Assembly (NCBI RefSeq): GCF_040958095.1
Contig: NC_091151.1
Coordinates: forward strand, 6,295,018 to 6,359,017
Direction of reading: 5' to 3'
Length of the DNA: 64,000 nt
From: Procambarus clarkii
Lineage: Eukaryota; Arthropoda; Malacostraca; Decapoda; Cambaridae
Position 1 is the first letter of the stretch, and every line of letters starts with the position of its first letter. Made by a program: the position numbers and the translations under genes. Shown in pieces: positions 1 through 64,000 of the stretch. A model generated the notes under the pieces. It searched no databases. It was not told the DNA's origin and was given only the letters and a program-made list of their open reading frames with translations.

Positions 1-242
1 ACTATGCAAGGTGATAGAGAAGATCGTGAGAAGGTGGAAATAGTATACTGGAAAAGATTGCCAACATAAAAGCAACATTTGCAGAAATGCTAAAAATAAC
101 TCTGAAGTAATGTCCACAATGATGGATGTGGCCATGGAAGCAGCCACCTCACAGGAAGCGGCACGCTCCATTACCCAGCTGCTGGAAAGAAAAAGATCAG
201 TGGTAGCTGTGGGTATTAAAGAGCCAGAAGGCTCCAATAGGA

Positions 243-600
243 CAGAATGAAATGATAAGGACAACGAGGCAGTGAATGAAATACTGAAGGCAATAGAGAT
301 GGAAGGAGTTGAAAATAGGATTGAGAAGGTTTTCAGGCTAGGCTGGTACAACAAAGACCGAGACCGTGTGTTAAAGATAGTGTTTGCAAACGAGAGCACA
401 AAGAAGATGATTCTAACAAGGAAGAGCCAACTTCAATATGTAAGAGAATTTAAAAAAGTATTCCTCCAGAGGGACATGATGAGGGAGGAGAGAGCAATGG
501 CACCAGAAGCAAAGAAGAAATGCAGGGTTAGAGGGGAAAACCAGGAAATCACTGCTCCCAACACAACATCCCCAGAGGTGAGGGGGGAACCCACAACCAG
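243..600 (+). pseudogene. LINE-A ORF1 fragment
   Basis: The readable part begins near 272 and encodes a basic, charged protein with segments such as VFRLGWYNKDRDRVLK and VFLQRD. The C-terminal part matches the ORF1 of the minus-strand copy at about 9847-10370 (shared NQEITAPNTT stretch). LINE ORF1 proteins usually bind the element RNA; that role is inferred here. The upstream part (60-240) is out of frame and a stop precedes 272. The coding sequence is cut at 600 by the LTR insertion, whose CCAG duplication lies at 597-600 and 2726-2729. Confidence 0.6.
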
Positions 601-2725
601 TATTATAGGTTGTAGGTTGGTTGGTGTCGTTGTCGTCGTTGATCCTTCTCTACGGACAACCCAACCCACAACTCGGTAGAGTGCTTATACCTCACTAGGA
701 GATCACCCTTGGCGCTTCTGGCTCTTGGAGAGGGGCTCAATGTCACACGTTTAGGAGATGCGGCTCCAACATTTAGCCTCGTTGTCACGTGCACACACCC
801 ACTTGAGCCGCTGTGACTCCCCACTCTCTCCTTAGGTGATATGATCTCCTCAATCCCCTTTTGACTTATTAGTATTACCTTCTACCATGTCCACAGCAGT
901 GGTTCTTGGTTCTTTCTCTCTCTCTCTTCTTCTGTACTATTTCATGGGAAGCATCACTAGGACAAGGGCAAACACCAGCAAATTGGAATACATTTACTGG
1001 ACAAAGCACATACACAATACATACACACATATAATAATAATGAATCCTATACTCTATACTATTACAATCAGGTTACACTCCAACATCATCAGAACTCTAT
1101 CATCAGCTTATCAAGTGGTATCCTATCTCCTGGTTCACCACCTGATATTATCAACCTCCTCAAGTTGATCAAGTCTACATACACTGTTGCACCATCAGCA
1201 AGAGAATATATATATGTATCTATAAATGTGTACAAAGAAAATCAGCATGTGAATGCAATAACATATATCAGTATAAATGTTCCTTGATACACAACAATGA
1301 TCAATCGATCACTCTATCAGTCCTAGAACACATACATCTGTAGGTAATCCAGCCTACGACTGTAACTCTAAACTTCAGTATAAAACACTCCTTGATATAA
1401 GAATGCCAACAGTCACTCACCTCTCACTGCGTCTTGCATGCTAATGACAACCAAACACTATCAACTCCCTACAAGTAATCCACCAGAACTTCCCTTCCAC
1501 CTCTGGAAGTTCATTACCCTGATATCTTTAGGTTCTTCTGGGCTTCACTACCAGGATACTCTGCAGCTCCTCCAGGCTGCTATCATGAAGTTTCCTTGAG
1601 CAACTACGGTGCTTCACCCTTCTGCTAGGGTCCTCCACAGCTCTCTTGGCTGCTACACCATGAAGTTCCCTCGAGCAACTATGGGGCTTCACCACCTCTA
1701 CAGAAGCACGTAACACTCCTCTTCACTGCTTCTCCTCACAGCTCGAGGTCCTCTGCTCCACTACCTTGGAGTCTCATCAACTACTTCATCTGTGCTGGCT
1801 TCGAAGTTCTCAGCAACTTCTTCCCCAAAGACAAACCTGCAACCCATCGACACTCCAATAAAAATGTTTCCCCTTTAACACATAAACAAAAATAATCACA
1901 CAATATGTTTGCCTCAAACCTCTATCTGTCCTCTCCATACTGTGAGAGTGGACTCCCCGGTTGGGAGGGTCCATGCTCCACATCGCCTGGTGGGCCTCAC
2001 TCACTCCGCCTCACTCACTCCGGGAGGGGCCTCCGCCGTCGGGAGCTTTCAGTCCCCTGCCAGCGGTCAAAGGGGACGGACGTCGCTCCGTGTTCCTCCC
2101 TCTCCACTCTCTTATTTTAGGCTTTCTGCCTCACCAAAACATGTCTAACTTATCAATAAACATTGCTACTGTTGCTGGGCACACGACCAACTACAAGCAA
2201 TCACTATGAACTGGCTTATATCGTGCTTACCACAGATTGTCTAAACGAGGGCGCTCCTCCCTCTGACGAAGCTTGGTCAAGGCGCTGCCTCGGCCCACGA
2301 TAATGCCTCTGGACGGTTTAATGCTCTCCTCATCGACTAGGACTTGAGACCACACATCCCCAGCTCGATTCCACAGCTGGGACGTCTGCACACTTCTCTT
2401 CTCTTCGAGATATATTACTAGGGATTCCCTTCTGATGGGAGCTCAACGGAGCGTGGCTTTCCCCCTGCGATGTCTGGCCTCAAGTGAGGTCAAAGCCCTC
2501 CAGAAGCGAGCCTCACGCCTCCAGCAAAATGCCCACATCTCCTAGCCAGTCATTTATCTGTTTTCTTCTTCACTGCCCACAATCTTAAATTGTTATTTAA
2601 ATCCAACAAACTATTTTTCATCTGTGTTATCGCCTCTATATTTCCAATACTTTCTAGTTAGGTCAGGCTTGCTGAATAACTCTCAAGGGGGAGACTCGTT
2701 TCTCCTGTAGGCTGAGATCATAACA
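601..2725 (-). mobile_element. Probable solo LTR, about 2.1 kb
   Basis: The insertion interrupts LINE-A precisely. CCAG at 597-600 is repeated at 2726-2729 (ACCAG if the shared A is counted), and LINE-A sequence resumes in register. Read on the minus strand it starts TGTTATGATC and ends ATAATA, which are near-perfect inverted termini (TGTTAT / ATAATA, one difference). No reverse transcriptase, integrase or gag was found inside. An internal duplication of roughly 90 bp lies at about 1540-1715. A long solo LTR is the best explanation; a non-autonomous LTR element is the alternative. Confidence 0.6.
1540..1715. repeat. Two-copy tandem duplication (about 90 bp)
   Basis: Two adjacent copies of a unit containing gggcttcac, agctc and ctgctac...atgaagttcc are visible within the LTR-like insertion. 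The copies differ at several sites. They read as repeated SCSRELH/SCSRKLH-like segments on the minus strand, but this is not taken as a gene because no start context, family match or longer frame supports it. Confidence 0.5.
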
Positions 2726-3100
2726 CCAGCCACCCAGAAACACAAGAGAGGAGGGCAACCACACCACCCTCCTCTGCATAGAGAACCACCCAGCCCCGAA
2801 CCCTCCCTGCTCCCACTCAAAAGCTCAGCCAAATCTCCCTCCCCCCACACCCCATTCCCACCCTTCTACCCTTCCCCTCCTCTCACTATGTCCCCCTTTC
2901 CCCCTTTTCCTTTCTGGCCTCCATCCTCCTTCATCCCATACCCTCCCTGTCCCCCCCCCCACATCACTTGACTCCCTGCCCCTCACCCCAGTATCCTCTG
3001 AAACCCTGTTATCCACCTCACAATTCCTTACACCCGTGGAACAGCTTCCCCCTCCCTCAGAACACTCACCATGGAGGCGATTTGAGAAGGGACAGAAGAA

Positions 3101-4934
3101 AGTGAGCCACAAGGCAATGTACACTAACATAAATGGAATTACAAATAAAGAAAATGAACTTGGGGAATGGGTACTTGAAGAAAACCCAGACATAATAGGA
3201 CTCACAGAAACAAAGCTAACTATTACGGACCCGAGTCCATCGTCGGAGCACGGAGCAGTGACAACAACGCCATCTGTAAGTCCGCTCCCGAAACCCCCTC
3301 CAAATGGACGACGCCATCTAGTGATGACGAGAGACGCCGGCAATACGTGCTGGATTCCCGTCTTAATTGGCTCGTGGAATAGCCGCTGCTGACCTCTGGT
3401 GAGGTGGAGCTTAGACAGCAACGCCATCTATGGAGTGAAGACATGGACGTTTGTGTCTAAGCTTGTAAATGAGGTTCTCTAAAGCGTCCCAGTATTAATG
3501 ACGTATCTGATTGCAGAGTCGACCTGGGACTGCTGTGTTGGACGATGGATCAGTCTACCCAAGGAAGCCAAGGTCTCTGCACCAGTCTGCTGAAGAAGCT
3601 GTGAGCCACCCCTGGACGAACTCTGTCGAGAGTAATACCCTGCCTGAGGAGTGGCAGTGTTGGGAATCGCCTTATCCGGGGCTGGCTGGTGGAAGAGACT
3701 AGCCACTGTGGTGATTAGTGAGGAGAGTGATCAACGGGTCACACGAGGCTCCTGCCTAGGGCTCGCAACCCTAGTATCGATCGTGGAGTGGCCGGTACCT
3801 GCTGATCGGTACCTGCCAGCTACAGGCTGGATTGTGGTTGAAGGCCTCCACAATGAAGCACCCAGTGGAACTGTGATTTGGGTAGCCTGTGGCCAGGGTA
3901 GATTCGTCATAGTCATAGTGGATTCATCGTGGGCCACGGAAGAAGGAACCAGGGCTACCCAGAGTGAGCATCGTTGAGCATCAAGTGTCTTCGGAGGAAG
4001 ACACAACTGTACATAAGTGTAGTAATAATCCCCGCGTGCGACTGTTATTTATTTATATATGGTGGTGGTAAATATATCAGGGAAACTGGAACATTTGTAT
4101 CCCTCCCCCTTTAATTTAACTTGCGTTACGGAACACACCCCTTGAAAGCCTCTAACTTGGGGCCGGATTCCCAAACTCTACTACCATTAGAGAAGAACCC
4201 GGTTGCGTTCTAGTAGGGCCGTAACACTAACGAAAACGATAACAAATGCAATGTTCCCACAGAACTATTATGTTATGAGAAAAGAGAGAGAAGGGAGAGG
4301 CGGTGGTGGTGGAGCAGCTCTGTTGGTAAGAAAAGGCTGGGATTTTGAGGAGATGGTTATTCAGGGCTGCGAAGGTTTCAGTGACTACATAACAGGTACC
4401 ATAACAACTGGAGGACAAAAATTTATAGTCATAGTCATATATAATCCACCGCCAAATGACAGAAGACCCAGACAAGAATATGATAAAAACAACATGGCCA
4501 CCATTAACATAATAAAGAGAGCAGTTTCTGTTGCTAGCAGGAATGGATCTGGACTACTAATCATGAGTGACTTCAACCACGGAAAGATTGATTGGGAGAA
4601 CAGAGATCCGCATGGAGGACCAGAAACATGGAGAGCTAAGCTGCTGGATGTGGCAACAAGACACTTTCTAAGCCAGCACATCAAGGAATCAACAAGAATG
4701 AGAGGAGAACATGAATCAGCTATGTTCGATCTGATATTTACCCTAAATGAGTGGGATATAAAGGAAGTTAAGATGGAAGCACCCTTGGGAATGAGTGACC
4801 ATAGTGTGTTGAACTTTGAGTACCTGGTAGAGCTAGGAATTATCTCCCCCAAAAAAGAAATAGGAAACAAAAGGCTGGCATACCGAAATGGGAACTATGA
4901 GGAAATGAGAAGTTTCCTGAGGGAAATACTATGA
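3101..4934 (+). pseudogene. LINE-A ORF2 endonuclease domain, split
   Basis: The 5' piece (about 3101-3220) encodes the start of an APE-type endonuclease with the motifs MYTNINGITNK and LTETKLT. The rest resumes after the LTR insertion at 4227 and runs to a stop at 4934. Visible endonuclease motifs are YNPPPNDRRPRQEY, the catalytic-type SDFNHGKIDW and SDHSVLNFEY. In active LINEs this domain nicks target DNA to prime reverse transcription. Frameshifts lie downstream, so no working protein is expected. Confidence 0.8.
3221..4226 (-). mobile_element. Probable solo LTR, about 1.0 kb
   Basis: The insertion sits inside the LINE-A endonuclease and is bounded by a 5-bp duplication (CTAAC at 3216-3220 and 4227-4231). 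Plus-strand ends are TATTACGG and CCGTAACA, so read on the minus strand it begins TGTTACGG and ends CCGTAATA, inverted termini with one mismatch. The motif acgccatct recurs several times inside. No coding domain is recognisable. It is called a solo LTR because of the terminal signature and the duplication length; the superfamily is unknown. Confidence 0.65.
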
Positions 4935-5032
4935 GACACAGATCTCAGAGCTAAGTCTGTACAACATATGATGTACTATGTCACCCAAAAGTGTCAGGAG
5001 GCAGTAAAAAGGTTCATCCCAGCCCAAAGGGA

Positions 5033-5922
5033 AAAATCCGAGAAGCAAAAGAAGAATCCATTGAATAATAGGGCATGAATGGAAGCAAAGGGACTGAACA
5101 AAAGGGCGTGGAGGAACATCCAGAATAACAGAACACCAAAAAAGCCGAGAGAGATACCAGAGAGCCAGTAATGAGCATGTTAGGGTGAGAAGAGAAACAG
5201 AAAAATTATGAAAATGATATAGCAACAAACCCACGACCAAACCAAAGATACTCCACAGTCACATCAGGAGGAAAACGACAGTGAAAGAACAGGTAATGAA
5301 ACTTAGAACAGGCGAGGACAGGTATACAGAGAATAACAAAGAGGTGAGTGAAGAACTCAACAAGAGGCTCCAGGAGGGCTTCACAATAGAACAAGGTGAG
5401 GTCACTGTGCTAGGAGAAAGGGAAATAAACAAAGGCGGCCTTGGAAGGGTTCGACATTACGATATAGGAGGTCAAGAGACACCTGGATGTTAGAAAGGCT
5501 GTTGGTCCAGCTGGGATCTCACCATGGGTACTGAAAGAGTGTGCAGAGGCACTTTGCTTGCCACTCTCTATAGTGTATAGTAGGTCACTGGAGACGGGAG
5601 ACCTACCTGAAACATGGAAGACAGCGAATGTGGTCGCAATATACAAAAAGGGTGACAGGCAAGAGGCACTGAACTACAGGCCAGTGTCCTTGACTTATAT
5701 ACCATGCAAGGTGATAGAGAAGATCATGAGAAAAAACCTAGTAACATAACTGGAGAGCAGAGACTTTGTGACAAATCACCAACATGGGGTCAGGGAAGGT
5801 AAATCTTGCTTGTCAGGCTAAATAGAATTCTACGACCAAGTGACAAACGTTAAGCAAGAAAGAGAAGGCTGGGCAGACTGCATTTTCTTGGATTGTCAGA
5901 AAGCCTTTGACACAGTATCAAG
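5033..5922 (+). pseudogene. LINE-A reverse transcriptase fragment
   Basis: Broken reading frames at 5281-5493, 5558-5749 and about 5840-5922 together cover the RT N-terminal and finger regions: LYSVYSRSLETGDLPE-like, YKKGDRQEALNYRPVSLT and WADCIFLDCQKAFDTV. They match the longer RT on the minus strand at 7422-8513. The sequence is lost exactly where palm motif A ends (AFDTVS), at the junction with an inverted LINE-A 3' end. It is a relic with several frameshifts and stops. Confidence 0.8.
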
Positions 5923-6690
5923 GTGTATGGAGTCAGCCTCCACCACATCACTGCCTAATGCATTCCACCTGTTAACTACTCTGACACTGAAGAAGTTCTT
6001 TCTAACGTCCCTGTTGCTCATTTGGGTACTCAGTTTCCACCTGTGTCCCCTTGTTTACGTACCTCCAGTGTTGAATAGTTTACCTTTGTTTACCCTATCA
6101 ATTCCCCTGAGGATTTTGTAGGTAGTGATCATGTCTCCCCTCACACTTCTGTCTCCCAGTGTCGTAAGGGGCATTTCCCGCAGTTGTTCCTCATGTCTCA
6201 TGCCTCTTAGTTCAGGGACCAGTCTAATGGCATACCTCTGAAGTTTTTCCAGCTTCGTCTTGTGCTTGGCAAGGTACGGGCTCCATGCTGGGACCGCATA
6301 CTCCAGGATTGGTCATATGTATGGGGTGTAAAAGATTCTAAACGATTCCTTACACAGGTTCCTGAAGGCTGTTCTGATGTTAGCCAGCCTTGAATATGCT
6401 GCAGACGTAATTATTTTTATGTGGGCTTCAGGAGACAGGTTTGGTGTGATATCAGTTCATACATCTGTCTCTTTCTCCATTTTATTAAGTACTTCATCTA
6501 ATATTCTGTATCTTGTGTCTGGCCTCCTGTTTCCACCGCCTAGTTTCATTACTTTGCATTTACTCGGGTTAAACTTTAACAGCCATTTGTTTGACCATTC
6601 ATTCAGTCTGTCTAGTTCGTCCTGTAGCCTCATACTATCATCCTCTGTTTCAATCCTCTTCATAATTGGTTTCAGGAAGATTGCACACGC
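5923..6690 (-). mobile_element. LINE-A copy 2, 3' fragment, inverted
   Basis: Minus-strand sequence here encodes the RT thumb region of family A (WSNKWLLKFNPSKCKVMK near 6550-6620) and continues through the RT C-terminus toward 5923. It is collinear with the minus-strand copy at 6904-7660. The high-coordinate end runs into CA/TG microsatellite at about 6689. The head-to-head join with copy 1 at about 5922 could be a twin-priming product or a later rearrangement. Confidence 0.75.
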
Positions 6691-6735
6691 ACACAGGAGG
6701 ATACACACAGCACAGGAGGACACACACACACATAT

Positions 6736-6800
<65 letters not shown>
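6689..6800. repeat. CA/TG microsatellite
   Basis: Imperfect CA-rich sequence (6689-6733) runs into an almost pure TG array (6737-6800, one TC interruption). It separates LINE-A copy 2 from the 3' untranslated region of copy 3. No coding content. Confidence 0.95.
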
Positions 6801-6903
6801 ACTCACCTAGTTGTACTCACCTAGTTGTGCTTGCTGGGGTTGAGCTCTGGCTCTTTGGTCCCGCCTCTCAACCGTCAATCAACAGGTGTACAGATTCCTG
6901 AGC

Positions 6904-8513
6904 CTATTGGGCTCTATCATATCTACACTTGACACTGTGTATGGAGTCAGCCTCCACCACATCACTTCCTAATGCATTCCATTTGTCAACCACTCTGACA
7001 CCAAAAAAATTCTTTCTAATATCTCTGTGACTCATTTGGGCACTCAGTTTCCACCTGTGTCCCCTTGTGCGTGTTCCCCTTGTGTTAAATAGACTGTGTT
7101 TATCTACCCTATCAATTCCCTTCAGAATCTTGAATGTGGTGATCATGTCCCCCCTTACTCTTCTGTCTTCCAGCGAAGTGAGGTTTAATTCTCGTAGTCT
7201 CTCCTCGTAGCTCATACCTCTCAGCTCGGGTACTAGTCTGGTGGCAAACCTTTGAACCTTTTCCAGTTTAGTCTTATCCTTGACTAGATATGGATTCCAT
7301 GCTGGGGCTGCATACTCCAGGATTGGCCTGACATATGTGGTATACAAAGTTCTGAATGATTCTTTACACAAGTTTCTGAATGCCGTTCGTATGTTGCCCA
7401 GCCTGGCATATGCCGCTGATGTTATCCGCTTGATATGTGCTGCAGGAGACAGGTCTGGCGTGATATCAACCCCAAGTCTTTTTCCTTCTCTGACTCCTGA
7501 AGAATTTCCTCTCCCAGATGATACCTTGTATCTGGCCTCCTGCTCCTTACACCTATCTTCATTACATTACATTTGCTTGGGTTAAACTCTAACAACCATT
7601 TGTTCGACCATTCCTGCAGCTTGTCCAGGTCTTCTTGAAGCCTCAAGCTGTCCTCCTCTGTCTTAATCCTTCTCATAATTTTGGCGTCGTCAGCAAACAT
7701 TGAGAGGAATGAGTGTATACCCTTTGGGAGATCATTTACGTATATCAGAAACAGGATAAGTCCGAGTACAGAGACCTGTGGGACTCCACTGGTGACTTCA
7801 CGCCATTCTGAGGTCCCACCCCTCACTATAACTCTGTGCTTACTATTGCTTAGGTACTCCCTTATCCACTGGAGCGCCCTACCAGTTACTCCTACCTGTT
7901 TCTCCAGCTTATACATCAATCCTTTATGGGGTACTGTGTCAAAAGCTTTCCAACAGTCCAAAAAAATGCAGTCCGCCCATCCTTCTCTTTCTTGCTTAAT
8001 CTTTGTCACTTGATTATAGAATTCTATCAAGCCTGTAAGGCAAGATTTACCTTCCCTGAACCCATGTTGCTGGGTTGTCACGACGTCTCTTCTCTCCTGA
8101 TGTATTACTAGTTTTTTTCTCACAATTTTCTCCATCACTTTGCATGGAATACAAGTTAAAAACACTGGCCTGTAGTTCAGTGCCTCTTGTCTGTCATCCT
8201 TTTTGTATATTGGTACTACGTTAGCAGTCTTCAATATTTCTGGTAGGTCTCCCGTTTCCAGTGACCTACTATACACTATGGAGAGTGGCAAGCAAAGTGC
8301 TCCTGCACACTCTTTCAATACCCATGGTGGGATTCCTTCCAGCCCTACAGCTTTTCTCACGTCCAGCTCCATTAGGCACTTCTTGACCTCATCTCTTGTA
8401 ATTTCGAACCTTTCCAAGGTCACCTGGTTTGCTGCCACCTCTCCTAGCGCCGTGAATTCTCCCTGTTCTATTGTAAAGACCTCGTGGAACCTTTTGTTGA
8501 GTTCTTCACACAC
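6904..8513 (-). pseudogene. LINE-A reverse transcriptase (two frames)
   Basis: The 363-codon frame at 7422-8513 carries RT motifs in order: YKKDDRQEALNYRPV, GFREGKSCLTGL, DCWKAFDTVPH (motif A), SGVPQVSVLGLILF (motif B region) and the catalytic FADDAKIM (motif C). The thumb follows with WSNKWLLEFNPSKC. A frameshift separates it from the C-terminal frame at 6904-7371, which has YVRPILEYAAPAWNPY and RVRGDMITTFKILKG. The enzyme would copy element RNA into DNA at a nicked target. Loss of frame makes it a pseudogene. The family is CR1/Jockey-like by motif spacing. Confidence 0.88.
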
Positions 8514-8531
8514 CTCTTTGTCATTCTCTGT

Positions 8532-9770
8532 TTACCTGTCCTCGCCAATCCTATGTTTCATCACCTGTTCCTTCACTGTTTTCTTCCTCCTGATGTGACT
8601 GTGTAGTAACTTTGGATCGGTCTTGACTTTATTAGCTATATCATTTTTATATCTTTTCTCAGCTGCTCTTCTCACACTAACATGCTCGTTCCTGGTTCTC
8701 TGGTATCTCTCTCTACTTTCTGGTGTTCTGTTATTATGGAAGTTCCTCCATTTCCTTTTGTTCAGCTCCTTTGCTTTCATACATTCTCTATTAAACCACG
8801 GATTCTTCTTTTGCTTCTCTGTTTATTCCTGCCAGGCTTTGACAAACCTGCTTACAGCCTCCTAACACTTTTAGGTGACATAGTCCATCATGACTTGTAC
8901 AGACTTGGTTCTGAGTTCTGTGTCCCAATGTATATCCCTTAGAAATATATTCATCTCCTCATAGTTTCCCTTTCGGTACGCCAGCCTTTTGTTTCCCAGT
9001 TCTTTTTTAGGGGTGATAATTCCTAGCTCAACCAGGTACTCAAAGCTCAATACACTATGATCACTCATTCCCAAGGGGGCTTGCAACTTAACTTCCCTTA
9101 TACCCGACTCATTTAGGGTAAATATCAGATCGAGCAAGGCTGGTTCATCCCCTCCTTTCGTTCTTGTCGGTCTCTTGACGTGTTGACTTAGAAAGTTTCT
9201 TGTTGCCACATCCAGCAGCTTTGCTCTCCATGTGTCTTGTCCTCCATGTGGGTCTCTGTTCCCCCAATCTATCTTTCCATGGTTGAAGTCTCCCATGATT
9301 AGTAGTCTGGATCCGTTCCTGCTAGCCACGGAAGCTGCTCTCTCTATTATATTGATGGTGGCCAAGTTGTTTCTATCGTATTCCTGTCTGGGTCTTCTGT
9401 CATTCGGTGGGGGGTTATATATGACTACTACTATAATTTTCTGTCCTCCAGTTGCTATGGTGCCTGATATGTATTCACAGAAACCTTCACAATTCTGAAT
9501 TACCATCTCATGAAAACTCCAACCTTCTCTTATTAGCAAAGCCACACCACCTCCTCCTCCTCTCCCTTCTCTCTCTTTCCTCACTACATAGTAGCCCTGT
9601 GGAAACACTGCAATTGTTATGGTTTTCGTTAGCTTTGTTTCTGTGAGTGCTATTATGTCTGGGTTTCCTTCTAGTGTCCATTCTCCGAGTTCACTTGTTT
9701 TATTTGTAATCCCATCTATGTTAGTGTACATTGCCTTGAAGCTCATTTTCTTCTGATCATTTTCTTGTCC
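8532..9770 (-). pseudogene. LINE-A endonuclease and linker to RT
   Basis: The frame that ends at 8871 shows an APE-like endonuclease: MYTNIDGITNK, LTETKLTKT, IREGWSF, YNPPPNDRRPRQEY, MGDFNHGKIDW and SDHSVLSFEYL, with catalytic-type N, E, D and H residues in the expected order. A second frame (8532-8780) continues into the basic linker before RT. The two are separated by stops near 8871 and 8532. The sequence upstream of the MYTN motif in the same frame is a Pro/Ser low-complexity linker and is probably not part of the enzyme. Confidence 0.85.
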
Positions 9771-9846
9771 CCTTCTTGGCGAGCATTCTGCTGATGTGAA
9801 AAGCTGTTCCGTGGGTGAGAAGATCTGTGAGGTGGTTTGCAGGGTC

Positions 9847-10384
9847 TCAGAGGATTTTGGGGTTGAGGGTGGTGGTATAAGGGAAGGGGGGACAGGTAGG
9901 GTGTGGGTTAAGGAGATAGAGGGGACATGGAGGATATGGGGTGAGGGGGAGGAGGGATAGGGAGGGTATGGGATGAAGGGGGAGGGGAGACAGGGGGGAA
10001 AAGGTGGGAGGGGGGACATGACGGGAATGGGAGAGGGGTGACAGGGTCAGAATGGGGTTGGGGGGAGGGAGGGTTGGATGGGGGCAGGTACGGTGAGGGA
10101 AAGGGAGGGTTTCTATGCAGAGGGGGGGGGGGTGTTTCCCTCCCCTCTGGTGTTGCTGGATGCTGGTCTTCGGTTTGCCTCTTGTCTCTGGGACTGTTGT
10201 GTTGGGGGCGGTGATTTCCTGGTTTGCTCCTCTCTCCCTGCACTTCCTCCTTGCCTCTGCTGCCCTGGCTCTCTCCTCCTTTGTCCTGTCCCTCTGCACG
10301 AATACTTGTTTGTATCCCTCCAAACTTCTCTTCCCTTCAAACTCTCTCACTTCTCTCCCAAGTGAGAGAGAGGCCATGAGGTCA
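9847..10384 (-). pseudogene. LINE-A ORF1 C-terminal part
   Basis: This frame encodes a basic segment (VFVQRDRTKEERARAAEAR) followed by NQEITAPNTT and a long Pro/His-rich tail. The first half matches the ORF1 fragment at 272-600. The tail is C/T-rich, so several frames stay open there. The 5' part of ORF1 is missing because the copy is truncated at the Gypsy junction near 10385. Confidence 0.65.
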
Positions 10385-10598
10385 AACACATGATATCTAG
10401 CCGTAGGCTAGTAGGGACTACCAGCTTGTCGACGTTAGCCCAATCGTGATCTTCCTTTAACTTTCTGGGTCTGAATCTACGATAGAAGATATGATTATCT
10501 AAGAAAAGCCCAGGGATAGAATCAGATTGAGTCTGGGCCTGAAAGAATACAGGTGTTAGGGATAGATCTTTTCTGTGCAACTTACGGAACTTCACCAA
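10385..10598 (-). pseudogene. Gypsy integrase zinc-binding segment
   Basis: The reading matches the H2C2 zinc-binding head of Gypsy integrase and the linker before it: FYRRFRPRKL, then a KLVVP segment and an SHLG ending that stands where the HxxxH part normally is. The upstream RT and RNase H that should precede it are missing; instead the protease region lies about 20 bp upstream. This is a deletion relic that cannot make a functional integrase. Confidence 0.6.
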
Positions 10599-10619
10599 GT
10601 TGAGATTCGGTGGGAGGCC

Positions 10620-11100
10620 CTAAGAATCTTGAGGGAAAGCTGGAGCTTCTGGCTGCGGTCGAGTGGCTTTGGCATGAGTCGTCAACATGACTGGCTGGGA
10701 ATTGTCCTCTGAATCATTGGTCGATTGAACCTCCTTTGCAACGTATTTTATAACAGGGTTTTCCATGGAAGAGTCAAATACCTGTGGTTTGACACTGATG
10801 ATGAGGGTCGTGGGATGTTGATCTTCTGCCAAGTCGTTGCCCAGGAGTAGTTGAATTTCTATCCTGGAGAAAGTATTCTCCCTGATGGTGACTTGGATTT
10901 CACCACGAATGAACGAGCAATCCAGGTGGACTCTAGCGAGAGGGTATGGAATGGTTGCAGTGAGGTGAGTGATGAGGACGGTTTCTCCGGTGTAGGGGAC
11001 GTTGGGTGCAGCTGTTTTGAGGAGTATCGATTGTAGAGCAGCTGTGTCCCTCAAGATGTTCACTTGGATCCTTCCCTCCGAATCTCCACCGCTGGCAGAG
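10620..11100 (-). pseudogene. Gypsy retropepsin-like domain
   Basis: The segment begins ILRDTAALQS, a decayed version of the RDTGA active-site motif of the aspartic protease in this Gypsy group. The flanking features are typical: a PYTGETV loop and the LLLGNDLAED motif about 70 residues later. The catalytic Gly is replaced by Ala (DTA instead of DTG), so the enzyme would be impaired even if expressed. Confidence 0.65.
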
Positions 11101-11159
11101 ACAGTTCCGGGGTTAGGTGTCTGTGGAAGAGAGAAAAATCAGAAGGGGCACATGAATAT

Positions 11160-12452
11160 TCATAACTGGTTTATGAGGTTGAGGAGGAGGTGGTTGGGCT
11201 TGTGGGCCTCACTGCTGGACTTACAGTGAGGATTGGTACACATTTTTATGGAATGCCCATACACGTTGCAGTGTCCACAGTATAAGGAGTAGTCCACATC
11301 AGCAGAACTCACTATAGCAGGACTGGACCAAGATGACGTACTGGGAGATGTGTCTGATGACGATCGGTGAATTAGTCTATAGGTGTCATCCAGCTGTGCA
11401 CACTTAGTAAGGTCGGTCTCTCCTTTGTCTGAAAGGTAGCGACGTATAGGAGTAGGAACACGACGAAGGAATTCTTCCATCAAGATGAGGTTGAGGAGAT
11501 CTGCAAAGGTGTTGATTTGGGCTGATTCCAGCCACTTCATGAGATATCTTTTTTTATTTTAAGCAAATTCTAAATACGTAGTAGCACTAGACTTGATGTT
11601 GTTCCTAAGTCGACGTATGTAACTCTCTTCTGATAGAAGGTAGGCATCAAACACTACCTGTTTCAACACAAGATAGTCAGTCTCTGTAGCTAGAGAGCTG
11701 AGGGTCAAGGTAGCTCTACCTGTCAAATGAGATTTGAGAAGTACAGACCACTGATCCTGAGGTCAGCTGAGTTGATTAGCTAGAGCCTCAAATGAGGTAA
11801 ATAATGCATCCACCTCAGCTTCTACAAAAGGCGGCATTAACTTAATGGCGTGAGAAACATTGAAATATACCGGGGGTTTAGCTTCGGTTTCCTGGCGCTG
11901 AGTGACGTGGGAGGTTTCAAAGACAAGCTCTTGACGTCGGAGCTCTAGTCTCTGTTGGTCACGTTCACGTTCCAATGCAACTCGTTGTTCAGCGATTTGG
12001 AGTTTAAGTTCAAGTTGTTCTTTTTGGAGGGCTGCTTCTGCTTCCCGTTCTCCTACCTGAAGAGCTTCCTTCTGTCGTTCACGTTCTATGTTGGCTAACT
12101 ACATCTTCAACTTTATGGCTGTCAGGACGGCCTTATCTGCAATTAAATATTGTTCGTGCACCGTCGATGTAAATCGGTCGTTGTCTACCAGGAAATCTAG
12201 AATCATATTATGGAGGTCAGTTTTAGTGGCTCCATGAGGAGGAAAAAGGTGTTATTCAATAGTGAGAGTCAGCAGTTCCGCCTTAGTAGCACGGATCAGG
12301 GTTCCTACTTCATCTTCTGGGTTATGACGGAATGCTGCGAGTTTAAATTTTGTGAATGAATTAAAGACAAGCAAAATATAGAGAATCTCCTTCTGCAAGT
12401 GAACCAATGTACGAGTTGGTAGATTGACAAAATAACGTGGCAAGACTGTCAA
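11160..12452 (-). pseudogene. Gypsy gag polyprotein fragments
   Basis: Three frame pieces are seen. The N-terminal 12252-12452 has ATKAELLTLTIE. The middle 11763-11975 has the coiled, charged stretch followed by IKLMPPFVEAEVDALF. The C-terminal 11160-11540 is a SCAN-like/capsid helix region with LLNLILMEEFLRRVP, and then a CCHC-type knuckle (CGHCNVYGHSIKMC). Stops and frameshifts separate the pieces. Gag would package the element RNA. Confidence 0.7.
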
Positions 12453-12470
12453 CTTTAACTATCCTGTGTG

Positions 12471-13094
12471 GAATTACAATTATAATAAGGTAAGATAAGA
12501 TTATAAGAATTAAATGGAGTAATTAAATCATGAACAGTGAAACAAAATGTTTCGAGGCAGTACAAAAAGATGTAAGAATTTCTATGCCCGGTACTTTACA
12601 AATGACGAAGATAAGGGCAAGAGGTGTCCTATTAAGACTTGATAATACTTAGAGTTACAAATCTTTGTTCTTTGGAAAACAATGGTAAACTCCCTACCTG
12701 GGTAGGTATTACGATCTCTGACCTTAAGGGAGTTAAGCGTAGGGGGTGCAGAGTGTCAGTACTGACAAGAACTACTGTACGGGACCCAAACGTACAATGA
12801 AGTCCTAGATGCGAAAGGAACTAAACTCCGGTACATCTTCCTACATTCAGAATGTAAAGATTTGAGCGTAATAGCTCGAAGACAGACCAAATTACCAGAG
12901 TACCCGAGGGGTGATCTGTCTGAGTGAGAAACTCTTCTGTAGGGACGAGAATAAGGTGGAAAACACAGGATATAGCAAAGATTATTAGACAACAAACCAT
13001 TACGAGTATGAATTTGCGCATAAAACACCTATGTAATCTAAAGTCAACCTAACAGTCATAAATTGCTACACCTGAAATGTATAAAGTATTAGGT
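12471..13094. other. No gene recognised
   Basis: About 620 bp of AT-rich sequence lies between the Gypsy relic and CR1 copy 1. It may include the former 5' LTR or leader of the Gypsy element, but no LTR ends, primer-binding site or coding domain could be supported. Confidence 0.5.
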
Positions 13095-13099
13095 ACACA

Positions 13100-14771
13100 G
13101 ATAGATATATTAGACGAAGAGGGGGAGTAGCCATATATGTTAGGGACAATTTGAAATGTAGTCTCAAAGAGGGAATCAAAACTGAGCCACACACAGAAAC
13201 TATTTGGATAGAATTAAACGAAAAAGCAAATAATATTATAATAGGAGTTATATATAGGCCACCAAATTTAGACAGAATGGAAGCTAAGCATCTATGGGAT
13301 GAAATATCTAGAGCATCTAGATCTAACAGTATTTATGTCATGGGTGACTTTAACTTTAGTGGAAGAAACTGGTTGAACAAAACAGGGAATAGTAAAGCAG
13401 AAGATTTTCTAGAATTAATTGACGATTGCTTTCTTACGCAACACATTAAGGAACCAACACGGGAAAAATAATATTTTCGATTTAGTGTTAACAAACAGGG
13501 AAACACAAATTAATTACATCGAAATAGGGAATGAACTAGGGAACAGTGATCACAAAGAAATCAGATTTAGCATAGAATGGAATAGACCTGTAGGAGAAAA
13601 TTCTGTTAAAGTGCCAGATTTTCGAAAAGCTGATTTTAATAGCCTAAGAAATTTTTTGGGTCAAATAGATTGGAAAGTCTTGGGTATCGGATGTGGGCCG
13701 GTCTTGGAGCGAGATATGAACCCAGCGACAGGTGACATAAAAGGGGATTTCGATGTGGATTTAATATATAACTTATTTAAGAATATTCTAAACAAAGCAT
13801 AGGAACGTAGCATACCATACAAATTGAATAGATCGAATACTAATGACCCAAAGTAGATAACAAATAATTTAAAGAACCTAATAGGTAAAAAGAGAGCTTG
13901 GTACAAAAGAATTAAGAATGGGGAAATCAGTTTAGAACAGGAATTCATACAACTGGTTAGAAATGTTAAAAAAGAGATTAGGAAAGCAAAAAGAAACTAT
14001 GAAGTTCGCATAGCAGAGCAAGCAAAGTCAAATCCTAAAGGTTTTTTTCAGTTATATCGAACTAAGACTAGGGAAAGGACAGATGCATTAAAATCTGTGA
14101 CAGGTCAAATAACGGATAATGACAAGGAGATGAGTAGTATTTTTAACAAATATTTTATATCTGTATTTACTAATGAAGAACTTAACAATATGCCTTCAGC
14201 CGAACAAGTCTACGTGGGTAAGGATGAGGACAGGTTGACTAGTTTAGCAGTTACCAGGGAGGATGTAATTAAACAATTTGTAAAACTAAAACCAAACAAA
14301 TCCCCAGGGCCGGATGAAGTGTTTGCCAGGGTGCTTAAAGAATGCAAAGAGGAGCTTTCCGAGCCACTGTCTACCATATTTAATAAATCAATAGAGTTAG
14401 GCAGAGTGCCAGAGTCATGGAAGGTAGCTAATGTGGTACCAATTTTTAAGAAAGGAGATAGATCACTTGCGTCAAACTATCGCCCAATTAGCCTAACGTC
14501 TATTGTGGGAAAGTTACTTGAATCAATAATTGCAAATACAATTCGTCTCCATCTTGAAAAACATAAATTAATAAATGAGTCGCAAGATGGGTTTACAAAT
14601 GGCCGTTCATGTTTAACAAATTTGCTAACTTTTTATTCCTGCATACTTGAGGCAGTTGATAGTGGTAAGGATTGTGATGTTGTGTACCTTGACTTTAGCA
14701 AAGCTTTTGATACAGTGCCACATGAAAGACTAATTAAAAAAATAGAAGCTCATGGTATTGGGGGTCCTATA
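13100..14771 (+). pseudogene. CR1 copy 1 ORF2, endonuclease to RT palm
   Basis: The frames include endonuclease motifs YRPPNLDR, MGDFNFSGRNW and NSDHKEIRFS (13151-13802), then RT from 14097 with KPNKSPGPDEV, FKKGDRSLASNYRPISLT, GFTNGRSCLTNLL and VVYLDFSKAFDTVPH. The frame is broken at about 13468 and at 13800, and stops occur at 13856. The reading ends where the solo LTR begins at 14772. Confidence 0.85.
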
Positions 14772-16392
14772 TGTGGGATATCTGGGGCTTGACTCATATA
14801 TTCTATTATTTACTTATTTAATTTAATAAATCGAAGGACCACCCACTTTTGAGAAAAGAGGGAAAACTAATAAAAGTGATCATTAGAATAACACTAGAGA
14901 ACCAGTGTCTATGGATAATTATTAAAAGGATAATCACTTGAAATAATGAATGGACTGTAATTAAAGTCAGAGCCTCAAAGACCTACATTGGGGGGGGGGT
15001 ATTTCTAGAAATCATATACATCTAGGAACTAGTGTGGTTCGCCACCAGTTTATTGTAGAGTAAATGATATTATAAATCTAAACTATTATAGATTCAAATA
15101 TGAGAACTCAAATTGTGAATATTAAAGATCATGAATTACTGAGCAACAGTCAGAGCAAACACATTAATTACCAGTCCTCATTTCTGGTAACAATCTATTC
15201 AATGCAAAGATTCTACAGGAATTATATAAGAATCAAATCATATTAAATAAATTTGTACGAAAAATGTCTTAGCTTTAAGACGATTTCTGTAACATCATTT
15301 CGTCATTTGTCCTCGTGTTCACAGGATCTCCACAAAGAAAGAACTCGAGGTGAATATCACGAATGAAGAGAAACAACTTGATGACTCCTCGCATACACGC
15401 TGAAATCAGAGAAATTTAAGTAACATTTGAATAGGCTACATTTTATTTTCAATATTCATGAAAACGGAGGAAATTGTCGAACTTTTACTAACGTTGTATA
15501 TTGGATATCCTCGCTATATGACGACAAACTACTCACAAATATATAATCTAGGATGATGCATCAAACGAGAAACATATACTTATCGTGACCGTATTGAATA
15601 CTGAGGTCTGCCGGAACCGCGTCAGCCAGTCCCTGACGTCCACTGCTGTGTACATGTAATTACGGGTCTTGGCTTCAATTGTTGACTCGTTATTAACTGG
15701 CTGGGCACTATAGAACACTTGGATAAGTAATTATTAACTGTTGACCGAGTATCAGCGTAATTCTTGCCGATAAATACCTCAGTCACTACCACGTGTCTTG
15801 CCACTCTTCACGCCAGGGATGCCTGCTCTCGCACAATGGCCTCGCCGCCTCCCTCAAACCCGTCCCTCGCATTCACCACAGAAATTATTAATTAATCACG
15901 AATAATTCTTTTCCTCGCAATTATGGATGTAATACGTTAAAGAGAACTGGGTTGCAATTATAGGGATTTAAATATAATCATATTCTCGTTTTATGGTGTC
16001 AAACGAGAAATGGAGAAGATATTATTTTTCTCCATGACATTTGTACGTAACAGAAAGGACTGCTACTTCATAACAATTTTAGTTAATAACTCTCGGTTTG
16101 AGATTATTGGGAGTTATATTATCCGTAAGTAATTATTACACGGAATACTGATGATTTTAGAGAACCACATTCAATTCTCTAACCCATTGGTAATAAATGT
16201 GTCTAACTGGACATTATCTGACGCAATGTTGCTACTCGATTTCATGAGAATTCTAGCATTAATATGCAGATGCAATGGTTAATTTATGTTGACACTACCG
16301 TTAGTGAAATTAGTTACTACTGTAGTTAATATATAATGATAATGATTTATTATAATACAATAGTAGTTTATTAGTGTTGGAAATTTCCAACA
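14772..16392 (+). mobile_element. Solo LTR, 1621 bp
   Basis: It starts TGTGGGATATC and ends TTTCCAACA, so it has TG...CA termini, and it is flanked by a perfect 5-bp duplication (CTATA at 14767-14771 and 16393-16397). Removing it restores the CR1 RT reading seen intact at 36868-36890. It is AT-rich with no coding domain. Orientation is arbitrary because no internal region remains. Confidence 0.85.
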
Positions 16393-16397
16393 CTATA

Positions 16398-16669
16398 TTA
16401 AGTTGAATTAGGGCATGGCTATTCCAAAGGAAACAGAGAGCAAGTATAAATGGGGTTAAGTCAGAGTGGGATAATGTTGTTAGTGGAGTTCCTCAGGGTT
16501 CTGTCCTGGGACCTCTGTTGTTTATAATATATATAAATGATTTAGATTCAGGTTTGAGTAGCAACATCTGCAAATTTGCAGATGATACAAAAATCGGTAA
16601 AGGAAATCAACACGAAAGAAGACTCGCTATCACTTCAAGTTGATCAAAATAGGGTTTTAGAATTGTCAA

Positions 16670-16705
<36 letters not shown>

Positions 16706-17990
16706 TATTTTCTACCACAGACGTGGCCACACATTTACAATGCTAACCAGCATATATACATTTTCTTCTGTCCTCCATGGACAGGGTTAGAGAAGTGTTA
16801 AACATACAGTTCAAGGGTTTATTGAACACTCAACCACAGAAGGTGATTCGGTGCTTTTAAAATGCTAAGCTAACCTACATACGTAAATACAAAGATACAC
16901 AGATTTACGTACGCCCTACATAAAGTATTAGATGTGTCTTTTACATAGTGTCATTAATGTACATTCACAAAGGTGAAATGTAATTCTGATCAGCTTCCAT
17001 ATATGCTTTATACCCATACATATACATACACACACACACATACACATACATATATACACACATACATGCATTCACATACATTTGTCTCATTTACCCTGAC
17101 AGGGTGAGGTAGCTGATAAAGAAACTAGTGTGCAATTAAGCACTTAATCACTGAAGGTGATGAAGGTGCTTTTACAAGCTCAGGTTATATAGTTACATCA
17201 CATACATACATTGTATGATTGATACATTACAGATTGGCAGATGCAGTTTATTGCTGATAAATGTTGAGTTTTCAGGCTGGGTAATGATGATAGTGTTACA
17301 AGATACGAGCTAGATGGTGTTGAGATTGCGAAGTCGGATTGCGAAAGGGATCTGGGAGTTATGATTAGTAAGAATTTAAAACAAAAGGATCAATGCATGA
17401 ATGTTCGTAATAGAGCGAATAGGACACTGGGATTTATTAATCGAAGCATTAGTAACAAGACACCTGGTGTGGTTCTTCAGCTATATCTTGCTCTGGTTAG
17501 GCCCCATTTAGATTATGCAGTTTAGTTTTGGTCGCCGTACTATAGAATGGATATAAATTCACTTGAACGTGTCCAGCGTAGGATGACAAAGTTAATTCCC
17601 CAAATTAGAAGTCTTTCATATGAAGAAAGATTAATAAAGCTTAAATTGCATTCACTGGAAAGACGAAGAGTTAGGGGTGACATGATAGAAGTTTACAAGT
17701 GGATGAATGGACATAACAAAGGGGATATTAATAGGGTATTAAAAGTATCAACTCAAGACAGAACACGAAACAATGGGTATAAATTGGATAAGTTTAGATT
17801 TAGGAAAGACTTGGGTAAATATTGATTCGTTAACAGAGTTGTTGATTTGTGGAACCAATTACCGCGTAACGTGGTGGAGGTGGGGTCCCTCGATTGTTTC
17901 AAGTGCGGGTTGGACATGTATATGAGTGGGATTGGGTGGTTATAGAAAGGAGCTGCCTTGTATGGACCAATAGGCCTTCTGCAGTTACCT
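16398..17990 (+). pseudogene. CR1 copy 1 RT C-terminal part, split
   Basis: Pieces at 16398-16675 and 17231-17940 encode the continuation of [17 protein letters not shown] sequence, the FADDTKIG equivalent (here shifted), then YELDGVEIAKSDCERDLGVM and the terminal helix LERVQRRMTKLIPQIRSLSY. A stop replaces a codon near 17523 and another near 17823. The two pieces are separated by the LINE-C tail insertion with its AGATT duplication. Confidence 0.8.
16676..17230 (-). mobile_element. LINE-C 3' tail, 5'-truncated
   Basis: A poly-T run (poly-A on the minus strand) at about 16674-16703 opens a 555-bp insertion flanked by AGATT (16671-16675 and 17231-17235). The body matches the 3' untranslated region of the larger LINE-C copy at 57344-57670, including ctaccacagacgtggccaca and aaggtgaaatgtaattctgatc. 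It has only 3' sequence, as expected of 5'-truncated LINE integration. Confidence 0.85.
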
Positions 17991-18106
17991 TTGTTCTTAT
18001 GTTCTTATGTACCAAAAACACTAAAAAAAAAAAAAAGAGTTCTGAAAACAAACATGTGTTAAAGTCAACTAACACAACTTTATATAAAGGATCTAGGATC
18101 TAGGAG

Positions 18107-18169
18107 TCAGTCAGGTGCTGTCACCAGTCAGTCAGGTGCTGTCACCAGTCAGTCAGGTGATGTCACAGT
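18107..18169. repeat. 21-bp tandem repeat at CR1 copy 2 start
   Basis: Three copies of a 21-bp unit (gtcagtcaggtgctgtcacca, with small changes in the last copy) lie just upstream of ORF1. Short tandem units in a LINE 5' region can act as promoter elements; that role is inferred only from position. Confidence 0.8.
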
Positions 18170-18229
18170 GAGAGGTTGTGTTAGCTGGAGCTCTGGAGTA
18201 ACAATATTATTGCAATTTTGGAAGGATTA

Positions 18230-19066
18230 GTTAATGATTTGGTGAGTTTAGTTGGAGCTCTGAGAGCAGAGATGGATTCCCTGCGGGAGGAGGTATGAAG
18301 GCTGAGACTTCGAGAGGAAACGAAGGAGGAGACCAGTGTTGACGAGACCTCATCGTGGAGAGTAGTGAAAGACAGGGGTCTTAAGAAGACCTTGACAAGG
18401 CCGCCTACAGACGCCCTAAGGACGGCAAATTCATTTGCCGTGTTGGAGGACGAGTGCTGTAGTGCGCCTGCAGCGAGGCAATCAGCGAGGAACGGCGGAG
18501 CGCAGGCCCCTCAGGCTGCTCAGAAAGTTAGGGCGTTACCGAAGCGAGCTTTGGTTGTGGGAGATTCCCAGGTGAGGAATTTAGACAGAACGTTTTGTGC
18601 CAGAGATAGGGGGAACAGATTATGGGTTTGCTATCCGGGAGCTGGAATTGGTGATATTGTTGAAAACATAAATGATATTATGACGGGAAATGGGAACAAA
18701 CCCATTATTTGTATTAGTGCAGGGGGTAATGACGTTGGGCGAGTTAGGAGTGAAGAACTAATACAGAGATTTAGGACAGCCATTGAATTAGTTAGGAACA
18801 AGGGAGGAATCTCGATCATATGTGGCATTCTTCCAAGAAAGGGGGTGGGAAATGAATGGATGTCGAGGGCACTTGGTGTCAATTGCCGGCTGGAAAGATA
18901 TTGCAAATCAAATGCAATATCTTTCATAGACAACTGGGAACGCTTCTATGGAAGAAATGAAATGTATGCTCGTGATGGGGTGCATCTATCGAGGGCTGGG
19001 GTTGTTGCTGTTGCGAACTCGTTGGAACCAGTGGTTAGAGGTGTTTGTTTGGGTTTAAACTGTTAG
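18230..19066 (+). pseudogene. CR1 ORF1 with SGNH/GDSL-type esterase-like domain
   Basis: A coiled-coil-like start (LVGALRAEMDSLREEV, about 18244-18295) ends in an in-frame TGA near 18296. The 233-codon frame at 18365-19066 holds the rest. It shows SGNH-hydrolase blocks: LVVGDSQVRNLD (catalytic Ser block), ISAGGNDVGRVR (GxND block) and ARDGVHLSRAG (DGxH block). Esterase domains in ORF1 are established for CR1-clade LINEs; the substrate is unknown. It overlaps the start of ORF2 by about 20 bp. The premature stop makes it a pseudogene. Confidence 0.8.
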
Positions 19067-20464
19067 TAGATAGTGGTATGGGAATAATTGATTTGGAGGA
19101 AGGAGGTAATAAAAGTATGTGTTCGTGGGAGAAAAGAATTGGCAAAATGATCAGGGAAAGAAAAGGGCCTCAAAATAACAATTCACTTAGGATATATTAC
19201 ACTAACAGTAGAAGTCTAAGAAATAAAATTAATGAATTAAATGCTCTTGTCTGCACAGAAAAAATAGATATTATTGCACTTACCGAAACGTGGATGAACG
19301 TAGAAAATAGAGAACTATTAGCTGAATATCAGATAAATGGATTTAAACTATTTCACACAGATAGATATATTAGACGAGGAGGGGGATTAGCCATATATGT
19401 TAGGGACAATTTGAAATGTAGTCTCAAAGAGGGAATCAAAACTGAGCCACACACAGAAACTATTTGGATAGAATTAAACGAAAAAGCAAAAAATATTATA
19501 ATAGGAGTTATATATACGCCACCAAATTTAGACAGAATGCAAACAAAGCATCTATGGAATGAAATATCTAGAGCATCTAGATCTAACAGTATTTATGTCA
19601 TGGGTGACTTTAATTTTAGTGGAATAAACTGGGTGAACAAAACAGGGAATAGTGTAGCAGAAGATTTTCTAGAATTAATTGACGATTGCTTTCTTACGCA
19701 ACACATTAAGGAACCAACGCGGGAAAATAATATTTTAGATTTAGTGTTAACAAACAGGGAAACACAAATTAATGCCATCGAAATAGGGAGTGAGCTAGGG
19801 AACAGTGATCACAAAGTAATCAGATTTAGCATAGAATGGAATAGACCTGTCGGAGAAAATTCTGTTAAAGTGCCAGATTTTCGAAAAGCTGATTTTAATA
19901 GCCTAAGAAATTTTTTGGGTCAAATAGATTGGAAACTCTTGGGTATGGGGTGTGGGCCGGACTTAGAGCGAGACATGAACCCAGCGATAGGTGACGTAAA
20001 AGGGGATTTCGATGTGGATTTAATATATAACTTATTTAAGAATATTCTAAATAAAGCACAGGAACGTAGTATACCATACAAATTGAATAGGTCGAATACT
20101 AATGACCCAAAGTGGATAACAAATAATTTAAAGAACCTTATAGGTAAAAAGAGAGCTTGGTACAAAATGATTAAGAATGGGGAAGTCAGGTTAGAACAGG
20201 AATTCATACAACTGGTTAGAAATGTTAAAAAAGAGATTAATAAAGCAAAAAGAAACTATGAAGTTCGCATAGCAGAGCAAGCAAAGTCAAATCCTAAAGG
20301 GTTTTTTTCAGTTATATCGAACTAAGTCTAGGGAAAGGATAGGTCCATTAAAATCTGAGACAGGTCAAATAACGGATAATGACAAGGAGATGAGTAGTAT
20401 TTTTAAGAAATATTTTATATATGTATTTACTAAAGAAGAACTTAACAATATGCCTTCAGCCGAA
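19045..20464 (+). pseudogene. CR1 copy 2 ORF2, N-terminal half (endonuclease)
   Basis: The open frame runs from about 19045 to 20325. It contains a complete APE-type endonuclease: YYTNSRSLRNKINEL, LTETWM, RRGGGLAIYVR, WIELNEKAKN, MGDFNFSGINWVN and NSDHKVIRFSIEWN. The linker to RT follows (NNLKNLIGKKRAWYK). A 1-nt expansion in the T-run near 20301 shifts the frame compared with copy 1. The Polinton interrupts it at 20471 after the AEQV codons. Confidence 0.88.
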
Positions 20465-20470
20465 CAAGTC
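20465..20470. repeat. Left target-site duplication of the Polinton
   Basis: CAAGTC here is repeated at 36299-36304, immediately outside the right terminal repeat. Six base pairs is the duplication length established for Mavericks/Polintons. The empty site can be read in CR1 copy 1 near 14206 as a single CAAGTC. Confidence 0.97.
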
Positions 20471-20647
20471 AGTAGATTATTTGGAGACAGATAGAGCCAG
20501 CTATGTAGGGTAATCAGATAAGAAAATCAGAAGCGGGGAGCCACATAGTGCCACTCCATATTAGGTCACCCAAGGTGTGAGTGGTAGCAGTCGAAAAAAC
20601 AGTGAAGATAGGTATCTATTATGTGCCACTATGATCATGTTCATTTA
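20471..20647 (+). repeat. Left terminal inverted repeat, outer part
   Basis: This 177-bp block is base-for-base the reverse complement of 36122-36298. It starts AGTAGATTATTTGGAGAC. A second, diverged copy of most of it follows at about 20658-20825, so the left terminus is a tandem pair while the right has one copy. Less similar inverted-repeat homology continues inward to about 20990. Confidence 0.97.
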
Positions 20648-20825
20648 CAGTAAAGTAGCTGCCTATGAAGGGTAATCAGATAAGAAAATCAGAGGCGGGG
20701 TGCCACTTAGAGCCACCCCATATTAGGTCGCCCAAGGTGTGGGGCAGCAACAATCGTAAAATAGTGAAGATAGGTATCTATTATGTGTCGCTATGTTCAT
20801 GCTCATGTTCATTTATACAGAAAAG
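20499..20825. repeat. 162-bp-period tandem duplication inside the left TIR
   Basis: The stretch gggtaatcagataagaaaat occurs at about 20508 and 20670, a spacing of 162 bp, and the two units align along their whole length. The outer unit is identical to the right TIR; the inner one differs at many sites, yet it leads into inner TIR sequence (tttgtataataaacactc) that also exists on the right at about 36064-36081. Confidence 0.9.
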
Positions 20826-21098
20826 TATGACAGTATATTTGTATAATAAACACTCAGGTGAGCGGTAGTTACCCCCACCTCCCCCCTATGGGACAGGTGT
20901 AAAAACAGGATCCTCGCAGTAGGGGCGGTCCCCCCTCACCAGCCCTCCTCATACTTGATGACCTTGAGTGTACCGTAAGAGGGACCAGCCTCCCTTAGTT
21001 GTTTTTAAGTTGGATATATTTTAAGCCTCTATACTTAAAGAAGGAGAAAAAGAAATAATCCTGATGATTTATAGATTATATTATCAAAGTACATAGGG

Positions 21099-24000
21099 TT
21101 AAACATAGTCGTATTGTAGGTCATCTCCCCCCACATAATATTTATTAACAAGACCTCTCCTTCTCGCCCACAAGTCCGTTGTGGGGTCTTCCTCCCCCTC
21201 CTCCTCCTCCTCCTCCTGGGACGAAGATGATGACTCATCATCTCCCAGAGAGTGAATGGGATGTAGTGCGCCTCCCTCAGGTGACTGACTGCTGACGTCA
21301 TAGGGTTCACTCTCGCTGGTGGGGTGTTGTCCTTCCTCTCCTTGTGGTTCAATGACGTCACCACCTTCACTCTCGGTGGACATTCCTTGGGCCGAGGTGT
21401 TGGGGTGGGGCTCGGATGGTATGTCTGGGTGACCATACGCTAGGCTAGTGTATTTATTTAGGTAAAAGCGCTTATCATCAAATGCACTTAAACCCCTCTT
21501 AGTATTGAATGTGGTTGCCATCTGCCCCCCTATGTTTCTTATTTGTGAGTAATTAAAAGTATTTACTACACCATTACTGTGAAGGGTCTCTTTAAAGTGG
21601 TTATGTGTTAAAGATCTTTGCACAGCTCGGGGAATACCCTTAGCGGTGATGGAATTTTTATTGTCAAGCAAAAGCACACTATACATTTTGGGCTTGAGTG
21701 CCACAACTTCAAGGATGTGTTTATCTGACACCTCTGACTTTAACAGCCCTAAAACACCCTTTTTAGAAGGATCATACAAGGGGTGAGTTTCAGGAAAATT
21801 ACTCGTATCCATCCACAAACTAAGGGGTTCTTTCCCCATCTCATTAAAGACATCTTCAGCTAGTAAGGTGAAAATGAAACTGTCTGTATCACTATACACC
21901 AGTTGTACCCTATCTGAATAGTGGTTCTTAAGTACCCTGTACCAAAAATGGTACAAGCTGTATTTTGCTAGCTCAAGAATCTGGAACCCAATGTAATTAG
22001 GATGAGTAATTTTAATGAATGGTCTGGAACTGACAGACAATAATTTATTGTCGCCTAAATGCACCATTCGTTTAAAGCGGGGATTCTTCACCTCTCGTAA
22101 AAAGACCCTAGCTGAAGTCACTAGTTTGGTGTCAATGGCATAACGAGCTGGATTCAGTAGCGTTTTACCAAAAACACTGTTCGTCAGTAATTTGAAGAGT
22201 GTTTTCCTATCATTACTGCTGGAGGCATTTCTATTGTTAACGTTGGTGTTAACAAATTCTGCCATAAAATCTGACTGGTGGAACTCGTAAATTGCATGTA
22301 TTGTTTCCACTTCAAGTCCTATCTCAATAAATAGTTGTAAAAGGTGAAGAGATATGAAATAATGTTTTTTGGGGAGATGATCTCCAACCAGTTTGATGTT
22401 TTTTGGGGGGAGGTGTGTGATGTTATTTGTTTCCAGAAGTCCCCTACTAAATGGTGAGATATCCTCCATACTTATTCCCCTATGGTGTAAACAAAGGGGC
22501 AGATCGTCTGTTAGTCTAGCTATTTCGGGTCTTAAAAGTTTGGTGTCAATTAAGAGCCAGTACCCTTTGTTAGAAGAGAAAGGCTGTTCTGTCATTATCT
22601 TCCCCCCGCTAATGAAGGAGTTCATCTCATCAGATGATAGTCTCCTTAGTCCCCCATGGGGCAATTTCCTAGTCATACAACTCCCATAGAGGCTGTTAAA
22701 GTCGAGATAAAGTAAGAATGAAGACCTATCCTCCTGGGGGTTAAAAGATGGGTTGACATAGCGGTTGTTAGCTCTGACATAACTCCTAACTGCAGTTGTA
22801 AAACCCCCTCGTATGTTTTGTGATAAGAGATTGTGCAACGTCACATCTGCACTTAACTCCAACGATATTCTACTACTTTTCAGGAAGCAGTCGTAGGAGT
22901 ACCCTGGGAGGCTGCAATAGTGTGTCAATTCTAAAGAATATATATCATTTAGAATTGCCCTATGGTGTGTAAAAATGTCAGCCAGTAATCCTACATCACA
23001 CCTCAAATAAATGAGGAGGTAGTCTTTTAATGTCCTACACCCTGTAGCCTCCCATACTAATTTAGAATGTCTATATTCGTCCAAAGTTATACCTGATTTG
23101 TTTAGGGAGCTGTAGAACATTTCAATAGGAGGGAGTGTTGTGTCATTAAAGCAGCTGATTTTTGTGGTATATTCATAAGGGAAAAACTGCTTACCCTTTA
23201 AGAGTAGGTGGTGACTCTTTTTGGGCAAACCCTCTATCATTGAGTGAGTGAATGTTAAGGGGCTGGCTGAATCAATGTGGGTCTTTGCTAGGGATGAAAG
23301 ACTACCTGTAATAAAAGCCAGTGAATCAAGAAATTTAAGCTTCCCTATTTCCACCTTAAGATATTTCGTCCCCTGTCTCATGAGGATATTGCTCTTAATA
23401 TTTGAATCCATGGTAAACTCCCTCAAAATTAAGCCCATGTCATAAGACATATTATGGGCAATTAGAACTAAACTCTCCAGAGCATTCTTGTGGCGGAGGT
23501 TGCAGTAATTACATAGAGCTCCAATATAATTGAGCTTTTCCCTAAGGTGATCATGATGTTGAACCTTGAAATTGGAGGGGGTAAATACCTGCTCACAAAA
23601 CTGGCAGTGAGTCTGTCTCCTAAAATGGATCATATCCTCAAGAGACATGTCTATTTCATAATGGTGGAGGGTAGATCTGATAATTTCCCATTTGGTAGCA
23701 ACTCGCTGCATGAAATGAGTAACACTGTCCCCCCCAAAATAAGTAAATTTATCAACGACAGTGTGGTTCCTATCAACAATTATATAGCTGTATGCTATAG
23801 GTCTATGTATGGCTGTAACAGAACCTAGACAATCCTCAGTGCTTAGGACACACTCGAAATCAAAATAGCCCACATGGGAAGGGGCATAACCTTTCCCCGT
23901 ATTTTTAAAATGGAGTGTGTCCCCAGGCTGCGGGTAAATAATTTTCTGAGTGATGTCGCAGGAAGATGAGTGATTTGTTAGCTCAGACGAATTTTGATAT

Positions 24001-25163
24001 TCTGAGAGACAGTTTCTACAGAAGACTGTCTTTCGTTTGTGGCTGCGAGTAAAGTTCCGAAGGAACTTATCGAACTCTTTTATCAAGGTCACATGAGATT
24101 CCCCCAATAACAATAAAGGAACTATGACCGAGTACTGTCTGCTACCACGACGACAAAGAGAGACGTGATAGACGCCATCTGTATGTTTGTGTATTGAATA
24201 CAAAAAAATGGATAGTTTATTTCTATTCTCCAATTTAGAGATATCCTCCCAAGACAGAGGGAAGGATAAATTGTCGTATTTGACCATTTTCCTAACCCTA
24301 GAGTGAGACTCTACAAGTCTCCCTATACGTCTCCACTTCCACCCTTGTTGTGACGCCAGAAAAGCAGCAATGCACTGAATAATACATGTTTTATTGTTAC
24401 CAGCCGGGTTTGGGTTGAAGACCTCATGCCGTCCCCTTAGAAATGGGGGATAAGGGACATAATCCCCCAAAACTGACCTTACACTTGCATTACAGATGAC
24501 GATTTTGAGGAAATCGACATTATATAATATGAAACCACTCCCCTCTGTTTCTGAAAGGAGATCTTCCAGTCGTGTAATCATATAAGCCACCCAGCTATCA
24601 ATAAGATTACCCACATCCTCAAGAGTTACCAGTCTAGCGGGTGTTGTTATGAAGTGTTCTCTAAAGTCATCATCTTCCGTGAGTCGTTGTTTCAAAAGTG
24701 TTACCTTTACCTCGAGGAGGATTTTTAATGATGAAGTAAAATTGCCATGTCCCCCAAGAGAATTCATGTAATTCTCTATTTCAGATATGTAATAGTCCCT
24801 AAAGTTGCTTAGGAGTCCTATAGGGTCTGTGGCGAAGGCTGAGGGGATGGAATATTCCAGCCTAGTAAAGAGATTCCCCAGAGCCCCCACCCTATTAATT
24901 AAGTGGGGGGTGTCTATAGCATCCTCCTCATCTGGGGAATTTTCATCACTATTTAGGGCATTAAGTCTATTGATGACAGGGGGTGTAAGACCACTAGGGC
25001 CCGGCTGAGAGATGTCACCCCTATCACCATCATCACCATCATCATCATCACTCATCGCTTCCTCTCCCCCCTCCCCTCCACCTAAGGGGTTATTGTCACG
25101 CTGTGCTTTGTCATGTTCCTCCCCTACCTGCCTCTGAATCGCTCCTGGAATGGAATAATAATA

Positions 25164-25234
<71 letters not shown>

Positions 25235-25754
25235 GGCAACACCCTCTCACTAAACCCCATGACATAAGTTCTCAAAAAAGATTCTTAAGAGAAATAAAGG
25301 TGGAGGGTTTATTCACTCACCACGGGGGCATGTTTGTAGATGTTCAGAGGTCAAGTCCTCACACACAGAGGTCCCACAATTATCACAAGGGGAAGTGTGG
25401 TGAGGTCTCAAGGATGTATTTCCACACAAAAAGCACAAGAAGCCATCCTCTCTGGAAGGGAGGGTGGGCTGGCGACGTTTACCTAATGAAGGAAATAGTG
25501 TATAATTTATATACACTCTCTCTCCCACACTCATGGAGAAGGGGAAAACCCTTCTTAATATTTTTTTTATTTGAAATAAATGAATAAATAAATATATAAA
25601 ATACGGTCATACCTCCAGCACAGGTTCTCCTGTGTTCACCACTAGACTGTACACATACAGTTTCTCCGCAGAAGAAACATGTGTAACACCTATGAACGAA
25701 GAGATGTGATGACCCCCATCCACAAATTCTACAAATATCACCAACTCGAGACAT
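21099..25754 (-). CDS. Protein-primed-type family B DNA polymerase (PolB), three coding exons
   Basis: This is the replicative polymerase of the element, expected to copy linear DNA from a protein primer. Proposed coding exons on the minus strand are 25754-25613, 25482-25321 and 25144-21099, joined at GT-AG introns in consistent phase 1; the total is 1450 codons, with no internal stop. The first two exons hold Cys/His zinc-finger-like modules. The large exon has an N-terminal region with CRNCLSEYQ-type cysteines, the exonuclease motif FDFECVL (about residue 530), a Cys/His cluster (HCQFCEQVF...CNYCN), then polymerase motifs DFNSLYG (about 914), NSVFGKTLL (about 1090) and YSDTDSFIF (about 1185). 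It ends in an acidic tail rich in Glu. Without splicing the large frame would begin in a poly-Ile run coded by an ATT microsatellite, which is an artefact. It is transcribed divergently from the ATPase. Confidence 0.93.
25155..25234. repeat. ATT/AAT microsatellite in a PolB intron
   Basis: About 26 trinucleotide copies lie between the donor of exon B (25320) and the acceptor of the main PolB exon (25145). It codes for poly-Ile in one minus-strand frame, which should not be taken as protein. Confidence 0.95.
25321..25482 (-). other. PolB upstream exon B (zinc-finger module, duplicate of exon A)
   Basis: The acceptor ttccttcattag precedes 25482, and the donor GTGAGT lies just below 25321. The exon is 162 nt (symmetrical, phase 1-1) and encodes FLCFLCGN, SPCDNCGTSVC and SEHLQTC. 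Its cysteine/histidine spacing is the same as in exon A, so the pair looks like a tandem exon duplication. Both exons even begin with the same GTAA(A/G)CG bases after the acceptor. Confidence 0.75.
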
Positions 25755-25769
25755 AACGATCACGCTTAC
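25613..25769 (-). other. PolB upstream exon A (zinc-finger module with start codon)
   Basis: A pyrimidine-rich acceptor (ttattttag) precedes 25769. The first ATG at 25754 opens MSRVGDICRICGW. Cysteines are spaced C-x2-C, then HRC-x2-CFFC, VC and EH-x3-TC. The exon ends at 25613 before GTATGA (donor). The frame entering from upstream is closed in the other two phases, so the exon probably contains the initiation codon, with a non-coding leader exon upstream (donor GAGAT/GTAAGT at about 26125-26119). Confidence 0.7.
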
Positions 25770-25770
25770 C

Positions 25771-26676
<906 letters not shown>

Positions 26677-27333
26677 ATGGAGGAGTGTGCGTCTGTCACA
26701 GACGAGCAACTTAATATTTTCCACCACCCAGCAAGAATATTTGTAGCTGGATTCAGTAATTCTGGGAAAACGACCCTAGTGGGGAATTTATGTGTTAAAT
26801 ACCACGGAAAATTCTCAAAAATTTTAGTGTCATCTGCAAATAATACAGAACAACCTCTTTCAAACATTCCATCTCTGCGAAACAAGGTTACTGTCTCCCA
26901 GGATCTGATTAACCCACTAGAGTATAAAGATCCTTTTTCAAATGAGTCAGTTTTGTATATAATTGATGACTTATACCTGGAAGCCATACAGAGTCCAATT
27001 ATAGCCAATATCTTCACAAGAGGGAGACACGGTAATATTTCCGTAATTCTAATTAGTCAAAATTTGTTTCCCCAGGGGAAATACGCCAGGACAATAACTC
27101 TGAATTGTAGTCATTATATATTAATGAAGCAGAGAGACATAAGCCAACTTGAAATTTTAAGTGGACAGTTATATGGGCGAAAAACAAGTAGTAGTTTCGT
27201 TGAAATATACCGTCGGGCAATATCCCAGAACAAGTATGGTTACTTATTGGTCGATCTGACGGTTCCTGAGGCATTACAACTACGAACGAGCATCACCAAC
27301 GAAGACCACTGTGAAATTGTGTATCAAATGTAA
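26677..27333 (+). CDS. Polinton packaging ATPase (FtsK/HerA-A32 type)
   Basis: This 218-aa protein would power genome packaging into the capsid. Walker A is GFSNSGKTTL at residues 25-34, Walker B is LYIIDDLYLE at about 93-102 with the acidic pair at 97-98, and a downstream ISQNLF (about 126-131) fits the glutamine sensor of this ATPase group. Length is close to that of other Polinton ATPases. The ATG at 26677 has good context (aatATGG) and a TATAAG motif about 41-46 bp upstream. The integrase begins 20 bp after its stop. No frame damage is visible. Confidence 0.93.
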   Translation: MEECASVTDEQLNIFHHPARIFVAGFSNSGKTTLVGNLCVKYHGKFSKILVSSANNTEQPLSNIPSLRNKVTVSQDLINPLEYKDPFSNESVLYIIDDLYLEAIQSPIIANIFTRGRHGNISVILISQNLFPQGKYARTITLNCSHYILMKQRDISQLEILSGQLYGRKTSSSFVEIYRRAISQNKYGYLLVDLTVPEALQLRTSITNEDHCEIVYQM

Positions 27334-27353
27334 TCAACAACGACAACAAAAAA

Positions 27354-28478
27354 ATGTCTCTAACGACACAGACACGAACAATTCTCACCAGTATCTATAA
27401 TGACATTTCTAGCCCAGGTGGTTTCACAGGGTCAATTCAAAAATTGTATAAGGCTGCCAGACTTAAAGACCCCAACATTAGTGTTGCAGATGTGAGGGAA
27501 TTTCTCCATGGGGAGCGATCTTACACATTACATAGAGGAAATTTAGTTAGGTTCCCCCGACGGAAAATATTAGCCCCTAAACCTCGTACCATAATTGCCT
27601 GTGACCTAGGGGACTTTTGTAGTTTACAAAAATACAATAATGGTGTTAAATATATTTTAATTTGTGTCGATGTTTATTCCCGCCTAATGCAGACTCAAAC
27701 TTTAAAAACAAAAAATTCGAGTGAAGTGTTAGTCGCTCTGAAGAAGATATTAGAGGAAACGCCTCAGTTTCTCGGTGTAAGGCGGATATTCACTGACCGA
27801 GGTAGAGAATTTTACAACAAGTCAGTTCAAAATTATTTTAATAAGAAAAATATTAAATTATATAGTGTATTTTCGGAAATGAAATCTAGCATAGTGGAGC
27901 GAGCCATCAGAACTTTAAAACATAAACTGTATCATTATATGACTCAAGCTAATTCATTAAAATACACCCACATCCTCCCTAAAGTTGTGGACGTGTACAA
28001 CCACACTTTCCACAGGATGCTAAAAAATACTCCTCATGCCATTCATAAGTTGCAAAATATTGAAGATATACGAAGACAGTTTAAGGTCATGTATTTAAAC
28101 AATGACTCCTCCATAACTGCCATCAGTCCACGGCTGCACCTTGGACAGCATGTGCGATTGGCAAAGCGCAGGAATATATTTCACAAAGGCTTTTGGCACC
28201 AAAATACAGAAGAAATATTTGTAGTGTCACATATTGACAGAACACATCCAATCCCGACATATAAAATCAAAGATTTAAACAACGAGACGATCAGTGGCAT
28301 GTTTTATGAGCAGGAATTGATTGCAACATCCCTTCCAGACTATTTTCCTGTAACGGTATTACAGTCTAGGAAAACATCGAAAGGACACAGAGAATATTTC
28401 GTCAAGTGGAGAGGGTACCCAGATTCTGCCAATAGCTGGATTAAAGCTCAAGACATCGTCAAATTTAACAAAAAATGA
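27354..28478 (+). CDS. Polinton integrase (DDE, retroviral type) with C-terminal chromodomain
   Basis: This 374-aa enzyme would join the element ends to host DNA and create the 6-bp duplication. The N-terminal region has the family pattern of a DVREFL helix, YTLHR and FPRR. Catalytic residues are D84 (ACDLGDF), D148 (FTDRGREF) and E182 (SIVERAIRTLKHKL). A chromodomain occupies about 332-372 (YFVKWRGYP, SWIKAQDI) with the aromatic and KWRGY hallmarks. Chromodomains on integrases can steer integration toward marked chromatin; that role here is inferred. The stop codon overlaps the ATG of the next gene (ATGA at 28475-28478). Confidence 0.95.
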   Translation: MSLTTQTRTILTSIYNDISSPGGFTGSIQKLYKAARLKDPNISVADVREFLHGERSYTLHRGNLVRFPRRKILAPKPRTIIACDLGDFCSLQKYNNGVKYILICVDVYSRLMQTQTLKTKNSSEVLVALKKILEETPQFLGVRRIFTDRGREFYNKSVQNYFNKKNIKLYSVFSEMKSSIVERAIRTLKHKLYHYMTQANSLKYTHILPKVVDVYNHTFHRMLKNTPHAIHKLQNIEDIRRQFKVMYLNNDSSITAISPRLHLGQHVRLAKRRNIFHKGFWHQNTEEIFVVSHIDRTHPIPTYKIKDLNNETISGMFYEQELIATSLPDYFPVTVLQSRKTSKGHREYFVKWRGYPDSANSWIKAQDIVKFNKK

Positions 28479-28816
28479 CAGTTCAAGAGGACTCTCTCGT
28501 AGAGAAACATCATCAGTTGTTATTTTTATTAAACAATTTATCACCCAAGAAGCGGAATAAACTAATCAAGGCTTTAAAACGGCAGGAAATTGAATCAATT
28601 TGTGAAATTTTTGCCAATTTTCTGAAACGAAACATCCCAGTTCAACCTCAGATAATTAATGGCTTACAGAGATATCAGAACGACATACGATCTGTAGCAC
28701 GTAAGAAAACTCCTTTATACAAAAAGAAGCTCATACTGACCTCCAGACGTGGTGGGGCGATATTAGCAGCTCTGCTACCTTTGGCTGTATCGTTAATTTC
28801 CTCCCTAATAAGGTAA
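28475..28816 (+). CDS. Small basic protein with C-terminal GG-hydrophobic segment (PX1-like)
   Basis: This 113-aa protein starts inside the integrase stop (ATGA overlap). It has a helical, charged N-terminal two thirds (LSPKKRNKLIKALKRQEI), a basic stretch (TPLYKKKLILTSRRGG) and a hydrophobic C-terminus (AILAALLPLAVSLISSL). The layout of a lysine-rich region, then GG, then a hydrophobic helix recurs in small proteins of Polintons and adintoviruses and recalls adenovirus core or membrane-lytic minor proteins. That comparison is by pattern only. It could be a structural, membrane-active or DNA-condensing protein. AATAAA at 28839-28844 could end its transcript. Confidence 0.75.
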   Translation: MTVQEDSLVEKHHQLLFLLNNLSPKKRNKLIKALKRQEIESICEIFANFLKRNIPVQPQIINGLQRYQNDIRSVARKKTPLYKKKLILTSRRGGAILAALLPLAVSLISSLIR

Positions 28817-28838
28817 TTACGTAAATAAGTAACGAGAG

Positions 28839-28844
28839 AATAAA
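28839..28844 (+). terminator. AATAAA poly-A signal abutting the next start codon
   Basis: The hexamer AATAAA is immediately followed by ATGG (start at 28845), so the polyadenylation signal of the upstream unit and the start context of the next gene share one short stretch. Use of the signal is inferred. Confidence 0.5.
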
Positions 28845-29705
28845 ATGGTGAAAGAATATTGCCTGGTACCACGATTCATAGCTGAAAAATATTTATTTAA
28901 TAAAAACAAGAACTCACCATCACCTCCTAATGCTGTGGGTCTGCCCTCCCCCGGTGGTGATGGTAGTGAAAGTATGTCCTTCTCTTTAAAAAACGAATCC
29001 ATCCCAAGTAATAATATTGGGGGAGCCCGTAACCTACCCACCTGCGACTCTGGTAGGGGTGATGGGGGGGTGGGGGAAGAGGACACTCCTTCCTCCCACC
29101 TGACAACAACGGGCTGTGGGCGGTGTTGCCGTAGTAGCACCTCCAGACGGGCGGGGCTGGTCACACACCCTTTAAATGACATTGGGGCCCCCGGCGACCG
29201 TCGCCCGCCGCCACCCTTAAAAAGAAAAAAAAAAACGCGGGCTGCCCGGCGCGACCATCGCCTTTTAAAAAAAAAAATAAATAAAAAAAGGGGACATTCC
29301 ATCCTCCCGCCCGAAGTGCAAGTAATTGTTGCTGGCCACACTCCACATAAAGCCACCATCACACCCCAAAATCCAAGTCTGGACAACTTAATAAATGTGA
29401 ATTTTAAAATTGAGGAAATTCCTCATGTCAAAGCATTATTGAACATGTTTGGACAAAACAGCCAACAGGTGATGTGGGATAGTCGCAGAAATTTATTAAA
29501 GCCTGTACAAAATTTAAATATTTTAGATATAATTAAAACTCTAGCCTTCACAAAGGGGCAATTTAGGGCAAGTGACAAGGAAGATGTAAGGGTTTTACTG
29601 AGGGTGGCTGGCATAGACCCAACCCTCATACGTAATTATCGCGCTAGATCTCAGTTAAAAGGGGGGAGGGGTATCCATAGGAGACCCCATTGGGAGCCGT
29701 ATTGA
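28845..29705 (+). CDS. Unrecognised 286-aa Polinton protein (MVKEY...LVP type)
   Basis: No function is assigned. The N-terminus reads MVKEYCLVPRFIAEKYL, followed by about 140 residues of low-complexity Pro/Gly/Ser/Arg linker whose DNA has two similar GC-rich blocks and long A-runs. The C-terminal 110 residues look folded: LDNLINVNFKIEEIPHVKAL, LNILDIIKTLAFTKG and VRVLLRVAGIDPTLI, then a basic GGRGIHRRPHW end. From memory of the family, an N-terminal MVKEY-LVP box plus a C-terminal helical domain recurs in Polinton genomes at this place beside the capsid genes, so a structural or DNA-binding virion role is possible. The linker may vary by slippage. Confidence 0.65.
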   Translation: MVKEYCLVPRFIAEKYLFNKNKNSPSPPNAVGLPSPGGDGSESMSFSLKNESIPSNNIGGARNLPTCDSGRGDGGVGEEDTPSSHLTTTGCGRCCRSSTSRRAGLVTHPLNDIGAPGDRRPPPPLKRKKKTRAARRDHRLLKKKINKKRGHSILPPEVQVIVAGHTPHKATITPQNPSLDNLINVNFKIEEIPHVKALLNMFGQNSQQVMWDSRRNLLKPVQNLNILDIIKTLAFTKGQFRASDKEDVRVLLRVAGIDPTLIRNYRARSQLKGGRGIHRRPHWEPY

Positions 29706-29758
29706 AGACCTATATGAAGACCATCTTAAAGACCACCATATTCAGTTGCATATCCACC

Positions 29759-30097
29759 ATGGAGCAAGCTTCTAGACCCACTCCTCCCCCAGCTACACCC
29801 CCAGAAGACAAATCTCCCTTATTAAAGAAGTTGGTTGCTACTCAGCGGTACTACAAGTATGTCGAACACAAATGTAGATTGATATATGCATTGTGGGATT
29901 GTTATGACCGTCTTGTGTTGAGTGCCCCTCCAGAACGGTTTTTTAAGTCATTTGGAGAGACGGTGAAACGTTATGAAGAATATTCATCCCAGGAAATCCA
30001 GACGGAGATATGGCAAATGGAAAAATTAACCTTCCAACATCGAGACCAGATTACAGCCTTCGAGACTGGACGGAGTGTGTATGGACTTTTAAGGTAG
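29759..30097 (+). CDS. Unrecognised small Polinton protein (112 aa from the preferred start)
   Basis: The frame is open from 29690, but ATG 29759 has better context (accATGG) and does not overlap the upstream gene. A Pro-rich start (PTPPPATPPE) precedes a compact helical region: LLKKLVATQRYYKYVEHKCRLIY, WDCYDRLVLS and EEYSSQEIQTEIWQM. No signal peptide, transmembrane segment or family motif was seen. Its place between the 286-aa gene and the 331-aa gene suggests a late or accessory role; nothing more can be said. Confidence 0.6.
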   Translation: MEQASRPTPPPATPPEDKSPLLKKLVATQRYYKYVEHKCRLIYALWDCYDRLVLSAPPERFFKSFGETVKRYEEYSSQEIQTEIWQMEKLTFQHRDQITAFETGRSVYGLLR

Positions 30098-30158
30098 GGA
30101 AGGCAGCCTCTACACCACACCCCATACATCCCTCCCCCTCCAGGTGGGGGACACAGGT

Positions 30159-30169
30159 GTATTTAAAGG
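30159..30169 (+). promoter_or_regulatory. TATA-like element upstream of the 331-aa gene
   Basis: GTATTTAAAGG lies about 72-82 bp before the ATG at 30241, leaving room for a 40-50 nt leader. It is followed by a pyrimidine-rich leader (ccgttcctctcaaccgcccc). Confidence 0.5.
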
Positions 30170-30240
30170 CCTCCACCGTCACCCTCGGTCACCATAGTTG
30201 ACGGCGACTCTACCCCGTTCCTCTCAACCGCCCCTCCGCC

Positions 30241-31236
30241 ATGGCTTTATCGTCCATTAAGTCAATAGACAGCGACATCACCGACACCCACGCCTTTGGG
30301 GTCGGTGATGTGATCGTTTACGATCTACCCGCTGCTGTTGTGCGTCCCTATGGACTGGCAAGTGTAATTTGGAAATGTTACAACTATGCCCGTGTGGAAC
30401 GTGAAGGACTGACTCGTGTCAACAGGGCCACAATACGTTACCGGTCTACCCCGGGTGACATCGAGGTGAAGATAGCTCCCCTACCCTCCGACGGTCAAGA
30501 CATTGTCGAAGAGCCAGTCTTGTTCTTCCGCCCCACCATCGTGGCGCTAATTTCCGCTTTCGGTGCAGGAGCACCCTTCGAGTCCAACCCTATAGCTCAG
30601 GAGCAAGTGCAGTCTTCCTCCGACATCCACTACATCACCAATGTCACCCTGGATACTGCCAAGAATAGGCTGTTTTGGCTGAAAACAGCCCTAACAAAGG
30701 TTGGCAATCTCATGGTAAGAACTCCAACCATGTTTCGGCTGGTGGTGCCCCATGGGCTGGGGGCCTCCCGTGATGGCATGGACAACTGGCACAAGGACGT
30801 CGGGCCCATGCTCATTTCGCTCAACGCTGAGCTGGGCAAGCATAACAAGGAGCTGGTAATCCTCAAACGTCCCTCTACCGTCACCCCATCGATGGTACCC
30901 CTCCCGAATGATGATCCCAGGGGAGAGGGTGATAGTAAAACTATCACCCTAGATGCAGTGGTGGGGGAGGGTGCCACCACCCCAGGAAGCTCTTCTCGTT
31001 CTACACCACCAGCACCACCACCCACCCCCAGGAAGAAGAGACACCTACAAGAGTACTCATCCACCTCCAGCGCTGCTCCACCCCCACCCACAACATCTGG
31101 CACGGCCAAACGACGAATCGAAACCACTATTGACTTCGACCCCCTCTCAAATCATCGTATTGACACCATCCTCGATGGAGAGTCACAGGAAATATTCCTG
31201 TTATCCTCATCACCGAAAAAACAACGAAAGCTGTAA
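30241..31236 (+). CDS. Unrecognised 331-aa Polinton protein
   Basis: The start ccATGG has excellent context. Residues 1-225 look like a folded, mixed alpha/beta domain (for example VGDVIVYDLPAAVVRPYG, RATIRYRSTPGDIEVKIAP and NRLFWLKTALTKVGNLMV). The C-terminal 100 residues are Pro/Ser/Thr-rich with basic patches PRKKRH and AKRRIE that could be nuclear-localisation signals. The gene is distinctly more GC-rich than the ATPase, integrase or capsid genes, which suggests a separate history. No catalytic motif is evident. Sitting upstream of the penton-like gene, it could be a replication, scaffold or regulatory protein; this is a guess from position only. Confidence 0.65.
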   Translation: MALSSIKSIDSDITDTHAFGVGDVIVYDLPAAVVRPYGLASVIWKCYNYARVEREGLTRVNRATIRYRSTPGDIEVKIAPLPSDGQDIVEEPVLFFRPTIVALISAFGAGAPFESNPIAQEQVQSSSDIHYITNVTLDTAKNRLFWLKTALTKVGNLMVRTPTMFRLVVPHGLGASRDGMDNWHKDVGPMLISLNAELGKHNKELVILKRPSTVTPSMVPLPNDDPRGEGDSKTITLDAVVGEGATTPGSSSRSTPPAPPPTPRKKRHLQEYSSTSSAAPPPPTTSGTAKRRIETTIDFDPLSNHRIDTILDGESQEIFLLSSSPKKQRKL

Positions 31237-31280
31237 CCATCAACGCTCAAAGAAGACGTGCCAGCACCACCACAGTCAGT

Positions 31281-31315
<35 letters not shown>

Positions 31316-31676
31316 CAGTACCTCCATCTACAACAGCTTCGGTGGTGGTAGCAGTAGCAGGTCCACCGACGATGGTGACAGTGTTGTCAGCGGCAGTGGT
31401 AGCGGCAACGGTACCACCAACTACAGCAGTTCCGGCGGTGACAGCGGCAGCAACAGTACCATCATCGCCGGCAGCGGTAACGGTAGCGGCAGCAGTACCA
31501 CCAACTACAACGGTTCCAGCGGTGGTAGCAGCAGCAGCAGCAGCAGCAGTACCGTCAGCGGTGGCAGCGGTGTCAGTGGTACCAACAGCTCCCCCAGCAG
31601 CAGCGGCGGCGGCAGCAGCGGACGACAGCAGTACCAACAGCTGCTGCTCTTTATATGTAATTTGTTATGGGGGGAC
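31237..31676 (+). repeat. Ser/Ala-coding AGC-rich low-complexity tract downstream of the 331-aa gene
   Basis: AGC/GCA/CAG-type triplets stay open in several frames. One frame gives long Ala/Val/Thr runs; another, reached by a -1 shift at the AAAAAAC run near 31217-31223, gives Ser/Gly/Thr-rich sequence. It may be a 3' untranslated tract, an alternative C-terminus or slippage debris. A poly-A signal follows at about 31734. Confidence 0.55.
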
Positions 31677-31732
31677 AAAAATGTAGTTCCCCCTGTTGTA
31701 GTTCTTTTAAAAGTAATATTTCCTTAGTAGAT

Positions 31733-31745
31733 TAATAAAATAAAA
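31733..31745 (+). terminator. Poly-A signal cluster (AATAAAATAAAAT)
   Basis: Overlapping AATAAA-type signals stand after the 331-aa gene and its low-complexity tract and just before the penton-like gene. A TATAAG motif (about 31746-31751) follows at once, so the end of one transcription unit appears to touch the promoter of the next. Confidence 0.6.
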
Positions 31746-31794
31746 TATAAGTAATGATGTTTTATTCCCACCCCAGTCAGTACATAACTTAACA

Positions 31795-32661
31795 ATGGAC
31801 GAGGAACACTACATATACCTCACTAGCCTCGACCAAGAAGATATATACAACAACACAAGTTCAGCATTTACAAACACCATCCCCACCCTACATTTAAACC
31901 CCTCCATTAAACATGAAGTGGCCTTAGTCAACATACTCCTACCCAGACGAATTAACGCTATCATCAAGGATGAGGGGGAGTCTGGTATAGACGTCTATGC
32001 TACTTTTAAGCGAGGAACTCTTTCTAAAAGCCCAGAACATCTCATCTACACCTACATCCCCAAAACCAACATATTATCCAGAAACATCACATTCATCACG
32101 AGTGAGCTTAGCCGACAAATAATCACCGACATGAAGCTTAGCTTCCGAGGTGATTTCAAAATATACTTCTCAGAAAGAGAACCAATCCTCACCTATGATC
32201 AATCCTTAGAGCGAGTGTTACTATCCTCAACACTTAACAATGAAGGCACTGGTTCCTTATATTCTCTTAGTCTTCAATTTAAACACAGAATAGCTAATGT
32301 ACTTGGTTTTGACAGCAGTCGCAAATACACCATTTATCAGGCAAAATCAGATGACATTACAGCAGCCTCAAAGATCGTGGCCTCATTCCCCCCAGACAAT
32401 GACGGAGGTTGTGACTATTTACTCATTTATAGTGACGTCATCGAGCCGGATCGTTACGGGGGACAAATTGTAAATATCTTAGATGCAATCAATTATCATG
32501 ACTCTTATTCTAGAGGAGCTCACCCCCTAGTGTACAAGACATTAAATACTAACACGTTGGAGAAGGTGAGCATTAAGATAACAGATCAGTTTGGGCGAAA
32601 GGTTAGTTTTGAAGATGGGAGGTCGGTTACGGTAGTCTTACACCTCCGCCCTAAGGTATAA
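31795..32661 (+). CDS. Minor capsid protein, penton-like single jelly-roll
   Basis: This 288-aa protein would form the five-fold vertices of the virion. Family features seen: a YIYLTSLDQEDIYNNTSSAFT start, the HEVALVNILLPRR strand, and the C-terminal block DVIEPDRYGGQIVNIL then VSIKITDQFGRKVSF and VTVVLHLRP, which is the usual penton ending in this group. Length matches Polinton and adintovirus pentons. The ATG at 31795 (acaATGG) sits about 44-49 bp downstream of a TATAAG motif, after a polypyrimidine-AG that could also be a leader splice acceptor. The frame is intact. Confidence 0.9.
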   Translation: MDEEHYIYLTSLDQEDIYNNTSSAFTNTIPTLHLNPSIKHEVALVNILLPRRINAIIKDEGESGIDVYATFKRGTLSKSPEHLIYTYIPKTNILSRNITFITSELSRQIITDMKLSFRGDFKIYFSEREPILTYDQSLERVLLSSTLNNEGTGSLYSLSLQFKHRIANVLGFDSSRKYTIYQAKSDDITAASKIVASFPPDNDGGCDYLLIYSDVIEPDRYGGQIVNILDAINYHDSYSRGAHPLVYKTLNTNTLEKVSIKITDQFGRKVSFEDGRSVTVVLHLRPKV

Positions 32662-32671
32662 CAATATAATC

Positions 32672-32711
<40 letters not shown>

Positions 32712-32738
32712 GAAGTGTTTACCCACATCATCGGTTAT

Positions 32739-32744
32739 TATAAG
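32739..32744 (+). promoter_or_regulatory. TATAAG box near the PX2-like gene
   Basis: TATAAG here is only 13 bp before the first ATG (32758). If it works as a TATA box, transcription would begin near 32768-32775, beyond that ATG, and translation would start at the in-frame ATG at 32848. The same hexamer stands before the ATPase (26631) and penton-like (31746) genes. Confidence 0.45.
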
Positions 32745-32757
32745 AAGAGGAGTCGGG

Positions 32758-33186
32758 ATGCGAGTACCTTTCCACACACCCTCCCAGAAGGAGTATGGGG
32801 AGATCTTCTCCCCCCTCTCTGGGAGATACGGGGTGAGGGGGGGAGCGATGAATGACATACGCACATTCCAAGCGCCTTATCTCAGATCTGGTGGTGGTTT
32901 TTTTGGGACCTTAGCCGGCTTGGCTCGACGAGCCATACCATTTTTCATGAAAACTGTAACGCCGACTGCTATCGATTTTGGGAAAAATGTTCTTGGTGAT
33001 TTAACCAGTGGTAGACGGGATGTAAAGAGCGCTCTGAGAACTCACGGTATTGATGCTCTTAAGACTGTGGGGAAGAAATTGGTAGCAGGCGGGAAAATTA
33101 AAAGACTCTCTAGGAGAAGAAAAAATAAAAATAATAAATGTAAACGAGCCCTTGGGTATAAAAATGATGTATTTTCACTACAGTAA
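32758..33186 (+). CDS. Small basic protein with Gly-Gly hydrophobic segment (PX2-like, possible minor virion protein)
   Basis: This 142-aa frame, or 112 aa if started at 32848, shows the segment LRSGGGFFGTLAGLARRAIPFF (about residues 42-63), written here in two parts as LRSGGGFFGTLAG and LARRAIPFF. It is followed by an amphipathic region and a strongly basic C-terminus (KRLSRRRKNK). A Gly-rich box followed by an arginine-bearing hydrophobic helix and a basic tail is typical of adenovirus-pX/pVI-like and Polinton minor proteins. Double-Gly sites could be cut by the adenain-like protease encoded downstream. It lies between the two capsid genes, which supports a virion role. The exact start is uncertain. 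Confidence 0.75.
   Translation: MRVPFHTPSQKEYGEIFSPLSGRYGVRGGAMNDIRTFQAPYLRSGGGFFGTLAGLARRAIPFFMKTVTPTAIDFGKNVLGDLTSGRRDVKSALRTHGIDALKTVGKKLVAGGKIKRLSRRRKNKNNKCKRALGYKNDVFSLQ
33157..33164 (+). promoter_or_regulatory. TATAAAAA box for the major capsid gene
   Basis: TATAAAAA lies inside the last codons of the PX2-like gene, 53-60 bp before the major capsid ATG (33217), a spacing suited to a short leader. This embedded position fits a compact, virus-like layout. Confidence 0.5.
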
Positions 33187-33216
33187 GCAGTCATACTTCA
33201 CCTTTCGGAGGAGATC

Positions 33217-34572
33217 ATGGCGGAGGCTAGTGGAGCTGGGTTGAAAATCCCTGTAGAATATTATACTTCCAGTATTATTGACCAATTTCCTAGAAGTAAC
33301 AGAATACGTAATGTGGAGAGTTCAATTGCCTCCACACAGCAAATAGACATTCTACCTGTTAACCTACCTATTAATCAACGTTTGCGGGATAATTACTTAG
33401 AATTCCGCATCCCCGGAACCCAGGGCGCCTTCTTAGATTTAGCTAATATTGTTATAGATTTTAAGGTATCTTTAACGAAAGATGACGATACCACAAAATT
33501 GGAAGAGGATGACCATGTGGAATTTGTTAATGGGTTGTCAAATACCATGTTTAAAGGTGTTCAGGTGTTTTTAGGAGAGCAGGTAGTTGAAACAAATTCT
33601 AATTTTAATTATTGGTCGTTTATTAAATTAATTACCTCCATGCCTCCATCAAAAATGTCTTCCTTGGGGAGGATTGGAGCCTTTCGTAGGGACTGGAGTG
33701 ATGATGGTGTAATCCCTAACGAATTTACTAATACATTTTTTACTGGGGCAACCGCCAAGGATAAAAAATTTATGACCGATTTAAAAGGTAAAGGATTGTC
33801 AATGTGTTTTCCCCTACTATTGGACGTAACAACCCTAGACCAATACATATTAGATAATATAGATGTGCGCCTAAGATTGGAGCTCTCCCCACATGCTTGG
33901 GTGCTAAATACAAGTGTGGACGATGGCTCTAAGTATCGGCTGCATATGGATTATGCTAAGTTGTGGGTAACACGAGTGTTCCCCTACCCAAGTGCTTACC
34001 TAGCCTTAAACAGCTCACTGTTAGCATCCCCCGACCCCATAAGCTATACTTTCAATAAAACCATTTCTAAAACATATGTCCTAGCAGGGAATCAAACTAG
34101 TCTCTTAATTGATCAGCCTTGGGCGCAAGTAATTCCTCACAGGATATTCATGGTAATTGTGCCAATGAATTATTTCGCTGGCCTTCACCAAGGTAATGGA
34201 TTATATTTTGAAAATGCAAAACTGAAAAATATTGCCATGTATTTGAACAATAATGCAATTTACCGAATTGGTGGTGATTTCGACAATCATTATGCCCGCC
34301 TTTATTACGAAACTTTGAAGACATTAGGCTTAGAGCGTGATTCACTTCTAGCCTATGACACTTTTAATAAGGGAAGATCGATATTCGCCTTTGACTTAAC
34401 CACCATTCAAACAAAGGATTCCCTCCCTGTGGAGAAATCTGGCAACTTGCGTATGGAGCTTGAGTTTGGTGGCGGTGTTACATATAACAGGCTGGTTTTA
34501 CTGTTTGGGGAAACGACCGGGGTACTATCCATCGACGGACAGAGAACTGTTCTGTGTGACGTGCGAGCTTAA
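33217..34572 (+). CDS. Major capsid protein, double jelly-roll
   Basis: This 451-aa protein would form the trimeric hexon-like capsomers. The order of recognisable blocks fits Polinton major capsids: an N-terminal arm ending in DILPVNLPINQRLRDNYLEF, the first jelly-roll with LANIVIDFKVSL and VQVFLGEQVVETNSNFNYW, the middle LCFPLLLDV-like strand (MCFPLLLDVTTLDQYI), VRLRLELSPHAWVLN, and the second jelly-roll ending in NLRMELEFGGG and RLVLLFGETTGVLSIDG. Length is close to the group norm. No frame damage is visible. The protease ATG follows the stop by 7 bp. An alternative long frame overlapping the end in the +3 frame belongs to the protease upstream extension and is not used. Confidence 0.93.
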   Translation: MAEASGAGLKIPVEYYTSSIIDQFPRSNRIRNVESSIASTQQIDILPVNLPINQRLRDNYLEFRIPGTQGAFLDLANIVIDFKVSLTKDDDTTKLEEDDHVEFVNGLSNTMFKGVQVFLGEQVVETNSNFNYWSFIKLITSMPPSKMSSLGRIGAFRRDWSDDGVIPNEFTNTFFTGATAKDKKFMTDLKGKGLSMCFPLLLDVTTLDQYILDNIDVRLRLELSPHAWVLNTSVDDGSKYRLHMDYAKLWVTRVFPYPSAYLALNSSLLASPDPISYTFNKTISKTYVLAGNQTSLLIDQPWAQVIPHRIFMVIVPMNYFAGLHQGNGLYFENAKLKNIAMYLNNNAIYRIGGDFDNHYARLYYETLKTLGLERDSLLAYDTFNKGRSIFAFDLTTIQTKDSLPVEKSGNLRMELEFGGGVTYNRLVLLFGETTGVLSIDGQRTVLCDVRA

Positions 34573-34579
34573 AAACATA

Positions 34580-35146
34580 ATGAATTGTAATGATATAAAT
34601 ATTAATTTAAAAAATAATCTAGGGGATCGAGCACTCTACCTAGGTTGTTATAATGCTGATGAAATAGAACATTTAAATATCTCATCAAGAAAACCTATTG
34701 TTCTCATAACTAATATTTTACCATCACATAGCAGATTAACTATGGGACATTGGGTAGCTATTTATGTTGATAAAGTTAAACATCGAATGTTTTTTTTCGA
34801 TAGTTATGCAATGTCGGCGGTTACTTATGGACATTATTTTCAAGGATTTATTAAAACTAACACAATAACAAAGGTGTTTGGAATGTGCTACAGACTCCAG
34901 AGTGATTTTACCCTTGCTTGTGGACTGTATTGCGTAATGTTCGTCCATAGGGTGAGTCACCTGGGGTTGCCTTCAACAGTACATTACTTACATAATGTAT
35001 TTTCAAGCGTTAGTTTAAAATTAAATGATAAACGTGCCCTCGCTTATGCGAGACGATATTTTCCTATGAAACATCACTGTGTTAGGACATTTTGTAGAGG
35101 TGTAAGGGTTGGTTCTTATAGGTGGTGTAGAGAATATTTTTGTTAG
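34580..35146 (+). CDS. Adenain-like cysteine protease (virion maturation protease)
   Basis: This 188-aa protease would trim virion proteins during assembly. From ATG 34580, the catalytic residues are H57 (MGHWVAIYVD), D74 (FFFDSYA), Q107 (YRLQSDF, oxyanion) and C114 (LACGLYCVMFVHR), in the order and spacing of adenovirus protease. The frame is open further upstream (34460), but that stretch overlaps the capsid gene. ATG 34580 is chosen because it lies 7 bp after the capsid stop and matches the family length. The tail is Cys/Arg-rich (CRGVRVGSYRWCREYFC). Confidence 0.92.
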   Translation: MNCNDININLKNNLGDRALYLGCYNADEIEHLNISSRKPIVLITNILPSHSRLTMGHWVAIYVDKVKHRMFFFDSYAMSAVTYGHYFQGFIKTNTITKVFGMCYRLQSDFTLACGLYCVMFVHRVSHLGLPSTVHYLHNVFSSVSLKLNDKRALAYARRYFPMKHHCVRTFCRGVRVGSYRWCREYFC

Positions 35147-35180
35147 CTAGGCAACCCACCTAACAGGGGGATTACCCCCA

Positions 35181-35187
35181 TATAAAA
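35181..35187 (+). promoter_or_regulatory. TATA box of the three-exon small gene
   Basis: TATAAAA lies 54-60 bp upstream of ATG 35241, followed by a pyrimidine-rich, C-rich leader. This is among the clearest core promoters in the element. Confidence 0.65.
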
Positions 35188-35240
35188 CCCCTCTCACCCC
35201 ACAACCTCCCTAGAAGACCCCCATCCCCCTTATCCTACAA

Positions 35241-35790
35241 ATGGAAGGCGTCTCCCCAGAAACACACGCAGGGAAGATTGAAGTCCTTGAAGGGCCTGGT
35301 TAGTATTACCCTCACTTTCTGGTAAAGATTTATTTTTTTTCCCACAATAGAAAGTTTGCTCAACCTCTATTTTACCTCTTCTTTTTTTTCAGTGCAATTC
35401 TTAGGACCTGTCCACATTTGTAGAGTAGTAATTCTACGAGGAAGGTCTGCCCCAAACAAGATGCTGTTACGTACCCTAATTGATGATGCCTGCTGTAGAG
35501 GACACAAGGTCGCTCCTGCAGGGGGAGAGGTATGTACTAACTGTTCTTAGAGGAAATAGAATATTTTTCAAATAAAAGATATAGTCCTATAAATTATTTT
35601 CCCCATCTCTTTCCAGAACACTTCAGATGAGAGTCAGAAGGAAAGTCGTCCAAAAGGCAACCAGCCAACTCACCCCACTCCCCCAAGAGAGGGGGGAGGG
35701 GGTCAAGACCTCCCCCCACTCACCACGGATGGGGAGACGTCAGAATTCTACTCAGATGAGGAAGGGGAGGTGGAGGGGGGAGAGGGATAG
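35241..35790 (+). CDS. Unrecognised acidic small protein, three exons, 122 codons
   Basis: Proposed exons are 35241-35298, 35393-35529 and 35617-35790. All introns are GT-AG (donors GTTAGT and GTATGT; acceptors ttttttttcAG and ctttccAG), of 94 and 87 bp. Phases are 1 and 0, and the joined frame is open to TAG at 35788-35790. The middle exon codes for a compact hydrophobic/basic core (VHICRVVILRGR, LLRTLIDDACCRG). The last exon is Pro/Gly-rich and ends in an acidic stretch (SEFYSDEEGEVEGG). It has its own TATA box and poly-A signal. No family is recognised. It could be a regulator or host-interaction protein of the element; function unknown. Confidence 0.72.
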
Positions 35791-35832
35791 GGGTCATAAT
35801 TAACTTCTTATACATCATTTGTGATTTTTACC

Positions 35833-35839
35833 TAATAAA
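35833..35839 (+). terminator. Poly-A signal of the three-exon gene
   Basis: TAATAAA (in ctaataaaacatt) lies 43-49 bp after the stop codon at 35790 and is followed by a T-rich, then G/T-containing stretch typical of a cleavage region. Confidence 0.7.
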
Positions 35840-35900
35840 ACATTATTAATTCTTTGATTTTTTTTTACCCCTGGAGGAGATTTATAATTTAATACCCCTA

Positions 35901-35906
35901 TATAAG
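35901..35906 (+). promoter_or_regulatory. Outward-facing TATAAG box beside the right TIR
   Basis: TATAAG at 35901-35906 is followed by a pyrimidine-rich start-like stretch and by GTTACGGTAAAGT, which resembles a splice donor. No gene follows on this strand before the element end at 36298. It may drive a TIR transcript, or it may be a remnant of a lost gene. Confidence 0.35.
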
Positions 35907-36121
35907 ACCCACTCAACCTCCGCTGGGTGTGGAACTCTGTTACGGTAAAGTCAAGGCCATTAGGTGTGAGGAAGGGTACGGGCGACCACCCTCACCGGGA
36001 GGAACCTGTTTTACACCTACCCCATAGAGGAATGTGGGGGGCATAACTGGCACTCACCCACGAGTGTTTATTATACAAATAAATTCATTTTTACTTAAAT
36101 ATATTGTCATACTTTACTGTA

Positions 36122-36298
36122 TAAATGAACATGATCATAGTGGCACATAATAGATACCTATCTTCACTGTTTTTTCGACTGCTACCACTCACACCTTGGG
36201 TGACCTAATATGGAGTGGCACTATGTGGCTCCCCGCTTCTGATTTTCTTATCTGATTACCCTACATAGCTGGCTCTATCTGTCTCCAAATAATCTACT
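36122..36298 (-). repeat. Right terminal inverted repeat
   Basis: This block is identical in reverse complement to 20471-20647 (177 bp). Inward of 36122 the inverted homology with the left side continues at lower similarity to about 35930. Unlike the left end, there is only one copy of the 162-bp unit. Confidence 0.97.
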
Positions 36299-36304
36299 CA
36301 AGTC
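36299..36304. repeat. Right target-site duplication of the Polinton
   Basis: CAAGTC immediately follows the terminal CTACT and matches 20465-20470. CR1 ORF2 sequence continues directly after it (TATGTGGGTGGGGATGAGG). Confidence 0.97.
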
Positions 36305-37851
36305 TATGTGGGTGGGGATGAGGACAGGTTGACTAGTTTAGCAGTTACCAGGGAGGATGTAATTAAACAATTAGAAAAACTAAAACCAAACAAATCCCCA
36401 GGGCCGGATGAAGTGTTTGCCAGGGTGCTTAAAGAATGCAAAGAGGAGCTTTCCGAGCCACTGTCTACCATATTTAATAAATCAATAGAGTCAGGCAGAG
36501 TGCCAGAGTCATAGAAGGTAGCTAATGTGGTACCAATTTTTAAGAAAGGAGATAGATCACTTGCGTCAAACTATCGGCCAATTAGCCTAACGTCTATTGT
36601 GGGAAAGTTACTTGAATCAATAATTGCAAATACAATTCGTCTCCATCTTGAAAAACATAAATTAATAAATGAGTCGCAACATGGTTTTACAAATGGCCGT
36701 TCATGTTTAACAAATTTGCTAACTTTTTATTCCAGCATAGTTGAGGCAGTTGATAGTGGTAAGGTTTGTGATGTTGTGTACCTTGACTTTAGCAAAGCTT
36801 TTGATTCAGTGCCACATGAAAGACTAATTAAAAAAATAGAAGCTCATGGTATTGGGGGTGCTATATTAACTTGGATTAGGGCATGGCTATTCCAAAGGAA
36901 ACAGAGAGTTAGTATAAATGGGGTTAAGTCAGAGTGGGATAATGTTGTTAGTGGAGTACCTCAGGGCTCTGTCTTGGGACCTCTGTTGTTTATAATATAT
37001 ATAAATAATTTAGATTCAGGTTTGAGTAGCAATATTTGCAATTTTGCCGATGATACAAAAATCGGTAGGGAAATTAATTCGGAGGAGGGCTCACTATCAC
37101 TTCAAGTTGATCTAGATAGGGTTTTGAAATGGTCAAAGGATTGGCAAATGCAGTTTAATGCTGATAAATGTAAAGTTCTGAGGCTAGGTAATGATGATAG
37201 AGTTACAAGATACGAGCTAGATGGTGTTGAGATTGCGAAGTCGGATTGCGAAAGGGATCTGGGAGTTATGATTAGTAAGAATTTAAAACAAAAGGATCAA
37301 TGCATAAATGTTCGTAATAAGGCAAATCGGACACTTGGATTTATTAATCGCAGCGTTAGTAACAAGACACCTGGTGTGGTTCTCAAGCTATATCTTGCTC
37401 TAGTTAGGCCCCATTTAGATTTTGCAGTTCAGTTTTGGTCGCCATATATAGAATGGATATAAATTCACTTGAACGTGTCCAGCGTAGGATGAATAAGTTA
37501 ATTCCCCAAATTAGAAATCTTTCAGATGAAGAAAGATTAACAAAGCTTAAGTTGCATTCACTGGAAAGGCGAAGAGTTAGGGGTGACATGATAGAGGTTT
37601 ACAAGTGGGTGAATGGACATAACAAAGGGGATATTAATAGGGTATTAAAAGTATCAACACAAGACAGAACACGAAACAATGGGTATAAATTGGATAAGTT
37701 TAGATTTAGGAAAGACTTGGGTAAATACTGGTTCAGTAACAGGGTTGTTGATTTGTGGAACCAATTGCCGCGTAACATTGTGGAGGTGGGGTCCCTCGAT
37801 TGTTTCAAGCATGGGTTGGACATGTATATGAGTGGGATTGGGTGGTTATAA
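36305..37851 (+). pseudogene. CR1 copy 2 ORF2, reverse transcriptase half
   Basis: RT motifs are in order: KPNKSPGPDEVFARVL, FKKGDRSLASNYRPISLT, GFTNGRSCLTNLL, VYLDFSKAFDSVPH (motif A), [14 protein letters not shown] (motif B), FADDTKIGR (motif C, catalytic DD) and WSKDWQMQFNADKCKVLRLG (thumb). The C-terminal helix is LERVQRRMNKLIPQ. A TGG-to-TAG change at about 36512 splits the frame, and a small deletion near 37443 moves it again. It is otherwise well preserved, so it died fairly recently. Confidence 0.92.
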
Positions 37852-37892
37852 ATAGGAGCTGCCTCGTATGGGCCAACAGGCCTTCTGCAGTT

Positions 37893-37920
37893 GCCTTTGT
37901 TCTTATGTTCTTATGTTCTT
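37893..37920 (+). repeat. TTCTTATG octamer repeats at the CR1 3' end
   Basis: Three copies of TTCTTATG-type octamer follow the 3' untranslated region (gttcttatgttcttatgttctt). Copy 1 ends the same way at about 17993-18008. Short octamer repeats at the 3' end are a known mark of CR1-type LINEs. Confidence 0.85.
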
Positions 37921-38776
37921 ACCAGCTCCAGTGCGCCCAGCTGCACATGTGCTCAACCACAACTGAAAAGTTTATACTCTCTTCATGTTTGTGACCCTCA
38001 TTTTCGATGTACGTGTTTTATTTTGGTATAACTGTGTAGCTAATGAAATGTTCTATAGGGGCATATGTATAACATTTCACCAAAGCTAACATTACGCCAC
38101 CACCATAAGATTACGGAGACACCATTACGGAGGTGTCCAAAAAGAACTGCGTCCTTTGTTACGCGTTCACGCTAAACTTGGCCACCTCCGCCCATATGTT
38201 TTTACTCTGTGTTTATCAAGTCAAAACTTGTTGCATATGGTTTTGTTTTGTATCACTGTGATCGCAATCCGAAATCCGAATCCGAAAATACAGGAGAAGA
38301 TGCCCTGATCGCAATAAAATTGCCTACACATACATATCCATAAAAGTTATACTACATGGGCGCGCCACACCCCCAAACACGTCGAGGCCTCAACCGCCCG
38401 AACACCCGTTTCCACACCCGCTACACCTAATACACCCGACAAACAAAAATATTTTTCCAATGGAAGTTTTTGTGCTACATTGTTCATTTTGGTATCAAAA
38501 TACTCGCAATAAGATGCACTATGTAGACATACCAATCTAAGCAATAAGAACCGGAATATATATAGAGGTACCAAGAGCAAAGTAGGAAGAAGTAATAACT
38601 TCACAATGATGAATACGAAGTGTGTGAACTTACCCACGATGTGATGAAGGAAGGCCAATAAGTTGAGCATTTGGTTATCCACTCCACCTGCTTCAGGAAA
38701 ATGTCCCTGAAGTTGCTCAACAGATGTTACGTTAGGTGGAGTGGATGGTTGCAGAGGCGCTATTTTCTCGCCACCC
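37921..38776. other. No gene; probable piggyBac 3' flank
   Basis: The stretch lies between the CR1 end and the piggyBac Cys-rich domain. It contains a TATA-rich minus-strand region but no recognised coding domain or terminal repeat. A hydrophobic minus-strand frame (38347-38847) is open, but it overlaps the zinc-finger coding region in another frame and is not supported. Confidence 0.5.
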
Positions 38777-39112
38777 AAAATACCCTCTTGCGGTGGTATT
38801 TTGTGTAGCATGGTGTGGCACATAGAGCAACTCCACATGTCCTGCACTTATACATAGAGTCTCTCCTTATTCCTGACTTGATGCAAACACGACACCGTTT
38901 ACGTTTTGCAATTTTCATTATAGCATGGGTCAACTTCTTGTTCAGCCTATCCTCTGGATCAACAATACGTGGGTTTTTCACTGATGGAGGACGAGGTTCA
39001 GGTTCAGGCGTTTCCGTTTCAGGTTCTGTGTCAGAGGAGGATGTGTCTTGTGCTTGGGGTGGAGGAGGAAATAAAGGAAGCCTCACTCCAGATGGTCCCG
39101 GTGATGCCAAAT
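38777..39112 (-). pseudogene. piggyBac transposase C-terminal Cys-rich domain (split from the catalytic part)
   Basis: The reading has an acidic/Pro-rich linker (PETETPEPEPRPP) and then a zinc-ribbon-like cluster RCRVCIKSG, MYKCRTCGVALC and PCYTKYH, the hallmark terminal domain of piggyBac transposases that binds the element end. It continues the transposase at 43309-45348, and LINE-E (about 39113-43290) lies between them. Both parts are on the minus strand, in the order expected. Confidence 0.8.
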
Positions 39113-39417
39113 CATTTATTTATTTATTTATTTATTTATATATATACAAGAAGGTGCATTGGGTTTGTGAGAATACATTGGATAGTACAGTATTTACATT
39201 CTTGTAAAGCCACTAGTATGCGCAGCGTTTCGGGCAGGTCCTTAATCTAGCAGATAATTTTAAGTAGGTAATTTCTATCAGAATTGATAAATGATAAAGA
39301 TACATTGCAAGAGAAAAATGAGATGAGAGAGCTTAGTAAGTATATTAAAGCACATTGTTATATTAAAGCTCTGATTGATTACATTGACAGCTTGATTAGT
39401 AATTTAAACAAGATTAA

Positions 39418-39660
39418 TAGACACCATACAGCAGATTGACAGCACATATAAGACAGCAATGATCACAATGGTAAAGATGTTCAGATTGGGTACATAAAGA
39501 TTGGGAGACTGGGTAGCAAAAGATACAGAGAACAAGATTTATAAACACCATACAGCAGATTGGCAGCACATATAAGAAGACAGCAATGATCACAATGGTA
39601 AAGATGTTCAAATTGGGAACATAAAGGTTGGGAGATTGGGTAGCAATAGATACAGTGCAA
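39418..39660. repeat. Two-copy tandem duplication in the LINE-E 3' region
   Basis: The unit caccatacagcagattg...ggtaaagatgttcagattggg...gggtagcaa is present twice (starts about 39421 and 39545, spacing about 123 bp) with few differences. Confidence 0.85.
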
Positions 39661-39682
39661 TTTTAAGGCAAAAAGTGAAAAA

Positions 39683-42625
39683 CTATGAAGATGAAATTAG
39701 GTACTTTTTAGTATTGATTTTGAATGATGTAAAAGTTGGACAGCTTTTCAATTCAGTAGGGAGTGAGTTCCATAAACTGGGTCTCTTTATTTGCATAGAG
39801 TGTTTACATAGATTAAGTTTAACTCTGGGGATATCAAAGAGATATTTATTTCTGGTGTGGTGATAATGGGTCCTATTACATCTGTCCAGGAAGAGTTTCA
39901 GACAAGGATTTGCATTTAAGAACATGGTTTTGTAAACGTAGTTGACACAAGAGAATTTGTGGAGTGAGATTATGTTTAGCATGTTTAGGGAGTTAAACAA
40001 GGGGGCTGAGTGTTGTCTGAAAGCAGAATTTGATATTATTCTGATAGCAGATTTTTGCTGGGTGATGATGGACTTGAGGTGGTTTGCAGTGGTTGAACCC
40101 CATGCACAGATACCATAGTTGAGATAGGGATAGATTAGTGCATAATATAGAGAGATGAGAGCAGAGTTAGGTACATAATATCTGATTTTGGAGAGTATAC
40201 CAACTGTTTTAGAGACTTTCTTAGTTATGTGTTGTATGTGGGTACTGAAGTTGAGTCTCTTGTCTAGGAATATGCCAAGAAACTTTCCATCATTTTTATT
40301 GCTAATGTTTACATTGTCAATCTGAAGCTGAATTGCATTTGTAGATTTGCTTCCAAATAGGATGTAGTAGGTCTTTTCTATGTTAAGTGTTAATTTGTTG
40401 GTTGACATCCATAAGTGGCCTTTTTTTAGTTCATTATTAACAACATCATTTAGTGTATGTGGGTTGGGGTTGGAGTAGATGAGGGTAGTATCATCAGCAA
40501 ACAAAATAGGTTTCAGAATGTTAGAGACATTAGGCAGATCATTAATGTATATAAGAAATAGAAGAGGTCCCAAGATGCTGCCCTGTGGCACTCCAACGAT
40601 TATTGGTAGAATGGGAAAGATTATATTATTGATGGCTACACATTGGTGTCTATGACTAAGATAGGATTGGATATAGTCCAGTGCATGGCCTCGGATTCCA
40701 TATTGATGGAGTTTACATAAGAGGTAATCGTGATTAACAGTATCAAAGGCCTTTCTCAGGTCAATGAAGAGTCCAATTGGAAACTCATTTTTGTCAAGGG
40801 CTGAGTAAATTATATCAAGGAGACTAATAATTGCATCGTTGGTACTCTTTTGAGAGCGGAAGCCAAACTGACAGGGGCTAAGAATGTCGAATTTTACGAG
40901 ATAGGAGTAGAGCTGTTTGTAGATAATTTTTTCAAATATTTTTGATAGTATGGGTAGGTTCGATATTGGTCTATAGTTGTTTATGTCTGCCGGATTACCT
41001 CCTTTATGAACTGGCGTTACTCTTGCTTTTTTAAGCATATCAGGGAAGGTATGACACTCAAGGGATTTGTTGAACAGCAGAGCTATAGGTGGCGCAAGGG
41101 CATGGGAGGCGCTCTTGTATACAATGGATGGGATTTCACTGATGTTCCCAGCTTTGGTTTTTAGTGAGTGTATGATGGACACAACATCTGACGGGCTGAC
41201 TGGTGAGAGGAGAAGAGAGTTTGGATAGCTGGCTGAGAGATATGTGTTGATATGTGTCTGAGTCTGTGGGATTTTACTTGCAACGTTAGCACCAATCGAT
41301 GAAAAGAAGCTATTAAATTCATTCGCCATTTCTAAGTCAGATGACGGTGTAAGGCCATCCTTAGAGAGTGTTATCTGGTTGTGGGAGTGTTGTTTAGTTC
41401 CAAGGGTATTAGAGATGGTATTCCATGTGCTTTTCATATTGCCTTTTGCTTCTTTGAATCTAGTCTCATAATATGAAAGTTTTGCTTTTCTTATGATACT
41501 GGTAAGCACTGATGAGTACCTTTTAACTACTTCCTTTGAAACTAGGCCACTCCTAAATTTCTTTTCGTATTCATGTTTTTTGTTGATTGATTTAATTATG
41601 CCACTTGTGAGCCACGGGTTATTTTTTCTTTTATCAGTTACTTGTTTGGTAAGTAGGGGACAGAGAGTGTTGTTGAGGTTTAGAGTTTTGGAGAGAAAGA
41701 GGTTAGTTGATGAGTTTATATCCTGTGAATTATTAAATTCAGATTCCCAGTTAATATTGTGAAGTGCATTAGAAAGATTGCCTAAAGCTGATTCACTATG
41801 TAGCCTGAATGAAAGTTTCTTGGTTTCTGGTGGTGATGTGTCAATGTTTGATATGAGGAAAGTAGGATAGTGGTCAGTTGTTCTGTCATAAATTACCCCA
41901 GATGTAAGGGGAGCTGTTATATTAGTCCATAGGTGATCAAGGGTAGTGGCAGATGTTTGAGTGACTCGGGTGGGCTTGGTGATTGTGGGGATTAGCATAC
42001 AGGAGTGCATGCTGTTACGGAAATAGTCAACTTGAGGGTTGTTTTGAAGACACAGGTCAATATTGAAATCACCTCCCAGAATGATGTGATTTTTGTTGAG
42101 ATTGTTATTTATGATAAGATTCCTTACATTGTCAGAGAATAAAGCTATGTTGGTATTAGGAAATCTATAGATGGCACCGATAGTCAGGGAGGATTTAAGG
42201 GATTTACTGGAGAACTTGGCAAAGGTATATTCACAATAGTCATCTCGATCACTAATAACACTATTGCAAATGAAGGTATCTTTGTAATATATTGCTGTAC
42301 CACCACTTTTTTTATTAGGCCTGCAGTTATGAATGGCTTTATAACCAGCTAAATTGTAGAGTTGGGTATAGTCATTACTTAGCCAAGTTTCTGTTAAAAT
42401 GATGAATGATAATTTAGTACCTAGTGCTGTAAGTAGTGCATTTATATCGTCAAAATGTTTACCAAGTGACCTAACATTTTGGTTGTAAACTGATAAGCAG
42501 GTGCTATTTATGAGTTTGTTTTTTGCAAGATTTGCTGTGTAATACCTGCAATAATGATGATCAATGTGCTGATTTGTGTGGATATGGGATAGAAGATTTC
42601 GATCAGGATCAATATCAGTAAGCAT
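39683..42625 (-). CDS. LINE-E ORF2: endonuclease and reverse transcriptase, 980 aa, uninterrupted
   Basis: The N-terminal half is an APE-type endonuclease: VYNQNVRSLGKHFDDIN, LTETWLSNDY, KSGGTAIYYKD, IGAIYRFPN, LGGDFNIDL and TTDHYPTFLIS. The RT has HKGGNPADINNYRPISNLPILS, FGFRSQKSTNDAI, LFIDLRKAFDTVNHDYL (motif A), VGVPQGSILGPLLFLIYIN (motif B) and FADDTTLIYSN (motif C with catalytic DD). The thumb region is KLTLNIEKTYYILFG. No stop or frameshift occurs in 2.9 kb, so the copy may be recently active. ORF1 is absent or very short upstream. CR1/L2/Jockey-like by motif pattern. Confidence 0.9.
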   Translation of the reverse strand: MLTDIDPDRNLLSHIHTNQHIDHHYCRYYTANLAKNKLINSTCLSVYNQNVRSLGKHFDDINALLTALGTKLSFIILTETWLSNDYTQLYNLAGYKAIHNCRPNKKSGGTAIYYKDTFICNSVISDRDDYCEYTFAKFSSKSLKSSLTIGAIYRFPNTNIALFSDNVRNLIINNNLNKNHIILGGDFNIDLCLQNNPQVDYFRNSMHSCMLIPTITKPTRVTQTSATTLDHLWTNITAPLTSGVIYDRTTDHYPTFLISNIDTSPPETKKLSFRLHSESALGNLSNALHNINWESEFNNSQDINSSTNLFLSKTLNLNNTLCPLLTKQVTDKRKNNPWLTSGIIKSINKKHEYEKKFRSGLVSKEVVKRYSSVLTSIIRKAKLSYYETRFKEAKGNMKSTWNTISNTLGTKQHSHNQITLSKDGLTPSSDLEMANEFNSFFSSIGANVASKIPQTQTHINTYLSASYPNSLLLSPVSPSDVVSIIHSLKTKAGNISEIPSIVYKSASHALAPPIALLFNKSLECHTFPDMLKKARVTPVHKGGNPADINNYRPISNLPILSKIFEKIIYKQLYSYLVKFDILSPCQFGFRSQKSTNDAIISLLDIIYSALDKNEFPIGLFIDLRKAFDTVNHDYLLCKLHQYGIRGHALDYIQSYLSHRHQCVAINNIIFPILPIIVGVPQGSILGPLLFLIYINDLPNVSNILKPILFADDTTLIYSNPNPHTLNDVVNNELKKGHLWMSTNKLTLNIEKTYYILFGSKSTNAIQLQIDNVNISNKNDGKFLGIFLDKRLNFSTHIQHITKKVSKTVGILSKIRYYVPNSALISLYYALIYPYLNYGICAWGSTTANHLKSIITQQKSAIRIISNSAFRQHSAPLFNSLNMLNIISLHKFSCVNYVYKTMFLNANPCLKLFLDRCNRTHYHHTRNKYLFDIPRVKLNLCKHSMQIKRPSLWNSLPTELKSCPTFTSFKINTKKYLISSS

Positions 42626-43308
42626 ATAGATAAGATAATGTCACGATACAAAAAGATAAGCAATTACAGGAACAGATAAATACTAAATCTGCTGTAAAAT
42701 AGAAAGTAATTTTAGCAAAACACAACAATACAATCATATAACAATACAATAAGAGCTTACAAAGTATTAAGTCTGCTAAAATTAGAGAATAATTATAGCA
42801 AAACACAACAATAAATGCAAGTAAACAAAAGAATTGAAACAATTAGAGGTAGAATAAAGGTCAGTAGATAGCCATGGATGATACACAAGTTTGGTGGAGA
42901 GAACAAAAAATCGGTAGAGACTGTCAAGATGAATATATACAAAATTTGACAAATGATAATTGTAAAGTAAAATAATCTTAAAGATAATAAATTTATTTAG
43001 CTTAGTTTTTAACCTATAATTAGTATGAACTTAATTAAAAGAACAAAATGAGATCAATAATTGATTTCAATAAATGACAAATCAGTACAATTAAATTTAA
43101 AATTTAAATGGAATAGGGTAAGATTAGATTTAAGTGTAAAATTTTACAATGAAACTGAGGTAGATGCTTGCATAAGTGCATGGAGACTTGACGGATTATT
43201 TAGGAAATTATATGAATGAGAGAACATTAGGTAAATGGTAAGGCAGAGACAGCACCTTGGACAAAGTTAGATTAAGTTAGGTTAGGCTCAGGCACTGAAA
43301 GAGTTATT

Positions 43309-45348
43309 TTAAGTTCTGGCATTGGTCGGGTTCAGGTTTTCAGATATACCACAATCTCTAAAGAAGGCCAGTAGTTGTTGGTCACATTTTATTTCATATC
43401 TTTTTCCGGCACTTTCCTTCTTCGCAATAATCGTTCCATTCCTAGTGTAGCACTGCTTGATAGGACCAGGGTTTAGTTTGCGAATTTGACGCAGCCTGAA
43501 GAGGAGGGATCCACGCTGCTTTGTAGGACACTCATTTATATAGAGGTTGATTTTATGCTTAGCAGCTGATTGTATGAGGTCAAACTTCACAGAGGGATTT
43601 GCAAGTTTGATGAGCATTCTCCTACTACTACGGGGACTGTTTTTATCTATCCTGATAGCTGATTTGATATCATCAGAAGGATCTTGGTAATTATCAGCAT
43701 GTGGGATAGGGCTTTCAGTTGCAGGCCACTCATCCTGGTCCCACCTCAACAGGGACCATATTGCTACCTCGTGAAACTGGAGTAGGGTCAATTTCTTGGC
43801 ATCAGTTGTGTACATCTTGTACAACACATATGCATTGCGTATAGCCATCTGAAGGAAATAAAATGTGATCTTCTTCGTCCACTTATGTGATTTCCTGATG
43901 AACCTGTAATATTTGACCATTTGGTCGAAGTGATCAACACCTTTCATGTTGGTGTTGTAGTCGCAAATGGCAGTGGGTTTGTTCACAGTTACAATCTTTA
44001 CTGATGCTGCTCCGTCACGTTTCCTCACTCTCTTCCTTCGTTGTACTTCTTGTGTGTCAGCATTATGGCAGTTTGTGATCAATGACACCACTCTCTTGTC
44101 TTTCCATAGGATAATAAAAGTGTTGTCCTTGCGCCTGAAAATGGTTTGATCAACAGCGAATTTGCCTTTTGCAAGTTGTTGCAGATCTTTGGGGGCGCCA
44201 CGCTGCAATCTCAGTGTTCCACAAGTGTACACACCATGTTCCCGTAGCAATTCTGTGAGATGGACAGAGTTATAGTAATTGTCCATATAGAGATGATAAC
44301 CCTTGTGCAATAATGGCCGCATCAAGGCCATCATTGTCTCCACTGTTGTCTTACCAACTCCGGCATACACCTCAAAGTCAATAATGTAGCCAGTCCCTGC
44401 CTCAGTAAGCATGTACAACTTTACCCCATACTTATCTGGTTTATTTGGATTGTAAACTTTGAAGGATAACGACCACGCCACGACATTGTTCCTTCATCCA
44501 AACTGAGTGCTTTATTGGGAACGTAGTATGTGCCAAACTTGGTGGTAAAATAAGTAATGATTGTGTGCAGTTTTACCATTCGGTCCTTATTGTTTGGGGA
44601 AATTGCAAGCTTGTTGTAACTATGGAAAAACTGGCTGATATGTTGGTATCGTTTTGCAGTCATGAAAATATTGAAGGTCCTCATATGCCACAACCGGCTT
44701 GTTTGCCAGTACATTCTCATCGTCGGGAGGGGTGCAATACCCATCAACATAGACAGACCCAAATACCTGGCCATTTCCTTCAACGATACCTCTTGCCACA
44801 TCCTCATGGTGTGCCTGGAAGCATTCTGAATAAATTGTCTGGCATACCTGTTCGTTTCCACTGTGATATATTCAATGAGGGCCCGTGTCAGGAATAATTG
44901 TATGAATTGCACGGGAGTGGTTGGCACTGGGACAGTTAGGCCTGGTGTGGCAGTGAAACTGTCTACAAATGGTGGTGTATTGTCACTAGACCAGGCATCA
45001 TCAGGATTTGGCTGGTGAAGCCGTCCTTCACGCCTCCTTATGGGTGGCTTGGGGGCGGCCCTCATCTGTCGCCTCATCCTCACTCCCCTCGCTACTCTCC
45101 TCACTCGATGATTCATCAAACTCATCAGACTTCGCGGTCCCCTCATTATCACTACCGAAATCGCTTTGACGTTCTTCCCCCTCAACATCTGCCTCGACAT
45201 CAGATAAATTATCCAACAATTCAGGAATTTTACTGGGGGTAAGCTTCACCCTGCTGAACTTTTGGTAGAGCATACTCAACCTATCCTCCTTGGTGGTTTT
45301 CGTATCTTTCTTGGGCGCCGAAGTGCTCTGTCCTTTACCACGATCCAT
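43309..45348 (-). pseudogene. piggyBac-type transposase, catalytic part, frameshifted
   Basis: Proposed start ATG 45348 (MDRGKGQ) opens an acidic N-terminus (about 45348-45030). A frame change near 45060 leads to the DDE_Tnp_1_7 domain in 45000-44421, and another near 44460 leads to the frame ending at 43309. The catalytic Asp motifs are visible: SLDEGTMSWRGR (first D), LYMDNYYNS (second D) and NMKGVDHFDQM (third D). The transposase would cut and paste its element at TTAA. Frameshifts and the LINE-E insertion upstream of the Cys-rich end make it a pseudogene. Terminal repeats and TTAA ends were not found. Confidence 0.85.
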
Positions 45349-45447
45349 GTTTTCAAGTAATACGGTGATTGCAAGACATAGGAACGAATAAGTACAGTAC
45401 AAGTACATAAGTACATAAGAATAAGTACATAAGAACGAATTTAGTAC

Positions 45448-45716
45448 AGTCTCCGTGGTGTAGTGGTAAGACACTCGCCTAGCGTTCCGCGAGCGCTATG
45501 TCATGGGTTCGTATCCTGGCCGGGGAGGATTTACTGGGCGCAATTCCTTAACTGTAGCCTCTGTTTAACGCAACAGTAAAATGTGTACTTGGATGAAAAA
45601 ACGATCCTTCGCGGCAGGGGATCGTATTCCTGGGACCTGCCCGAAATGCTACGCGTACTAGTGGCTGTACAAGAATGTAACAACTCTTGTATATATCTCA
45701 AAAAAAAAAAAAAAAT
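45448..45716 (+). mobile_element. tRNA-headed SINE (family 1), tail shared with LINE-E
   Basis: The head is GTCTCCGTGGTGTAGTGGTAAG...GGGTTCGTATCC, with box A- and box B-like sequences. The body includes cgatccttcgcggcagggga, the tail has acctgcccgaaatgctacgcgtactagtggctgtacaagaatgtaa, and it ends in poly-A at about 45701-45715. The tail matches the LINE-E 3' end on the minus strand at 39185-39245. A second copy is on the minus strand at about 52046-52311. The head is tRNA-derived and not a functional tRNA gene. Confidence 0.88.
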
Positions 45717-45984
45717 AAAAAAAAATAAACACGCCTAAACAGGGCAGAAAGGTGCACAAGTTATGGACGCGGGCGGGCGGCATTCCGGTCACGACAGAGG
45801 TAAACAAAGGCCTAGGCCGACCGCATGGCGTGACCCAGAATCCCATGCGGCCTATGGAGGATTGTGGGAAAACAATGGCTCTCATTTTAAAAAAAATGAA
45901 GATCGGATAGTAATTTTTTTTAGCAATACCTATAAATAATCCCTAATAATCCCTATTAACCCTATTAATATCCCCTTTGTTATG
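45717..45984. other. No gene
   Basis: A-rich, then GC-rich (gggcgggcggcattccgg) sequence between the SINE and CR1 copy 3; nothing recognised. Confidence 0.4.
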
Positions 45985-46865
45985 TCCATTCATCCACTTG
46001 TAAACTTCTATCATGTCACCCCTAACTCTTCGCCTTTCCAGTTAATGCAACTTAAGCTTTGTTAATCTTTCTTCATATGAAAGATTTCTAATTTGGGGAA
46101 TTAACTTAGTCATCCTACGCTGGACACGTTCAAGTGAATTTATATCCATTCTATAGTACGGCGACCAAAACTGAACTGCATAATCTAAATAGGGCCTAAC
46201 CAGAGCTAGATAGAGCTGAAGAACCACATCAGGTGTCTTGTTACTAACGCTTCGATTAATAAATCCCAGTGTCCTATTTGCCTTATTACGAACATTCATG
46301 CATTGATCATTTTGTTTTAAGTTCTTACTAATCATAACTCCCAGATCCCTTTCGCAATCCGACTTCGCAATCTCAACACCATCTAGCTCGTATCTTGTAA
46401 CTCTATGATTATTACTTAGCCTCAGAACTCTACATTTATCAGCATTAAACTGCATCTGCTAATCCTTTGACCATTTCAAAACCCTATTTAGATAACTTGA
46501 AGTGATAGTGAGTCTTCTTCCATATTAATTTCTCTACCGATTTTTGTATCATCGGCAAATTTGCAAATGTTGCTACTCAAACCTGAATCTAAATCATTTA
46601 TATATATTATAAACAACAAAGGGCCCAGGACAGAGCCTCGAGGCACTCCACTTACAACATTTTCCCACTCTGACTTGACTCCATTTATACTAACTCTGTT
46701 TCCTTTGGGATAGCCATGCCGTAATCCAGCTTAATATAGCACCCCCAATACCATGAGCCTCTATCTTTTTAATCAGTCTTTCCATGTGGCACTGTATCAA
46801 AAGCTTTGCTAAAGTCAAGGTACACAACATCACAATCCTTACCACTATCAACTGCCTCAACAACC
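45985..46865 (-). pseudogene. CR1 copy 3 RT C-terminal part
   Basis: The frame at 46042-46455 reads MQFNADKCRVLRLSN, YELDGVEIAKSDCERDLGVM and LERVQRRMTKLIPQ. Upstream, 46455-46865 holds the FADDTKI region and motif A (VVYLDFSKAFDTVP-like) in broken frames. It is the direct continuation of the RT half that ends at about 50862, beyond LINE-D. Confidence 0.82.
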
Positions 46866-46904
46866 TTACCTTACCTTGAGGTTACCTTGAGGTGCTTCCG
46901 GGGC

Positions 46905-49900
46905 TTAGCGTCCCCGCGGCCCGGTCGTCGACCAGGCCTCCTGGTTGCTGGACTGATCAACCAGGCTGTTGGACGCGGCTGCTCGCAGCCTGACGTACGA
47001 GTCACAGCCTGGTTGATCAGGTATCCTTTGGAGGTGCTTATCCAGTTCTCTCTTGAACACTGTGAGGGGTCGGCCAGTTATGCCCCTTATGTGTAGTGGA
47101 AGCGTGATGAACAGTCTCGGACCTCTGATGTTGATAGAGTTCTCTCTCAGAGTACCAGTTGCACCTCTGTTTTTCAACGGGGGTATTCTGCACATCCTGC
47201 CATGTCTTCTGGTCTCATGTGATGTTATTTCTGTGTGCAGGTTTGGGACCAGCCCCTCTAATATTTTCCACGTGTAAATTATTATGTACCTCTCCCGCCT
47301 GCGCTCAAGGGAGTACAGTTTTAGGCTCTTTAGTCGGTCCCAATAGTTTAGATGTTTTACTGAGTGGATTCTAGCAGTAAAGGATCTCTGCACGCTCTCC
47401 AGGTCAGTAATTTCTCCAGCTTTGAAAGGTGCTGTCATTGTGCAGCAGTACTCCACTCTAGAGAGCACAAGCGTTTTGAAAAGTATCATCATCGGTATAG
47501 CATCTCTAGTGTGAAAAGTTCTTGTTATCCAACCTGTCATTTTTCTTGCAGTTGTGACGGCTACTTTATTGTGTTCTTTAAAGGTAAGGTCTTCCGACAT
47601 GAGTACACCCAGACCCTTTACATTGCCTTTTCGTTCTATGTTATCATTTGCCTGAGTTTTGTACGTGGTTTCCGTTTTTATATTTTCATTTTTTCCATAG
47701 CGCATGAGCTGGAACTTATCTTCGTTAAACACCATATTATTTTCTGTAGCCCATAGAAAGACCTTATCTACATCTGACTGGAGGTTCGCCGTGTCCTCTA
47801 TGTTGCCTACTCTCATGAAGATCCTAGTGTCATCTGCAAAGGATGATACAGTGCTATAGGTTGTGTTCTTGTCTTTGTCCGAAATGAGGATGAGAAAAAG
47901 TACTGGAGCAAGCACAGTACCCTGGGGGACTGAGCTCTTCACGGTTGATGGGTTGGATTTTATTTTGTTGACTATTACACATTGGGTTCTGTTGGTCAGG
48001 AAATTGTAGATCCATCTGCCTATTTTTCCGGTAATTCCTTTGGAACGCATTTTATGTGCAATAACACCATGGTCACATTTATCAAAAGCTTTTGCGAAAT
48101 CCGTGTAAATTACATCCGCGTTATGTTTGTCTTCCATAGCATCTAATGCCATATCATAGTGGTCCAGCAACTGCGACAGGCAAGAGCGCCCTGTTCTGAA
48201 ACCATGTTGTCCGGGGTTATGGAGTTGCTGTGATTCCATGTATTTTGTGATTTTACTTCTTAGCACTCTCTCAAAAATTTTTATGATGTGCGATGTTAGC
48301 GCTATCGATCTGTAATTTTTTGCCTCTGCCTTATTTCCTCCTTTATGAAGTGGTGCTATCTCTGCTGTTTTTAGTATATCAGGAATAACGCCAGTATCTA
48401 GGCTTTGTCTCCACAGAATGTGGAGGGCCTGCGATAGTGGTTTTTTACAGTTCTTTATGAATATGGAGTTCCAAGAATCCGGGCCTGGTGCAGAGTTCAT
48501 AGGCATACTGTTTATGGCTTCTTCAAAATCCAGTGGGGATAGGGTGACGTCTGATATATGATTTGATGTTGGTATCGTATCCATGAAAAATTCATTTGGG
48601 TTATCAATCTTTAGTGTGTTTAATGGCTCGCTGAAAACAGAGTCGTACTGCGTCCTCAGTAGCTCGCTCATTTCTTTGTTGTCATCGGTGAAAGTTCCAT
48701 CTCCCTTTCGCAGGGGCCCGATACTAGATGTGGTTTTTGATCTTGATTTTGCATAGGAGAAAAAATATTTCTGATTTCTTTCTATTTCACTGATGGCCTT
48801 TTGCTCTCTTTGCCTCTCCTGGGCTTTGTATGATTCTTGTAGCTTGCGTTCAATTGTTTCTATTTCTCTACCTAACCTTCTTCGCCGTTCTTGAGATAGG
48901 GTGCGACTCTCAAGTTGTTCCGCGATTCGTTTTCTTCGCCTATATAGGGAACGACGTTCCCGTTCTAATCTGCATCTCTTCCTCTTTTTTCTTAGAGGTA
49001 TGCGGTTTGAACATATTTCTAGTGCTACTGAGCTTATTTTTTCCAGGCACTGGTTCAGGTTTGCATTTTCTAGCTGTTCTTCCCAGTTTATTTCTGTGAA
49101 GTCCTGGTTTATTTGCTCCCAGTTTATCTGTTTATTATTGAAGTTGAATTTGCTGAAATCTCCTCCACCGGGAATCTGGACTGGTTTTGAAGGTCTACTC
49201 CCCATGGTTGTCATAACTTCAATTAAGTAGTGATCTGAGTAACAGGTATTTGTAATCAATATGTTCCTGATCAATTCATCATTATTAGTGAAAATGATGT
49301 CCAGCGTGTTCTCCTTCCTAGTTGGTTCTACTTTTTGCTGGTTTAAGGCAAACCTGTCGCACATCCGTAGCAGGTCATTTGCATGTGCCTGTTCATTTAG
49401 GCTACTTCCTGGTATTCTTTCTGATATTACTGTATTAGCCAGGTGCTTCCATTTCAGGTGCCGTAGGTTGAAGTCCCCAAGCAGGATGATGTTCGGAGCT
49501 AGATTTGTGAGGTTTTCCAAGCAGTGTTCTATTTTCATTAGTTGGTCTTTAAACTGCTGAGGGTTTGCCTCCGGTGACTTATATACAAGGACAATAACTA
49601 CATTTAAAATCTCTATTTTGATTATCAGCACTTCCACCATATCATGAAGTGTTTAGCAGCTCAGTACAGATGAGTGTGTCTTTGATGTAGAGGCTGACCC
49701 CACCCTGAAGCCGGTGTTTCCTATCACATCTGAAAAGATTGTACTCTGAGATCCATATTTCACCATCATGGTAGTCCTTTGTGTGGGTTTCTGTTAGGGC
49801 TGCAAACACTGCATTTGCCTCATGAAGGAGACCATCTATAAATTGAACTTTGTTGGTTTTGCGTGTTTTTATACCCTGGATGTTGGCAAATATAAATGAT

Positions 49901-49971
49901 GTTATCGTGTTAGTGGAAGTGCTGGAAGCCTTACTTGGTGTTAATATCTGAGGCTCTGGTAAGGAGGCCAC
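46905..49971 (-). pseudogene. LINE-D ORF2: endonuclease and reverse transcriptase, one frameshift
   Basis: The N-terminal frame (49971-49642) has FIFANIQGIKTRKTNKV, LTETHTKDY and LQGGVSLYIKDT. A one-base change near 49645 shifts into the 911-codon frame (49640-46905), which has LGDFNLRHLKW and TCYSDHYLIEV (endonuclease end), LHKGGNKAEAKNYRSIALTS, GFRTGRSCLSQLL, VIYTDFAKAFDKCDH (motif A), SSVPQGTVLAPVLFL (motif B), SFADDTRIFM (motif C) and the C-terminal LERRRERYIIIYTW. The reading runs into the 3' tail. Only one lesion separates it from an intact ORF2, so the insertion is young. Confidence 0.88.
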
Positions 49972-50860
49972 TGTGTTTGCGTCCAGGGTGTGTCGTTTTG
50001 GAAGTGATTCGTCCGGTTTTGGTAGTAGGACGGGTGTTGTCTAGTGTAGTACCTGTGTGCTTGTTGGTAATTTGAATTCCAGTCTTGTGGGTATCTCCGT
50101 TCCCCTCTGTAATCCTGTAGTGGTTCCATCTGACTGTTCCTCTCTCTTATATTTACTACTCTGTTTCTGCCTTCCTCTAAAAAATTTCCAGTAGTGTCAT
50201 ATTGATCTTCCCGTCTATAACGCTCTGTACCTCTCACATGGAATTCCGGACACTGAAGATTGTAGCATTTTTTGTCCCTAATTGAAAATTGACATAATTT
50301 AGGGTGGAAGTATCTACACCCTGTTCCAAAACGGCATGTACACCTCTCCAACATGTTCCTGCATTTCGAGGATGCAGAAAATGGCATTTTGCTCCTAATT
50401 TTCCATATTTGCATATTCCTTTAGCGTAGAATTTGCAAATGTGTTCCGGTTTTGCGTTTTTCAAGGTATTTATATCTGTGACTGTCTTTTCTACCTCTTT
50501 ATTGGAGCCATCTCCGTTTTTCGTCCCAATTCCTTCATCTATGCACTCTGTTTCACTGTTGCTCTCATCGTTTATATTATCTGGCTCTGCAATATTGCTG
50601 TTATTTTGTACCACAATAGTCTCCTCCTCCACACTACTGCTGCGGTTCTCCAAAATATCTGTTCCTGAGTTTTGGTCGTTATCCAATGTTGACTTTTCCC
50701 AGTCCGCATATATCACTGGTAGCCTGTCTGTGAATGGTAATCTCTGTGACTCGGGAATGTTTTTCATTAGTTTAGTTAAGTTCTCTAACATTAATCTGTC
50801 ATCTTTGCAAACCCAGTAAATTCCTTGCCTTTTTATGCATCCTGGAGCTAATTCTCCAAT
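49941..50860 (-). pseudogene. LINE-D ORF1 with CCCH zinc fingers
   Basis: The reading starts near 50850 (GCIKRQGIYWVCKDDRLML), passes an acidic, Asn/Ser-rich linker, then shows a CCCH finger (CKFYAKGICKYGKLGAKC-x3-H near 50425-50365). In the overlapping frame it shows a second finger (CTCRFGTGCRYFHP) followed by a CPEFH element and a Gln/Tyr-rich tail (RYYTRQHPSYYQN). ORF1 proteins with CCCH fingers probably bind the LINE RNA. The two frames overlap at 50234-50414, so a frameshift separates the fingers. Confidence 0.75.
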
Positions 50861-50861
50861 G

Positions 50862-53110
50862 CTAGAATAAAAAGATAACAAATTTGATAAACATGAACGG
50901 CCATTTATAAAACCATTTTGCGACTCCATTGTTATTAATTTATGTTTTTCAAGATGGAGACGAATTTTATTTGCAATTATCGATTCGAGTAACTTTCCCA
51001 CAATGTACGTTAGGCTAATTCGCCGATAGTTTGACGCAAGTGATCTATCTCCTTTCTTATAAACTGGTATCACATAAGCAACTTTCCATAATTCTGGCAC
51101 TCTGCCTGACTATTGAATTATTAAATATGGTAGACAGTGGCTCGGAAAGCTCCTCTTTGCATTCTTTAAGCATCCTGGCAAACACTTCATCTGGCCATGG
51201 GGATTTGTTTGGTTTAAGTTTTACTATTTGTTTAATAACATCCTCCCTGCTAACTGCTAAACTCGTCAACCTGTCCTCGTCCCCACCCACATAGACTTGT
51301 TCGGCTGAAGGCATATTGTTAAGTTCCTCTTTAGTAAATACAGATATAAAATACTTATTAAAAATACTACTCATCACTTCATCACTATCTGTTATTTGAC
51401 CTGTCTCAGTTTTTAATGGACCTATCCTTTCCCTAATCTTTGTCTGGTATAACTGGAAAAACCCTTTAGGATTTGTCTTTGCTTGCTCTGCTATGAGAAC
51501 TTCATAGTTTCTTTTTGCTTTCCTTATCTCTTTTTTAGTATTTCTAACCAGTTGTACGAATTCCTGTTCTAAACTGACTTCCCCGTTCTTAATCTTTTTG
51601 TACCACGCTCTCTTTTTACCTATAAGGTTCTTCAGATCCATTGTTATCCACTTTGGATCATTAGTATTCGATCTATTCAATTTATATGGTATACTACATT
51701 CCGGGGCTTTGCTTAGAATATTTTTAAATAGGTTATATTTTGAATCCACATCGAAAACCCCTTTTACGTCACCTATCGCTGGGTTCACATCTAGCTCCAA
51801 TACCGGCCCACACCCCATACCCAAGACTTTCCAATCGATTTGGCCCAAAAAAATTCTTAAGCTATTGAAATCAGCTTTTCGAAAATCAGGCACTTTAACA
51901 TAATTTTCTCCTACAGATCTATTCCACTCAATGCTAAATCTGATTTCTTTATAATCACTTTTCCCTAGCTCACTCCCTATTTTGATGTCCTTAATTTGTG
52001 TTTCCCTGTTAGTTAACACTAAATCTAAAATATTGATGATGATGAGATATATACAAGAGTTGTTACATTCTTGTACAGCCACTAGTACGCGTAGCGTTTC
52101 GGGCAAGTCCTTAATCCTATGGTCCCTGGAATACGATCCCCTGCCGCGAAGAATCGTTTTTTCATCCAAGTACACATTTTACTGTTGCGTTAAACAGAGG
52201 CTACAGTTAAGGAATTGCGCCCAGTAAATCCTCCCCGGCCAGGATACGAACCCATGACATAGCGCTCGCGGAACGCCAGGCGAGTGTCTTACCACTGCAC
52301 CACGGAGACTGTTATACTATCTTAGGCCCTATCTCGGGCCTATACTATGTTATACTATACTCGGGCCTATACTACTGTTATACTATGTTAGGCCCTATCT
52401 CGGAGACTGAGATATTATTTCCCTGCGTTGGTTCATTAATGTGTTGCGTAAGAAAGCAATCATCAATTACTTCTAGAAAATCTTCTGCTTCATTATTCCC
52501 TGTTTTGTTTGACCAGTTTATTCCATTAAAATTAAAGTCACCCATGACATAAATACTGTTAGATCTAGATGCTCTAGATATTTCATCCCATAGATGCTTT
52601 GTATCCATTCTGTCTAAATTTGGTGGCCTATATATAACTCCTATTATAATATTATTTGCTTTTTCTTTTAATTCTCTCCAAATAGTTTCTGTGTGTGGCT
52701 CAGTTTTGATTCCCTCTTTTAGACTTCATTTCAAATTGTCCCTAACATATGTGGCTACTCCCCCTCCTGGTCTAATATATCTATCTGTGTGAAATAGTTT
52801 AAATCCATTTATTTGATATTTAGCTAATAGCTCTCTATTTTCTACATTCATCCACGTTTCGGTAAGTGCAATAATATCTATGTTTTTTCTGTGCAGACAA
52901 GAGCATTTAAATAGTTTATTTTATTTCTTAGACTTCTAGTGTTAGTGTAATATACCCTAAGTGAATTGTTATTTTGAGGCCCTTCTCTTTCCCTGATCAT
53001 TTTGCCAATTCTTTTCTCCCACAAACACATACTTTTATTACCTCCTTCCTCCAAATCAATTCCCATACCACTATCTACTAACAGTTTAAACCCAAACAAA
53101 CGCCTCTAAT
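50862..53110 (-). pseudogene. CR1 copy 3 ORF2, endonuclease and RT N-terminal half
   Basis: The pieces read YYTNTRSLRNKIN and LTETWMNVENRELL-like (53099-52820), MGDFNFNGINWSNK (52560s), then KVPDFRKADFNSLR and IGKKRAWYKKIKNGEV (51900-51560) and KPNKSPWPDEVFARML with YKKGDRSLASNYRRISLT (51230-51000). It is broken by the SINE at 52046-52311 and by stops. At 50862 it fuses in frame to LINE-D ORF1, producing an artefactual chimeric frame. Confidence 0.82.
52046..52311 (-). mobile_element. tRNA-headed SINE (family 1), second copy
   Basis: On the minus strand it runs from a tRNA-like head (AGTCTCCGTGGTGCAGTGGTAAG at about 52311-52289) through the gcccagtaaatcctcccc body to the acttgcccgaaacgctacgcg tail and an ATC/GAT-rich end. 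It interrupts the CR1 endonuclease, with ATATT-like sequence on both sides. Between its head and the CR1 resumption (about 52312-52405) lie several copies of a ggccctatctcgg/ttatactat motif, an unusual 5' junction. Confidence 0.85.
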
Positions 53111-53169
53111 TACTGGTTCCAACGAGTTCGCAACAACAACAACCCCAGCTCTCGATAGATGCACCCCAT

Positions 53170-53929
53170 CACGAGCATACATTTAATTTTATCCATAGAA
53201 GTGTTCCCAGTTGTCTATGAAAGATATTGCATTTGATTTGCAATATCATTCCAGCCGGCAATTGACACCAGGTGCCCTCGACATCCATTCATTTCCCACT
53301 CCCTTTCTTGGAAGAATGCCACATATGATCAGGATTCCTACCTTGCTTCTAACTAATTCTATGGCTGTTTTATACCTCTGAATCAGTTCTTCACTCCTAA
53401 CTCGACCAACATCATTTCCTCCCGCGCTAATGCCAGTAACGGGATTGTTCCCATTTCCAGCCATAATATCATTCATGTTGTTTATAATATCTCCATTACC
53501 AGCTCCGGGATAGCAAACCCTTAACCTGTACTTCCTATCTCTAGCACAGAACGTTTTGTCCAGATACCTTATCTGGGAATCTCCCACAACTAAAGTTCTC
53601 TTAGGTACTTCCTTTACTCTCTGAGGGGCCTGCGCGTCGTTGCTCTTTGTTGCTTTCCCTTTCGCGTGACCCACAGTCTCACCACAGCACTCGTCTTTCA
53701 ATATGGCAAATGAATTAGAAGTTCTTAGGGCGTCTGTTGGCGGATTTATCAAAGTCTTCTTAAGGCCCCTGTCATTCACTACTTTCCAAGACGAGGTCTT
53801 TTTACTACTGTTCTCCTCCTTCGTTTCTTCTCGATGTTGTTTCAGCTGTCGTACCTCCTCCTGTAGAGAGTCCAACTCCGTCCTCAGGGCTCCAATTAGA
53901 GTCATCAGGTCCTTCATTACAACTTCCAT
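53170..53929 (-). pseudogene. CR1 copy 3 ORF1 with coiled coil and esterase-like domain
   Basis: From ATG 53929 it reads MEVVMKDLMTLIGALRTELD, a coiled-coil-like start (LQEEVRQLKQHREETKEE). The esterase-like blocks follow: TLVVGDSQIRYLD, ISAGGNDVGRVR and GILPRKGVGNEWM. The frame is lost near 53246, before the last DGxH block (the DGVHL equivalent is at about 53150-53170 in another frame). It matches the ORF1 of copy 2 closely but lacks that copy's early stop in the coiled coil. Confidence 0.8.
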
Positions 53930-54389
53930 ATTGCTATGATAATATGATGCAGTAATAGAGCAGTAACTATTCTGGCAGGTGTTGTGCCAGTTGCACATTA
54001 ATACAAAAAAGGAGAAAACTAAGTAAAAAAAACTGCTGGATATTTTTACTGTGTGAGAGCTGCGGGTAAAAAAAGAAAATGAAAATTTCAAACATGTAAT
54101 ACAATCAAAAATTATTTTAATTTTACACAAAATGACAAATAACAATTAATGAAAACTTACCTTATTCGCTTGGCTTGAACACAATCAAAAGAGAAATATA
54201 TATACATGTGAATTTTACATTCATAACATAGGTGAAAGTAAAACATTATACTAAATTCTATGTGCGTCTACCGTCACCCATAAGCAAGGATAGATGCTGA
54301 AGCAATGAACACCAGAAGGGTACTCTGACGCTCTGAACGCTGGCAGGGCTTCTTATATGGGCTGTGACGTTTGGGAACCCTTTGGGAAA

Positions 54390-54667
54390 GCATGCAAACA
54401 CTAAACTGTCTGGTAAAGCTGGAAACAACATTAAACTCTTGGAGAGCTGGTAACTACATTAAACTTTCTGGGAAAGCTCATAGCAACATTGAATTCTATT
54501 GGGAAAGCTCATAGCAACATTGAATTCAATTGTGAAAGCTGGTAACTACATTAAACTCACAGGGAAAGCTGGTAACAACAGTAAAATTCTTAAGGAAAAC
54601 TAGTAACAATAGTAAACACTCTGGGAAAGTTGGTAACAACATTAAACTCTCAGGGGAAAGCTGGTAA
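54390..54667. repeat. 30-bp satellite, left block
   Basis: About nine diverged copies of a 30-bp unit (aaactctctgggaaagctgg plus taacaacatt). The block is continuous with the array at 60397-63392 across the 5.7-kb insertion: the break at GTAA is in register. Confidence 0.9.
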
Positions 54668-54859
54668 TGTTACGATGCCCTCTTCTATATCTTCCTTTAT
54701 CAAGTGAGAAGATCCATATCACTACACCCTGCAGGTTTCCTGAGATGCAGGTTTTCGTTTACCATAGGTGTCAGCTAGCAAGAGTACTTATTCGGGTGTT
54801 AAATGGTTATTTTAGTTTTGGCTTGCATGGCGGCTTACATGTATATAAGATGTGTATAC

Positions 54860-55205
54860 AATCTTAGTGTACCCTTACCCTTAAGGGTAATGAACCCGAT
54901 TCTTACCCTTAGGGTATGCAGTAGACGAGTATACAGTGGAAGTGTATTACCCGACTCTTACCCTTAGTGAATAAGGGTACATTTTACCCTTAGTGTATAA
55001 GGATGCACCTTACCTTAGTGTATAAGGGTACACCTTACCTTAGTGTATAAGGGTACACCTTACCTTAGTGTATAAGGGTACACCTTACCCTTAGTGTATA
55101 AGGGTACACCTTACCCTTAGTGTATAAGGGTACACCTTACCCTTAGTGTATAAGGATGCACCTTACCCTTAGTGTATAAGGGTACACCTTACCCTTAGTG
55201 TATAC
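54860..55205. repeat. 25-26-bp minisatellite with internal palindrome
   Basis: About ten copies of gtgtataagggtacaccttaccctta. Each unit contains ACCCTTA-gtgta-TAAGGGT, a perfect 7-bp inverted repeat with a 5-base loop, so the array could form serial hairpins. It resembles telomere-like text only superficially. Confidence 0.9.
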
Positions 55206-56034
55206 AAAATGGAGACGGACCGAAAAAAGTGCGCCAAAACCGTGAAGGCGCCAGCAGGCTGGCGATTGGCGGGCTGTGGTCACGTAACGAGATTAACCAA
55301 TGAGACCCCATCCCTGGGGGACTATGACGTGACCGGGAGGCTGGGCTGGGGGCTTGTAGACTGCTGGGCTCTCAGAGATTCACGGCACTTGGTTGAGAAC
55401 GGACTTGTGCTGGTTGTGCTCTCGTCTTAGGTCCAGGAGCCTCATCCAGGGGAATATCGCAGCCTGACATATTGGCAGTGACTACGGAAGACTAACACAC
55501 TTTAGGGAAGTGCGAGGAAGCCGAGTTCCAGCGGTGTGAGGGCGCCGAGGACTGTGAGTTGATAGTCTTGGAGGAGTTGAGAACGGCGACGACAGGAGTA
55601 GCTAGTGGCTTCCCGCCAGCGGAACTCCGAAGTGCTCAGAGCTGTGATTGGATCACGTCCACTGGAAACTCAGAAAGGAGAAGTCGCAACCGGATCTATG
55701 AGTATTTGGTCTCAGTGAAGGAGAGATCGAGGGAGACAACGTGAGCAGGGACAACTGGCCAAGCCAGTGATCAGGAACTGCATATTTGGGAGTGAGCACG
55801 GAGACGACTCGTATCTTCATGACGCCTAGGGACCTGTAACTCGACCGGAACGCTGAGGAATGATGTGAGGACCACGACTACCATCGGAGTCCAGGCGTCT
55901 GAGGGCAGGATATGTTACAGGTAGATCATTATTCCCTCCCATTGTCCCTTGATAATTAGGCATGATAGGCATAGAAGTATATATAGGTTGTTACTAGAAT
56001 GTCTATTGATTCTTAGGAGTAGATTAGGCTGTAG
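55206..56034. other. No gene recognised
   Basis: GC-richer sequence after the minisatellite with short open frames only. It probably belongs to the body of the TG...CA insertion. No protein domain or RNA gene was recognised. Confidence 0.45.
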
Positions 56035-56407
56035 GCAACCCGTTCTCGCAAATTCGTAAAGTCAATATTGACTTATTAACTACGTGCATAGGTGATATAC
56101 TAAACATAATACATACCCTTAAAAAGATTCATAGAAAACACCGACCTTACACAACCTTGTTAGTATCTTAAGATAAGCATGTTATTGTTTCGTAATTACA
56201 ATTATTACTTAACCTATACCTATTATAGGTTAGGTAATAATTGTAATTACGAAGCAATAAGATGCTTATCTTAAGATACTAACAAGGTTAGCTAAGGTCG
56301 GTGTTTTCTATGAATCTTTTTAAGGGTATCTATTATGTTAAGTATGTCACCTATGCACATACTTAATAAGTCAATATTGACTTATTAAATTTGCGAGAAC
56401 AGGTTGC
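56035..56407. mobile_element. Foldback element (long palindrome, MITE-like), 373 bp
   Basis: The arms of about 185 bp are near-perfect inverted repeats meeting near 56221 (aacctatacctattataggtt). The ends are GCAACC and GGTTGC, and TGTAG flanks both sides (56030-56034 and 56408-56412). There is no coding capacity. A 5-bp duplication and palindromic body fit a foldback or MITE-type element moved in trans. Confidence 0.88.
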
Positions 56408-56412
56408 TGTAG

Positions 56413-56904
56413 GGCAGCTTGCATATGTCATCTTCTACCTGGTGAAAACAGCGAGTGGCGGAGCCGAGAGGATTATGGGTCTTCGCTGACGGAGCCGACC
56501 CCCATAAGGGCAAATATCCCCTTAAATTCGTTCAGCTGACTCGGGTTGCCGGAAGCCACCAAAGAAGCGCCACTGTCATCTGATTTATATATTATTACAT
56601 GTATACTTCTATCATGTTTATGTAGTTTTCTCTTCAGTAAACTTTATTTACTTTTATTATCGCTTTTATATGACTCCTCATCTCACTGAACATTGTGAAC
56701 AAGTGATATTATATTGCACCACACTAGTACTGATATTAAACAGAAAAGTGACACTAGGTGGCAACACTGTATCAAATCTGAAATGAAAGCGTTGCCGGGA
56801 CGCAGAGAAGATTACCCAGCTGGCGACCGAAATAAATGTTGAGAACTGAGGTAACGACCGGAGGTCCGGCAAAACTTTGCACGTGTAGGTGGGCAAACCC
56901 GGTG
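56413..56904. other. No gene recognised
   Basis: Sequence between the foldback element and SINE family 2. No domain, RNA gene or repeat could be identified; it contains scattered AT-rich tracts. Confidence 0.4.
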
Positions 56905-57165
56905 GGGGTTATCTTGAGATGATTTCGGGGCTTTAGTGTCCCCGCGGCACAGTCCTCGACCAGGCCTCCACCCCCAGGAAGCAGCCTGTGACAGCTGACT
57001 AACACCCAGGTACCCATTTTACTGTTAGGTAACAGGGGCATAGGGTGAAAGAAACTCTGCCCATTGTTTCTCGCCGGCGCCTGGGATCGAACCCAGGACC
57101 ACAGGATCACAAGTCCAGTGACTTGTGACAGTGACTTGTGTCCGCTCGGCCGACCGGCTCCCCCC
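56905..57165 (-). mobile_element. tRNA-headed SINE (family 2), tail shared with LINE-D
   Basis: On the minus strand the head reads gggagccggtcggccgagcg and, after a duplicated gtcactg segment, tggtcctgggttcgatccca, giving box A- and box B-like elements with a long extra arm, as in Leu/Ser-type tRNAs. The body contains cctgttacctaacagtaaaa. The tail (aggcctggtcgaggactgtg then ccgcggggacactaaagccc) matches the 3' end of LINE-D at 46893-46945. It lies directly downstream of the 5S sequence on the same strand. Confidence 0.85.
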
Positions 57166-57176
57166 TTAATATTATT

Positions 57177-57294
57177 GCCAACAGCATTTGGTGTTCCCAG
57201 GCAGTCACCCATCCAAGTACTAACCAAACCCAACGTTGCTTAACTTCGCTGATCGGACGAGAAGCGGTGTTCTCAACGTGGTATGGCCGTTGGC
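57177..57294 (-). rRNA. 5S rRNA sequence (gene or 5S-derived SINE head)
   Basis: The 118-bp minus-strand sequence runs GCCAACGGCCATACCACG to TGGGAACACC and TGCTGTTGGC, a full-length 5S rRNA with matching ends (helix I). The internal control region (AGTTAAGCAACGTTGGG, TTAGTACTTGGATGGGTGAC) is intact. Compared with usual arthropod 5S, several substitutions occur in pairs that keep helices. No T-run terminator follows; the sequence runs through 11-12 bases into the SINE head. It may thus be a displaced 5S copy or the head of a compound SINE. Confidence 0.85.
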
Positions 57295-57343
57295 GCTCTC
57301 TCTCTCTGGGGGTGTTGCACATTGCAGGATCGAGCTCAAACAG

Positions 57344-58980
57344 TTTTTTTTCTACCACAGATGTGGCCACACGTTTACAATGCTAACCAGCATTGTGTCT
57401 TTTACATAGTGTCATTAATGTACATTCACAAAGGTGAAATGTAATTCTGATCAGCTTCCGTATATACTTTATACCCATACATATACATACACACACACAT
57501 ATATATACACACACTTGCATTCACATACATTTGTCTCATTTACTCTGACAGGGTGAGATAGCTGATAAAGAAACTAGTGTGCAATTAAGCACATAATCAC
57601 TGAAGGTGCTTTTACAAGCTCAGGTTATATAGTTACATCATATATATACATTGTATAATTGGTATATTAAATGGTCAATCTTGGATACAAGTCCAATATA
57701 TCATCAAGTGTTCCAGTACTCATATAGTAATTACAGAGTTCAGCATACCTTAGCCCAGGAGGCGAAAGTCAGTCAATATGGGACATTCTACAATATAATG
57801 TTCAAGAGAGTGCATGTTTTCTCTTTCACAAAGTTGACACATTGTGTACTCGACATTTGGGTTTTGAGAAAGCTGCCAGATACGTCTATATCCCAGGCGT
57901 ATTCCGGCCACTATAACATCACATTGCCGGGTTCTTGTTCTATTAGTCCTATATGTGAATGTCTCCTCACGATATCTATCATAATATTTAATGCTACAAC
58001 TTTCAGGTCTTTGTGAATTTGTTAGGTCGGTGAGATCTTCACTAATATTTGTTTAAGTATTCTCTTTGTCACTGCTAATGAAACACCCATATCAATTTCT
58101 ACCACAGGTTTTCTGCAGGCTGTCTTTGCAAGCATATCAACAGTGTCATGCCTTGAGATGCCAACATGTGATGGTATCCATAGGAATTTAACCTCAAATC
58201 TGCTTTCTTTAGCAGCTGAAACATTCATTCGAATATCACTGACTATTTTCTGGGTGTCACTACTATGTGCGTTCAATGCCAGGAGTGCACTCTGCGAGTC
58301 ACAGTATATCAGTCCACTGCCTTTGTCTTTTAAAAATTCAGTGGCAAGGTATATGCCTGAAAGTTCGGTTTGAGTTGTACTTGCCCAGTCATTGACGCAC
58401 TTCATTGCTGTATGTACGAGAGAAGATTGTTCAAATATGTTACATGCACATCCGGTACATAGTCCACTTTCTTCTACAGAGCCTTCGGTATAGCACTGAT
58501 ACACATCGTTACCCATACTCTGAGTACTTTCAGTGATGCTTTTCAGTGTTAACTGTTTTAATAATGTAGTGTGCACACTATCTTTCTTGGGCGCATTTAC
58601 AAAATCAACTGATAGATCCCAGTTATCCCATGGAGTAATTGGCTCATTAATCATTAGTTGAGTTGGGTACATATTAATATTTTGATGGAGTTAGCTACCT
58701 TGTAGAACCAATATACATAATCAGATTTCGTTCTTCTTCTATAGACCTCAGGTGAGTGCAGCATATTAGAAAGTTTAGCTTGAAACTTCATGTGTTGTCT
58801 GGAACTACTCAATGCCTTCACGCCGAAAACTGTGCTAATAGACAAAATTCTCTCACTTATGGTAGGTAATTTTAACTCTGCTCTCATATTAACTATTCTC
58901 GTGGACTTTGGAGCCCCAAGGATGAGACGCATAGCTTCATTTTGCAAGGTTTCAAGAGATTTCAGCTCTTTGTCAGTATC
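57344..58980 (-). mobile_element. LINE-C 3' half with RNase H
   Basis: The minus-strand order is the RT C-terminal region (58947-58654: QNEAMRLILGAPKSTRI, LKLPTISERI), the RNase H domain (58672-58022), a 3' untranslated region with TA/CA-rich text (57670-57352) and poly-A (poly-T at 57344-57351 on the plus strand). It is 5'-truncated. The same 3' tail was found as a separate insertion at 16676-17230. An RNase H after RT places it near the I/Jockey-type LINEs. Confidence 0.88.
58022..58672 (-). pseudogene. LINE-C RNase H domain
   Basis: RNase H blocks are seen in order: QCYTEGSVEESG (normally TDGS; the first catalytic Asp is Glu here), TQTELSGIYLATEFL (catalytic Glu), LIYCDSQSALLALN (catalytic Asp) and FLWIPSHVGISRHDTVDMLAK (catalytic His/Asp). 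The enzyme would remove RNA from the RNA-DNA hybrid during retrotransposition. The 216-codon frame is open but the element lacks its 5' half, so it is a fragment. Confidence 0.85.
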
Positions 58981-59084
58981 AAGCAGTGTGTGCTGGGCTT
59001 TCTCCTCTCTCCCTTAGCTCCATAGTCAAGTAGTGGCAGGGACCGGACTTCAGGTATGACTTGGAGAGCTCCCTGAGTGTGGTC

Positions 59085-60335
59085 AATGGTGTCCCAGTAG
59101 AGGGGGTGAAGACCCGCAGCGGGGGGGGGGGGGTTATAGGACCATTAACAACGGTACCCCAGTAGAGGTGGTGAAGACCCACAGCGTGGTGGGTTATAGG
59201 ATCATTAACAACGGTACCCCAGTAGAGGTGGTGAAGACCCACAGCGTGGGGGGTTATAGGATCATTAACAACGGTACCCCAGTAGAGGGGGTGAAGACCC
59301 GCAGCATGGGGGGTTATAGGATCATTAGCAACGACGGTACCCCAGTAGAGGGGGTGAAGACCCGCAGCGGGGGGGGGGGGGTTATAGGATCATTAACAAC
59401 GGTACCCCAGTAGAGGGGGTGAAGACCCGCAGCATGGGGGGTTATAGGATCATTAACAACGGTACCCCAGTAGAGGGGGTGAAGACCCGCAGCATGGGGG
59501 GTTATAGGATCATTAACAACGGTACCCCAGTAGAGGGGGTGAAGCCCCGCAGCGTGGGGGAGGGGTTATAGGATCATTAACAACGGTACCCCAGTAGAGG
59601 GGGTGAAGAACCGCAGCGTGGGGGGTTATAGGATCATTAACAACGGTACCCCAGTAGAGGGGGTGAAGCCCCGCAGCGTGGGGGAGGGGTTATAGGATCA
59701 TTAACAACGGTACCCCAGTAGAGGGGGTGAAGAACCGCAGCGTGGGTGGTTATAGGATCATTAACAACGGTGCCCCAGTAGAGGGGGTGAAGCCCCGCAG
59801 CGTGGGGGAGGGGTTATAGGATCATTAACAACGGTACCCCAGTAGAGGGGGGTGAAGACCCACAGCGTGGTGGGTTATAGGATCATTAACAACGGTACCC
59901 CAGTAGAGGGGGTGAAGACCCACAGCGTGGGGGAGGGGTTATAGGATCATTAACAACGGTACCCCAGTAGAGGGGGTGAAGACCCGCAGCGTGGGGGGAG
60001 GGGTTATAGGATCATTAACAACGGTACCCCAGTAGAGGGGGTGAAGACCCGCAACGTGGGGGAGGGGTTATAGGATCATTAACAACGGTACCCCAGTAGA
60101 GGGGGGTGAAGACCCACAGCGTGGTGGGTTATAGGATCATTAACAACGGTACCCCAGTAGAGGGGGTGAAGACCCGCAGCGTGGGGGGAGGGGTTATAGG
60201 ATCATTAACAACGGTACCCCAGTAGAGGGGGTGAAGACCCACAGCGTGGGGGATGGGTTATAGGATCATTAACAACGGTACCCCAGTAGAGGGGGTGAAG
60301 ACCCACAGCGTGGGGGGTTATAGGATCATTAACAT
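59085..60335. repeat. 60-64-bp minisatellite, about 20 copies
   Basis: The unit is ggttataggatcattaacaa + cggtaccccagtagaggggg + tgaagacccgcagcgtgggg with G-run length changes. Copies differ in G-run length and in CGCAGC/CACAGC. Some frames stay open for over 80 codons, but these are repeats, not genes. Confidence 0.95.
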
Positions 60336-60396
60336 ACACCTCCGTTGTTTAAGTGTAAATCCTATCACACAAGGCTAAGGTGAGCGACGCGTGACA

Positions 60397-63392
60397 GTAA
60401 CAACATTAAACTCTCTGGGATAGCTGGTAACCTCAGTAAATTCTCTGGAAAAGCTTGAAAAAACAGAAAACTCTCTGGGAAAGCTTGTGACAACACTAAA
60501 CTGTCTGGTAAAATTGGAAACAATATTAAATTCTCTTGGAAAGCTGCTATCAACATTCAACTCTCTGGTAAAGCTGGTAACAACATTAAACTCTCTACGA
60601 AACCTAGTAACAACTGTACACACTTGGATAGCTGGTAACAACATTAAACTCTCTGGGAAAGTTGTTAACAACAATTAACTCTCTGTGAAAACTGGTAACA
60701 ATATTAAATTCTCTGGGAAAGATAGAAAAAACATTAATCTGTCTGGTAAATCTGGTAAAAACACTAAACTCTCTGGGAGAGCTTATTACAACAATAAACT
60801 CCCTTGGGATTGCTGATAACATCAGTAAACTCTGTGGGAAATCTGGTAACAACATTAAACATTCTGAGGAAAGCTGGAAACAAAAGAAGACTCCCTGGGT
60901 ATTTTTGTAAAATCATTAAACTGTTTGGTAAAGATGGTATCCACATTAAACTCTCTTGGAGAGCTGATAACCACATTAAACTTTCTTGGAAAGCTGGTAA
61001 CAGTAATATACTCTCTGGGAAAGCCGGTAACAAGGTTAAACTCGCTTGTATAGCTGGAAATGTCATTAAACTCTGAGAAAGCTGGTGACAACAGTAAACT
61101 CTCTGGGATGGCATTTAATATAACTAAACTCTCTGAAAAAGCTGGTAACAACATTAATCTATCTGGAAATGCTTGCAGCAATAATAAACTCTCTGGGAAA
61201 GCTGGTACGAACATTGAACTCTCTGGAAAAGCCTGGTAACCACAGTAAATTTTATTGAAAAGTTGGAAACATCAGTAATCTCTCTGGGAAAGCTGGAACA
61301 ACATTAAACTCTCTGGGAATGCTAGTAAATACATTAAACTCTATAAGAAAGTTGGGAACAACAGTAAATGGTCTGGGAAAGCTTGTAACACCAATAAACT
61401 ACCCAGTAAAGCTGGGAACAACATTAAACTCCCCAGTAAAGCTAGTAATAATGTTAAACTCTATGGGAAAGCTGGTAACAACATTAAACTCTATAAGAAA
61501 GTTGGGAACAACAGTAAATGGTCTGGGAAAGCTAGTAACAACAATAAACTACCTAGTAAAGCTGGGAACAACATTAAACTCCCCAGTAAAGCTAGTAATA
61601 ACGTTAAACTCTCTGGGAAAGCTGGTAACAACATTAAACTCTCTCTAAAAGCTAGTAAAAACATTCAACTGTCTGATAAAGCTGTTAACAACATTAAACT
61701 TTCGTGGAATGCTGGTAACAATATTAAACTCTCTGGGAAAATCGGTAAAAACACTACACTCTCTGGAAAGGCTGTAAAGAACAGTAACTCTCGTGGAATG
61801 CTGGTAACAACAGTAAACTATCTTGGAAAGCTGGTTACAAAAGTAAACTCTCTGGGAAAGCTGGCAACAACAGTATACTCTCTGGAAACGCTGGTAACAA
61901 CATTAAAGTGCCTGGTAAAGCTGGATACAACAATAAATTCTCTGGGAAAGCTTGTAAAAACATTAAACCTTTTGCGAAATCTGGTAACAACATTAAACAC
62001 TCTTGGATAGCTGGTAACAACATTTAACTCTCTGCGAAAGCTAGTAACAACAGTAAACTCTAGGAAACATGGTAAGAACATTAAACTCTCTGAGAAAGAT
62101 GGTAACAAATGTAAACTGTCTGGGCCAGTTAGTAACGACGATAAACTTTCTGGGAAATTTAGTAACAACATTAAAATCTCTGGGAGAGCTGGTAACAACA
62201 GTTAATTCTCTGGAAAATTTGGTAACAACAGAAACTCTCTGGGAAAGCTAGCAACATTACTAAACTCTGTGGGAAGGCTAATAACAGCTGGTGACAACAA
62301 TAAACACTCTACGAAAGCTGGAAATATCAGTAAAGTCTCTGGGAAAGATGGAAACAACATTGAACTCTCAGGGAAAGCTGGTAACCAAATTAAACTCTCT
62401 GCGAAACCTGGTATGAACACTAAACTCTTTAAGTAAATTTTAACAACAATAAACTCTCTGGGAATGCTAGTAACAACAGTAAACCTCTTCGGGAAAGGTG
62501 TTCCCAAAAATAGGCTTAGGTAACAACATTATTATCGCTGGGAAAACTTGTAACAACATTAAACTCTATGGGAAAGCTGGTAACAATATTAAACTCCTGG
62601 AAATGTGGGTAACAACAGTAAACCCTCTGGGATTGCTGCTAACAACATTAAACTCTCTGCAATACCTGGTAACAACATTAAACTATCTGGGAAAGTAGGT
62701 AACAACACTAAACTGTGGAGAAAGCTGGTAACATCATTTAACTCTCTGGGGAAAGATGCTAACAACATCAAACTCTCTGGAATTGGTAGTAACAACATTA
62801 AACTCTCTACGACAGGTGGTAACAACAGTAAACTCTCTGGAAAGCTGTTAACAACATTAAACGTTATGGAAAGCTTGTAACAAAAGTAACCTCTCTGGGA
62901 AAGCTCGTAACAAAAGTAACCTCTCTGGGAAAGCTCGTAATATCAATAAACTCTCTGGGAAAGCTAGTAACAACAGGAGAAGCTGGTATCAACTTTAAAT
63001 TATTTTGGAAAGCTGGTAACAACAGGTAACTAACAGCTGGTAACTCTCTGGGAAAGTTAGTAACAACAGTAACCTCTCATAGAAAGGCGGAAACAAGATT
63101 AAACTGTCCGATAAAGCTGGCAACAACAGTAAACTATCTGGTAAAGCTTGTAACAACTTTAAACTTTCTTGGAAAGCTCGTAAAAACATTAGACTCTCTG
63201 GGAAAGTTTGCAATAACATTAAACTTTCTTGGTAAGCTGGTAACAATATTAACTCTCTGGAAAAGCTGGTAACAAAATTAAATTTTCTGAGAAAGCTGAT
63301 AACAACATTAAATTTTCTATGAATGCTGATAACAATGTTAAACTCTCTGGGAAAGCTAGTAACAAGAGTAAACTGCCTGGTTAAGCTGGTGT
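60397..63392. repeat. 30-bp satellite, main block, about 100 copies
   Basis: The unit is aaactctctgggaaagctgg plus taacaacatt, diverged 10-30 percent by eye, with many single-base indels. A higher-order copy of five units (150 bp) is visible: 61335-61484 is repeated almost identically at 61485-61634. It ends near 63392 in non-repeat sequence. Confidence 0.95.
61335..61634. repeat. 150-bp higher-order duplication within the satellite
   Basis: The block taaactctataagaaagttg onward is repeated at +150 bp with only a few differences, much fewer than between single units. It is a recent local duplication of five units. Confidence 0.88.
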
Positions 63393-64000
63393 TTCGGATA
63401 TCTCCTGCTTATGCAGTAGATCCTGCCTGTTTCCAATACCGCCTATTCACCAATGTATCTGCAGTCTCCAACATAAGGAATCATCATCAACGACCATTAC
63501 AATACATTCTCAGACGCCTCAGTGTCTAGATAGACACCACCCTTTAGTACCTGAGACACCTGGACACCTGCTGTCTGGACAGAGGTCCAGACACCGGTCG
63601 ACCAGACGCTAACTGCTTGTCTTACTGCCAGCTGATGGTTTCCCACAAGATTTGTGCTATCTATGCTGGCCTGGCCCATACATATATAAGGAGCTCACCT
63701 GCGTCCAGTCATCAGAATACACTTCCTGCTCTCAGCTGGAACATCTACTCACCCTCCCCTGGGTGTCGGTAGACTTCTGCAGCTTTTGTATAACGTATTA
63801 ATTGCGCCATTGCCATTAACGTTACTTTCACATGTCTCTATTTCTCTTGTAAATTGTGTTTAAGCCAAGTGGATAAGGGGCTTTGTTTAGTATGTTATTC
63901 AAATCATTTTGTTACATTAAATGTCTGAAATTTTTATTTCTTTAGTTTCACCTGCAACTCTCATAGTGTAGAGGAAACAAGTAGTCTTATTTATTTTATT
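63393..64000. other. Non-repeat flank with TATA-like box, no gene
   Basis: A candidate core promoter is visible: ACATATATAAGG at about 63680-63691 on the plus strand, with a pyrimidine-rich start-like stretch downstream. No coding domain follows within the window. It could be an LTR promoter or the edge of a gene cut by the window end. Confidence 0.35.

What the first reader, a model, noticed from the sequence alone, without database searches (positions are those of the whole stretch)
20471..36298. Apparently intact Polinton/adintovirus with identical termini and 6-bp duplication
Both ends, the CAAGTC duplication, the inverted repeats and all core genes (PolB, integrase, ATPase, protease, major and minor capsid) are present without visible lesions, while the surrounding LINEs are decayed. 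The 177-bp identical termini imply a recent insertion or recent end repair. This may be an integrated provirus-like element with retained virion genes.
Basis: partly seen in the sequence, partly recalled or inferred. Interest (0 to 1): 0.93.

Follow-up and report, generated by a model that had tools for sequence, protein, structure and literature searches.

The report
Young, multi-copy crayfish Polinton provirus
This is a complete-looking, recently inserted copy of a virus-like mobile element (a Polinton) in what is very probably the red swamp crayfish genome, one of many near-identical copies whose shell protein is almost unchanged, which makes the species a good place to ask whether such elements really make virus particles.

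Summary
A 15,828-bp Polinton/Maverick (adintovirus-like; family now Eupolintoviridae) lies at 20471-36298 with 177/177-bp inverted ends and a CAAGTC duplication. It sits inside a LINE; two paralogous LINE copies in the window show the empty site. PolB, ATPase, chromodomain integrase, protease and major capsid (MCP) genes are open; the MCP model is a clear double jelly roll. The minor capsid gene is plausible but unproven.

The larger result lies outside the window. The genome (4.03 Gb, very probably Procambarus clarkii) holds at least 155 loci with one or more of three of its genes. Of 27 other copies read at both ends, 26 have a perfect 6-bp duplication. Capped best-hit searches scored 94 MCP genes (78 encoding the identical protein, none with a stop), 110 integrases (106 without stops) and 86 polymerase palms (none with a stop). 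In MCP, variants shared between copies are 11 silent to 0 replacement; private ones are 16 to 17.

So this is a young, possibly still mobile family whose MCP was under strong purifying selection during its expansion. That fits spread by particles but does not prove it. New member of a known kind, unusual in scale and uniformity.

The parts
20465..20470 (.). left copy of the 6-bp target site duplication CAAGTC
20471..20647 (+). left terminal inverted repeat, 177 bp, begins AGTAGATT
   Evidence: I15
20501..20806 (+). 162-bp tandem unit, 1.9 copies, in the left arm
   Evidence: a partial second unit also lies beside the left end of other copies
21099..25265 (-). PolB, family B DNA polymerase; the long frame begins in an AAT microsatellite, and the next Met is at 25055
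   Evidence: Pfam DNA_pol_B_2; exonuclease and polymerase motifs (motif meanings recalled)
25775..26634 (.). AT and AC microsatellites between PolB and the ATPase gene
26677..27333 (+). packaging ATPase (A32 type)
   Evidence: Pfam Pox_A32, 35 bits; Walker A motif
27354..28478 (+). retrovirus-type integrase with C-terminal chromodomain
   Evidence: Pfam Chromo and, just under its cut-off, rve; D84, D148, E182; HP1-type chromodomain matches in PDB
28475..28816 (+). open frame, 113 aa, function unknown
   Evidence: weak PHROG match of unknown function
28845..29705 (+). open frame, 286 aa, function unknown
29690..30097 (+). open frame, 135 aa, function unknown
30241..31236 (+). open frame, 331 aa, function unknown
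31258..31686 (+). low-complexity open frame over tandem repeats; may not be a gene
31795..32661 (+). candidate minor capsid (penton) protein; the label rests on gene order and recall
   Evidence: two homologues at 32% and 29%; model too poor to test the fold
32848..33186 (+). small basic protein, called pX-like from recall
   Evidence: no family match
33217..34572 (+). major capsid protein (MCP), double jelly roll, 451 aa
34580..35146 (+). adenovirus-type cysteine protease
   Evidence: Peptidase_C5 E 0.0004, 20.5 bits, just below the cut-off, for the longer frame 34460-35146; GHW, FFDS, CGLYC motifs
36122..36298 (-). right terminal inverted repeat, 177 bp
   Evidence: I15
36299..36304 (.). right copy of CAAGTC
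19045..20325 (+). endonuclease frame of the LINE that was split (left part)
36527..37462 (+). reverse transcriptase frame of the LINE that was split (right part)
14205..14210 (+). empty site in a paralogous LINE copy
51294..51299 (-). empty site in a second, antisense LINE copy

Best explanation
The element is an apparently complete Polinton provirus: an integrating linear-DNA virus of the adintovirus kind that also behaves as a transposon. Shown here: it inserted into a LINE and left a 6-bp duplication; close copies inserted at many other sites recently; the capsid, integrase and polymerase genes stay open in nearly all copies that could be read. Inferred from the known biology of the family: the polymerase copies the element from its ends by protein priming, the ATPase packages the linear genome into a double jelly-roll capsid matured by the protease, and the integrase inserts it into new DNA, here with a weak palindromic preference for ACGT in the middle of the duplication. 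Because replacement changes in the MCP gene were removed during the expansion while silent ones were kept, the copies most likely spread at least partly through particles or capsid-dependent transfer into the germ line, and not only by copying inside one cell. Whether particles are made today is not shown.
Against: No particle, transcript or protein was seen. The skew rests mostly on MCP; the penton candidate has 6 replacement among 16 shared variants, and the integrase sample (12 rows) shows no skew: shared 2 silent and 2 replacement, private 3 and 7. Private variants are also below neutral (ratio 0.25), so shared and private classes overlap. Best-hit lists favour intact genes. Gene conversion between copies could mimic conservation. 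The minor capsid protein is unconfirmed.
Confidence: 0.72

Rival explanations
1. A purely intracellular self-synthesising transposon: copies spread inside germ cells by PolB and integrase, and the capsid genes are passengers that look conserved only because the burst is very young.
For: Divergence is low (mean pairwise 0.35% in MCP, 0.51% in the right non-coding arm), so most genes would be open anyway. No particle was seen. The integrase sample shows no stronger constraint than neutral drift could give.
Against: Shared MCP variants are 11 silent to 0 replacement, where sites alone would give about 3.5 replacement changes for each silent one (binomial p 7e-8). A passenger gene should not show this.
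Confidence: 0.22
2. Gene conversion or repeated replacement by one master sequence homogenised the capsid end, so the identical MCP reflects copying between loci, not selection.
For: The MCP protein is identical in 78 of 94 scored loci although some of those loci pair with integrases listed at only about 98% identity. The whole right part could have been swapped as a block.
Against: Conversion should remove silent and replacement variants alike, yet 11 silent shared variants persist in MCP. The neighbouring non-coding arm keeps shared variants too (0.013 per site).
Confidence: 0.12
3. Capsid genes are kept by the host for a purpose of its own, such as defence.
For: High conservation of MCP across loci.
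Against: Conserved MCP sits in whole mobile elements with their own ends and duplications, at many loci, not at one fixed locus.
Confidence: 0.03
4. Assembly artefact: repeated placement of one sequence or a false join.
For: Some copies share flanks; at one pair of sites one copy has a right flank that is the reverse complement of the left, so local errors or duplications exist.
Against: This insertion has its own duplication and two empty paralogous sites; 25 distinct sites were counted among the 27 with duplications, this one included.
Confidence: 0.02

Closest known systems
Vertebrate Mavericks (Barreat and Katzourakis 2021, PMC8097293; abstract and passages seen)
   Same: 6-bp duplications, inverted ends of similar length range (46-1,447 bp), size (12.7-24.6 kb), core genes, purifying selection on capsid genes used as the argument for particles.
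   Different: Crayfish host; at least 155 loci with 41 of 94 MCP loci also listed with open integrase and PolB palm, against a maximum of 38 intact copies per genome there by a stricter test (eight intact genes), so the counts are not directly comparable.
Adintoviruses, Eupolintoviridae (definition from PMC11071296 passages; renaming from PMC12451622 passages)
   Same: PolB with a conserved N-terminal Cys and His, integrase with C-terminal chromodomain, double jelly-roll MCP, adenovirus-type protease.
   Different: No reference adintovirus sequence was compared directly; class Alpha or Beta not determined.
Virophages (Sputnik, mavirus) and polinton-like viruses
   Different: The PolB here keeps the exonuclease motifs, which PMC11071308 says mavirus PolB mostly lost, and polinton-like viruses mostly lack PolB and this integrase (passages).
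Unnamed crayfish and shrimp proteins (Procambarus clarkii, Cherax quadricarinatus, Penaeus japonicus)
   Same: Relatives of the same MCP (92%, 56% and 45-46%) and, in the two crayfish, of PolB.
   Different: Databases leave them uncharacterised; copy number and intactness in the other species were not tested.

Membership tests
Polinton/Maverick (Polintoviricetes) | family B DNA polymerase, protein-primed | tested here: met
   Pfam DNA_pol_B_2, 56.1 bits against 25.8; exonuclease and polymerase motifs. Priming itself was not tested.
Polinton/Maverick (Polintoviricetes) | retrovirus-type integrase | tested here: met
   D84, D148, E182, rve 32.2 bits against a cut-off of 32.6, PHROG transposase matches; 6-bp duplications at 26 of 27 sites.
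Polinton/Maverick (Polintoviricetes) | packaging ATPase | tested here: met
   Pox_A32, 35 bits against 22.8; Walker A.
Polinton/Maverick (Polintoviricetes) | adenovirus/Ulp1-type cysteine protease | tested here: inconclusive
   Peptidase_C5 20.5 bits, below the cut-off of 21.3; catalytic-type motifs present. Leans to met.
[quoted passage not shown]
   Candidate at 31795-32661; model pLDDT 44.6 from three sequences.
[quoted passage not shown]
Adintovirus (Eupolintoviridae) | PolB with N-terminal OTU-like domain | tested here: inconclusive
   Cys294 and His391 invariant in 14 aligned PolB relatives, as a Cys/His protease would need; the fold was not modelled.
Adintovirus (Eupolintoviridae) | integrase with C-terminal chromodomain | tested here: met
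   Chromo 37.4 bits, residues 335-371 of 374; HP1-type chains in PDB.
Adintovirus (Eupolintoviridae) | hexon recognisable from reference adintovirus hexons by BLASTP | not tested
   No reference sequence at hand; an adintovirus capsid protein is among the fold matches (rank 5, E 1.5e-18, 11% identity).
Adintovirus (Eupolintoviridae) | forms virions | not testable with these tools
   Needs animals and microscopy.

The most novel reading that the evidence does not exclude
The red swamp crayfish carries a currently mobile Polinton virus that enters the germ line by particles, so that its 155 or more loci are a record of repeated reinfection, and capsid-bearing particles are still made in living animals.
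Probability: 0.33. Interest if true: 0.88.

Novelty: new member of a known kind. Interest (0 to 1): 0.62.

Why it matters
Polintons carry capsid genes, yet the abstract of PMC8097293 says that Maverick particles had not been observed. A common laboratory and farmed crayfish with a young family at 155 or more loci, open core genes and an almost invariant capsid protein is a rare place where the question can be answered by looking: transcripts, capsid protein, protein-linked linear DNA, and insertion differences between siblings. It would also matter for crayfish genome evolution and for reading virus hits in crustacean surveys.

Tried and rejected
IMG/VR scans with the MCP and with its 30-sequence alignment found no relative. 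PDB sequence searches with the MCP, its profile and PolB gave nothing meaningful. PHROGs gave only weak matches for polymerase, ATPase, integrase and one small frame. The penton candidate model was too poor to search. Host use of the capsid and mis-assembly were considered and ranked low.

Literature: no account of a Polinton family in P. clarkii was seen in the listings for polinton + crayfish, Maverick + Procambarus, polinton + transposition + burst + crustacean, Eupolintoviridae, and polinton + decapod + transposable. The library holds open-licence papers only. Passages were seen of PMC10454600, PMC13130569, PMC8097293, PMC11071308, PMC11071296 and PMC12451622; no paper was read whole. Starrett 2021 (PMC8502044) and Jeong 2023 (PMC10748475) are not held.

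Slips corrected: one search set the pX start 3 bases too far, so its 0 of 34 intact is void; by length and stop, 32 of 34 match the window, one has an in-frame deletion and one a frameshift. Notes 2-4 give 28 copies with both ends; the recount is 27. One search gives 162 loci with 12-kb chaining, which can split a copy that holds a nested insertion; one search gives 155 with 50-kb chaining, the figure used here.

Full report
Observation. The finding's coordinates are exact. The inverted repeats are identical over 177 of 177 bp and are flanked by CAAGTC on both sides. The element split a LINE: endonuclease frame on the left, reverse transcriptase frame on the right. Two other copies of that LINE in the window give the empty site directly: the joined flanks match one at 287/300 and an antisense one at 276/300, each with CAAGTC once and without gaps. 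Chance or a false join is excluded for practical purposes.

Host. The genome is 4.03 Gb in 2308 contigs. A P. clarkii PolB protein, 99% identical over 65% of the searched region, comes from a contig of 53,505,807 bases, which is exactly the length of contig C12 here. I take the host to be Procambarus clarkii. Two points sit less easily with it: the best P. clarkii MCP in the protein database is only 92% identical, which would be another lineage or copy, and PMC10454600 lists a P. clarkii assembly of 2,735 Mb, which would be another assembly.

Family. The left 200 bp occurs at 40 places at 99-100% (only 40 candidates were scored). I fetched pieces of the 39 others. In 34 of 39 the penton candidate, pX and MCP genes lie in the fetched stretch at 97.9-100% identity (one MCP is cut by the stretch end). 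For two of the other five, one search lists an MCP gene further along on the same strand, as a nested insertion would give; three show none there. Both ends were readable in 27 of 39, and 26 of 27 have a perfect 6-bp duplication; the two ends of a copy differ at 0 sites in 17, 1 in 9 and 5 in 1. The other 12 had no right end that the script could place. With this copy included, 25 distinct sites were counted; at 24 of them (one AT-rich site dropped) the duplication shows a symmetric preference with ACGT at its centre, 1.2 bits against at most 0.67 at 157 other offsets.

Whole-genome protein searches score only the best candidates, so counts are lower bounds and biased towards intact copies. 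Integrase: 110 scored of 4841 candidates, 106 without a stop, 97-100% identical. MCP: 94 of 3044, none with a stop, 78 (this copy included) with the self score and so the identical protein. PolB palm: 86 of 3340, none with a stop (some open frames listed there are far longer than the gene, which I put down to withheld stretches, an inference). Together these lists give 155 loci with 50-kb chaining and 162 with 12-kb chaining, on 73 contigs; 41 of 94 MCP loci also have a listed integrase and PolB.

Selection. In copies chosen by their left end, MCP is intact in 32 of 33 whole genes, protease in 30 of 33, the penton candidate in 24 of 28, and the integrase in 10 of 10 whole genes, with 5 of the 15 fetched integrase pieces partly or wholly withheld. 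Variants seen in two or more copies should mostly predate insertion; variants seen once include decay after insertion. Silent and replacement counts are: MCP shared 11 and 0, private 16 and 17; protease shared 2 and 0, private 12 and 8; penton candidate shared 10 and 6, private 14 and 11; pX shared 1 and 1, private 0 and 1. Pooled: shared 24 and 7, private 42 and 37, Fisher p 0.030; MCP alone p 0.003. Dropping second copies that share a site gives p 0.007; dropping also a divergent copy and copies with lesions gives p 0.014. Against this reading, the integrase sample (this copy and 11 others with readable sequence) shows no such skew: shared 2 and 2, private 3 and 7. The penton candidate is much less constrained than MCP. 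Private variants are also depleted in replacements (ratio 0.25), so the two classes overlap.

Age. Mean pairwise difference is 0.35% in MCP and 0.51% in the right non-coding arm. No calibrated date is offered.

Interpretation. The element is a young Polinton provirus from a large, recently mobile family. Constraint on MCP during the expansion is the kind of evidence that PMC8097293 used for particle spread in fish (passages). It does not show particles. The main rivals are a purely intracellular transposon and homogenisation by gene conversion; silent shared variants in MCP argue against the second.

Novelty. A new member of a known kind. What is unusual is scale and uniformity in an arthropod. 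I found no earlier account in the searches named under Tried and rejected, whose library holds open-licence papers only.

Noticed in passing
57176-57294, minus strand: A complete 5S rRNA gene match (111.5 bits), the only Rfam match in the window.
   Followed up: no
43309-45200, minus strand: A DDE_Tnp_1_7 (piggyBac-type, recalled) transposase split over two overlapping frames, so probably frameshifted.
   Followed up: no
39683-42625 and 46905-49640, minus strand: Two long open LINE frames (980 and 911 aa) with endonuclease and reverse transcriptase matches.
   Followed up: no
59093-60334 and 60397-63390: A 60/124-bp array and a long 30-bp minisatellite array.
   Followed up: no
20501-20806: A 162-bp tandem unit just inside the left end; other copies also have a second partial unit beside their left end. 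It may be a regulatory or replication feature; untested.
   Followed up: partly
L037, L038 and L049-L051 (other copies): Copies that share the same flank, one with a right flank that is the reverse complement of the left, and two left ends facing each other about 10.8 kb apart: inverted duplications or assembly fold-backs.
   Followed up: partly
P0038, P0043: P. clarkii also encodes PolB proteins only 37-41% identical to this one, so the species holds further Polinton lineages.
   Followed up: no
MCP and integrase lists: Some loci pair an MCP listed as identical with an integrase listed at about 98% identity; unequal constraint or block exchange between lineages could explain it.
   Followed up: no
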